Source: Tigriopus japonicus (Eukaryota; Arthropoda; Copepoda; Harpacticoida; Harpacticidae). Taken from it: a stretch of DNA of 64,000 nucleotides. Below are positions 1 through 64,000 of this stretch, piece by piece. Below the pieces are notes generated by a model. It did no database searches. It was not told the DNA's origin and was given only the letters and a program-made list of their open reading frames with translations. A program made the translations under genes and the position numbers. The stretch is from NCBI GenBank assembly GCA_010645155.1, contig CM021318.1, positions 7,730,910-7,794,909 of the forward strand, written 5' to 3'. Every line of letters starts with the position of its first letter. Within the stretch, counting starts at the first letter, position 1.

Positions 1-2177
1 AATTAAAAGTTACCAGCCAACAGCCTTTGATACATTTTTCCAATGAAAGACCTTTCTTCAATTGAGGCAGAAAAAGGTTCTCGAGTCTAGACTCAAATTG
101 GGAGGATTGCAATAAAGGAAAGCGGAACGAGCCAAAAGCTCTAATTTCGGCCCTTTGAACTCGAAATGCGATGAAAGGCGGGATCAAATTCGCAATTGGC
201 TCGAGGGACCATTCGTTTCTCCATCCACCGTCTAACAACCCGAAAAAACATGGCTTTTACGGGGAATTTAAGGATAAACCCGGGTAACAAAAACTACCAT
301 ACTTGGGTCGGAGTCTCAGGTGCCAAGCTAAAATAGAAGAAGGCCTTATGAAAGCGATATTTCTCATCTCCTTGGATTTGAGGCGGGGAACGTCCCCTGA
401 ATAAGCCTACCTTCTCCGGGATATCAGTACCAAGGAAGCTAAGAAATGAAGAAAAGTTTCCCATAAAAACGAAATTTGAGATATGCCCCATGTTGTTGGA
501 AGACGACGGACGATTAAATTCAAATCCAGATGGATCTCAAACTTGGTGGGATTGGAGGGATAAAGGAAAAACGGGGTTTGGAGCTGAATCGAGTGACAGG
601 AGATTGCGTTGGGTTTGAGTTCTAGAGTGTGGATCAATATTTGCGGACAATTGCCCCCATGCGCTATGGAAACGCAAACAATTCCAGACTCTCGGAAACT
701 GTTTGCCCCTGACACTGAGCTCTAAGCTTTTGAGTTAGAACCTTGGTCCAAAACGGCCCTATTTTTGTTGTTTTTGAATAAGCCTTGTTCTGAGGAGAAA
801 CCACTCACTGTCTAATAGTTTTCCTAGATGATTCATAATTGTATCCGACACCAAGAGCAACTTTTGTCATTCACGTAAATCAGTTGGTTGTTCCAGTAAG
901 TTTGGCAATCGGAAAACTGTCGTCTTGAGGAAAACAGGGCCAAGCGACAATCAGAAAGGCTCTTGTACTCATACTTTCACATGAATCACAACGTTTTTCA
1001 CATCCCAAATCGTCATCAAATCTGACACCAAAAAGTAATTTAAATACGTAATGCAGCAGAAAAGGCACCAAGTGGTCGTTAAATTAAGAACTAATGAATA
1101 AGGCACCACCGAAATTACTTTCCCGCTTGCTTGGACCGTAATCGCGCTTTACTAATATATGAGAGCTATGAATCTACATAAAACATACTCGCCATATTGT
1201 GACCCTTTTCCCAGTTTCATCCAAGGGTTTTTTTCTTTCTCAGAGATTGCACGGAAACCTCCGCCATGATTAGCCTATAATGGTCCACTCTCTAGAACGT
1301 AGTCCAGGCTTTCCGGTTTCGGTTTGCTCACAGAAAATGGTCCAACAACTGCTACTGTAGGATTTCTCTTGGCTCTCAACGGGAAAGGACCAATTTCAAA
1401 AGGTGTTTTCTTTCTGCTTTATGACGGTAGTTATTTTTCCCTCCGAGACACTGAAAAAATGGATCTACGTATATCCACGAGGCAATCTTATTTCTCGAGG
1501 TGGAAAATGGGGGAATAGCGACCTTTTCCGAAAATATTAGAGGAAATTGAGGATGAAGGCATGAGTATTAAGGGTACCGTAGTATTTTATCAGTCCATGA
1601 ATGTATTTAAAAAGAAAGAACCTGGCTTAAGATGCCCATTCATTTTTTAGAGGCCAGCTTAGGGATTTCCTCTTGAGATACACGAACATAACGGTCTGAG
1701 AAACGATGGCTTTTGTTGAAGAAATGGCCATGTTTTTCATGAGATTTTGTGCAATGGTCTTTGTTGGAAATCCCACAGACGGATGAGGGTTGGAACGACT
1801 GTTTTCCCCTCTGGAACGATATGAAAAAGATGAACATAGAGATTCCATCCCATTGGTTTCACACATCATTTATCATTGCCAACCAAAGCAATCTCGTGTC
1901 AGTCCAAGAGCCATATTTTGACAGGCAGGTCTCAAAAACAGATCTTTGGGGAAAAGCTACTTCCTCCCATATCAAGGTTTCGAATGAGTCCTTTTCTCCT
2001 GAAATTCCGTTGCACATAAGTAGAATTCCATCCATTATCCGCTTGTCCCAGGGTTCGAACCAGAGTGAACTGGATGGAGAGAAAACTTGGATTAAGGTGT
2101 TAGCCAAAAGGCTATAAATCAGGTAGGGATTTCTTGACCAAGATTACGTGGCTCAAACACAGAAACAAATGCACGCA

Positions 2178-2222
2178 GATGATGATGATGATGATGGTAG
2201 ATGTTGTTGTTGTTGTTGTTGT
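2178..2222. repeat. Trinucleotide microsatellites (GAT)n and (TGT)n
   Basis: A short run of GAT triplets is followed a few bases later by about six TGT triplets. Both are simple sequence repeats in non-coding DNA. Confidence 0.8.
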
Positions 2223-2931
2223 TATTGTGATGTGTTGGTTGTGGCAACCAATGTACTAGTCGTCCTCTTGATGTTGATCTGAGTGTGCTTGAGCCATCAT
2301 TTTTCACTTTCCCCTATTCACGTCTTCCCAACCCCTAGGCTGACTTTCTTAAGGCCTAAAGGCCTTTAAGCGACCTTCGCCGGTATGGTGAATACTTGTG
2401 TCTTTGAAGAAAACGCTGACCTCAGCGGTTGAATGCGAACAAGGCACGCTTCTTAGAACTTGGAACAGTCATTTGAGCGACCTTAATGCTATTACCTGAT
2501 TTGGAAATCTAAGACCAACTTGAGCGTATTTCCAATGAATATCCCAAGCTTCATGGACCCAATACGAGTCCTCAACAAATATTGGTCATCCCGCGTTGTA
2601 ATCGTAGTCTGGCCAGTTATTTTGCCATAGTCTTGAACGAGGCCGCATCTTGATGGCAGTTATCGTGGGACATTCACAAAAATATAGACGAATAGCAAAC
2701 GGAGGAACGAGGCCGCAGGGTTTCCTCCTCCTTGGAACGACCTCCATTGTTCTTAGCCAGTGTTATTCGTCTCATGCTCTGGTGAGAGAAAAGAGCGAAC
2801 CTAGGATGGAGACCGACCTTCCCAAGCTAGAGCAAGTCATTCAATACAGCCTTCGTCGGGGTAGCTCAAAGCAAAAGTGGACTCTTATCCTTCTCATTCC
2901 TCTCGGCGCCTTCCACGGACTCGACTCTGTG

Positions 2932-2961
2932 GGTCCCTCTTGGTCCCTCTTGGTCCCTCTT
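2932..2961. repeat. Three exact copies of a 10-bp unit
   Basis: GGTCCCTCTT is repeated three times head to tail. It is a minor local duplication with no evident function. Confidence 0.8.
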
Positions 2962-4713
2962 ACTTGGTCCGTTCGGCATACGTACAAAGAGGATCGTCCA
3001 CGGAGTCAGACGAGCATAAAGATTCATTGCTGTCGTTTTATGGCTGTGCACCAATCCTGGATGGAACAACTACCCGACAGTACTGTACACCGAACAATTT
3101 GACTGTTGAGGAGCGGTGGACGACGCCCAAGACTCTGTTAGACCCAGAGGAATAGTTGTAAATCGGACTTAGGAGTCCGCGATTCTGCTCCTTAGTCATT
3201 TCATTCTTATTCCGCTTCAAACTGTGTTTCAAATGCCTCCAATCTTCATGGCCTTCTCCATTCCACATAGCAAGTGAAAATGGAACAAAGAGGAAATTAA
3301 TGGCCCGCCTTTTTAAGACGTATCAAGGTGGTTAAGAAAGTAGGACGGGTCTTTTTTGTTCCGCCTCTCCTCGATTTATCTCCGGACAGTGGCAAATTCT
3401 TCTCGGCAGGGTCTGTGTTAACCAGATACAAGGCCGTCCTTTTCATGCTCAAATGAATAAAGGTCTCCATTATCCTCTAAACCCCGATTTACAAAAAGCT
3501 GGCGTTAAACATGACAAAGGCTAGTTTGTTCTTGAGGAGAAAAAGAGGCTCCGCTGAAATACACTACAAAGACTATTTTGCCCTTTCGAACCGAAAATAG
3601 CACAATATATTGGATGTTCTTTAAAGCAAGGTCATGGTTGTTGTAGCAGTAAAAGTAGTAGTAGCACGAGAGAGGTGCCGTGACGAAGACCAATGTAAAC
3701 CTTTAGAGACATCAATTAATCCATCAATGTCGAACAGAAAAGCCGGACAAGCCAACCAAGCGGTTAGCCTCGTGGACGAGCCCATCTCCTGCAAGTCTGA
3801 CGGACTGAATGCTTGGAACTTGGAACAGATGAAATCGAATCAGGAGCCAACGAGCATGTGAAGGGGGCAAACATGTGGAACTGACATGTTTTTTGCAAGC
3901 AAAAAAACTTGGCTGTTTACTCGTCTTCACTCAATTGGGATGAAGAAAAATAACATGACGAAAGTGTGTGTTTATCATCGATACACTCTGTAGACAGGAT
4001 CAAGCTCTGAAAACATCATCTTCTCCAACAAATCCAACAAATGTGTAGAAGGAGTTCGTTCTTTTATACCAATAAATGCTGTGTGTTATAGAACTTTCGC
4101 CATCAGAAATGGCAACTCCGAGCAAGTGATTTTTATCGTGACTAACTTAAAATAAACAACTAGAATTTATTATCCGAAATTTTGTCGTCTGTTTAATATT
4201 TCGATGTTTTGAGGAGCATTTTCACAATTCTACTTGAATGTTACATTGCGACACGTCTCTGAATGCGCACTTAATAGTAAAAATGTATTTTCGCAATGGC
4301 TAACTTTTCATAAATAGTGAAAAGAGATGTGTGCCAAGTCGTAAGTGCATTTAAGTGCGACCAAGTGAAACTATTTCGGGGTTTTGTTAAGCCCTTGGTT
4401 TCCAACGAAAACAATCCAATTTGGCAACGTTTCTTTGGGCCATCACTATTTATCAAGGATTAAATGCAGTTCCCAATCTTTTTCCAATACGATATTAAGA
4501 AGACGTTCGCTTTCTTCTGTTTCTTTCCAATAAAATGTCTGCGAAATAGCTTAATATCTGACTGAATTTTGGCGCTTCGAGAGAGAAAAGGGGGATTCTT
4601 TTGCACATTATGTGTGTTCTCTATTTGTTTCACTTTTGTGCATTAGATTTAAAGGCAATGATGGTGTATGAAAAAAAACATCCGATACTTGAGAGTTGAT
4701 ATTAGGCCGCATG

Positions 4714-4893
4714 TTAACGCAGCTAATTCAAAAAGCGAGAGTACACCAAAATCAAGTCAGATTATCATTTGTTGAGTATATACTCACCCCAGCTCCTGTG
4801 TTTCAAACACAACAGCTGTCGAGAGTATATACTCTAGGCACGTCAATCTGACTTGATTTTGTGTACTCTTGCATTTTGAATTAACTGCGTTAA
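4714..4893. mobile_element. Foldback MITE with TTAA at both ends
   Basis: The two ends are inverted copies of about 50 bp. The left arm begins TTAACGCAGCTAATTC and runs to AAAATCAAGTCAGATT; the right arm is its reverse complement with a few mismatches and ends in GCGTTAA. The roughly 70-bp middle holds a second small palindrome around GAGTATATACTC. The terminal TTAA suggests a TTAA-targeting (piggyBac-like) origin, but no transposase is present, so the superfamily is an inference. A second member lies at 29792-30005. Confidence 0.65.
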
Positions 4894-5809
4894 TCAAAAT
4901 GAAAAATTAGTGCGAAATTCGAAGCAAACATCTCTTGAAGACGAAATGAAAATATTGTGGAACAATATGTGGAATAAATTTTTCCCAATGGCGTCAATCC
5001 TGTGTGAAACTCCAAAAGAATTTCGACAGGAATCGAAGCTCCATTTACCAAAAGCACTTGCTCCGTGCAGCAATTTCATGTTAAAGCACAGTCAAGACTG
5101 TAATCGACGAATCTGGCCTAATGCACATTGAACTAAGAGTAAGTGAGTGTTCTCGTGCAATAGCAGATGCCATTTCTTTGGCTCCATTTGGAAGCAACTC
5201 ACGTATTATGACTCGTATCCATCCACCATCCGTCTTCATCGCCTAGTCCACAATTGCCTCCAAAGAGGCTTCAGAACATCGTTGAGGGACTCTTGCGTCG
5301 AAATGTGAGTCCAAAGTTTGCTGGCTCCTGTGGGAGCTTCTCCTGCCATGTGTAACTAGAGTAGAGAAAAGGGCCCAAGGCTCCCATTAGTGGAGAAATT
5401 TTCACGGAATGTTCTCAAAAGAGACACATGTCTATGGGAAACGAGCCCTTTAGCCTAGAAAGTTAAGCAGTTTGCTGGCTTTGTTCCACTTGCCTCAAAC
5501 CTGTTTCAAAAGCATATTGGTTTCAAGGTGTAAACAGGATTCAACTTATTTTGATTCCTTAGGAATTACGAAGCCCCTTTGGCCATACTAGGCAAATGTC
5601 TTTGGGCTGTCTCAAATAGAAATGTGCAGTCGGGCCATTTTTTGTGCATCTGCGCTTTTAGGAAGTCATTCATATCTGTCACTTGTCACTCACGACCTCA
5701 TTTCTGCACAAAAATAGGGCTCTTCCCATAAACATAACATGAAAGACAACTCAGAGATACCCCTGGGGGATTACATAATTAAAAATGGTTCGCTTTTTTG
5801 GTCTTCCAG

Positions 5810-8800
5810 GCTTGCTTTCGTGGGACGTGGATACATGCCACGTGGATTTCCATTCAGAACTAAATGTGATTGTGGAAAGTGCCCCACCAGGCGAGGAATT
5901 GAAAGGAGGTGCATAAACTTTTTTTCACTTTTAGATGGGAGCCTCCATTCTATATTTTATGCATTTTCCCCTTCATGCCTTTTTATGGCTTTTCAGGAGA
6001 ACGTCTGATCCAGTTTGCTTCGGACAATCTGGTGGTGGAGGTTCTGATCAATCCTCAACTGTACACTCTCCAACAATGTATGCGGAACATGCTCAGCAGC
6101 TTTACCAAGCACCGTCATATCATTCATGGAGGATATACATTCGTTGGCACCGGAGCGTGGGTTCTTCAAGTAATCTAGCTCTAATTTATAATCAATCGTT
6201 GGGTATGCTTCGTCGGGCTTAGACTACATGGGCTTTTCATTGTACCCTTAGGATGGTGCCTACCCTTACCACGAGTTCTCTCACACCTTTGATGAATATG
6301 ACATCCAGCGCGTGATGAGAGCCTATGAGAACAGTATTACCATCAATCTTCATTGTTGTGCTGAAGGAGAATGGTCCCAAGAGCGGATCAATAAGGAACA
6401 ATACACGGAATTTTGTCAGGTGAGATCGATTGGTTCAAGCACGTGACGTTATCAAAAATAAACATTTTTTCTCCAAAACTTCAGGTCAAATTAAACCCAC
6501 CAGAAGTCATCCAGGACATGACTGTTATTGAGAGCTTCCTGAACTACGTCGGTCCATTCTTGGTACCACAGTCTACTCAGCAAGCATTGCCACCGTCAGA
6601 TGTGGTCGGAAACATCCGGTTCAGTCACCCAACCTTATACGTCTTCCCAGGGGGCCAGGGAGACTCGGCACTCTTTGGAATTAACGGCTTTAATATGCTG
6701 ATTGATGGAGGCTTCAGTCGCAAAGCTTGCTTCTGGGATTTTTCTCGCCACTTGGATCGATTGGATGCCATATTGATCACTCGCTTGAGTAACGAGAACA
6801 CTTGTGGAATGTCAGCCTTGCTTCAACGCAAGACCATGAGCGCTCTCTACCCTCAAATTGGTCACGTCTTTGCTAATCTCCCGATTAAGGCTCAAATGCA
6901 GTCTTCCACCACTCATCCCGACAAAAGTGAAGAAGGAAAAAGCGCCAAGGGTGCAGACGATAACCTGCTCATTAATGTGATAGAGGAAGGTAACTTCATG
7001 CTTGACAACTTGCGTATCCTGAATCTGAAGCCACAGATTTGCTTCCGAGAACGAAGCTGCGAGCCCATCAACCTTTATCATAAAGTTGGGCACGGAAAGC
7101 TGGACATGTATGTTGTGAACCCGGGCAAAGACGCAAAAGAACTGAAGGAGTTCATGGAACGATGGAACGAAAACTCACAGACTCTGGGCAACTTTCGATC
7201 TGGGATTAACATTGACGGCAAGGAGCTTTGGCTACCCATTGCAAACTTAGTGTCCATCTGTGCCTTGGTGGTGTGGATTCCAGATGATCCTAACGACACT
7301 GTGACCAGGCTGTTGTTTCCTGGAAGCACACCGCAACATAAGATCCTACGAGGACTGGAAAAGTTAAAGTCATTGGAATTTATTCAAAAGAGAGTCTGTC
7401 TATCAGGATCCTTGCCGAAAGCCAAACCAGCGAGTCCAGCCGCCAAATCATCTGGATATGGAAAGCGAGAAATGTCGAGTCAGCGGCAAAGCAGTGTGAC
7501 CTCGTCAAAGAGAGTGCCCAGAAATGTTTCAAGCACCCGCGAATTCGGCTCAGACAAGTTATCTGAACGCGGGGATCGATTAGAATCTCGACATCGCAGA
7601 ATCAGGTCTGAGTCTACAACAAAGCAGCAGATTCGAACTTCTCGGGAAAAGATGGATGATGAGAAAAAACAGGTTCCTGAGGTAAAAGAAAGAAGAACCA
7701 AGGTCAGTGTGACCAAAAAGTCCGAAGACAAGAATCTAAAAGAACAGAAAAACCAAGTTGCCGAGGCCAAGTTAAAGGAGAACAAAAAGGAGGCCAACAC
7801 TGCCATCAAGTCCAGAGTGGTTGCAAAATCCACGAGGCCTAAAGTAACGGAAAAATCCAGCATTACTGCAACAGCTACGCCATCATCAACTACAGCTTCC
7901 TCAATGAATAAGAGTAGTGCCATTTCGTCAAGCCGAAGCTCGATCACAAAATCCGGAGCTTCAAAGCTTTCCAAGGATGCTTCCAATAAAACCAAAAAGG
8001 CAGCAGATACCAAGTCCAAGAGAGATGCAAAGCCTATTCGAGGTGGCTCGGGAAAAGGTGCCGCAGCTACCATTGCCACAGGAACTACCGCTGTACTTGT
8101 TGGAGCTGCTGCGGTAGCTACAAGTACTTTGAAAGGGTCATCAAATGAAACTCCTGTTGGAGCTAACAAAGAAGATGAACAAGAATCTATTGTTGAAAAG
8201 CACCAGATTGAAGAAATGGAACACGAGCCTGTGGACCATGTTGATGATATTGAGCCTGAGCTGGAACGAATCAAAGATGAGGATGATGACGCTCAAGACC
8301 ATGTTATTCGTGAGGCAGATATTCCCACGGAAGAATTGAAAGAGCCTTCCCCAAAAGAATCCCCACCGACGGCATTGCCTTTAGCCATCGAAAAGGAAGT
8401 TAAAACACCCTTGGCTCATATCAAGACCCCAGATGAAGTGGATGACCTTCCTGAACACGAGGCAGTGGAACCAGAAGCTGGAGAAGACCAAGCCGAAGGC
8501 TCCAATGATCAAACTGAGGAAGAGAAAATAACCCAAGATCTACAAGAAAAGGAGCAGATTCATGATGTTGAGGAAAAATCCCTGGAAATTCCTCTTCCCC
8601 AAGATGCAGATCGTGTTGCTCAAACTCCGGAATCGGAGGGCGTTCAACAACAAAAGGACATGTCCGAAATCATTGTTGAGCAAACTAATATCGAAATGAG
8701 ACGGCAGGATGAAGCAGAAATCGAGAAAGAAGAAAAAGATGAGGAGGGTTCAGGACTCGTTGCGCAATTAAAGGACACTGTTGAACATGTGAGAGACATT

Positions 8801-11800
8801 GTTGTTGATACCTTCCAATCTGAAGATAAAGTTTCTCAAGAAGAAGCCCAAGAATCACTATCGGCTCATAATGAAAAGGACAACTCTAAGGAGCAAGACT
8901 TGGAATGCACATCTTCAAGAAAGAATGAACAAGACATCGATGTAGAAAAGCAAGAAATTGAAGAAAACATTATTCAAGAAAGGCAGGCAGACACCTTTCA
9001 AAGCATTCCCAAAACAGAACAGACTCAAGAAGAAAAATCTTCGGCGAAAGATGCGACCGAAACTCTGGATGATCAACTTGAACAAGAAAACGAAGAAAAG
9101 GATATTTCACTTAATCAGACAAAAGAAGACAGTAATCAGGAAGAATTCAATCAGAGTTCAAAGCAAGACAAGCAAGATGATGAACGGGATGACACGTCTG
9201 CTCCTTCACAAGAGACGGATCAGACATTGGATCAAGAAGTCAAAGAAGACATTGAGCCTTCAAAAGCTAACGTTCAGAGTCAAGAACCAGTCAAAGAAAT
9301 TGAGAGCCAACCTCAAGAAACAACAAAGCCTGAATCCAAAGGTTTCTTTGCTAAGCTAAAAGATGCTGTTGATGACGTTAAAGATTACTTCGGAGATCAT
9401 GAAGACAAGGCCACAAAGGCTGATGAAAGTCCTCAATCTCCAAAAGGTTCGCAAGATACAGAGGAAGAGGCAGACTTGATTGAAGCTTCAGATGTAAAGG
9501 TTCAATCTGTCAAGGAACAATATCCTGACGAGGATAAGGAAGAAATGGAACCCATGGCTTCGCCAAAGGAGCCCGTCACTGAAGAGGCGCCATTGGAAAA
9601 CCCTCTTATTGAAACGTCCCCTACTACCCACGAAACTGGATCAGAAACTCAAACAGGCGAAGATTTCCCTCAGGAAGATGAAACTTCAGCTGAATTGAAA
9701 GAGGCTGCCGGGAAAAAGCAAACACATGAAGCTGACGAAGTGTTAAAAGATGTCGAGGAATCACAATCCCCAAAGCCAGATGATCAAGAACATTTGGAAC
9801 CGACACACCCACCTTCCAAGGAAATATATCAGATTGATGATGAAAAAGAAATTGCTAACACAACGGATCAAGCATCTGCAAATGAAGATCCCATTGAGGA
9901 GCAAAATTTGAAACCACACTTTGGGAATCCCGCTGAGGGAACTGTGGACAAAGATGAAACCAAAGCACAAAGATCAAAGTCCCCCGAAAACATTTCAGCA
10001 TGTGAAGTAATCAGTAAGTTAGCTGACCATGAAAAGATACAGCCTCCATCCCTTAAAGATGTTCCAAATGAAGAAGGACAAAGCCTCAAGGAATCCCAAA
10101 ATATGGAAGTAGATGAAGAAAATTCATTCAAAACTTCAAAGGATGAGGATGCAAGCTCCTCGATATTACACGATGAAATGTCTAAGACCACTGAAGCAGA
10201 CATGGATTCAACAACACCTAAAGAAGAGGAAGTAGATCAAGATTTTGTTGCAAATACTTCTAAAGACGATAATGTGAGAATTGATATTCCAAATGAAGAA
10301 GATCCAAATTTGAAGGATTCAAAAGAAGAAGATCCAGATTTGATGGATTCAAAAGAAGAAGATCCAGGTTTGAAGGATTCAAAAGAAGAAGATCCAGGCT
10401 TGAAAGATTCAAAAGAAGAAGATCCAGGCTTGAAAGATTCAGAAAAAGAAGATCCAGGTTTTAAAGATTCCAAAGAAGATGTGGATTCCAAGACTCCAAA
10501 AGATCAAGAGCAGGATTTTAACACTGAAGAAATGGTTTTGAAGACTCCAGAGAAAAAGGAATCAGATGCCAAGACTCCCAAGGATAAAGAGTCAGCTTTG
10601 AATACTCCAAAAGATAAAGAAGTGTGTTCCAAGACTCCAAAAGAGGAAGAGGCTGGCTTGAAGACTCCAAAAGAGGAGGAGGCAGGCTCCAAGCCTCCAA
10701 ATGAGGAAGAGGCTGCNNNNNNNNNNNNNNNNNNNNNNNNNNNNNNNNNNNNNNNNNNNNNNNNNNNNNNNNNNNNNNNNNNNNNNNNNNNNNNNNNNNN
10801 NNNNNNNNNNNNNNNNNNNNNNNNNNNNNNNNNNNNNNNNNNNNNNNNNNNNNNNNNNNNNNNNNNNNNNNNNNNNNNNNNNNNNNNNNNNNNNNNNNNN
10901 NNNNNNNNNNNNNNNNNNNNNNNNNNNNNNNNNNNNNNNNNNNNNNNNNNNNNNNNNNNNNNNNNNNNNGCTCCAAGTCTCCAAAAGGGAAAGAGGCTGG
11001 CTTGAAGACTCCAAAAGAGGAGGAGGCAGGCTCCAAGACTCCAAAAGAGGAAGAGGCTGGCTCCAAGTCTCCAAAAGGGAAAGAGGTAGACTCCAAGACT
11101 CTATTAGAGGAAGGTACAGGTTCAAAGGCTCCAAAAGGTCAAGATGATGGAGCCAGTACTTCAGGAGATCTAGTTGATGGTGCTAACACTTCAACAGAGG
11201 AAGAGGCAGGTTCTAAGACTCCAATGGACAAAGTAACTGCTCCTATGGCCGCCAAAGAGGATAATGAAGATGATAATTTAAGAACTTCCATGGGCGAAGC
11301 TTCAATTTCAAAGACAGTTTCAGACGACGTGGCTTCTGAAAGCAATAAAGATGTTCTCAACATTATTTCTGCTTCAAGTGAAGAATCGAAATTGGATGCC
11401 GGATCTTTATCTCCCATTGGAGTGGGTGAAGAGGAAGAAAAAGAATTGGAAAAGCCAATGGGCTCAGGACATCAGTCTCCAAAAGAGGAAAGGGATCAAA
11501 AAGTGATTTCTGTACCCTCATCTCCCAAAGGATCCTCTCCTATCCCAATATCAATCGAAAATGACAAAAATGATCGGACAAGTATCAAAGAATCATCCCC
11601 ATCCACAGATGAAGCTTCATCAAAAGATATTCCTCTCCCTTCCAACGAGATTGTAATGAGTTCTGCCTTTGTCCCAGACGAGGAACCCATTTCAAAGGAT
11701 GATACATCTAAGGATGCACATTTTGAAGGAGAAAAGTCTCCTCAAGCTGATCAATCCGTCGAAGTCCTGTCTGAAAATAAGAAAGAGACAGATCAAGCAA

Positions 11801-14800
11801 CAAGCTTGTCTTTGGATGAAAATTCAGCCATCAACAAAGATGCTGAAGTCACTCCGGAAGAAACACTTCAAATCAATCAACCATTGGAACAACCAGAACA
11901 AGCAGAAGAAGAAAATCAAGCGGATGAAGAGAAACCGGAAGAATCAGTTGGTCTGGCTGAAAAGCTTCAAAACCTCGTGGAAGATGTAAAAGAAATTTTT
12001 GTTGGAGAAGATGCAAAGGAAAAAGAAGAGGAAGAGATAGATGGAAGCCTCTCAGAACAAGGAAAGAATCTCTCAGTGGTGGAATCAAGCAAAGTAATTC
12101 CAGAGGGATCATCTTCTGAACCTTTGAATGGCAAACTTGATGAATCACACTCTGATGATAAAAAGAGTATTGGAGAAGTTCCACAAACTACCACCAAGGA
12201 GCATCCAGAGGACGAAATTCATGCAGATGACGAGGTCTCAATTGAAGTGGAGAATGTCCAAGGTGACATCACCACTGATCAGTCTGCATTAAAAGATACC
12301 AAAAACGATGTATCTGAAACCGACGAAAATGTTGATGCTACAAAAGACAGCACAGATTTGCCCAATACAAGTATTGTGGAATCTCCTGAACAACTCCAGG
12401 ATAATATTTCCAAGGATTCTGAGCTCGAAACTAATGAAATTGAAGGAATTACAAAATCAACTGATTCGTTTGAACCAAATATTGAAGAAAAGGTTGCGGC
12501 AATCGTCGCATCCGATCTCCAAAGTTCTACAACAGATAGCAGCTCTACTCAAGATCCCGAGCCAAAATCCCCTGAAATTCCGGCGCATGGAGAGTCAGAC
12601 ATTGGGAAGGGTGCAAATCAGTCCGAGGATAGTTCGGAAAAAAGTCATTTTGTGGAAGAGCAAGAGGGAAATGTGGACAAATCTCAGGATTCTTCTAGTC
12701 GTCAAGATGATCAAGTTCAATCCGTGATGGAAGAGAAAAAGGCCGAGTCCCTCAGTGGAGAAACTGGAAAAGCCATTGCAGAATATGAGAAAACCGAAGC
12801 TACTGAATTGTTAAAATCAACCAATGAAACTGACAAGCAACTTGAATTTGAAAAGTCTCCGACAAAAGAATCGGCGACAGAAGATGAAGGAAAGGCACTC
12901 GAAAGCACTCCCCCGGATGAAGGAGTTCAAGGAGAAAAAGCAATTGGCAAAGTAGATCAAACCAAAGAGGAAATCGCAAATGTACCCAAAGAGAAAGATC
13001 AAGGTCAAGACGAACAAAACGAAAACACAGAAGATTCAAGAGAAGTTGAGGGTGATGTAATAAAGCAAACCACGGAGAGTGAAAATTTTCCCAAAGAAGG
13101 AGATGACATTGAAAAGTTGTCAACTAATAAGGAAGGTTCAGATTCCGAACAAATATCTCAAATCGAAGAACCATTGGGCCCAGATTCACTTAAGGTGGAA
13201 AGTGAATCACCACCCAAAGTTGAAGATCCACACTCTGATGTAGCCAAAGATCGTGAAGAAGTCGACGAAAAAGCACAAATGGACAAATCGCCAGAAAAGG
13301 ACGATGATTCTGCAAATGTAAAGATGGAGGAAATTAAGTCCAACGAAACATTTTCCAAAGATGACACCAATGATTCTGACTCAATTGCGACAGAAAAAGA
13401 AACTGATGTTCAGATTAATCTTGCAACTGAAGAAAATGCTCCCAAGGAGGTTTCAGAAGTTACGGATCAAGATAAATCAAGTACTTCCGAAGCCTTGCAA
13501 AGTACAGTTTCAAGTCATGAGGAGCCCTCTGAATCATTGTCGCAAAAGGATGATTCAAAAGAAGCAAAGGAGAGCGCCAAAACGGAGCTGGTAAATGAAG
13601 CCAATGACAAAAGGGAAATCACTGAGCCAACAGTTACTCAATCTGATATGAAAGAAAACGATTTGGATCAGCCTTCCCAATCAATTGGCGACACCGACAT
13701 TGCTCACCAAGATTCCAAGGAGAACGCAGATGAAAAAGGTCCTGAGGAGAGTATCCAGGCACAATCCCCAGAGTCTGAGCCTTCAAGGTCAGAACAGATT
13801 GCTTATCAAGACGCTGATATCAAACTACCGCAATCTGAGAAAGAAGATGACTTGCAAGCGTTGTCAAAAGATGACAAAAAATCTGATACGATGGACACTA
13901 CAAATGGAAATGCAAGCGGATCTGAGGCGCAAAAACAATCTCCTACTGATAAGACAGATCCCTCGCAAGGCACTGAGAACATTGATCTGCAACAAGAGCA
14001 AACACAAGGTCAGGAAAGCCATGATGAGCCATCTGTAGAACACAAGACAGAAATGTCCAATGCAGCTGAAGAAAACGTTTCGGCTGGCCAATCAGGATTC
14101 AAAGAGCCTGAAAGTCAATCTGACACTGAACTGGTGCGAGAAGTCAATCGGGACTCCAAGTCCAAAACAGAAGCATCTTCTAAATCAGAAAGTAACATTG
14201 TAGAGGCCCAACAAATGACTAAAGATGTAGACAAGGAGACTAAATCGTCCCTTGAGGATGGTAATAAGGGTACTGAGGGTGATGAGCCAGAAGCTAGTTC
14301 TGCTACTGAACAAATCGTTGAAGAGGAAGGTGATGTAGAAGAGTTGCAAAAATCATCCAAAGAGTCAAAGGGAGAAGAACAAGACGAAATGAAAGGATCA
14401 GAGCACGACGTTGGAGAAGATGTTATTCTAAAAAAATCTGAAACTCTCCAGCTTTCTGAAAATATTCCTGTTCAGCCTGACAGCATCACTGAAAAGCACA
14501 CCCTATCACCAGACACAAATGAAGGTCAAGATTTGACAAAGAGCGAGCAAACCACAGAAGATGATGACACTAAAACATCTGCCAATTCAGCAGAAGCCGA
14601 CAAAAGTGAAGAAAATGGTAAAGGAGATATCTCAGAAATAGAATCCAAATCTTCTCAAGAATCTTCTGAAATATCTCATGAAGTACAAGAAAAGCAAGAG
14701 CCTAAGGGTAAAAATGATGAACCAACTGAAGGCCGAAGTTCGTCTCCAGTATCTGATACAAAAGATGAAGGCGAAGTCCAACAAGTTCATAAAACGACTC

Positions 14801-17800
14801 CTGAAGTCATTGAAAAATCCGAAGACATAGCAGAAGTCACCTTGGATTCTGTTAATGAAAGCCATGTTGAATCAAGCAAATCAGAACCTCCTGTTTCCGT
14901 GGTTGATTCTGATTCCAAAGAGGTTAATGATTTAAAAGAAAAGGAGAAGATTGTCTCCAAAGAAGATGAAAATGGAGACAAACCAAAAGTTGTTGAGCAT
15001 GCCTCGCCCAAAGATGAAGCAAGTCAAATAGAAGCCGATTCAAACAATGAAAATTCCTTTAAGGACAAGAAAGATGCTTCAGTTGATGATACTACCACAA
15101 CTGACAAGGAAACCAATCTCTCCAATGCTTCTGCAAATGAAGATGCCAAAGACCAAGCCTCTGTTCAAACAGCAGAATCTGCTTCAGTAGATGACGGGCT
15201 GGAAGACAAAAAGCAAGAGAATTCCGATGACAAATCCTCTAAATCCTCTGAAGAAGTTAATGATAAACCCAACAATGAAGAGCCCAAACAGAGTGACAAA
15301 GATCAAAACATCGTCACCACAGATAATGCTGATAAAAAAGACGAAGAAGTATCAATAAGTGATCCCAAGGATCCTAAGCTAGAGGACATCCCTACTGAAA
15401 ATGATCAGAGTTCCAAGTCGGAAGAGATCTGCAAAACTCCCACTCATGACGACAAACAAAATACTTCGCAAAGGACAAATGAAGAAAGAATTCCTGTTGT
15501 AGAAGACCTCGCTACAAACATCGCTCTAAGCCAAACGGAATCAAAGAATGAAGAGGAAGACGTAAAAGATTCTAAATCAGATGATGAGCAAGAAATTGCA
15601 ACGACTCAAAAGGATCAAACCAATAATGAACAAAGCTTGACCGAGGCTGTTGAACCAGTAACTCAAGATTCTGAAGGTCTTTTGGGAACAATTAAGGAAA
15701 CCTTGGATGGTCTGAAAGAAATTATTACTGAGCCAGAACAGAAAGATGACGTCAACTTGAACGAGCAAATTAAGGATGGAAAGACTCAAAGTCAAACTGA
15801 TTGCTCTGTAAATATTCAAATTGATGAAGCATCACTTGATAAAACGGAATCAGATTCAATTGAAACGGATGCCGCAAAGGACGTTGAAGCACCACAAGAG
15901 TCATCAACAATTAACGTTGATGATGAGAAAGCTTCACACACTCCACCATCTACCCCAATAATTGATGATGCTTTGACGATTGGAGTTGAAGATGATTTAG
16001 ATGTCTCAAACACACCCAAGTCTCCGAGATCGCCAATGCCCGCAGATGAATTGGCCAAGTTCGTAGCTCAAGACATCACAGAAAAAGCAACTAAATTCGG
16101 AGTAGAAGTAGCCGAAGCCCTTTTGGTGGAACAAAAGTTAAAAACCGCAACGGAAGATCCCGCTTCCAAATTGGAAGAATCTTCTGCCGAAGACAAAGTC
16201 ACTTCACAAGAAGAACAACTCGTGGATAAGCCAGAAGTTACAGTAGATCAAGGCACCGAACTCGAAAAAGGTCAGAAGAACGTTCCAGATTCTGACCGAG
16301 TCGAAACTACCACTGATTCCACAATGGAAAGTTCTTTGAACCAAGAGAAGGACAAACATATTGATGACACAAAACAAGATGATGAGTCTGACAAGAAAAC
16401 AAAAGAGGCTGTTTCTGCTGCAGATTTGTCTCCAAAGGATCTCGGAAAGAATGGAGCTTCTCCTACAGAGTCTGATTCGGAGGACTCGGACTCAGGAAAG
16501 CCATTCAAAGGCACTGAAAAAGTGAAAGCCCTTCATGAAAAAGCCATCGATCCCGATGCATTGAACAAAACTGTAAATGAGGTAGAAGATCCCAAACTTG
16601 GTGAAAGTTCAGAGGGAGCATCTGAGCAAAGAAAATCAGACGGAGAATCCATCAAACAGGAAGAACATTCCTCTTTGGAAAGTTCAAAGCCAAAGAGCCC
16701 AATACCAGAAAAAGTTCCAGTGGAAGAGGATCCATGTGTGGAACAGATAGTTGGCAAGCAAGATGCCGCCATTGATCAAAGCTCTTTCTTGGGCAAAGCT
16801 GTTGGTTTAGTAGACAAAGTGGCATCAAAGCTTTCCGACAAAGTGCATGACTTGAAAGGTCGAGACAAAAAGGATGACAACGAATTGGCCGAATTGGAAG
16901 AGCAAATTGAAATCTCTGAAGAAGTGAAGTCTCCAAAAGCAGGAACTGTGGTTCAAGTTCAGTCACTTGACTCTGAAACCGAAGTAGAAGAAGACATCTG
17001 CATTGAACAGAAGCAGTTCCAGGCCACCGAAGCTCCAGATGACACCGTATTATTGCCTAAGGCTACCAAGATGGATCCAATGATGACTAGTTGTTACGGA
17101 AGTCTACCTTCTGAAGAAGAGGATTCCAAAGGTGAAGACGCCTCTGAAGTCGATTCCCAAAACCAACAGGAAGGGCAATCGAAGAACACTACTTTAAAAG
17201 AAGACAATTCACAACCATTAGGTGTAACTACTTCTTTGGAGCAAGGCGAAAATATTGATGGCCCGATTCAAGAGACGACTGTTGAAGGGTCAATGCAGAG
17301 TTGTGCGGAGGGTATTAAATCAACCGTATCAGCACTCTCAGATTCGCCCGATCAAGCCTTGGAGAAAGCTGATGACGCAATTGAGGAAACTCTTTACAAC
17401 TCTTGCATGACTGCAAAAGGAGCTTTGGAAAAGGTCTTTGAAGCTCTTCAAACTGATGAGGCCGTCAAGGACAAATCACCAGACACAGATGAAACTACTA
17501 TTAATACCGACAAAGATGGAACCACACCACCACCAGAAGACAATTTGCAAACAGGTCAACATAAAGATGAGCAAAACGCCAAAGGTCTTGGTGAGCATCA
17601 CGATTCTGGCGTTGAAATCACAATTGACTCTGAAAAAGCAAGCCCTGAAGATGACAAGTCCTCAAAAGATAAGGTGGTTGTCTCTGACGATGTGGTTCAA
17701 GATGGTCCTAATGAGGCGAAGGGCGAATCCAACGCGGTTGATGGAAATGAAGAACCACTCGACAAATCACTTTCCCAAGAAGTTCAACTCAATGAAACAC

Positions 17801-20800
17801 ACCAATCCTCATCAGAAGTTGTTCAAGAGTCTACAACATCTGGTCAGAACCAGCAAGAAGAATCGACCACAGAGACATCAGTCCCAAAGGACGAGCCAGT
17901 TCAAGCAAATAAAGAAACTCAAGTACTGGTGGAACAACCGGCGACTCAAAAACCAGAAGAAAGTTCTGTGCCAATGGACGCAGAAAAAGAGACGTCTTCG
18001 GTAGTAGATCATATGTCTAGCGCTATTGCAGTAGCTGGATCTGTTCTTTCATCTTTGGTGACAGGTGCTCAGCCTGACAACACTTCTAAGGATGAAGACA
18101 TGACCGAAAACCATGAGCCAAAATCCCCCGATGCTCAGCCAAATGAGGAGCCCAAAAAGCAAAGTGACTCTGCGGAAAATGAACGCTCACTTGACAGCAA
18201 AGACCATGGTAGTATGGAACAGGATATCGCTAATACATCTACCGCATCAGATGAACATAAAGGGTCAGAAGAAGCTGAGGGAGTGAATTCACCAACTTCA
18301 AAGGAAGAAGCTGAGGACTTGCAGAAAAAGGATCAAAAAGTTCCAATAACGGAAAGTTTAGCAAATGCTGGCCAAGCTCTTGCCTCTATCGTGACCTCTT
18401 TGGAACCCAAGGCAGATGACAAAACTGTGTCATTGGAAGCCGCTGACGATCCCAAGGTGGAATCTTCAATTGCCTCATCAGTAAAACAGCCTCAATCAGG
18501 TGAGGAAGATGAGGATCAAAATGAACGTGATTTGGATGGCGAAGATAAGCATCTTAAACTCAAAGGAGAAGAGTTCGAGACTAAGGGTGAAGCAACTTCA
18601 GCCCTTGAAAGCTTGACAAGAGCAAGTGAAGCTGTAACTTCCATTTTGGCATCGGCTCTTGACTTAGATTCAAAGACCAAGGTTGAAACGGATTCGTCAG
18701 AACAAGTTGGAGATGACATCAAGATACAGACTTCAATTTCCTACACAGAAGGGGTGGAGGCCAAAGTGGATTCTGTCTCTACGGACGATAAAAAAGCCTC
18801 TGAAGAAAAAAATGAAAGTAAATCTAACACACCTACTCCAGATGGGCAACTCGAAACCCGAGAAGATGGTTCAGATTCAAAGGATAAAGAGATATCACCC
18901 AAGGAAAGTTTGACACAAGATGGTGAGGCTAAAGACGATCCCCAACATGAAATTGATTCATCAGAGCACATTGATGATTCCAAAGTGCAAAAATCCAGCT
19001 CCACTATTGAAGTATCTGAGTCTCCAATTGAGTTGTCCTCTACAGCGGAAGAATCGGCTGACCAAGAACAAGAAGCTACCAAAGCTGACTCAAAAGATCA
19101 AGAAAAACAATCCATAACCAAAGAGGAAGATCTTGAAGCAAAGGAGGAAAAGGCAACTTTAGCTGATAGCATAACCACTGCTATGGCTGGTGCCACTGAG
19201 GCTTTATCTTCCATTCTACCTTCACTTGACTTTGTATCAAAAACCAATGATGCCGATGGTCTTGGCGTTGAAGTTGACACTGAATTGAAATCAGAACCCC
19301 AATCAGATGAGGAACATTCAACCAAAACGGAACCATCTACAAAGGAAGAAGTATCTAATGAACAAACTGAGTCTACAACAAATGGTGAAGTAGTAGACAC
19401 TCCTTCTTCTCCAAAAGACTCCAAAGAAAAAGCTGATGAAAAGCAGAGTATACAGATATCTGAGTCTGGATTTCCAACACGCAAAGAGGAGGAATCAAAA
19501 ATCAAACCTGAAAGTCATAAAGAGAAGGAAGGCATTGTGGGAGAGATTGTTGAGGGAGCTTCCCTGATAAGTGCCCAAGCTACAAAGGATTCCAGCTCCA
19601 TCTCTCCTACTTCAAATGTAGCTGAAAATGGTCAAGAGGAATTCGATAATGCACAGGTTTTTGAAGAATCTCAACAAAAAGCACTAAAGTCAGATCAAAG
19701 TGAGCATGAGGATCTTTCGAATGTGTTGGCAAAGACTGGAGAAGAATTGGATCCCAGTTCTCTAGAAGGTTCTGGAGAAAACGACCCTAATGAAAAAGAA
19801 GCTCAAGTCTTGGGAGAAAACACATCTGAGCATCCATGTACATCACACTTGGTCCAAGAAACTGGCAATCAAATGAAACAAGGCCATGAAGAAGTTATTG
19901 CGTCTTTAAAAGAAACAACAGCGAGTGCTGGAGAAGCAATTGCAAACATGATGACTAGTACCTTGTCTTTAGGAGGCGTCAATAAAGACTCAGAAAGCGA
20001 ACCCCATTCTTTAGAGGAAGACTCCTTGGTAAATGATGCTCCCATCAAGACAACTGAGATCAGCATTTCGTATGAAAGTGCCACTGATCCTACGATCTCG
20101 ACCATTCAGGAAGAGACACAAAAAGATATTGAGGACGCCAAAAAGGACGGTGCCATTGATGGTGATCAAGATGAAGGTAGCCAATACCATGTTGGGGAAT
20201 CTTGCCCAACCGGGGAATCAAAACCTTTGATGGAGGATAGCTCTGGTTCAACCATTCGTACAGAAAATGATACATCATCAAAACCAACCATTGAGGAGAA
20301 AGACGCCATCGCAATCCTTCAAGCAAAACCCACAGAGGAAAACGAAACTGAAAGGCCGTCCGACGCTGCTCAAGAAAAGGACTCGGCATCTATTGAAGAA
20401 AATCAAACAGGGGGTGGTCAAGAGAGTTCACAGGAAGAAGACAAGCCTAATGAATCAATTAGTCAAGACTCAAGAGATCATGAAGACACCGACAATGAGG
20501 TCGAGGGCAAGTCCAGTTTGTTGTCAATGATGGGAGAAAACATCTCGTCGATAATGAAAAGAACGATGTCAATCGAATCCAAGGATGAAGACGGCTCTGT
20601 GACCAAAGAGGCTGAGAAGCCACTTGAAGCAACAAAGGTTGAGGAAGAGTCTTCTTCAATTGCTTCAGCAATTGCTTCAGCAGGGACAAATATATCTTCT
20701 ATGATGACCGAAAGTATCTCAATTGACTCCAAGGAGGAGCTACAGCCTTCAAGTGCCGAGACCAAGGCTGAGGAAACAGAGCAAGAAAAAGTGGAAGGCA

Positions 20801-23800
20801 AGATTGCCGAAGATTTGCCTTCAAACATTGAAGCCAAGGACACAATAGACGAGAAGGTTGAAGAACATGTTGAGGGAGAATCTTCTTTGGCGTCTGCAAT
20901 TGCCACAGCTGGGGCAAATATATCATCCATGATGACCCAAAGTATCTCAATTGACTCCAAGGAGGACCAACAGTCTTCAAGTGCCGAGGTCAAGTTTGAA
21001 GGCTCAATGGAAGATAAGGTTAAAGAGGACTCTTTGACTTCAAACACCGAGATCAAGGCTGACGAACCAGCTCGAGAAAAGTCTGAAGAAGGCACTCCTT
21101 TACCTTCAAGCACGGAGGCTGAGGCTGAAGATTCAATGGAAGAAAAGATTGAAGAAAACTCTTCATTGGCGTCTACAATTGCTTCAGCAGGAGCCAATAT
21201 CACGTCCATGATGACCAAAAGTATCTCAATTGATTCTAAGGAGGAGCAACAGCCCTCAATTGCAAAGGTCAAAGTGGAAGAAGAAACCGTTGAAGAGACT
21301 GAACAGTCTTCTTTGGCGTCCACTATCGCCTCAGCAGGGGCATTTACATCATCCGTAATGACCAAAACCATTTCAGATGACTCCAAGGAGGAACATAAGG
21401 AGTCGATTGAGGAAAAATCTGAACAAACTTTTGCATCCACAGCTGGAGATATGTCTTTCATGACAACTGAAAGTGGTTCAGTTACTGAGTCAAAGAGCCA
21501 GAACATTTCAAACGATGGAACACCTTTTAAATTAGAGGAAGAACAGGCATCAACCAATGGATTTGAAACCGCATCAGCCGCAAAAGAAACAGTTGAGAGT
21601 CAAGGCTCACCTGATGAAGTTGTTAGCAACAAAAATCTATCTGACGGCCAGACTTCAGCAATTCAAGACCCTGAATCAAAGGAAGACAAAGTCCCATTTG
21701 GGGCTCATTGCAGTGAAACTGATTCGATTGTAACAAATGGAAAGCATCAAGAGGAAAGTCCAGTCCAAGATTGCATAAAGACCTCTCAAATATACTCCGA
21801 TACAAAAAACCCTCATTCAGATCAAGATGAGCGTTTGGTTGGAGAAGTGGAGAGTGAGGTTACGTCTGTTGAGTCCGATAATGTAATGCAATCCTCTCAA
21901 ATCACTTCCGAAAGCCAACAAACACCGTTTGAAAAAGACGATCTCAAAGAAACTCAAGAATCGCAAGGATCTCCAAAAATGTCAGCCCCGGAAACCTCTT
22001 CTACCAAAACAATGACCCATCAAGTTTCCAAAGATGGATCAACCAATGAAATTGTGGAAGAAACCACTCACACAACCTCAACCACTGAGATGGAAAGTTT
22101 GCATCAAAATGAGTTGAAATCCACTAGAGATGTACTTGGAGAAGTGAATGGCTCTCAATCATCCACTATCCAAGAATACTCAAAATCTGCAGGAACTAAG
22201 ACTGTGGTTATGCAAGATGTGGAGAATAATCCCAATTACAAGGATGGTCAGAGTACAAGTGAAACCATTTCCACGACCGCAACCCTTATTGGCGGGGATC
22301 AGGGTGAGGAGGATTCATCACAACCGTCGCAAATCGGCCAACCAAAAGGGAGCACCTCAGATGAAACAACCTCTGAACAGTATGACTCTTTCAAGTCCAA
22401 GGAAGTTTACACCTCAAGTGCTAACGGCTCTATTAGCCAAAAAATGGAGGCTTCAAGTTTGGTATCCGAGCAACCAAATGATCAGGGTCTATTTTCGGCT
22501 CTGAGTCGACTCATATCAGTGGATCCAGATCCAATTCCAGCTTCGCAAACAGACGATCTTGCCACCAATGAGCCATCCTTCTCACGTTCAACTTCCCTCA
22601 CAACCACCGCGATTTCTGGTCCGGAGACGTCCCAATCCCATTCATCCAGCATTGTTCGAGAAAGCAGTGATGGCGTAACCACCACGGAAATGGAGGAGCT
22701 TTGCTCTGAGGTGAAGACATACATCACCACAACCGTGACTAAAGTGATCACTTTGCCAGATGGTTCCAAGAAGGAGGTCATCAGCAATATCACCAAGACG
22801 GTATCCATTGAGGAGAATGTTCCACCAGATTCACCAAGTATCAAAAACCTATCACTTCACTCCAGTCCCCAACGTTTTCCACCCCTCGAAGACCAAGCCG
22901 AGGTCATAGACAGCGGCGATGAGCCATCCACGCCGGATTATGACAACTCTGATGAAGTCATCAATGCCGCTATTGAGACGGTCGTGGAATGCTCGAAAAA
23001 CTTAATTGAGCAATCCTCGGCTAAAGATGTTGCGAACAAGGAGGGCCTTACCAAAATAAACGTGGTGGTGGAACAAAAGGCCTTCAAAGAAAAGGTGGAA
23101 TCCCCGCTTAGCCATAAGAGCATCACAATTGAATCTTTGGCACAAGATTCGACTCCAGTTGGATCTCCAGTTAGTACTGCCCATTCCGAATCCGATCTCG
23201 GAGCCATTCCCAAAGTGCCGAAACCGTTTGACAGCCAAGCTCACAAAAAATCTCGAAGTGAGAGCAATGTTTCTACTTTCACAGAAAATCAAGAATCCTC
23301 GCGAACAATGTTCAAAACTAGATCCGCTGGAATTGAAGAGGAGACCGAAATGAGGACTTCGAAAATCCACGAGGTTCTCAAGAACGAAAAAGTGGTTACC
23401 GACAACGATACAAAGACCACTACCACAACGACAGTGTCCGAAGTCATCTTGGATCCATCAAGCTTGTCCACATCCAGCTTCCGGGATGTGCCCTCAACTG
23501 GAATCCAAGTCATCGATGAAAGTTTGGCTAGGGTAAAAGAACATCTAGCCAAAGATGACGAATGCTCAAGCCAGGAGATCTTAGAAACCATGGAAACAGA
23601 TGCCGAGGGAAATATCATCACCCGGACAATAACCACCACTATCACATCCACTTCCATAGAAGAATCGTCCGAAACGACTCAATCCGCTGCCCAGACCTTT
23701 GTCACTACAAATGAAGATGAAATTGAAAAGAAATTAGAATCATGGGGCAAGCCTTTGGGCCTTCCAAGTCCGATCCGGCCAAGTTCGCCCCGCGGACCGA

Positions 23801-24269
23801 GCAACCCAAACCCAGAGCCGAGCAAGTCCAAAGAGAGCCGCTCGAAAAGACAAGCCCGAAGTGACCCAGCTCCAGTTTACATGGACCTAGCCTATGTGCC
23901 TCATCATGGCAACGTTCTCTACTCGGACATTGAATTCTTTAAACGAGTCAGGGCCAGATATTATGTCTTCAGCGGAGTCGAACCCAGCCGTGAGGTGTTT
24001 GACGCCCTTCTGGCAGCCAAGAAAGAATGGGAAGACAAAGATATGGGTAAGAATTCAACAATCTAAAATGAAAAGAACACTTATTATATATTTTTACAGA
24101 GGTCACCATAATCCCAACGTATGATTCGGATACCCTTGGCTATTGGGTGGCCGCCAATGAAGAGGCTTTGGCCGAACTTCACATCGATTTGGCTCCATCG
24201 GCCAGCCGCTGCACTATCAACCTCCAAGACCATGAAACAAGTTGCGCCGCCTATCGGTTGGAGTTTTAA
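5810..24269 (+). CDS. futsch: Futsch/MAP1-family microtubule-associated protein, 5' end missing
   Basis: This is a giant neuronal microtubule-associated protein (MAP1A/MAP1B family; Futsch in flies) that in flies organises axonal and synaptic microtubules. The exons I read are 5810-5908, 5997-6169, 6252-6419, 6485-24046 and 24100-24269, with introns of 88, 82, 65 and 53 nt, all GT-AG and phase-consistent. The N-terminal part includes LLSWDVDTCHVDF, SSFTKHRHIIHGGYTF and the metallo-beta-lactamase-like core (YVFPGGQGDSALFGINGFN, DRLDAILITRL, LFPGSTPQHKILRGLEKLK); as in the family, zinc ligands are not apparent. A very long acidic Glu/Ser/Lys/Asp-rich middle follows. The end is the conserved light-chain C-terminus (VYMDLAYVPHHGN, FFKRVRARYYVFSG, EVTIIPTYDSDTLGYWV, stop at 24267-24269). 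About 6,056 residues are visible. A run of Ns interrupts the large exon, and the reading frame differs by one base across it, which I attribute to a mis-sized gap. The start codon and first exon(s) were not found. Confidence 0.93.
10301..10480 (+). repeat. futsch: Six tandem 30-bp units encoding DPGLKDSKEE
   Basis: Six consecutive in-frame 30-nt units encode the decapeptide DP(G/N/D)(L/F)(K/M)DS(K/E)(E/K)(E/D). The three central units are nearly identical in DNA, which points to recent unit duplication. The array lies just upstream of a second, different decapeptide array. Confidence 0.9.
10492..11120 (+). repeat. futsch: Tandem 30-bp array encoding (S/L)K(T/S)PKEEEAG, interrupted by Ns
   Basis: Units of 30 nt encode TPKEEEAGSK and variants. 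They are most regular from about 10630 to the gap and from 10970 to about 11090. The TP and SP steps followed by Lys resemble proline-directed phosphorylation sites, which are common in MAP1 proteins; that role is inferred. The near-identity of units probably explains why assembly failed here. Confidence 0.85.
10717..10969. other. Assembly gap of 253 Ns inside the futsch repeat array
   Basis: Before the gap, codons start at positions equal to 2 modulo 3; after it, at positions equal to 1 modulo 3. Two bases of a codon are left on each side, so an uninterrupted frame needs a gap length equal to 2 modulo 3, whereas 253 equals 1 modulo 3. The stated gap length is therefore wrong, or a frameshift is hidden. 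Repeat number in the real genome is unknown. Confidence 0.95.
18007..21390 (+). repeat. futsch: Futsch module B: about ten Ala/Ser/Met-rich repeats
   Basis: A hydrophobic module recurs about every 150-600 nt, near 18007, 18352, 18598, 19162, 19906, 20509, 20650, 20878, 21157 and 21307. The best conserved versions read SLASAIATAGANISSMMTQS followed by ISIDSKEE. Earlier copies are divergent, for example SLANAGQALASIVTSLE and SLTRASEAVTSILASALD. The last four copies are close relatives separated by acidic linkers, which suggests duplication from the 3' end of the block. No known domain was recognised. Confidence 0.7.
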
Positions 24270-24900
24270 ACAGTCTGTATAGATAACAAATGGAATCATA
24301 AGACGATGACAAATGCAAACAAACCATGAAGAACGCGACACTTTCAGGTGCGATTTTGGGACATCCCTAACCAAGGGCACCCATACCAGAGATGATGATG
24401 ATGATGAGTGAATGAATAATCGCTTTGATTTAAAGAATGTTACTTAATTGTGTTAACCGTCACTAGGTGCTGTTTCAATTGATCAACTCGAGAATGTGTT
24501 TCTAGCAAATTGAAACTTCCGCTTTTCAGTTTGCAGACAAATGTTGTCCTTAACAACTCCTATTTCTTAGTTACTTATCGTTCTCTCTAAAGATGTGATG
24601 ATTCTGAGGAAAGCACATGTGATTATTACGAGGATACGAAAACAAAACATTACATTGAATGTGGATATCAAGTCGGCTTATTTTTCTGGACACTAATTCC
24701 TTAACTTGCAAACAAGTACGTCTACGGCCTAGACCGAACTTAAATATTAATCCTCCCACCACTACTACTAAAACAAATACCGCATAAATCGCACACATAC
24801 AATACTTACTATATTGAAGGAAAAAAAAAGAATATTGTAAAGATTTGCTGCACTCCTCTTCACTTCTCTCCTCTTCAAACTCTTCATCCCTCTTTTCATA

Positions 24901-24906
24901 AATAAA
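24901..24906 (+). terminator. Candidate futsch polyadenylation signal AATAAA
   Basis: This is the first canonical AATAAA downstream of the futsch stop codon. It would give a 3' UTR of roughly 650 nt; a later one at 25227 would give about 980 nt. Confidence 0.45.
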
Positions 24907-25269
24907 AGTCAGAACCCTTATTTGATAACTTTCAGCCAACCTAATGCTCGTTTTTTGGCAATCACACTTGCCTTTGCCATTTTCCCAAACTGCGCTTTGA
25001 ATTCATGTTTTCATGAGCTTCTCATTTGTGTGAGCACGCCAGCAGTGACTTTGGCGCTTGCCGTTCATTCAAATGAAAAAGGAATGAAACATTTTGTCTT
25101 TTCAAGCGACATTTGGTTTCAACCTTAATTTTGGAATTGATCCATCATTATCTTTTCTGCTCTGCTCACATTACTGTAATACTAATGTATACAATATATG
25201 GTCAACATTCAAGCCACACATTCCGAAATAAAATCACACTAAAACTAAAAAAATAAAAGGCTCAATGAA

Positions 25270-25275
25270 TTTATT
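25270..25275 (-). terminator. Candidate hbn polyadenylation signal AATAAA
   Basis: The plus strand reads TTTATT about 35 nt beyond the hbn stop codon, giving AATAAA on the coding strand and implying a very short 3' UTR. Confidence 0.45.
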
Positions 25276-25308
25276 ATTAGGCTATTGATATAGTTAGATA
25301 TGTTAGTT

Positions 25309-28300
25309 TTAGTCACTGGTAGTGGCATCCCCACTATTACTACTCAAAGAATTATCCCCATTAGCCTCATAGTCTACATCACGGTCGTCGTCATCAACAA
25401 TAAGTGACCTCGCATCGTCATCATCGTTGTCATTCTCATCTGACGTATTGGCCCCTGTTCCATGAGGACTAGATGGTCCATTTGTTCCAGGAGACGAGCT
25501 TCCGTGACAAGGGATCACTGGGTTGGGGATGAGGTTAGGAAAGAGGTTCATACAGTTTTGTAGCATTGAATTGATGGAACTTCCGTTACTATTGGCCATT
25601 GAAACGGGCATGGCCGTCGAATGAACACCAGGGGGTCCACCCCTGAATTGCAACAGTGATGAAGGTGTGACCAAAGGACCCTGTCGAAGGGATAAATTAT
25701 TTGCAGGAAACAGAAAAGGGAACCTCATCGCAGAGGGGGTCAAATCCGGCGAGTTCAAATCTGAAATGGGACAAGAATATTTGTTGATTGCGCATGGTAA
25801 TAGAGTCTGCAGATAAATATTATATAAAGAGCTGGCGGCTATCCCATGTCGGTTGTTAGGTAAGAGGGCTAATCTATTTTAAGTAAACAGTTAAGCAGGA
25901 TGTTGCACGTCTAATCATACCGGATAAGACATTTCTAAAGATTGGTCAACCTCGTTATGACTGCGGAAGTCCACTACTGTAGATCAATAGTGGTACAAAG
26001 TACAGATCAATTAGATGGTGCCAATAATCTGATTTGTACTTGATCACTTATAAGATAAAACCTTATTAACAGTAGTGCACTCACATTTCTCTCCCAAAAA
26101 GTAGTTATTGGCCACCGTCATGAAATCCGGGGAGAACCCCTGGAGTCCTGGGGGACAGCCCATTCCTCCGGAACCGCCCATTGGACCCGATGACAATACT
26201 GATTTCTCGCGTTTACGCCATTTCGCTCGGCGATTTTGGAACCAGACCTGAAACAAACGAATGCGAACTGTCTTGAAGAAGTTGCTCATTAGGCATTGAA
26301 AGACAGGGATTTGTTGATTTAGGACTAATCAAAGTATTGGGAAGTTGAAGTGTGCTCTTGTTGTTCCACCATGATTGGAAACTAAACACCCCTCAGCCGC
26401 TTGGACTTATTGCGGTTAACAAGGAGAAATTAATCCTCTATCGAGCTACAAAAACATTCCTCGACTTCAAGATGATGGCGTCTCAATCTCCCCCAACTAT
26501 GGACTAATCATTGTGCTCAAAGAACGATGCTTCTCATGAAGACCGGATGAGATGGAACTTTTGACAAGAATGTGAGAATTGTTCATTAAAGCTGGGATAG
26601 ACAAAACACATAAAAACTAATCACCTAAGCACAACTAACTAAGCAACTAAGCACAGGAGAAATTTTGTGATATTAGGGGGTCAAGAACACAGCTACTGTT
26701 GGGTCTAATCCCAAACGAATATTGCATATTCATGATTGCTGTTAAGCTTAATCTCGGGGTTCATAGTGGATGAGCTTTAATAAAACACATTTGACAATAC
26801 CAGAGAGTACAATACCAAATTTGCTTAAAACGGAAATGTCCCAAAAAGAAAAGAAACTGTCTTGAAGTGTCATTTCTTTTTCCTAAAGTCAAATATTTGC
26901 AACCATCGTTTTGAAATCAATCTAGACAAGGTTATTGGTTCAAGATTTATATTGGCATGGCCATTTTTATATCTTAATGCCACAATACGATTGAACAAAA
27001 ATTTCAACATAGTTCCAAAATTGTGCTTTAAATTGTTAAACTTTTACCCAAATGAAACATCTTTAAACATCATTAACGACATAATTTATCCAAATATCAA
27101 TTCATTTCAATTGAAATAATAGGCTTCATCAGACACTAATTCACATATAAAATCATGTTTTAAATCTTTCCTTAGAGTACGCACAATGGTTTCTCAAATT
27201 CTGAGGTATCCTTTCCCACCTTAGCACCCAAAAAAACGAAACCCGAAAAGATACTAGAACTTGCGACAAACAAATTCGATTCTAGAATAACTAATTCAAA
27301 CTAGTTTTCTAAAAACTAGAACTAGAACTTCATAAGAGAGAAGACAGGATCTAGAGAACCAAAATGTCTGAAGCTCACCTGAACCCTGGCTTCGCTTAAA
27401 CTCAATGAATGAGCCAGTTCTTCGCGCGTAAAAACGTCCGGATATTGAGTTTTCTCGAAGGCGCGTTCGAGTCGATGGAGTTGGTAAGTAGTAAAGGTAG
27501 TTCTTGATCTGCGGCTCTTTCGAGGGCGATCCTCGTCATCAAAATCGTCAAAATGGGTATCTTTGGGCATAGACAGATCATCCGGGGACCCAGATTGAGG
27601 TGTTGTGTCCGTTTTCGAGCTCAAATCGTAAGGGTTGGATTCATTTCTGGCATTGGGCACCTCAGCACAATCTAGAAGAGAGGACAATGATGACATGAAT
27701 TGCAATGTCAATTGTGAATGGTAATGGGGTTTTAGACATTCTCACACGACTAGCATTTGTACCTTCTCTGTGAATGGAACCTCAATTCCCGGATTACCCA
27801 GATTTACTATGGCCAAATCAATGCTCTCATGGTTGGGTTGATTTTGTGATTTTGTATTACATATGGATGAACGTAGCGAGAAGTAATTGTACCGCTGATT
27901 TCGTGCTGTCGTCCAGAAAATCAATTTTGGGATTAACTAAGCTAATTGACGAAATTGACGATCATCAAGGGAGGAATGATTTCCAGCAAAGGACCTCTTC
28001 ACGTCTGGTTGTCTCGTTGACAAGCGCATCATTGGATTATCAGGTACCTCATCTCAACTTGAACTTAACTAAGTGATCTTCCTTCATATATCCATCCCTC
28101 TTCTTCTTTGGCATAGCTATACACATGCTCATTCACCATCTTTCTACCATAATAAATGCCACAATTACAAGATTGAAAACGACTAAGAACGTCCAAGAAT
28201 TTGTACTAATTAATAGGTTGAATGTTACGGTCTAGGGGCCCTGAGGCAGAGATGGGCCTGACAAAATCTATGAATGCTGACCAAAAGGTACTGTTTTGTC

Positions 28301-31300
28301 AACGAGCTGAGTGAATTTGAATCCCCCCTCGTTCTTGAATTTCGGGTAACCCTGCCTTGTGCATTTGTTTATGTTTGAAAACCAAATTTTTATTCAACGT
28401 TTTGGTGTCGTCGTTTTCACAACCAATATATTTCCAACAAATTTTCAATGTTTCCAGTGTTTGATTTGGAGGTAATGTCGACCTGCCGACCTGCTGACTG
28501 CGTATGGACATTAATCCACACGCACTTTCCTCTCGGAAGGGTAGCCATAATTTGCATATCAAAATTGTATTCAATCTGACCCACTTTAGTCACACTCAAT
28601 TCGAGCGAAACAAAAACAAAATGTGACAGTTATCTTTTACTTGAACAGACCTAGAGGAAAGGTCGTCCTTTCACTCTAGCACACGTACATCGTCTATTTT
28701 AAGAAAGGGACACCTGAAGTAGTAGGGACAGCCAAACATGGAGCTAAAGTTAAGGTGTTGGGTTTGAAAAGTTTAACTGTTACAGGCGGACTGTATAAAT
28801 TTTAGGAAATAAGGAATGGGAAACTAAATACGGTTGATCCTGCATTGGCTTCTCTTCATTTTTTTGCTGGCATTAAAATCATGATTCTTGGAACCATTCT
28901 AAGTACCTTTACATTTTGTATTGTTTTCACTCCATTTCTACGAGAACTTTTGAGATTTCTAATCTAATTTGTCAACCTGTAACAGTGAAGCTTTTTAAAC
29001 CTAACATCCTCCCTTAACTTCCTGCTTGGCTGTCCATGCTACATAAGGTGACCTTTTCCTGTTTTTTAAAATATTTTGAATACCAAAATCCCGTTATCTG
29101 TTAACTGACCATACAAGAACGTGTCATGAATGAAATCATATATTATTTAACTTATGAACTAACTAACTAACTTACTTAACAAACTTTTTGAACTGTCTGT
29201 AGTTCTATTCATGCTCAAGATCCTCCAAGAGGTCACTCAGAAGCAATATCATATGGAAATCAGAAACATTTTGTTGTTTCGCGAGAAATGAGTGTGACTA
29301 ACGTGAGTCACATTAAACACAATTTTGATACGCAAATTATGGTCACCCTTCCGAGAGGAAAGTGCGTGTGGATTAATGTCCATAGCTGACTGCGTTTAAC
29401 CACGGTTTGGAAGGGATTGTGGAAGCCACATTTAGATGACCGTGAAGAGGTCATTACAGGGACTGTCTGTGACGTCATCCAACTTGCGGGAAGCAAAAGT
29501 TCATGACTGAAGGGAACATTTTCTTATCAGAAACACACCCAAGCTATATAGCTCAATTGATAGCACAGTTTACTAAGTGGAAACTCTTTTGAATTTCGTC
29601 AGAATCAGCTGAGTGTTCCACTAAATGCTCTTAAACAATCACCATGTTAACACGAAAAGAATTAAAAATTTTGAGAACATCAAAAAAATCACTGAAACAT
29701 TCCTCAAATATGGTTCTCTCAGTACCTCAACTCTATTTGAAGCACAGGTGCTGTTATGAAAGTATACTTGGGCATGTTAAACTGAGTTGATTTAAACACC
29801 TTATTTCAACCTATGCCTTGGCATAGGTTGGAGTAAGGTGAAAATAAAATAGCTTGATTTTGGCATACATTCCAGCGTATGCCAAAATCAAGTCAGATTA
29901 ACGGGCCTCGAGTAAAAATACCAGCTCGTGAGTCCCGTTAATCTTGCGACCCATTAAACTGACTTGATTTTGGTGCACTCGCATTACTTGAAATAAGAGC
30001 ATTAACATGCAGCCTTTAGCTAAACCAGGGGCTATTCTAATTATTGACAGCAACATGCAACCTGTTCGTCTCGTTCTGAAACTGAAGATCTGAAAGTCCG
30101 ATCGAGGAATATTCGAGCTATTTGAATTATTGACCTTAACTTGAGACCTTTCAAATCTGCAGCCAATTTTGGACCCTCTAGCCATCAAGATCTTTCACAA
30201 AGTCATGTTATAACAAGGCTGAAACATGCTTAACAATTTCAAGCACAATGAATTCGATTTCAAGTGCAGACCAGGAGAGTGGGCAAGTATTGCACGTGGG
30301 TTACACGGATGAGGGAAATCTAGAGCTAATTTGATGCAATCGGATTAGTGGAGTTCAATGAGGCGTGAAATAATGTACGCAAAGGTTCTACTAGTACTAT
30401 ATCCTGGGTAGAGATCATGTGATTGCTGAATTGAACAGATTGATTGCTTTCCTGGGCAACCAACTCCTGTCTTAAACAGAAACGTTTGACAAGTTTGGGT
30501 ATTTTCAATGAACCGAGAAAAATACTATCGGAGACCTCGCGCTGCCAGACCCATCTTGCGTTGATTTCCAGCATGGTTGCCAGGACATAAACTTTTATGC
30601 CACCTTTTGGCCACATGTCAACTCTGTTTCTTCGATGGCTTTCATTTTTTCGAAAAAGATCATTTCTCAAAAATGGGTGCCATTTCAGATAAATGCTCCC
30701 CCTCAAACGAAGATAATCGTCAAGTAAAAGGACTTACGATTTTGCCAAAAAACTAGGATTGCATATCTCGCCCTGGCAACCATGCTGGAAATCAACGTAA
30801 GATGGGTCTGGCGACGCAAGGTCTTTGCTGATTCATGGTTCATTGTTAGGTGTGACTTATTGTTCAATTCTGAAAATTTAAATTGTATTTTTGCTCTCAA
30901 GGCCTTATCATTAGGATTATTAAAGAATGAGAGTAACATTCCAATTTGTTCCAATTGTTCCAATCATTGCAACCATTTCAATCTCTAAATCGATCCTATT
31001 ATAGTTTCTTAAATTGGCCCATCTCCAACTTGTTGTATTGTCATTATGAACGGTGTGAAACTGACCAATGAGTAAAACACTCAATTGATCATTAGTGGTT
31101 AAAAGACGTTGATTGAGTGCATACCTCATGCCTAATGGTTGTACCTACATCAAAAATGGATAGGTTTTACTACTATCACTTTCATTCAAACGCAAGTCAA
31201 ACTACTGTAGTCAATTAAGTCAATTGGTCAAATTGAAAAGAAGCTTCAATTTGAATTTGATGAAGTCTAAATATGCTTAAATCAAAAAGAAAACAACCAT

Positions 31301-32724
31301 TATCTTTTAACAAAGTTTTTAATGGTTGTGGTTAGGAAAATTTCTATTTATCGCACAAAGACAGTATAATAATGATTGAAAGGACTACTAAATGTGGGTA
31401 TGTGGTGAAATTTCTCCTCTTTTGTACTTTTGTGAGGATTTGCTCTTAGGTGTGCAGATAAAGCAGAGACATATTTTCATCGCCTTTATACGTGCAACCG
31501 AATACTGCAGCTTCTTGCAAAAAAAACCCACAATTTGAAATGACCTATGCCACTTTACGATTTGTGACTTTACGATTTTGATTTCGAACATCTTGTGGCT
31601 GTATTGGTCTTAAATCGAGTTATTGAAGGCATCCCAATAGATAAAGATGACCAAAGGGACAACATAATTATAGTAACGAAGTGGACTTTCATGTTCACTT
31701 CTGTCCAAGTATTTTTATTTAGTCTTACCAGGATCAACATAAATGGCAGGACAACAATTTATATAAGCAAGATGATTGTGTCTAAAGATGGTGAAATTCA
31801 ATGGAACATCACAACCCTGTAATCTGTCGAACAAATTTAGAGAGCTTTAACTTTTCAGTCTAATTTTTTTCTCCATTGACTTTGTAAGTCAGTGTAAATC
31901 AGTCGAAATTCATTTTGAAATGTCATCAGCAGAAGCTGATAACAAAGTCCTTGCATCTTTCAGAACTTCTGGGTTTATTTTTTATGTTACGTTTGTTAAA
32001 TTATGTTATCGTTTCGTGTTTTCATAGATATGGAAAGCCATATTGAAAAGGAATTCTTTCATGAATGATATTTCGAGGTAATTTGTTTTTTGGAAACATC
32101 TGTAAGATTGGATGTTAATTAAAGTGAGTTAAATGAATTGAAAGCCTACAGTTAGCTAGATCTGGAAAATTACACTTTTTACGTACATAATACGTATAAA
32201 GCAGTTGGCTTCAAGAATCACCTCCTTATTCCATTGCGCGTTTGGCGTTTCCATGTTTCTCGAAGGATATTAGATGCAGAAAAACTATCTATGATTGTTC
32301 AACAAGACTTTGGTTCGGCAAAGACGTAAGATTTCTAAATCTAATTATGGGTAATCTTGTTCCTCACAAATGTAATTGGATCAAGGGGAAATCAATCCCG
32401 AGAACACTCTTCTTACCTGTCCATAACCACGAGTTACTCAAGACCTTCACCGCTATTTCAAATGCCTATAATCTAAATCTTTCCCATATTTTCGAAAGCT
32501 CAATCAGTTTACAAACCTGTTGCCATTTCTCGGTTGTTAACGTGTTCAAATCTCGGAATTTTGAGCGTATTTGCAGACCCAAAAGCACCTGTGCCACTCA
32601 AGTCCAGAGAAGTCTGTTGAGGTGGATTGGTCTTGCGCAAGTCCAAACACCGCACTTGATTGTTTTTGGCCAAAAGCATCTCAATGCTGTAGCAGCTCTT
32701 GCCTTGAACTCCATTTGAGAACAT
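25309..32724 (-). CDS. hbn: Homeobrain (Hbn) paired-like homeodomain transcription factor
   Basis: This should be a nuclear DNA-binding regulator; Hbn homologues act in anterior head and brain patterning. Minus-strand exons are 32724-32589 (start ATG with an in-frame TAA upstream), 27671-27379, 26247-26085 and 25760-25309, ending in TAA. All junctions are phase-consistent and give 347 residues. Exon 1 encodes [11 protein letters not shown], an eh1/octapeptide-like repressor motif matching the YSIDQIL position of other Hbn proteins; this exon is the least certain, resting on motif, phase and Kozak context. The homeodomain spans exons 2 and 3 ([20 protein letters not shown], then [11 protein letters not shown], then [15 protein letters not shown]) with the paired-like intron between residues 46 and 47. 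Gln50 is present. An unusual [11 protein letters not shown] replaces the more common MRLDLSEARVQ. The C-terminus is Pro/Gly-rich, then Asp-rich, with no OAR motif visible. Confidence 0.85.
28494..29395. mobile_element. Nested foldback element in hbn intron 1
   Basis: Outer inverted arms lie at 28494-28616 and 29266-29395; both contain CCTTCCGAGAGGAAAGTGCG in opposite orientation and match over about 120 bp. A separate inner pair lies at 28701-28791 and 28970-29060, sharing GGACAGCC and ACTGTTACAGG segments. The nested symmetry suggests one foldback element, or one inserted in another. There is no open frame of note and no transposase. Confidence 0.65.
29792..30005. mobile_element. Second TTAA-ended foldback MITE
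   Basis: The ends begin TTAA and carry inverted copies related to the element at 4714-4893, with the shared core CAAAATCAAGTCAG. The left half holds two extra local palindromes, around CCTATGCCTTGGCATAGG and around TTGATTTTGGCATAC with its inverted copy, so the element could fold into several stacked hairpins. It sits in hbn intron 1. Confidence 0.65.
30537..30822. repeat. Inverted repeat with 50-bp arms
   Basis: Arms at 30537-30592 and 30770-30822 are near-reverse complements sharing CCAGACCCATCTT and CCAGCATGGTTGCC. The 180-bp spacer shows nothing recognised. Probably a foldback element in hbn intron 1. Confidence 0.6.
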
Positions 32725-32887
32725 GGTTTTCAATTCTATGTCGATGTGTTACTGGCTTAGTTTCAACGACTTGTGCCACACATGATAATTGACACTAAAC
32801 TGACACTCCCAAGAGCCATGCGGACAATGATAATGATGATGATAATTGTCTTTAGAGCGCGCTCGTTTTCGTCTTTGACTCACTCAA

Positions 32888-32894
32888 TATATAT
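32888..32894 (-). promoter_or_regulatory. Possible hbn TATA box (ATATATA)
   Basis: An ATATATA stretch lies about 165 nt upstream of the hbn start codon on the coding strand. It would place transcription start near 32860 and leave a 5' UTR of about 135 nt. Only position and composition support it. Confidence 0.3.
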
Positions 32895-33110
32895 CGCTTT
32901 TGGGGACGGAATCCTCATGATGTTGGCTTGGGTCACCCGCATGGAACAGCCCTACTCAAGCTATTCTAAAGCATCCCCGTAATAGGCTAATAGCAGAGAG
33001 AGAATTAACCCAAAAGCTCCTCCCCTTTTTCCCCGAGCTCAATCACGGACTTAGTACATAGTAGAGAACTCTGAGTACTCGGCGAATTGGTGGGCAGACT
33101 CTGTTAGTTA

Positions 33111-33149
33111 GAAAGAGAGAGACAGAGAGGGAGAGAGAGAGAGGGAGCA
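33111..33149. repeat. GA-rich microsatellite upstream of hbn
   Basis: A run of GA dinucleotides with interruptions lies about 390 nt upstream of the hbn ATG. In arthropods such tracts can bind GAGA-type factors; that role is speculative here. Confidence 0.6.
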
Positions 33150-34214
33150 ATGCGCACTCGGTCCATAATACACCCCCCCGTGCTTTGAACGTGGTGCTTC
33201 CGATGCAGGGATTAAGTCCAATAAGTAGCGAGAGAAATATCAACGTCAATTTATTAGAACGAGAGCAAAAGCTGGGATGCCTTAATCCCTTCTAGTTAAC
33301 ATGGAGGAGAATTTAATTAAGAGATGTTCTCCACATTCGAGTACAAACTATAAACAGAGTCAGACGGAGAACAAGAGCACATTTAATTAGCGAGGTCACT
33401 TCCGATTTGAGTTGGTTATGTGTGTAATGAACAACGATGGATCAAGTGAAACTGTATTTTACACCATTTGAGGCTGAAATTTGTTTTTTAAGATTTTGAC
33501 TATTTTTTAGTTAATGGAAGAATATGCTAATTAGTAGAAAAGAGTCGACAAGTTTAAAAGATGACGCCATCAAATCCGAAAAAATGTCCGGTCTTGTTGG
33601 TTGGTTATCCAATAAGATTACAAGAGTGACATATCCTGTTGGATATTGGGTCCTTTAAGGAGCAGCTGACTGGGAGGTCACAGTACATAAGACTGGGAGG
33701 TCACCTTAGTAATACAACTCCAGAAATTGCACCCTGACACAAACATGTGACCCATTTTCGAGCTTCTAAAGGTATATTGGACACATTAGAACAGAAATTT
33801 TGTGCATCAAAGCTCAAAGGTTGCACGTGATTTCCATTTCACTGGTTGCGCTTGAAGGACTCAATACGTTGTTCATGGTCCAATTTCTCAAATTCTATAG
33901 ATAATGCCTACTTTTGAGTAGATGTTGATAGATATACAGTGGAAATAATATCTGTCAGGGAAAAATATCATCAAAAAAGGATCCATAAAAAGTTACTAAC
34001 TAAATTGAATCCCTTAAAGGCTTAAACCAATGGTGCAAAAAAAGATTAAATTCCTATTTTAAAAGTAAAAGTATAGGAAAATAGTTAATCGCGAAATGAA
34101 TTGATACAAGAACGACACCTAATCAGACACTTCGAAAGCTAACATTTCTTCGATTGATCCCGTTCGTTTCGTCACTATGTAGTCCTGAGTCTTGGGTTTC
34201 AAATAAGCTAAAGT
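33150..34214. other. Intergenic DNA, nothing recognised
   Basis: This AT-rich stretch 5' of hbn has no supported exon, repeat boundary or RNA gene. It could hold hbn regulatory sequence. Confidence 0.4.
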
Positions 34215-34820
34215 TAACAACTGTGCCTTGTTCTGTTTTGGAAATCAAAGCAAAACGGTGAAAAATGCAAAACTTAAAGCGTACTCATCATTGGTGTCAC
34301 CAAAACCATACCTCTATCAAAACCAAGAAGAAACTGGAGACAGTGACCAATTTTTTTGGAGAGAAGACTGGCACCGAGATAGCAACGAGATTGACTCGTC
34401 CAATTGGTTGGACTCTTGAGCGAGATTGAGGCTGATCCAATGCGGTCAGCGAAGAAGCTAGTCTCGGATCTAAACATGGACACAAAGACCATCAGGAAAA
34501 CTTGCAGCCAACTTGGCTTGTTCAGTTGTGCACCAATGTTGCCAACTCTTGTCTGCCTTAACCCAGATCAATTGAGCACGAGTACCTGGTTTGCTATGCC
34601 GGTTGTGACACCTCTGGACATTGGGATCCTGGGGTCTACATGCACCATCCCTCGCCCAAGTGTTGATCCTTTGAGGGGCTTGTTGAGAGTGGGTGGGTTG
34701 TTTTATCAGAAGGCTAGTCCACAAATCTGGCAAGTTCTTCAGCCTTGCTTTGAAATTTGTGAACATGTAGACTTATCTTACTTTCTGTTGCTATTTGATA
34801 GTTTTATTAAAGCAGGTTAA
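34215..34820 (+). pseudogene. Decayed mariner/Tc1-like transposase
   Basis: The translated fragment KIEADPMRSAKKL-like (here EIEADPMRSAKKLVSDLNM, then TKTIRKTCSQLGLFS) matches the second helix-turn-helix region of mariner-type transposases. Downstream, TPLDIGILGSTCT and a following PxVDxL segment resemble the region around and after the catalytic D-motif of the same family. Frame must change several times between these pieces, and upstream DNA in another frame still shows KTKKKLETV-like sequence. The gene is clearly inactive. Confidence 0.6.
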
Positions 34821-34839
34821 ATTCTGGTGTAGAGAATTC

Positions 34840-35212
34840 AGTGTAGACCCCTTAATACCGTCATAAGTATTGTAGTTTTCTTTCGATTTTTTTCAAATTT
34901 GCACTTTAACAACCCCGAAGTATTAAGGAATAGAAGTTATTTTATACATGTCCTCGTTGAAACCCTTGGGCATTCAGTATACGAGATCATGACAGTGATG
35001 AAATAATCGGAACAATTGGCACAGTGCCTTGCATTTGTACCTCAAGGGGAGGAGGGCAGAATTTTGGGTTGGAATAGACTCTTTGGTATCCCATTCTGTC
35101 TCACTTTTAAAGATGGGCCAAAAAAGGAAATTCATGAGCCTCAATCAGACCTAAACCTGACACGGAATATGTGATAAAAACGCCAAAATCTACACTTGGA
35201 TCGCCGACCCTG
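34840..35212. mobile_element. 5'-truncated copy of the 38.2-kb mariner-type MITE
   Basis: The sequence parallels the element at 38236-38793 over most of its length (shared GGCAGAATTTTGGGTTGGAA, and CCTTGCATTTGT) and ends in the same terminal repeat CGCCGACCCTG followed by TA. The left terminal repeat is missing. It lies immediately after the decayed transposase, so the two may be remnants of one element. Confidence 0.65.
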
Positions 35213-36710
35213 TACGTATGTCGTATGCCACTTCCTTCTATAGTAAGAAATTCCAAAACGCCATTCTGGTATCAATCAAACCATAAGCTTCGTGTCTCCG
35301 TGATTGTTGCTAGTAATAAAATAACTTCTAAAAAATGTGAAAGAAACCAAGTGATAGTTAAAAAGGAACAAGCTATAGCAAAGCACTCAAGGAGAAAAAA
35401 CGGGGTAATGACTCTTCCTTCTTGATCACCATTCATATACCTTAATTCGTTCAAAAACGATAAATTCCAAAACTTAAAGGAATCATAGCCCCTAAATGTC
35501 AAACACACGAAACACGATTAGGACCAAAATTGACAAATTGCTCTGAACCTAGATGGGGGTCCCTTTCAAGGTGAGCCTTGGTAAATTATTCCTAAGGTAC
35601 ATCCGAGCAAGTTGTTCAAGGTTTCTGAGGTTGTTCCTGATTGAAAGCACAACCCAACCAACCCTGGTCTAACAACAGTCCATTTTACACATGAGCGTCT
35701 GCTCTGTCTGCTCAGCCACCGAGATTGAGTCGTAATCCGCTCAAATCTCAATGCGAAAGCAATTAGTCTCATATAATACAATTCAATTTCCTGACAATAC
35801 AGGGCCAGATTACGAGGGGTGAGCTGTTCCGAGTTCATGGGCGAAGCCACCGAAGCGATCCAAGAGGACGACATACATGTGATGACGATATTGCCTCTCA
35901 ATCACCTGGTCGTTGGGATGTCGAGTATTTAGTGGGAATGCAATCAACTCACTCACTCACTCACTCATTCTCGGCGAGAGTTGCCCTCAAGTGATCTTGG
36001 TGATGTATTGATTAACTATTGGTTGTTCCTCTGGCGCGAAATTAGCTTTCTCTTCGGGTGATTTCGTATGCTCCGTGAGATTATCCGGCATTGATTAAAC
36101 AGCACACTAATATCAGCCGTGTCATAAGATTACTCAGGACAAGTTAATGAGCAGAAAAAGACCGGATTAGCCGTTGTGATGGAGTCTCATGTGTTGTGTC
36201 ATTTCGCCCATAATTTTGGCCAAGATCGCATTGTTTCATCGAAGCAAAATGTAAATATGGGATACCTTGTTGCTTGATTTTAATTGATTCGGAATACTTT
36301 TGGACGTACTTAATCGTGTTTAGGTTTCATTTTGCCTTTTCAACAGTTGCAATTTTGGAAATACGCAGGGTAGTACCAAGTAAGATCTTGTCCTCATGAA
36401 CATGAACCTTGTAAACTTGTCAACAATGTCATTTTGGTACATTAATAATTCGTTGTTTTGGTTTTGTATCGTGGATTAAATTTATTTTTAATTCAAAGTG
36501 AATACTTTGAGTTGATTAAGGATAAAAGGAGTATCATGAGATTTGATCTTTAATTATTTGATTATGCTTGAAAATATTTGCTTAATTTCACTTTTGAACG
36601 CTATATTTTTGGGCTCATTAAGTTCAGAGAAATTCAGTTCTTACTTTGACACCAGAGGTATCAGGAGATTGAAGAATGGCGAAATAGCCGGTAAATTCGA
36701 GAAAGTTCAG
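35213..36710. other. Intergenic DNA with (ACTC)n tract
   Basis: No supported gene. An (ACTC)n microsatellite lies at about 35946-35969. Confidence 0.4.
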
Positions 36711-36711
36711 A

Positions 36712-36719
36712 TATAAAAG
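36712..36719 (+). promoter_or_regulatory. TATA box TATAAAAG of a small candidate gene
   Basis: A consensus TATAAAAG is followed after about 160 nt by the ATG of the small spliced frame at 36880. Transcription would start around 36740-36745. At least two very short upstream ATG frames lie in the predicted leader. Confidence 0.5.
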
Positions 36720-36879
36720 GGGCCAAGAAGTCAAGAACGGAGCGAAACCATCCACACATGTGTACAATTGAACATTAAACGACCACTAATAAAACACACA
36801 CTCTCTCTCTATTTGACAGAGGCTCAACAAATGTCATGAGAAGTACTTGAAAATCTACGATCAACGTTTTGCCACAGAG

Positions 36880-37184
36880 ATGTCAGCGGCTTATATTCCA
36901 CCGCCAAACGCATATAATTTAATGGAGTTTGGAAAAGCCATGGCATCCACAACCATAGCCATGAAGACATTTCTTCAATCTCTGCCAAGGAATCCAAGTA
37001 CTGGGCAAACTTCAGGTGGAGCTCACGTAAGTGTGTAGAATCTGTCAAGGTGTAGTTTGATGGACCATAATCTGATGAAAAGGTGTATTTTGTTTTCCAG
37101 CTCAACGAGCGCATGGTGTTTCATTCCACATTTGAGACACTAATGAAAAGCCTGAGCTTTGTTGGTTACTTGGACACTGTTTAA
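36880..37184 (+). CDS. Small spliced candidate gene, 76 residues, function unknown
   Basis: Exon 1 is 36880-37026, ending in a consensus GTAAGT donor. Exon 2 is 37101-37184, after a TGTTTTCCAG acceptor; the 74-nt intron is typical of this locus. Joined in phase 0 it gives 76 residues: MSAAYIPPPNAYNLMEFGK at the start, a middle AMASTTIAMKTFLQSLPR, and NERMVFHSTFETLMKSLSF near the end. I do not recognise it. A TATA box stands upstream and AATAAA at about 37400 downstream. The frame also stays open 5' to an acceptor-like CTCTCTATTTGACAG at 36820 (adding RLNKCHEKYLKIYDQRFATE), so a longer protein with another upstream exon is possible. A non-coding RNA is the main alternative. Confidence 0.45.
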
Positions 37185-38235
37185 GAGGAGGATCCTTAAT
37201 AGCTCTGCTAATTAGATGTGTAGTGGCCTCAAGAGGAAGGCGACCTTTCGACTAATGAGCCTTGAAAAAGAGGACATGTTCTCCAGATATATTGGTGGTT
37301 TGGACCGTTTGGACCCACTCGAGTTCCTCAAGAACAGATGTTTTCCTAATTTCGTCAGGCAATTTCGGCCAAAGAGATCCTTGATAGAGTAGTCATGGCA
37401 ATAAATTGACAGCTCCTTAGACTGCAAAAAGTTGATTTCTTTTACTTACGTTGCATTCCTCAAGTAAGTTGCCAAATGGCTTTAAAAGTTCTCTACCTGA
37501 AACATCCTTCCTTATTTAGATTTAGTGCATTATTAAGGATTGGTTTGTGCCTTAATTTGATGTCAACTCACAGTACAAATGATGTCACCCAATTTAGTGG
37601 TTAAAGTTGATGCTGAAGAACAAGTTTCCTGGACATAAAATCTGATGTACTTCTTGGTATGCCAAGATTATGATATGCAGTTCATGAACGTAAAACCAAG
37701 TTGTGTAACTTTCAGTCACATATGTGCAATATGTGCAGACTTGCTATGAAATAAAGTGCCAAAGATTTTGACAAAGCAAGTCGATGAAGTGAAGCCATAT
37801 AACTATGAAAGCAACGATGTCAAAGCAGCGTTTTCCTTCCTTGATTTGAAAAATCAAATTATTTTAGCTTTTTGGGTCTTCTAATGTGTGCACCAAAAAG
37901 GATGTGTTTTTTTTACGAATAGGAAACTTTGCGAGGGGCGACATTCTTGGATACGATATTTGGATCTCGTGTAGTGTTTTTGTCGCGGCCTGAAAATTTT
38001 CGCTAAAGTAGGCATAATTTACAACTTAATCGACCGTCGGAGACTACTCATAAATCACGTTCAAAGACAACGTTATTACTGGATGCTGATGACAGGAGTA
38101 AAATTTAGATTTTTGCTCCCATTGGCGAGATTTTGTTAGGTTCCAAAGTAGCTGCGCCTAGAATGACCAAAACTTTGTTTTCCAATTTTCAGCCCAATCA
38201 AAAAAAAGTCAACAGTGATGTGTCTTTAAAGTTTA
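37185..38235. other. Intergenic DNA after the small gene
   Basis: Includes an AATAAA near 37400 that could serve the small upstream gene. No other exon or repeat recognised. Confidence 0.4.
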
Positions 38236-38793
38236 CAGGGTCGGCGGCCCAAGTGTGGACCCCTTAACATCATCATCAGTCTTGTAGTTTCCATTAAATT
38301 TTTATTTTATGAATTAAATATATCTTTCACCTACCTAAGTCTCCGAAACATAAGTATCTCCCGTGCCTAGTAGCCTCCTCTTGCTGCTAAATCCTGAGAC
38401 TGAAAACGAGAAAGTGCAACTTATCTGAAAAAAGAAAAAAGAAACCTAGCTACCTTTCGTCCAGTGAAAGTTTGTATTTTCAAATTTACAATTTAAGAAT
38501 CCCGAAGAATAAAGAAATAGAAGTTGTTTTGCTTATATCCCTGCAGGAGCTCTTGGGCATGGAAAAGATCATGACATCGACGAAGTACTTGGGACTGTTG
38601 GCATACAGCCTTGCATTTGTCGCTCATGGAGAGAAGGGCAGAATTTTGGGTTGGAATGGACTCTTTGGTATCCCAACATGTCTCACTTTTAAGGATGGGC
38701 CAAGTAAATAGTCTGTCAGCCTCAATTAGACCTGAAACGGAGACTGGTTATGGACTTAAGATGTCAAAGTCCACACGTGGACCGCCGACCCTG
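38236..38793. mobile_element. Mariner-type MITE, 558 bp
   Basis: Terminal inverted repeats CAGGGTCGGCGGCCCAAGTG and its near-perfect complement (two differences over about 25 bp) bound the element. TA lies at the left flank and TC, a likely mutated TA, at the right. A related copy at 34840-35212 keeps the flanking TA. No transposase frame is inside. Confidence 0.75.
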
Positions 38794-39009
38794 TCAGCAA
38801 GAGCAGACACAAATTGAATTCGTTGGCCCTCTTCCATTTGTGCTTGTTCTTGCCTGAAATTTAAAGATACATGACCTTTGTCTCCTTGTTTGATGGAGTT
38901 GAACATTAAAACATGAACTGTGTGACGTCTATATCCCGTTCAAAGAAAGAGGAATGCAATCTTTCAATTCAAATCAGAATTATTATTTCTTGGTGACCAT
39001 CTGAGTCCT

Positions 39010-39271
39010 TCTTTGACGAATCCCTTGGCTCACTCAAACCTCAATTTCTAATCCCACATAGAATGAATCAACTTGATCGTATTTCTACAAAAGAGCGAGC
39101 TCATTCATTTCATACTCTATTCAGGACATAAGCTTGAGAAGGCAAAACTTTTCCATCCGACATTTGTTTGAGCTTAAATTTGAAAAATGTAGTCTTCTCC
39201 AGAAGGTCTCATTTGTAGAACATCACAAGTAAATGTACTTACTGGAAATTTTAATTATCATTACTAACCTT
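39010..39271. mobile_element. Degenerate copy of the 52-kb palindromic element
   Basis: The right part (39088-39271) matches the right arm of the palindrome at 52061-52523 in the same order (GCGAG-TCATTCATT, then ACATAAG-TTGAGAAGGCA, then AGGTCTCATTTG). The left part keeps traces of the opposite arm around CTCACTCAAA and GAATGAATCAACT. Confidence 0.6.
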
Positions 39272-41010
39272 ATTCACCGCAATTCACTGCAATACACTAA
39301 TCCAGAAAATTTAGTAGATTGTTGGTATTATCAAGTCCATATATTTCATCTGTGTGTGTTATCAAATGTTCTGCAATGTCTTTTTCAAAATATCCTTCAA
39401 AGTTTACTTATCATGTTGTTCTTAGGCCGAAAGAACCAATCGGCTGAAAAATTAAACTTAATTTTCCTACTCGATATTGTACAAGAAGCCGCCCGCTAAT
39501 ATTGTAAGATAATAATTGTTGCCCCTTTGTGTCATATTCGGCCCATCCAATTGGTCTCTAATCATCTCTGTGTCTGTTCCATTCAACTCTCAGGGAACGA
39601 GCTACGAGAAAGAGGCTATTGAGGGTTGACACTGGATGCCTTAGGCTAAATTGAGTATTGGAGGGGATAAGAAAGGATCGCCTTCCTCTTTTTCTGCTCG
39701 TGGGAAGCACAATTACTTTGGGACACAACTTCTCAACACTTGGTCAAACAAACCATGCTTTAGGGGAGACCCAGAAAAGATCCAACCAGACTGGTTTGGC
39801 GTAATAACGCACAAAACATGCAAAGTTTACAAGAATCAAGGAGTACATTTCTATCCTATCGATTTATTTGACCATTTGAGTTACTTTAGAGGTGTTTTGA
39901 ATGCACGAGGAGAAAGTAAATTTCGACGAGTTCAATCATGGATCCACAACAATTGTCTGGTTGGACCACAATGGCCGCTCAATTGGAAAGAAATGGTGTC
40001 AAAATGAGTTAGAATCGTTGTCGGGGGTAATCAGGTTGCCCACTGAATTCAAAATTAAATCAAGCCACATGCATTTGATAGTCAATAGCACAAAAGTCAT
40101 CAGACAGATGAAGCTCCAATTTGAATCCAAATGGTTGATCGTATTGGTTTTGTTCCTTGTTGTATTAACCTAATTGTGGCGAAAAAAAGGAGACGCATGA
40201 TTGGGGTTTTTGGGGTTTGCATTGCCAATTTGAAAATGAAATCCCAAAAGCTCGATCAATTTAGTGCATGGGAAGCCATTTGGCATTTGGAACAAATCAC
40301 GTTCTCTGAGATTGGGATCATCAACAAACCATTTCAAATGCCAGTGAAGACTTAGTGGACTTACAAGCGTAAAAGCTAAGCTGGTTCATCCATCTGTTAC
40401 AATTGTAGATTTTATCCAAACAACTTTCGAGAAACTACTTCCATAGAAGCTTTCCAAAAAAGGAGTTTGGTTGTTGTTGGTTGGTTCCTTGATTTGTTCT
40501 TGCTCCTCGCTTCCCAATGTAAACACACAAGGGTCACAAATGAGCACCAAATGGGACGAGAATGAGCAAATTATCGCCTCAATCCCCCTCTTTCCCCTGC
40601 TGGAGGCGAAAAGAAGGAAAAAGAACCTTGATGAATCACTCACTCTCGGGTGATAAATAAATGGAGGCGCGGAAAGTCGTCTCCCATAGACTGTGTAAGA
40701 AGCACACGTGCACGGAAAAGTCCAGAGGCTCATATTCAAATGTCGAGCCTTCAAGCAAATCCAATTCCTCGATATCCATTGGATCCTGAGAGGCAACAGA
40801 TTATGGCTCAGAGGGATCTTGTGAAAATCTTTTTGTCTCGGACTCATGGAGCGAAAAACACATCATATAATGTCACTTGACCAAAATTATGCCTTGAAAT
40901 AGTTGATTTTTAAATAAATTTCGTAATAACTTAGGACCACCGTAGGGCACAACTGATTTTGCAATTGCACTAAAAAAGGTTCACATCACACAAAAGCCCA
41001 TGACTACAGA
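39272..41010. other. Intergenic DNA with unassigned open frames
   Basis: Overlapping plus-strand frames at 39651-40007, 39901-40173 and 40131-40355 are somewhat longer than expected by chance. They show no recognisable domain and no convincing splice pattern, so I do not call a gene. A decayed mobile element is one possibility. Confidence 0.35.
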
Positions 41011-41018
41011 GTTTAGAG

Positions 41019-41267
41019 CAGGGGTCGGCAAATGTTTTGAGGTCAAAGCCCACCAATTTGACTACGTGTTGTCAAGGGCCCACCAAGCAGACGTTGGTAG
41101 GTCCAGGGGCCCACAAATTAACAATCAAAGAGCTTGGGGCCCGCGAGAACAGTACTATGGATGGCTCGCTGGCCCACTATTTTGAAGTTTCCCCATAACG
41201 CCTGGGCCCACTAACGACCACCCTTGGACCCACATGTGGGCTGCGGCCCACCAGTTGCCAATCCCTG
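41019..41267. mobile_element. hAT-type MITE with perfect 8-bp target duplication
   Basis: The element begins CAGGGGTCGGCAAA and ends TTGCCAATCCCTG. It is flanked on both sides by GTTTAGAG (41011-41018 and 41268-41275). Terminal sequence and an 8-bp duplication are diagnostic of the hAT superfamily. The interior repeats GCCCACC-like words and has no transposase. Confidence 0.9.
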
Positions 41268-41501
41268 GTTTAGAGTATCTAAATCTTACCTTGGCTTATG
41301 GGCTAGTTTAAAAAGAAAATCCACCTTAAAAGTTGTGAACAATATTTAAATTTCCCGCTTGGTCAACTCCAAGCTCATTTCAGGATTGCCATACTTGACT
41401 CCCTTGAGTCAATTATTATCAATAAGGTGTAAGCAGAGGTATCTAACATAGTATAAGCCTAAGAATCAATCAAAGTTAGAATAGCCATTGTATGTTATTA
41501 C

Positions 41502-42649
41502 TTGGGCCCGGACTTGAACTTGAAAAATTGATCAATTAATTTTTCCATTTTTTTGGCAAAATTTAGCGATTTTTTTCGCACTTTCATGTAAAAAAGAGAC
41601 TTATTTCTTACATTTTGGCGGAAATTTTTTTAATAATAAAATTGTACCAAAATACAATTATTTTGGGCAAAATTTGTCAAGTTTCAAATTTTCGGGCAAA
41701 ATTTGGCAAATTCCAGTTACTTAAGGCGTATAGAAAGTTTTCCAATTTCTTAAAGAAATAAAAACTAAATTCTTTCCACCTATTTACTTCTTAACTTGAA
41801 ATTCTATTTCCATGATGTGACCTGGATTTTGTGGCTGTTCTTTTTTGCTAAGCAAACTATATTTCTTTTTACAAAAATGGTTTGTCACTTGCTCTGGCAC
41901 TTCACAATTTAGTGTCAAATGTAACAGGTTAGAGGTTTTAACCTACATATAGGCTTTTACAGCTATGGACTAAAAAATGCAAAGGTTAAGCAATAAACTT
42001 TTGAAAACGTTTTTTATGCCATAGACCACTCTCGACAACCCTATTTGGCAACTTGAGATAAACTGATTATTCTAATATAGCTAGGCAGACCATTAGGCAA
42101 AACGAATAGTGATTTTTCTTCAAACAAGGCTAGAACATAAAAAAATTGCACAAAGAAATGTTTTCAAAACAGTTTAAAAACAAATTTTTCCTGTATTTGA
42201 AAAAATTGAAAAGTTTCTTCAGACATCTTCAGACCTAACCTCTGCCCATTCCTCCAATACTATGTCTCTTGAAAAAGTAACCTCTCAACAGTGTAAACTT
42301 TTCTGTGCTGGCCAGAGGGTTTGATGTATCGTGAGCATAGCATACTCTAGAAGCTTTTGTTTATTTACTATATAAAGAAAACGGATTATGCAACTTGGTT
42401 AAAACCCAATTTGTAATTTAGGATTGGTTTTTTCCAAGCTCCATTTTTGCTTCAATTGTGTACTTTTTAACTTTTTATTCCCATTTTCATGTCAATGAAC
42501 TCATATTGTTTTCGTTTTATAAGATTGAAGTCAATTATTTTTTGGTTTTGATCAAGTATTTTATGATTTTGATCAATTATTTTCCGATTTTGATCAATTT
42601 AAAAATCAATTTTTTGGCTCGAAAAAATCAAGTTCAAATCCGGGCTCTA
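41502..42649. mobile_element. Probable hAT-type non-autonomous element, 1.15 kb
   Basis: The left end TTGGGCCCGGACTTGAACTT is matched by an inverted right end that reads TAGAGCCCGGATTTGAACTT on the complement. Flanks are GTTATTAC and GTTATGAC, seven of eight positions identical. The interior is very AT-rich, with repeats of TTTTGATCAATTATT near 42520-42610. No transposase frame. Confidence 0.65.
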
Positions 42650-42821
42650 GTTATGACAAAAAATATAGTCAGAACACGAGAAGATTTAAAGAATTAAAAC
42701 TGTTCTCGCAACTGTATATGGATTGATTGTATGGCATACAGTCCATGTGCTCCACAACATTTTTTGAGTATTATTTCAATTTGAAGTCTCAATGTCATTG
42801 TGCCTTTTTCTGCGTTTGAAT

Positions 42822-42945
42822 TCCTTACCTTGTGACTGTTTTTATCGTGACCTATTTATTGTGATTTTTTACCTTGTGACCTATTTAACTTGTGACCTTT
42901 TTACCGTGACCTTTTTACCTTTTGACCTATTTACCGTGCGCCGCC
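42822..42945. repeat. Degenerate tandem repeat, unit TTACCGTGACCTAT
   Basis: About eight imperfect units of 13-17 bp follow one another, all variants of TTACC(GT)GTGACCT. Unit length varies, so it is an old minisatellite. Confidence 0.75.
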
Positions 42946-43620
42946 TGTTTTACCGCTAACGGCATGATTCAAAACGCTTTCTTGAGCAATCTTTGGGTAT
43001 TTCCCATTGGAACAAAGTTGAATGTAAGAATCCTTCAACAATTCTAAATATATGCTTTTTTGAGATGCTGATTGAAATGCACAATTCAGTGCACGATGTC
43101 ATTTATGGTAACACCAACTTTAAAGAAAAAAAGTAAAAAGTGACACAAAATATTTTGTCTGTTCAAAATTTGACTGTTTTTTTCAACTTTCTATTCATCA
43201 TATCAGTTTATCGCATTTTGTAAGCAGAATAGTTTAATGAGTGTTTCCTTGATTTCTAACATAATATATTGGTAGAAAGTTTCTAAAGGCCACATTTTAG
43301 GTCATCCATTCTGAAATCAGTAAATACAACTTACATCTCAAGTTTTGAGAAGTTATATTCATTTTATCATTGATAGTCTTGGAATTTGTCTTTTGACTTC
43401 ACTTGAGATAACAAGTTCATCATGGATGACAAATTCATGAAAAATGGTTCAAAAAAGTACAAATGGCATCATTGGACCGAACTATGAGTTGGTAAAGCGG
43501 GAAATTCAAATATTCTTTGCAAATTTTGATTTGAGTTATCTTCCTAGAATGGCCCATAAGCCAAAGTTAAGATTCAGATATTTTAAATTCTGAAGCAATG
43601 GGCTTTTGGATGGTGAAAAC

Positions 43621-44327
43621 TAGTGATGGGGGGCAAACAAGAGATTGGGCAAGCTGTACTGGCACAATGCTTGGGCTTGCTGAAGCTTGGCATAGCTTGG
43701 GTACTTGTACAAGTACTTTTCCCGGCTAACAGGTTTGCCAAATTTGCTATGAACAAAGAATAAACTTGCCATCCGAATTTCACTAAACCAGGCTTATTCA
43801 GCTAAATAGGGCCCATACCTTTGAAAGGATGTATTTTTAAGAAAATTACACACTTCAATTCTCTCACATGGGGAAATGCAAAATATTTCGAGAATACTAA
43901 AAAAATATTTGGCATTTTACTTTTTCATGCTGGCAACTCTGAGTAAACGAGATTGTTCTGGAAGTGTGACTTCTAAATCTCGGTCTTGATTAGCCTCAAA
44001 AGTGCATTCATGTGTGGCCTAGAACCGAAACAAAAAGAACATGGTTTTGCAAATGCTATCCAAATTGAAATATTTTTTTTGTATCACTTCCACTATTTAT
44101 TGCTAAATGTTTAAGGTCAAAAGATCATCGAAAATGCAACTTGACATTTTTATTTCTAAGTCGCACTGCAAGTATCTTAACTCTTCAAAGAGCAACTGCC
44201 GGCAACTGCATCATCCGATGCTCCTTGAGCTTGGGAAGTGTATTGGTGTATTGCCCAAGTAATGCTTGTCAACAACTTGTTCTTGGGTGTTTGTGATGAC
44301 TCATTACTTGCCCAAGTCACATCACTA
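43621..44327. mobile_element. hAT-type MITE with perfect 8-bp target duplication, 707 bp
   Basis: The ends are TAGTGATG and CATCACTA, followed inward by GGGCAAG-type subterminal words on both sides. GTGAAAAC flanks both ends (43613-43620 and 44328-44335). The interior lacks any transposase frame. Confidence 0.88.
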
Positions 44328-45181
44328 GTGAAAACCTGTTTTTACGCAATTTCACAGGCGGCTCTGCCATACCTACCCTTCATGTAATTGCGAGAAATCC
44401 TTGAACATCGATTCTACCTTCTAAAATTGAAATTTCTTCGGCTTTGTCTAATTATTTTTGTAGTTCCTATGGGATTTAATTCAATTCTTAGGGGTCTACT
44501 TTCAATGGACAGAAGACCACCAGTCAGCCTAAAGATGGTTTGGAACCACAATTGCGGGTCTGCGATCTACAACTCTGAGCGGACCTTCACCTCTACAAGG
44601 TTTGGACATTTGATTTCAAGAACTGAAATCTCAAATAACCTAGACCCCAAACGCATTGATAATAATGTGATTGATTAGAAATGAAGAGTCAACGACTCAA
44701 TCAAGTATTATCTTGAAGAAACCTTGACTTGAATGGGCGATGGGCAAAGGACAGAATGTTTTTTGAGGACATAAAAAATTGTTTGAGGGGTTTGGTTCCT
44801 TGAAATTGGCCTAAAATTTTTTGATTTGGAATCTCTTCACGTATCGTTTTCTTTCAAAGTCCAAAGTTTTTATGTAGAGGGAACTAAAAAACTAAAAAAG
44901 TGTATTTCAAGCTGGTTTAGCTCAAAATGACCAATTGAATATTATTTCTGGCAATTTTTGTTTCGGTGACAAATCAGATCTTGAAAGTCACATTGACAAT
45001 GGAAATGGCTAATAACTTGGCATATGCAACCGAAATCGGAAGATAAATGAATGAAAGTGAATCTCTTTTTAGGCATGAGACATAACTCCTTACTTACTTG
45101 AAATATCAAGCTTTAGAAATTACCATTAACAATTCGGTAATTACAGAACATTTGAAAATGCATTGGACCAGCTCTGAGATA
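44328..45181. other. Intergenic DNA, nothing recognised
   Basis: AT-rich, no supported exon or repeat. Confidence 0.4.
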
Positions 45182-45784
45182 TACAGGGTGTCCAGGAATT
45201 GATGGTGCATCGTGCATTTCCTTTCCATTCAGACCAAAAAAATGCTTTAAAATTGAAAAAATATCCAATAAGGATTGAAATACGCTTATCCCATGAGAAA
45301 CCACAGTTTCAAATGCATGCCACAATATTTGAATGGTTCAGACCGTATCAGGCAAAGCAGGTCAAATAGGTATCTAAAATTTGCGTTGGAAGGACACTTC
45401 AATAATCATTCAGTCCAAGGGACATCTAAATCTTCTGATATCAACTCAATATTGTTCAGGAGGCAAGACGAACAATCATAGAAGAGCCTTAATCTGAAAT
45501 ATGTAAAAAACTTGAAGGTTGAACTTGAACTTAAAGGGTGTATGTGAAGTATTTCAACCTATGTCAAAAACGCAAAGTGAGGCCGAGAAAAAATAAAAAG
45601 CACATGCCCTCATGCCCAGTCAAATAACTTGAATAGCTTGATACAAGAAGTCTAAGAAAGGGTTCCAGGATACTTGCAACTGAACTATTATCATATCTGC
45701 AAAAGTATATTTTTCTCTAACGTGTCTTTAAGCCATTAAAAATCTATTTAATCCGATGCACCATCAATTCTTGGACACCCTGTA
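45182..45784. mobile_element. Tc1/mariner-type MITE, about 600 bp
   Basis: Inverted ends TACAGGGTGTCCAGGAATTG and CAATTCTTGGACACCCTGTA, continuing with ATGGTGCATCG and its complement, bound the element. TA is at each outer edge. No transposase frame is present. Confidence 0.85.
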
Positions 45785-48700
45785 GTTAGCTGTGCGCAAA
45801 CCTGGGCTCAAACACAAAACCGGAGCAAAGTTTGGTTTCATTTGTTTTATTCTAAATTTTCAAAATCTCCTGTTTTATTCTTATGACGTTTCCAACCTTC
45901 AATGATGTCTTTTCTCACGGAATCAAGTCCCTAATCCGGAAATAAAGAGCTTCGTCGGTTGGGATGTGCTAGATTCGGTATTGTCAACATGAGTGGCTCA
46001 AGGCAAAAAGAATCTCATCTATTCAATTCGATCAGCAGAAGAAAGACAATTACAGACCCTAAGTTTTCCATGCCTTCAGGCATTAGGATATATTCAATGG
46101 CAATAATGACGATGATAGCGTAATTAGACTCAACGAACTCAACTCAATCAAAGTAGGACTGCTCGAGTCAGCAACATCGTTCGCAAATTTTAGGGAAATT
46201 TTTGGTAGGGAAATACCCTTCTACTGTTCGTTTCACCCAACAATTTCAATGACAACTTTTTTGCATTCTTAATTTAAAAAGACATTTGAAAATGAACATT
46301 TTGGGAATATTTTTTACTATTCAAAAAAATTGCTAAGGTAAATACTGATTAATCCCAGATAGCCATTTCACGTTTAGCAAGACTTCATTCTTCGTAGGAA
46401 CTTGAAATTAAATATCGGTACGTAAAAGTCATCAAAAAGTCATTTAGCATTGGTGGTTCCAATGCATCGTTAATATTGGTATTGACACATTACATTTTAC
46501 TGCCTTGGCTGTGGTGTTTGGCCTTCAAAGGCTAAGATTCTCCCACCTTGCTACCCAAAGCATTTTTATATAAAAAAGACAATCAAAGGGATGAGGGTCA
46601 CTACGACAAAGCGGTCACTCTTTCCAGAATTGTTCGGTTGACATCCAATGGAACACTGATGCCAACAGTTCCTAATGAAAAATCCTCAAAACAACCAAAC
46701 GCATTCTCAATTTCCCAAAACAATTTTTGACCACAGATAACATTATTTTTTCATAAAATCTAGCAAAGCCGTCTGTTTTTCTTAAGACCGAAAGGCTTTT
46801 GAACATTGATCTAAAATTGATTTAATTTGCCAATAGTCGTCACGGAATGTTTTGTAACAATCTCTCGCAACCTTGAACATTGGCCTTTGCGATGAAATAG
46901 ATTCTTTTCGGCATTAACCAACTTGGCCTGCTTTTTACACTACTCAAAATAAAATATCGAAAAATGCATTTAAGAGAATTCGAAGTGTTCGTGTATATCA
47001 TATTTTGAGCTATTTTGGCAAAACCTTCAAAGCTTGAAAAATGTGACTCAACATTGAAAAGCTTTTTTAACATTTGAGAATTTGATTTTGCAAATATCTA
47101 TAGTAATTTAAGCTTTTTGAGGTTTAAAATGAATCATTCAAATTCAAATAACTCAGCAGCAATCCATTATATTTTATTAAAACTTTAATCCATAGTGTAT
47201 CTAAATGTGAATCCATTGACTGTTTTTTTCTAAAAATATATTTCATAGGTCTTTAGGCTTATGACGCTTTCCCTGGACCTTGACTTACAAAGTTGTCCCC
47301 CATCGGATTGTGGGTCGAAATGATGCTAGAATGTGTTTAAGTATTTCGATGTAAACTTGTCAAGCAAGTCTTACGTATGTATTTTTGGAATTCTTGTGCG
47401 TGGTTTTAGCTTCATCCAAGTTTTGTAAAAGTTTGACAAATTATGTTTTGATTTAACTTCTACCATTTGATTTAACTACCATCTACTGATGGAAAAATCC
47501 AGTCTTTCAATCCTTCTCACATAAGGTTGCCAATGACAAGTTCCCTTTACATACGCCCCTAATCTGATGTCGAATTAAAGAAGGGGTGCCATTTGCGTTT
47601 GTCTCCAGTGGTGATGGATTTCGAGTTGGGAGTGTTGCCATAAGGGAAGCTCAGTAAACATCAGTTGGGCCTGTTTGTTTGCTCCGTAGCACCGTCGTGG
47701 CCTCTGGTGTCTCATTGCTACACTAAAATTCTACGGTCGCATCTCATTCTCGACCGTTTGTTGTGGAGCAACTGACCGTTTGAAATATTTGATCGGAGAA
47801 CCGCATAACCGGAAAGAACAGAATCACCAGAAAAGGGCGGCGCAACACTAAGGAGCACAAAATCAACAACCTTTTTTCTCACTGCGCTTATCCAATTGTT
47901 GACTCAGAGTTTAATTGCTGTTGAAAAAGGCTGGGTGGACTAAACTTTTTGACAAAAGACCTAAAAAAGGTCTAATATGGCAACACTCAAACTAAACCGA
48001 GTTAGAGTCCCATCTGCATTTTTCATAATGGACTCCGAGTTTGCAATGCTGCCTTATTCCACTTGGAGATTAGGTATCTTGCCCTTGGAGAAGTTTGGTG
48101 TGGAAAGCTCTTAGGGACCAAAGTAGTAAAACTATGTCCAAAATTGAACTCCAAATCCATCAGTAGTCTCCACAGGAAAGCTTATTTTCCTCAAAGCATT
48201 AACAGAAAAATAATCGGAAGACTAATTGGCAGACCTACTCAAGCAACCTATCATGAAAATGATTGGTGATTGGACTGTTTCCATCAATAATGTTGGGAAC
48301 GATACATAGCTTGAAAATCCACGTAAATAGGAGCCGACGTACATAAACCAACCGAAGTCGCGCAAAGTCAATCAGGGTTGCTAAAATTCACTACACACAT
48401 GCCAGTTAGTAGAAACACATTTTTCTTTTAGAAATCATTTTGTGATAATGTTTTTGTTTTATTCATTCAATGATTAGACAAGTTCTCGCCAAAATGTTCA
48501 TTCTAGGTAGATGAAGACAAACCTATTTCAATTCCTAACCCATGTTTGAACTTGGCAACATTATGTATCTATAAATGGTAATTAAGTTGTAATGTCATGG
48601 GGAGCTATATACCTGGTGTGGTAATCTTGCAAGTTTGGAAGTGTTTTAGAAGTGCTAAATAGGACGTGCCCCTCTTTTTAGGGGATTTTACTATTCCAAA

Positions 48701-49047
48701 ATAGTTATATGAATAGAAGCATACATCAAGTATTGATTGCAGGCCAATAAAAAGATTTCTGTGATTTTGTGATTTATTATTTTGATATTCAGATAAAGTA
48801 AGTTCAATATGGTCTCATTTATTATCCCCATTTCATATATCTGTCAGAAATATCAAAGCAAGTATAAAATTGTTTGCTAAAAACTGAAATTCTCTTATGA
48901 GGCAAATTCATTGAAAAAAATCATTAAAAATTCAGTGAATTTGAATAGGATATCAAATACTTCTATAAAACATAACATTTTAGGAGTTTATATCACCCTT
49001 AGCAAATCAAATTCTTAAACATGTGCATATATCAAAGATAATATAAT
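45785..49047. other. Intergenic DNA, nothing recognised
   Basis: About 3.3 kb of AT-rich sequence with only short chance open frames. No RNA gene, repeat boundary or exon could be supported. Confidence 0.4.
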
Positions 49048-49350
49048 TAGTGATGGAATTCAAGTACTTGAATCAAGCCTTCAATGGGAGGTTGCAACTG
49101 GGGTCACTGATTTACTTATTTGTGAAATGGTATTTCCTTCTTCAGCCATTGCTCCAAATCTTGTTTTTCATTAAAGAGCTCTGACGTGTGACCCTAACTG
49201 TTGTGACTTTAGATCATGGGTGCTTTGAGACGCAAACTGTTTCTTTTTGCTTAATGTGAACCAACCGGTATCTTTATTCTTTTTTTTGGGTGACCCCAGT
49301 TGGCAACCTCCCTTGGAAGGCTTGATTCAAGTACTCAAATCCCATTATTG
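49048..49350. mobile_element. Foldback MITE with 60-bp arms
   Basis: The left arm, containing GTACTTGAATCAAGCCTTC and GGGAGGTTGC, is matched by an inverted right arm with few differences. The left tip TAGTGATGG resembles the tip of the hAT-type element at 43621. No matching flanking duplication was found. A fragment with similar GGGAGGTTGCAA sequence occurs near 51055. Confidence 0.65.
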
Positions 49351-52060
49351 GGCCATCCATAAATATAATCATTTATAGAATATTGTGGCACTAGCAATGG
49401 CATGTGTCAATAGAACAAATAAAAAACAAAGACAAACAAAAACAGCATACCAAACATATGAGAAACACAAATAAAAAACAAACAAATCGTAAAAAGAAGT
49501 CAACAGAAGTTTTGTTCTCCTAACAAATCAGGGCTGCCAAAAGTGACGCCCTTTGGCAAGGAAAAGTGGGCAAAAGTAAGTGAAAACCATCTACAGTTAA
49601 AACCAAGAACTCCAGTAGTATGAAATATCTCTTTCGAACCAATCAATTCTTTCACGAGCCCACAGAATGTGGCAAAAATGATCCTTAGGAACTTCCGTTT
49701 ACAAATCACCACAAATCATGACGGCAAAACTGTTTTTATTTGGGAATGGTGCAAATTGCCCCAAACAAACAAATATTCTGAAAACCAAAAAAAATATACA
49801 AACAAAGAGATTGCCAGTTTGTTCGCATCAGTAGTCCAGTGGATGGTTGGCGTTAGGCACCCTAACATATAGACTGACCGTTTTAGGCCATGGCTATACT
49901 TACAGAAGAGGATGCAAAGACAGCTGTTTATTGTTGTTTTTGAGAGCCCAATGAGGCCCTATGGAGTGAATGATAGGGAAGTGTTATGGACTCAATATTC
50001 AACATTTTATACTAAATCAGTGGATGAATTGTCTAGACATCATTCTGGTATGTGTATCTGTCTCTTAGTGATAATTGAATGCAACCCACTCTTGGGTAAA
50101 TCACGTTTACCACGCATTATCAACCCTATTCAACTTATCATGAAAGACCAATGGTTTCAGATTATAAGTACCTCTCAACACCATCAAAGTGAAGAATATA
50201 GTGCTCCATGAAGGTGATATGGTCTTTACTTCATTCTGCATGAATAATCATTCAGAGGGAATCCTCAACAACTCAACTATAAATTGATGAATAATTTGTT
50301 CAATATTGTGCTTTCTCTTGGTTTGGCCTATCAAAATGTTGATATTTGGCATCTAATGGACTTTAAGCATTTCAGACGGTAAAATATTGACCAAAAATGA
50401 TGTTTTTATGGGAAGAGTGTGGATACTGTGGGTATAAGTTTCTTTGTTAATAACAGGGTCACAGTTTTGCAAAAACATGCTCAATTTTCATGAAACTTTA
50501 TCCCTGTATAATTGAACCCATTGTCTGAAGTTGGCATTATCATATTCAAGTTATACATGCATTTAATTGAGATCCATTCTCAGTTTTGTGCAAGACATTG
50601 ATCTGAAGCAGCTCAGTTTTGACTAATTCCTGAGAACAGAAAACATCAGTATGGAAATCAGTGGCAAGAAAAGGAGCGTTATCTCATGATGCAACTTTGT
50701 TCTGAAGTGATGTTTTCTATCAAACACCTTTTTCTATTGTCTTTTGGCAATTTCGTTCAAATTCACTGCAGAGCTGCACCGTTTTAAGGGCCTTCTTGGG
50801 CTACGCGTCAGCTGAAGTACGCGTCCTTTGGTGAGAGGTTCTTGTTTAGGGAACACGGTGCCGATGGTTTATGATAGCAACCTTGTATAGAGACTGGCCA
50901 AAAAATGTGTCTAAGGTATTTAACTGATTTGCAAAAAGTGAATTTTAATTAGTGTGGAGTTTAAACAAGGGCCAATTAATGTCTCACAATCAGGTGTTTC
51001 ACAACAAAAGATTGGTGATGTAAAATATGGGCTTGCACGGCTTGCACAAGTTTTTTCAATGGGAGGTTGCAAGGTTAACCTCTTGGAGAATTGGTGCTTT
51101 GCCCCAATAAAATAGAAGTTATAAAATTAGTAGAGTAATAAAATAAAATAGTGACATGGTGGAAAAATGCCAAGAAAAGATGTTTTGAAATTGACTATGG
51201 CCTTAAAATAAGGTTTTGGAAATGGCCAAAAAATGTTTATATTTGGAGAAGGAGCACAGAAAAAGATATCTTCTCAACTTGTCACTTTTGGGTTAAATAA
51301 TTTGGTTCGTTCTTTTTTTGGTCCAAAATATTCACTTTGTTCTTGATTTTTGGACCAGTTTTACAACTCGAAAAAATTAGACACCTTTAATTAATTGGAT
51401 GGATCTACATTTTGAAAAGAAGTATACGTGAAAAGTTAAAAAAAAAACTTTTATTCCTTACTGTTCCAATAACTTTATTTTTGCCAAGGGCAAATGAAAA
51501 TGTTTGACCTTAATTGACTGCTTCAAAATTTGAATCGTAAAATAACTCAAAGGTCAATTTTTTTGGAAAGCTGTTCTATCCCAATGCTTGGCTCTCTATT
51601 ACAGGTAAGCAAAATGAGTTTGGAGAAAGAACTTATTAAAAGGTATATTCTTGTGCGTTTATTATTACTCTCAAATTTATGAAAAATCAAATACCTCTTG
51701 ATTTAGTTTTTTATTGAAGAAAACCTACGCTTGTTGTGGTGAGGCGTTTTGCGTATTGCGTCCGTTTTCTGTGCTGATAACTGCCACCTTCAAAACTCGG
51801 CTCTTTCAAGTCAAGTCAAAACTTACCTTTGAACAGTCCTTCAATGTGAGCAAGTACCAGTATATACGACTGGCAACCAAAAAGTGGCTAAGAGCGAGAA
51901 TATTCCCTCATGAAACACCCATTTTCAGCGACATGATGGCTCCTTAACAAATGATAAGCTGTGCCTGACCTTCAGAATTCCACGAGGCCTCTCTATTAAT
52001 TTGATGTTGTTGAACCAATGAGAAAATGGTGCAATATCCAACAAATACAGTCAATGAATG
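49351..52060. other. Intergenic DNA with chance open frames
   Basis: Frames at 49912-50211 and elsewhere show no recognisable features. Nothing else supported apart from the repeat fragment near 51055. Confidence 0.4.
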
Positions 52061-52523
52061 GGCGCAAGCAAGAAGCACTGGAATCATGGAGTGGGAGGCT
52101 AGCAATGAGAATAATGATTTCCAGTAAGAACAATTCAATAACGTTTTTCTGCAAACGAGACCTTGTAAATGTTGACAAGAATACGCATTTCAATTTTCAG
52201 CTCAATCGAACGTCGGAGACAAAAGTTATGCTCACTCAAAGTTCAGTGCAAATCCTCCAGAGATTGAATGAACTAGCCCTTTTGTGGTAATCGTTTTACC
52301 ACAAAAGGGCGAGTTCATTCATTCTATGCTCTCTTCAGTACATAAGTTTGAGAAGGCATAACTTTTCACTCCGGCATACGATTGGGCTGAAATTTGAAAT
52401 ACGTGTTCTTCTCAATGCAAGCCAGGTCTCATTTGCAGAAGAACGCGAATGCTTTGTTTCTGCTGGAAATCATAATTCTCATTGCTGGCCTCCCACTCCA
52501 TGATTTTCGTGCTTCTTGGCGCA
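52061..52523. mobile_element. Long palindrome, 220-bp arms meeting at a perfect centre
   Basis: Arms 52061-52283 and 52303-52523 are imperfect reverse complements (for example ATCATGGAGTGGGAGGC and GCCTCCCACTCCATGAT). The centre is itself a tight palindrome, CCTTTTGTGGTAA-TCGT-TTACCACAAAAGG, so symmetry is continuous with only a 4-nt loop. A transcript would fold into one very long hairpin. A degenerate relative is at 39010-39271. Confidence 0.8.
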
Positions 52524-53267
52524 AGTAAACAGATTATTACTAGTTTTTTCTACTTAAAATCAGTTTGTTGGTTTCAAGTGGAATTCCCTGAACTTCAAAT
52601 TTGATCAATGGTTTAGGTGTCATTCTATTCTAGTTTCTATTACAAATTAAAATTTACATTGAATGAGGAGGCAAAACAGCTGCGTAGTCTAACACACCCT
52701 AAATTGATAAATTGGACCACCCCAGCCGGCGTAGGTTTCAATCCCATTGCGAAATAGATGATTCTTTCACTATTTTTCATCCAGGAATTTCATCCCTTGT
52801 AGCGGCATCAATAATCTGCAAATATTTTTAATTAATAGTTTCTGCCAGTGTTTTATTTTACAAATGAAAAATGAACCCCTATTTAGAAGCTAAATTGCAA
52901 GGCAAACAAAACACGGGAAATATTTAAACTAGTGTTTTTATTTGTTCTAATGAGGACGAAGATCTATTTTTCTCAAGGTTCTCAAACTTAAAATCTAAAC
53001 GACGTCCTTTGGAACGCTCGTATTGGGCTAAAGTGGAACAACGGGGATCACAAATGATGGAGAAAGAGACACGAGTCGGGAGAAAAGTTGTTCCACAAGA
53101 GGAAGAGGTCACAAAAGGCACCAAGAAACCTACTAGTGGTGGTGGTGGTGGTGTCGGCACACTAAACATAAATAAAGAGATTCATATTCAATCAAGTCAG
53201 CTTCCTCGTAGAGCCTGAGGAGTCCGAGATTTTGATTCACTTTTCCCAAAGTCGCGAATTCGTCTTG
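52524..53267. other. Region downstream of otp, including its 3' UTR
   Basis: On the otp coding strand, AATAAA motifs occur at 52937-52942 and 52852-52857, giving 3' UTRs of about 330 or 415 nt. A short (GGT)n tract lies near 53138. The small plus-strand open frame at 53009-53218 is antisense to this UTR and not supported. Confidence 0.5.
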
Positions 53268-56200
53268 TTAGGGAAACACAGATGTCAGCTGATGGTGTTC
53301 GAAGGCTCTCCTTCTCAAATGGTTAATCGTCGTGTGTGGCCACGGCTGATCCTCTCCTAGAAACCCAAATCAAAGTCAACGAATTAGCCCCGACCAGTCA
53401 TTTGCCGGATCATTTCTCCTCGACCCACCTTCCAAATCTTGGGAAGCGTTAATGATGTCCATATGTCCTCCACTGTTGGGGTGATCGCAGTTATGGTTCA
53501 TGGGCAAGTTCTGGCCAGCCCCAGTGAGGTTCGACCCCATCAAGTGGGAGTACTGGGAGGAATGTGGAGGAGACGGGGTCATGCCCTCTCCCGAGCATGA
53601 AGTGGTGGCAGGTGGGGGACTCAAAGTAGTCTGGGAATGAGGAGGGGCAACAAGGTGGTTATTAGTTGAGGGGGATGACGAAGGACTCAGATGGGACGGT
53701 GGAAAGCTCAGGTTGTGCATATTCCCTCCTGAACCGAACACGTCTTTCAAATTAGAACCGTCAAAGCATTGATAATAATACTGATAAACTCGAGTTTTAC
53801 CTCCGGACATGTGGTCCAGGCCCGAATCGCGTCTATGGAAGAATTGAGCGGCTTGGTGATGAGCTGACAAATTTTGATGATGGGCCAAATTGGTAGAGAG
53901 ACCGTAATTGCCGTTGGAGGATGGAGTGTGTTCGCCATTAGACGCATGCCCCGGATAAATCCCGCTGCCTCCACTGCCATGGGTGGGACTCAAATCCACG
54001 CCAGAATGATGTCCTCCATTTGGAACCATGTGAGCAGAGCTGGCCACCTGGGCAAAGTATGAGGAAGCCGTCTGGGCCAATTGAGACAGGGGGCTCGATG
54101 AGGATGCATTGGTAGACACGACCCCTCCTAGTGTGGTGCTATTGGAACTGCCCACCGTGGTTACTGAACCAAAGCCAGGGGAAGAACTGAATGATTGCAG
54201 CTGGCTGCTGAGACCTGCGTAAAAAATGACCGGTCAATATTGGAAGCATTTGTCCCACCCGTTGGTTGAAAGTAGCGTTGAAAGTGATAGAAGTTGCATT
54301 TCATGCTTAATTATCTAAATTCTTTCTAGGAAAAAAGTCCCAAAAGATATGAGTTCGAAAGGGACAGGAAAACGCAAGATCAAAAGGGGCGAAAATGATA
54401 TTAGAAATGATGATGATAATCCGTTTGATGTGAGCAAACGCGGGTGCGCCACCACCCTTGCGCCTGTTCTTCCATCAACATGGATATCCAGGGGTACTTG
54501 GGATATCCATCCATATAGGGGTAGATTGAATCAAGGTTCTACGAAAGACAGAGCACAAAGACCGACAAATCATTCACCTGAGTATCCGGGTGTTCCCCAA
54601 CTGTGAGAAAACGAACTCACGAGTGGCGGGAGGCTGTGGGAAGGAAGTAAAGGATTGGGGGAATGGAGGAGGGAGTTGGACTTGCGTTGCTTTTTCCACT
54701 TGGCTCGACGATTTTGGAACCACACCTGATGGTAGTATTATGGGAGGAGATATCCAAGACCAGAGGGAGACAGAGAAAGGCAGCACAAGAAAAGGAAGGA
54801 AAGAAAGGAGGAAAATGAATTAGTGAATACCATGAGTAGATTGGCAAGAATTGTTATCGATAGATCGGCAAGGGGCTTGATTAGGTAAGCTAGTTTGGTT
54901 TTAGTTGAAGTTTGAGCCACAAGGGCTTTGAGCACTCTACCAGATTTGCTTAGCATGGGTATCGTCACAGACGAGCCGGAGGCCATGCCAGACATGATAT
55001 CAGCGGGACTTTTCCTCTTCTTCTTCCATTTGGCACGGCGATTTTGAAACCAAACCTGAATTCGAGAGATCTTTTCACATCAAATTACGTCTTGTCATAG
55101 GAACTAACAAGATAACGAGGAATGAATTGTTCTCCCTACTTAATGGAAGACCATATTTTTTCTACCCTTAAAGCCACCTCGAAATGCGATGCCATGTGGC
55201 TATGAGAGTGAAACCTAGATTACCCAAGGGACCCCCAATGGACGAGGCTCCCGTATGATTATGAATGTAAAAATAGAGAACTCGAGAGAACTTCTCGATG
55301 GGAACGTGGTTGGTTGCCTTTGGTCCCAACGTACTACATCGGTTTGTCGGGTGGTACATGGTACGTATGGGTCGTGTTGCGCGTTCGCGGGGGATTAGGT
55401 AAATCTGCCTTCACATGTTGTTCACATACACGTGTATAATTCAGACGGCTCAAACATGAGGATCAGGACCAAGATATTTATGACTAAATGAGCTTCCGTC
55501 CTCGGTTGGAACGAATGGAACAGAAATGCCAAAGAAATTCCAACATTTTCCACGTTCCAAATGTCCCCGTCCAACAGTTTCGAAACAACAAAGAAAAGAC
55601 ATACCTCAGCACACTGGCAAAAGTACATACACACAAATAAAAAATGACCCGGAGTAAAAGCGCACGATCATCGAGATCCTGACTTAATTTGAAGGGTACC
55701 AATGCTCTTCCCGAAGAAAAGAGCTGCAACAATGGCTAGGAAAAGCAATGCTTTTCTGGAAAAGTCAACAAAACATGATTCTCCTCTTTGAATTCCAACC
55801 TATCCAAGGTGCACTTTTGCTCTTTCGCCGGATCCTTCTCTCTAGGGACCTCATCTCTCTTTCTCCCTTCGCTCCCCAGAATCCTCTGGCATACAAGAAA
55901 CACCACGTAGTAGTAGTCAACTAGTAGGGAACCACCATGTACTATGTTCCATTGTACTTACGCATGTACGTACGTTCGTTCCAGGAGAAGGAGAATGGAG
56001 TCGCTTTTTCCGAAGCGAGGAATGGGCAAAATCTGGGTTGGAACATGGAAACAACGGCAAGAGCGGGATCCCCCTCAATGGAGGAGAGTCGACGACTTAC
56101 TTACTCCCTCTCCCTCCCTCCCTCTTTCACAATCCCACCAAGACGAACGAGAGAAGTAAAGCAGAGCAAAGGCACACTGGAGACAGAAGAATGGGAGAAG

Positions 56201-59200
56201 GAAGGCATCTGCTCCTCGCTCGTTGCCTTCCAACTTGTGGCATGTGAAGATGGATGGATGTGAAGTTGTGTGCCGACAGAAAGGGATTTCCAAGTTCCCG
56301 CCACGAGAAAAAGAGAGACAGAGAATCAGTCACTCGACCACAGAGAACATAACCATACGTCAGGTCACTGCTTCGCAAAAGAGGAAACAAATAGACAAAT
56401 GATGTTATTCATTCTCCCCTCTACTCACCCAAACAGACCTATCAGCCAAGACATCACCCAACATGGAAGCTCATCAGTTTCATTTTCAGGACCAATGGGT
56501 ATTTTCACCGTGTGATATTTTCTAACAAACAAACTATTGGACACATTCCCAATCTGCCAAAGTTGGTTCAAAGAATTGCGGCTTCTCCAATTTAGACTTA
56601 GAAAATGCATCTTGAACATTGTGTGCATCATACGAATATGGGACTAACAGAGTCAGTTCCGATTTTAGTCTCAACGATGAACCTTCTCATTCAAGGGGTT
56701 TGAATTGAAGCGAGACTCCAAAACCAATCGGGGAGAATAAGACGGGGTCTTTTGTATATAATGGGAGAATTGCGTACACTGTTCGTCCATGTGGTTTGGG
56801 CCAACCCATCCTGGCTCTCTGGTCGAAAGTCGAAAGGATCCCCTAATCGGGAATGTGATGAGATTTTTATCCCTTGAAATGAGAGTGTCCAAAAACTGGC
56901 CGTTTAGACCATTTTGGGAGCCATTCTGGGGCCAGAAAACCAAAACCTTCGAGCCCACTTCATATGGACTGAACTAAAAGGGTGAGACAGAAAATTTAAA
57001 AGAAACCAAGAACCACATTTGATAACATGTATTTCCAAACTTGGACAGTTCCCTCAATCCAATGGATGAGCTTGCCGAGAAAAGTAAGCTTTCTTTTATA
57101 GGCTAATAAAGTTGTCTCGCCAGTGACATCCAAGGATTAGCGACTTGATCCATCCAGGACTTGTGGAGAAACCTTGAGGTTGTTCTCCTTCCCGGATATG
57201 TAATCCAAGGAATCCCCGAAGAAAGAGGTGCCCAAAAACGGAGAGCAGGAAAAGCAAATGGAGAAATGAGCATTGTCCATAATTATTATGGTTTCGATAT
57301 TGCCGTCTCATGTTGGTTCCCATTGTGTTCAATGCTCAACATCTGGGCGGGAACTTTAGCAATATCATTCCGAGGATTTCTTGCCTTTTCACGGTAATTT
57401 TATGGAGGCTTCTGGGTTTCAAGCCTTGGCGAAAAAGTAAGAAACCCATTAAAATGATTTATCCTCCCTTTGGATGGCGGTAGTCCCGCTATCCCCGCTC
57501 GTGGTTTTTCCTTCTCAACCAAGTCTCAACCATCCCTATTTGTGGGTTCATTTCCTAAAGTTCACCGCCAAGTTCGCGGTATTTCTCGGGTCTGGGGAAT
57601 AATAGACTCTTGGGGGGAAGAAAAAGCAGACGACAGAGAGGCACCAACCATCTAACTAACTAGCCCATGACAGTCTTTTTTAATAATTATGATCTCTACG
57701 ACAATGAGAGCTGAAAGTCTACTGTACAACATCCAACGCAATTGTGGTTGAAAAAAAGCGCCCTTATATGTTAAGTAATATCTCCTTCGGTTAGTTACTT
57801 TTCTTCAAAAACTTTGGTTTATCTTGCGAAAAAAATTGAGCATCTAAATTTTGCACACACCAGCAACCAAGAATCGAAAGTCAAGAATTTGACTAGAATC
57901 CCGACGAATTTGGTGAGCAACTGCACGATGGGTAAAGCTAAAGGGGGAAGTGAGGAAATCTCAGATAGAGCTCATGTCAGTCCCAAGGGACACAATAAAC
58001 GCCACAACAAACACCCTCAAAGACGAGAATATCAAAGACAAGATCGCGATTTCTAACACCCCATGGCATAAGAATTAAAGAAAAAAACAAAACGATACCA
58101 TTAGTACTGGTAGTGCTTCATGATTCAAACAAAGTCTAAGATTGGCCATAAAAACCTGAAAAATGTTCGAAGCGACACATCTAGCCTCCATAACGTAAAT
58201 CTGTGCTCTAGTAAATTACCCCAGAGACGACAAAGACCATCTGTGCGAGGGTTAACGGCCATTTAGGACCAAGGCGAGCACGTGGAACATATTGTGAGGA
58301 TAATCTGATATGAATATGAAATCAGCCCATCAACGACAAGCGACAAAGATCACAGCGCTCGTGAGGTCTTGGAGATCGAGTATTTCCCGATCTACTCTTC
58401 ACTAAAAACCTTTCTCATGTTATGACAAAAAATGCATGCGTCTATCTAGCAGTTAGAAAAGCTGTTTGTGGGTGTAGAGAGAACGAGGAGGTTGTTGTAC
58501 CAGAAACACAATGGAAGTGTTGCTCGGGATGGTGGTGGTAGTGACGATAGTTGGAAGTCCCTTCGAGGGTAAATGGAGAGAGCGTGTCGCGGAGACGTCT
58601 CATGGGATCCCATCCGTCAAGAGGTTCGGTGGTCCAGGTTGTTCGACTGAGCACTCACTCCTCGGGTTCCACTGTTTCAGTGTTCCAGGGAGGAGGAAGT
58701 CATTTTCGTCCTCGGCGATGGTTTCAAGCCAGCACAAGCTGTCGAGGATGGCTTTTGTGGTGTTGGGTGCGTACGAAAAATGACTCCATGGAGTTTAGGA
58801 CAGAATGAAACAGTTGAGAGGACGGCAAGGAAGAACAGAAAATATACATCAACTGCCCGGCCAACTACAAGAGGACTTAACATTTGCTTTTGCTCAAGGC
58901 AACAATTTTGCTCATTGAAAAGAAGCAAATTTGTCCCTTCCAATTTTGATGCAGTAAGAGAGCAAAAGTCTTGAGACTCCATATCCAGAATGTCTGTGGA
59001 ACTAAACTTGAATTTCCGTTGGCCGGGTGTCAGAAGAAGAAGAATGGGAAAGGGGATAGGAAAACTTTTGTCGAACCGAGGAGGAGGGATGAGAAAAGTA
59101 GGTACTACCAAAAAGAGAGCCTTTTGAGTGGAGATTGATTGTGCCTAGAATCTGGCTCAAAGATCCCCCCATCCTGAGGAGAATTGAAGAGACATGAACT

Positions 59201-62200
59201 CGTTTGTACCATCTTCCTCCAATGTACAGTACAGTTCCCACCTGAACAAAGATCAAAGGTGTCCGATAGAAATCGCACAATCAACGAGAAAAAGAAAGAG
59301 ACGAACCAGAAGCTTTTACAGCCTTGTTGACATTAGCAGGTAAAGCAGCGAATCAGCCAACTTTGCGCAAACCATGTGAGGAGGTGAAGATGACAAGTCA
59401 AAACAAAACAATGTCCCTGGTTCACATGGATGGTGGATACAGTCAAAGGCACACATTTCTGGGCTTCGGAACAGGGGGACTTTGAGCACACAAATAGAGA
59501 GGGCTGGCCAACCACGATGTAAATCCAACCGGAGCTTTACCTTCCTCCCATTCGAAGGGAAGAACTATGGATAACTCCATTCTGGGGACGTTCCATTCAG
59601 GATTTCATAGAATCCCTTATCAATGAAAATTATCAAGATTTCAGATTTAATTTATCTAGAGGAAGTTTGTCAGAGCCAGGTCTCCCATCAAACGATTTGT
59701 TTCAATGTTTGAACAGATAATTTTGTTTATTCTTTGACTACGCAAACCTCCAAACTAAGCAACATTTTTCTTAATCAAAATGGGTCTGCTTTGAGAGGAC
59801 TACTCAAGGGCTAGAGTTATCCCATTTGTCAGGGAAAACTTGGTGCTTGTGGTAGCAGTATTTGGAGGTATGGTATAAATATTTGTTTAGCACGTGGATG
59901 CCAAGAAGTTGCCGCCATATTGATCGCCATCAACCACAGGGAAGCTCAGAGTTTCTCTCTCCTCGAGCCTTTCAGTGTCGAACTCTTGGTTGGTTCGGAG
60001 CTCAAGATCGCCAGTTAAAATGAATGCCATCTGTCCAAAGAGGCGCGCAACTGTCTCATTCTTTCTTAATTAGTGAATCATGGTCCCCGCACACTCCATA
60101 AATCAAAGGGGATGCGACAAATTTGAAATCCCTTTGTTTGAACGGAGCTCAATGGGGTGAGCACCGAGTCCTATTATTAAGTGTCTCTTTTAAAAGCGTA
60201 CTCGCACGTGAGCAATCTAATTGAGCTTGGCATACGCCACAAACACATATCAATCAAATCAATTTTGTGTGCATCTAAAATAATCACAAATTAACAGACT
60301 AAGAGAATTTAACTTCTAACCCGAAACAGATACAAAGAAAGGTTGTATTGTGAGATCTTACTTTTAAAGGTTAACGTTCATGAATGAACCCAATCCTAAT
60401 TTTAAAAAGGGAGGAACTTCGATCAAAATGAGTCGGCACCTCTCTTTTAAGAGGCCAGCGAAAAGGAAACTACTGTCAATTTAGGTAACTCCGCAATGAA
60501 CAACAAACGAGTCATGGGCAGACCTCATTGTGTACATACACAGGAGTGTGGAAATAGTCATTTCACATCCTGCTTAAGGATTGTCAACTGTCATCGTGTC
60601 ATCAACCACTTTTCTAGACAATATGGAGGGCACGTGTCGGATGATCGATGAATCAAAAATACCGATCGTCACGGTTCTCCGCTGCACATTCATAGGAGTT
60701 GAAATTTATTTAATAAGATTTATATTCAGTTCCGCCTTTTTGATTTTATTATGCCGTCAAATCAGGCGAGGACTTGAAACATGTTCTATTTATCATGAAT
60801 TGATTTCGATGTAGCAAGATTTCGGTATATTGCTCACCTTTGATTACCATGTGCCCCAATAAAACCGGCTTAATCCAAATTCAACCATCGGGAACTAATT
60901 AGCACATCCAATCCGAGCATGTGTGATCTTTGGATAAAGCGAAATCAATACGGCGACAAAGAGTTCTTGGGTCATTGATACCCTTTGAAAGTCCGAGACC
61001 GAGTTTTGGTCACCCAGACAATATGAACAAACGCAATCAAAAGTGCCAGAGTTCTCAAGTGCACTAGAACATTTTACCAGGATTCGATGGCACTAACACG
61101 TAATGGTTTTCGAGAGACAACGAGGGCTTGAATCAATACAACAAGTGTGGGAAAATGAGGGATGTTGAGATGTGGGTGGCCAGAAATTGGGGGAGGGAAC
61201 GGCCAAGGCAAAGAGCCAAGGCGGGAAACTACTCGTACGTAGTATTTCACGTGAAGTCAATTGAGAATGTATGTGATTCGAGGAGAAGAACCCGTCCTTG
61301 GCTCGTCAAGGAATCGAGATGGACTTGAGCTTTTTCGTGTCATTCAACCATTATTGTTTTCACAAGGGAATTGAATTGAACTTTCGCACCTGAGTATCAA
61401 AAGCATCTTGAACAAGCCGGACGGACCTCGAGCGAGAGCCCAAAGTCGGCAAAAACATGGGAGTATTTTTATGAGGGCCTTTCTTCTTGCCCATCCATAT
61501 ATCCCATTCCAGAAAATGGACAAAAAGTCAATATCGCACCGAGGATAGAAACGATGTCTTTTCAGACAAACACGTACCTCTAAAGTTCGGGGTGAAGACG
61601 GTCAAAAAGCACGCAATGTAGTTTGCAGACTATTCTAGCTCGAAGAGAACGAGCATATTGGAGATATCATTGACCAAGTCGGGTAATGGTGTGTCAGAGA
61701 TAAGAATGCAAATTGGTGGAGATCAACCCGGAATGAATTTGCTTCGACGAGCAATAAAAGTCACACCTTAGCTCAACCTCCTGCCGGTATTTTTACTCAC
61801 TCCCGTCATTCAAGCTAAGAATAACATGCCTGGATGGATGGAAGAACCATCGGACACCAAATCCGACACTCCTCAAGAAAATCTACTCAATGCAAAGTGT
61901 GAAATTCTTGGTTCGAGGATCTTTCTACCGTAAATGGGATTGGGTTTTCTCCGGCTCCTTCTGCCTCCAAAATTCCATCTCCCCTTCTTTTCTTCCTTCG
62001 ATTTGTTGAAATCGCCTTTCGGCACTTTGGTCTTCTCACGAACGAGTCAATATCAAACAATCGAAAATCTCCCGATGAATTTTTATGGCTCAATTTCAAG
62101 TGGAGATCGTCGGGGTGGCAAAAGGCCATCATGTAAAACCCACACCCAAACGAAAAACCAATCGCATTTCGAGGCGGCTTTCAGACTTTTCTAAAGTTTC

Positions 62201-63471
62201 TTTGTTTCGATCTAAAGAGCAATTTAGACAGACAAAGGACACAACGCCAATGACAAGAAACAGGCACGTTTTGTGTCATACGTTATGAATTCTAAGGTCG
62301 GGCATCTTGAAACTTTTTTCTTTAAGAACTATTGAGATTTCGCACTGAAATGAATTGCAAAATGACATCAACCTTGGGTCTTGAAAAAATTTATACGAAA
62401 GCGAAGAAAAATGGCCACTTTAACGGCAGGCAAACAATCGCCGGAAAAGTAGTTATTCGAAAGGGAAAATTTTGCAACTAATGAAATTAATTTTTGTGGC
62501 TATCAAAGTGTTCACATATTTTTCCAATTTTGAGTTCGTCTTCAAATTGCTGTCGGATTTAAACTATACCTTTAACACAAACGGTTTTTTTTTTTGTTTT
62601 GAATTGATCAGTGTAAAACTTATAGATTTACGGGGATTGGCGAGGTGTCAAGCTTAAAATGACGAAATTTGTTGACCCTACCTGAACTCGAGATTCGGTG
62701 AGACCAATTTTCAGGGCCAATTCCTCCCGCATGAAAATGTCCGGATAGTGTGTTTTGGCAAAGCTTTGTTCCAACTGGTTCAATTGATGGGGATCGAACC
62801 TGGTCCGATGACGCTTCTGTTTCCCATCCTTATCCGAATTTGGACTGATGGTGCCTAGGAAGAAGAGCAGAGAGTCAAGTTGGATCATTAGTATTCCATC
62901 ATTGTGTAAGGGTGGGACGTTAATTGGTGTAAGCACTACCTGGAGGGGGCACCAAAAGGCCTCCGTGTGGAGGCAAGTGATGCAAATGGTGGTGTTGAGA
63001 GCCATGATTAGGGTCATGGTGAGCGTTGGTTAGACAAAGATTGTTAGCATGAATCCCATCCCGTAAGGGCTTTTTCAAATCAATCTGTGAGTGACCGTGG
63101 AGCCGGAGATCATCTGAATGTTAGGAGAAGAAAGAGAGAAAGAGTAGATGAAGTCAGAATGTGTCCTTTCCCTTCTCTAACCCTATAACCGACTAATCCT
63201 CTGCTATCCCCAGGACTTCCTCAAAGGTGGTTATTTCTAAATTGATTGAATTAAGGCCAAATTGGGTCTAACTAATGAGTGTCCCAGAGGAACGACGGTG
63301 GTTCTTCCTCACCCTTCTGTCACGATATTCGCGCACGCACCCACCCCAAAAAGGCTGATTTGTGGCCTTACCTCCATTGCCATGATGGTCAGGTTGATTG
63401 CTCGTTTGGACCTCAGAGTTGGGAGTCAGGGAATTCGGATTACCCTGCTGTTGGCCATTCGTCAGCATCAT
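53268..63471 (-). CDS. otp: Orthopedia (Otp) homeodomain transcription factor
   Basis: Otp should be a nuclear regulator; its homologues act in neurosecretory and ventral nerve cord neurons. Minus-strand exons are 63471-63372 (ATG, in-frame TGA 30 nt upstream), 63113-62940, 62854-62682, then one of two alternative exons (55055-54941 or 54725-54578), 54214-53429 and 53356-53268. All junctions are GT-AG and in phase, giving 489 or 478 residues. The homeodomain starts [20 protein letters not shown], continues [20 protein letters not shown] and LTESRVQ, and is completed by [12 protein letters not shown] from the alternative exon (Gln50). Next come Ser/Gly/His-rich sequence and, in the last exon, an OAR-like motif [17 protein letters not shown] similar to the SLRRKALEH tail of vertebrate Otp. 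The intron at residue 46/47 is 7.6 kb. A 57-nt in-frame stretch at 53744-53800 may be a further intron. Confidence 0.92.
53356..53428 (-). other. otp: Last otp intron; optional read-through C-terminus
   Basis: The 72-nt intron (53428-53357) runs from GAAG|GTGGGT to TTCTAG|GAG. If retained, the frame continues for 17 codons (ending DWSGLIR) to a stop at 53376-53378 and the OAR-type tail is lost. Splicing gives the OAR-bearing end. The phase fit and OAR similarity favour splicing. Confidence 0.75.
53744..53800 (-). other. otp: Possible 57-nt in-frame intron inside an otp exon
   Basis: The coding strand reads GGAG|GTAAAACTC at one end, TTCTAAT near the other and TTGAAAG before the resumption. 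The segment is 57 nt, a multiple of three and without stop codons. It encodes [19 protein letters not shown], unlike the Ser/Gly/His/Asn-rich surroundings. Introns of 53-88 nt are normal in this window. It may be constitutively spliced or an optional exitron. Confidence 0.45.
54578..54725 (-). other. otp: otp alternative helix-3 exon, 3' copy
   Basis: This exon begins [20 protein letters not shown] and continues through [10 protein letters not shown], which resembles the LLPSHGLPPF segment of fly Otp, so it is probably the ancestral copy. It is 148 nt long, enters in phase 0 after CATCAG and ends TCAG|GTGAAT in phase 1, which fits the exon starting at 54214. Confidence 0.8.
54941..55055 (-). 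other. otp: otp alternative helix-3 exon, 5' copy
   Basis: This exon begins [20 protein letters not shown] and ends in a short tail [10 protein letters not shown]. It is 115 nt long, enters in phase 0 after ATTCAG and ends TCTG|GTAGAG in phase 1, exactly as the copy 215 nt downstream. It can splice to the same flanking exons. Its first 36 nt differ from the other copy only at synonymous positions. Confidence 0.8.
55056..62681. other. Large otp intron
   Basis: The 7.6-kb intron between homeodomain residues 46 and 47. I found no further exon, RNA gene or bounded transposon; its many short open frames on both strands look like chance. It is a candidate location for otp regulatory elements. Confidence 0.6.
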
Positions 63472-64000
63472 GGCCTCGACTTTCGTTTCCACACCTCCTC
63501 ACACTCACTTGGCTGCGACCCAAGCAAACTCTGAGGGACCACGTGGGTGAACAAGGTGATGGCCGGATTTAAAGGTCCTTTTACACACTTAATAACAATA
63601 AAAAGTGGGTATTATTTCCTTGGCTCACTAGCAACGCTTGGGTTGGTTGCACACACCACACAAACTCAATAAAAGTAAATTGAGCGTTATGAGCTCTCAA
63701 CACATCTCTCGTTGGTGTCGTGCGCTCACTGGATCACAATCTCAGTTTGGCCTCTGCTCTCGCCGTCCCTCTCCGATGTTCAGGGAGCGAGATCCGCCTT
63801 AGGTTCAAGGGTTCAGATTGTTCTTCTCCTTTTCGCCGTGCTTTTTTATTCCTTCGACGGACGCTCACTTGATCGGTGTCTACTTTGTAGGGTGCCGTTG
63901 ATACGGATCAGCTGCCAAAAATCGCCGAGAGGAAGCTGACGAGATATGTTTGACGCGAGCGAGTCAAACGCTTCTCGCGACCAATCACAGAGCTCGCGCT
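63472..64000. promoter_or_regulatory. otp 5' UTR and promoter region
   Basis: Sequence immediately 5' of the otp ATG on the minus strand. No clear TATA box was seen; the distal part (63700-64000) is visibly richer in CG dinucleotides than the rest of the window. The transcription start is not determinable from the sequence. Confidence 0.4.

Follow-up and report, generated by a model that had tools for sequence, protein, structure and literature searches.

The question raised by this locus is whether a single homeobox gene can carry, in tandem, two alternative exons for the third helix of its homeodomain, and whether splicing chooses between them. The window, that is, the whole stretch of 64,000 nucleotides analysed here, contains on its minus strand (53268-63471) a gene modelled with seven exons, counting the two copies in question, exon A and exon B. 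Among the matches listed in a protein search, the best for the encoded protein is a Tigriopus californicus protein (P0001), labelled by its source 'homeobox protein aristaless-like isoform X2'. The homeodomain is of the Otp type (KQKRHRTRF...) and, after the Tigriopus protein, most of the named matches listed are Otp proteins. Judged by these similarities, the gene is orthopedia (otp) of a Tigriopus harpacticoid copepod, and its parts are the following.

63372-63471, minus strand: coding part of otp exon 1 (MMLTNGQQQ...), matching T. californicus P0001
62940-63113, minus strand: otp exon 2, matching P0001
62682-62854, minus strand: otp exon 3, homeodomain up to Q46 (...TESRVQ), 5' splice site CAG/GTAGGG
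55056-62681, minus strand: intron at homeodomain position 46/47, 7626 nt
54941-55055, minus strand: exon A, taken as the derived type, 115 nt, entered in phase 0 and left in phase 1, 5' splice site CTG/GTAGAG; A-type homologues P0006, P0030, P0055, P0121, P0124 and P0125
54726-54940, minus strand: intron between A and B, 215 nt
54578-54725, minus strand: exon B, usual Otp type, 148 nt, entered in phase 0 and left in phase 1, 5' splice site CAG/GTGAAT; B-type homologues P0001, P0019, P0068, P0126 and P0127
53429-54214, minus strand: exon 5, common to both predicted isoforms
53268-53356, minus strand: last exon, with an OAR-like end and the stop codon

Exons A and B are each directly preceded by AG and directly followed by GT. 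The original prediction had placed two exons 215 nt apart, with the same start after the 46/47 intron and with the same phases at either end, and all of this is borne out by the gene model; the junctions it named (62682-55055 and 62682-54725) are correct, exon 3 ending with TESRVQ at 62682. Within exon 5 lies a 72-nt intron (53800-53729, minus strand) that is in-frame and free of stops; its 24 residues are missing from P0001 and are read through in P0002, so that it could be optionally retained. An 11-residue stretch of the last exon resembles the C-terminal OAR motif, although no OAR domain is among the precomputed Pfam domains of P0001, which ends in the same way. A PDB search with the B homeodomain returned 32 homeodomain sequences, none of them named Otp, and a scan of P0126, P0006 and the neighbouring homeobox exon against NCBIfam, a library built for bacteria and archaea, assigned no family.

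With homeodomain residues numbered from W48, both exons open with codons for the same 12 residues (47-58). The 36-nt core that encodes them differs between A and B at six sites, all of them third positions and all silent, as had been claimed. The probability that six random substitutions would all be silent is 3e-6 under a uniform model and 2.6e-5 with a transition bias of 4, and the all-silent outcome occurred in 0 of 200,000 simulation runs. Since the helix-3 residues 47-58 are the same in the two forms of this species, their DNA recognition should also be the same. Residue 59 is K in exon A and Q in exon B, while R60, K61 and S62 are again common to both, with six silent base differences that include AGT versus TCC for the serine. 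The tails (QRKSNSLL versus KRKSPADI) therefore do not diverge completely after the core, as had been supposed, and of the expected change at residues 59-60 only that at residue 59 holds, residue 60 being R in both. Further on, the tail of exon B aligns with the usual Otp tail and that of exon A does not; the Otp-specific motif behind the homeodomain is present in B and absent from A. In the accessible part of a zebrafish study, 12 conserved residues are marked downstream of the Otp homeodomain (PMC1635040), and the neighbourhood of these residues is kept in exon B and missing from exon A. Because the usual tail and the conserved neighbourhood are found in B only, B is taken as ancestral and A as the derived copy. 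The parts that the choice would change are residue 59, the flank and the presence of the Otp motif, and this is likely to affect either partners or the output at sites common to both forms.

Translation of the possible joins gives, with A alone or with B alone, a frame that stays open until the last exon ends. Joining A to B shifts the frame and leads to a stop at the 74th codon past the A/B junction, inside exon 5, and skipping both exons leads to one at the 18th codon past Q46, in the same exon. The frameshift and the stop in the A+B product had been foreseen correctly, while the stop itself had been placed too early, within about 50 codons. Going by these translations, transcripts with both exons or with neither should be destroyed by nonsense-mediated decay. 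The frame supports the claim that only one of the two can be used productively, and it is from the frame that we infer exclusivity in this species; adjacent, homologous and phase-matched, A and B would be tandem mutually exclusive exons within a homeobox. Steric exclusion by intron length is not supported as a cause. The 215-nt intron between A and B is long enough to be spliced, given inferred introns of 72 and 85 nt in the same gene, so nothing steric forbids A+B and a steric block of A-to-B splicing is unlikely.

In the animal assembly that was searched (194,852,151 bases in 158 contigs), the 516-bp stretch spanning A and B has one full match. The sole other match, about 50 bases 86% identical with the beginning of exon A (G000:C10:4155396-4155445), is the helix-3 stretch of another homeobox gene. 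A pattern of AG followed by [VI]WFQNRR, which sees those exons that begin with this motif directly after the AG, has 25 matches genome-wide and none for the reversed control; exons A and B of otp, 330 bp apart, are the only close pair among them, and no two other matches lie 25 kb or less from each other. Within the window there is no third copy: it holds three helix-3 stretches in all, one of which belongs to a neighbouring homeobox gene. This second gene of the PRD class (27513-27370 and around 26244, both minus strand) looks to us like homeobrain, in which case part of the ancient HRO cluster (homeobrain/rx/otp) presumably has been kept. Elsewhere in the window (10705-24066, plus strand) a single open frame encodes 4453 residues, among them very many S, E, D and K; unknown bases form a run close to its beginning, and its end we take to resemble the light-chain end of MAP1/Futsch proteins.

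Both exon types recur in the proteins of two other copepods. Three protein searches scored the candidates that share most words with the query (7971, 7944 and 7924), and the best 120 of each were sorted by the residues that follow KWKK, with K[RK]K[SG]P for the A type, QRK for the B type and RK for the usual tail. The 235 proteins so listed comprise 6 of A type, 5 of B type, 219 with the usual RK tail and 5 with no usable stretch or from another homeobox, but as the A and B classes are defined by motif their counts are no independent test, and it is the bearers that matter. Among the matches listed, every A- or B-type protein with an organism name comes from a copepod (5/5: P0006, P0126, P0124, P0127 and P0001).

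The salmon louse Lepeophtheirus salmonis has one protein of A type (P0006) and one of B type (P0126). These share 84 identical residues before KQKRHRTRF and 59 from its start, or 143 up to KWKK, then differ in one piece (KRKSPARSETQAD in P0006, QRKSNSMLHSP...GSYA in P0126), and are identical again over the last 232 residues. In all, 375 identical residues surround the swapped piece; the first residues of the two models also differ. At the level of these protein models, this is the arrangement predicted from the window. The two louse proteins lie on contigs of 59.8 and 44.0 Mb, probably from two assemblies, and because the contigs differ in size it is by their identity that they are assigned to one gene. 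P0006 may be a gene model without support: its N-terminus is different, and it goes under the names 'unnamed protein product' and 'unc-4'. In Eurytemora carolleeae the two types are named as isoforms of one protein, X2 (P0124) being A-type and X3 (P0127) B-type; the contigs of both are 431,465 bp long and 101 residues are shared up to KWKK. A further pair, P0030 (A) and P0068 (B), has 145 of 147 residues in common up to KWKK, with chimeras being possible. The B tail of the protein found for T. californicus, P0001 (X2), is that of the gene in the window, a point in favour of the preferred reading. That this protein is of B type counts against use of exon A; an A form may be hidden in its 90% cluster or may be unannotated. 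The usual tail is present in Daphnia (P0009) and in the shrimp Palaemon (P0177), though with the best 120 of each search the absence of A-type exons from other crustaceans is weakly tested. Absence or breakage of the second copy in relatives had been named as evidence against the prediction, and the opposite was found, with both types in proteins of L. salmonis and E. carolleeae.

Tigriopus and Lepeophtheirus belong to the Podoplea and Eurytemora to the Gymnoplea. Since A and B types occur in both groups, the duplication most likely preceded the Podoplea/Gymnoplea split, and from the distribution of the two types it is probably old. The recognition helix has not been constant throughout. Homeodomain residue 52 is R in all five B-type proteins, M instead of R in the A-type protein P0055, and P0121 and P0125 begin at an M at the same place within helix 3; these sequences suggest a possible change in helix 3 of exon A in some copepods. 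The expectation that the DNA-contact residues are fixed is thus correct for residues 47-58 in this species and fails for residue 52 of P0055.

The two types also differ in their C-terminal ends. By a simple pattern, an OAR-like end is found in one of the six A-type proteins (louse P0006) and in four of the five B-type proteins; the A-type proteins without it are P0030, P0055, P0121, P0124 and P0125. P0030 may be a fragment. The one B-type protein without such an end is P0127 (E. carolleeae X3), the model of which may be incomplete; it contains several repeats of the final part of the B tail (IPSFSHSWSPSGY units), which may represent further exon duplication or a faulty model. E. carolleeae X2 has a C-terminus of its own without an OAR-like end, so that there is no simple swap of A and B in that species. 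P0055, P0121 and P0125 end in MFHN, AFHN and VFHN and have the motif SSGYGSEGSSP in common, SSGYGSE occurs also in P0030, and GSSPECP is common to E. carolleeae X2, P0055 and P0125. On the strength of these motifs, P0030, P0055, P0121 and P0125 appear calanoid-like. The start of P0121 and P0125 inside helix 3 could mean that they stem from genomic contigs in which A is one long last exon.

The splice signals of the two exons are of unequal quality. On an approximate general matrix, the 5' splice site of exon A has the lowest score of the seven and that of exon B ranks fourth. In the 20 bases that precede the last three of the intron, there are 9 pyrimidines upstream of exon A, the lowest number, and 14 upstream of exon B. 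Exon B moreover follows an AG-free zone of 148 nt that contains a long pyrimidine tract; counting the two strands of the window, the 7756 AG-to-AG intervals include 5 that are this long, that of exon B among them. For human exons, AG-free zones of at least 100 nt are linked to more frequent alternative splicing in the accessible portion of one study (PMC1431707). Candidate branch-point motifs lie 55-125 nt from the 5' splice site of exon A. Competing RNA pairing among the flanking introns was not found in the six region pairs compared, at least 6 of 60 shuffles being as low in each.

The reading that we consider quite likely is that A and B arose long ago by tandem duplication of the otp exon that begins at residue 47 and are used as alternatives, B by default, so that two Otp proteins are made with the same recognition helix and different sequence behind it. 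Having the better splice sites and the usual tail, exon B would be the default exon; exon A would be included when its weak splice sites receive help; and wrong products, with both exons or neither, would be removed by loss of frame together with nonsense-mediated decay. B-Otp would keep the Otp-specific motif behind the homeodomain. A-Otp would bind the same sites without that motif, in E. carolleeae also without the OAR-like end, and would probably compete with or retune B-Otp rather than choose new targets.

The main rival is that exon A serves here mostly as an alternative last exon, in which read-through of its weak 5' splice site, as far as a stop at 54740-54738, yields a short Otp that lacks both exon 5 and the OAR-like end; E. 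carolleeae X2 points to such a form in calanoids. The frame of exon A indeed continues open through the A-B intron (54940-54738, minus strand) for about 67 codons and closes just before B; its 5' splice site is the lowest of the seven by the approximate general matrix, and five A-type proteins (P0030, P0055, P0121, P0124 and P0125) have no OAR-like end. However, 8% of shuffles show an open frame of this kind, neither AATAAA nor ATTAAA occurs in the A-B intron, and a six-frame search of the window found none of the C-terminal motifs seen in the Eurytemora-like A proteins. The terminal GT of exon A stands in exactly the phase that exon 5 needs, and louse P0006 rejoins the common downstream sequence. 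An alternative end is therefore judged unlikely in this species, and splicing of exon A to exon 5 is preferred.

Two other explanations fare worse. That exon A is a dead or dying leftover of the duplication, no longer spliced in this species, would agree with its weak 3' and 5' splice sites (by the same approximate matrix) and with the B-type protein of T. californicus, but a decaying copy is hard to reconcile with an exon that has no stop, intact AG/GT sites and phases, a core in which 6 of 6 differences are silent, and A-type counterparts in species of both Podoplea and Gymnoplea; we hold it to be very improbable. Hardly credible is an origin of the two types in separate otp genes or in a duplication within the assembly. 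The different contig sizes of the louse proteins would fit it, yet in the window a gap of 215 nt separates the two exons, which are flanked by shared ones, the single full match of the 516-bp stretch rules it out there, and a simple repeat of the assembly would show neither the silent differences nor those in the tails. Separate genes are unlikely in the louse, too, given the 375 residues that P0006 and P0126 share outside the differing piece, and the names of E. carolleeae X2 and X3 mark them as isoforms. Alternative use of A and B stands as the preferred reading; the observation itself is real, the duplication probably old and the arrangement probably functional.

Tandem exclusive exons as such are already known. 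According to the accessible part of one account (PMC9013439), they occur in CadN, Mhc, 14-3-3zeta, srp, Dscam1 and the FOX and tropomyosin families, some of them transcription factor genes, and there too adjacent homologous exons are present of which one is used. Unlike those cases, the otp copy lies inside a homeobox, with residues 47-58 identical and the tail varying. Exons 4a and 4b of OGDH likewise are two exons with a long pyrimidine tract before the second; from what is available of that study, their exclusivity was demonstrated and relies on branch points close to the 5' splice site (PMC7969005), while those of otp are only guessed. The resemblance is suggestive only, and the short introns of otp argue against a steric block. 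Splicing of Lhx9 also alters the homeodomain at helix 3 together with the C-terminus that follows, but Lhx9a/b, as opposed to Lhx9c, lose helix 3 in the excerpted description (PMC9310833), whereas both copepod Otp forms keep it. Otp itself is alternatively spliced in Drosophila and zebrafish, as is proposed here for copepods: the accessible sections report nine known transcript forms of Drosophila otp in two classes with different first exons (PMC7678101), and zebrafish otp1 forms with a 39-nt difference in the first exon (PMC1635040). No homeodomain variant of either gene was found in these sections of the two papers. In line with the original remark that the arrangement was not known for otp, no report of duplicated homeobox exons in this gene was found in the literature seen, mainly open-access and in part as excerpts. 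What would be new is the unusual site within the otp homeobox.

Neurosecretory and brain neurons are under the control of Otp, a conserved regulator. A splicing choice inside its homeobox would give copepods two regulators from one gene, with the same predicted targets, and would provide a natural test of the sequence just behind the homeodomain in which both the recognition helix and the gene are held constant. A difference between copepod lineages in the wiring of exon A is possible; should the contrast of Eurytemora with the podopleans hold up, it would also illustrate how evolution can turn an alternative C-terminus into an internal swap, or the reverse. As a tentative view, for which the odds fall somewhat below even, copepods may have kept since their early radiation one Otp gene with two outputs on the same DNA sites, one with the usual tail and the other a competitor without the motif. 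Podopleans would make this competitor by an internal swap, and calanoids through an alternative C-terminus that lacks OAR. A splicing switch would then set the sign or strength of a neuroendocrine regulator and leave its targets unchanged.
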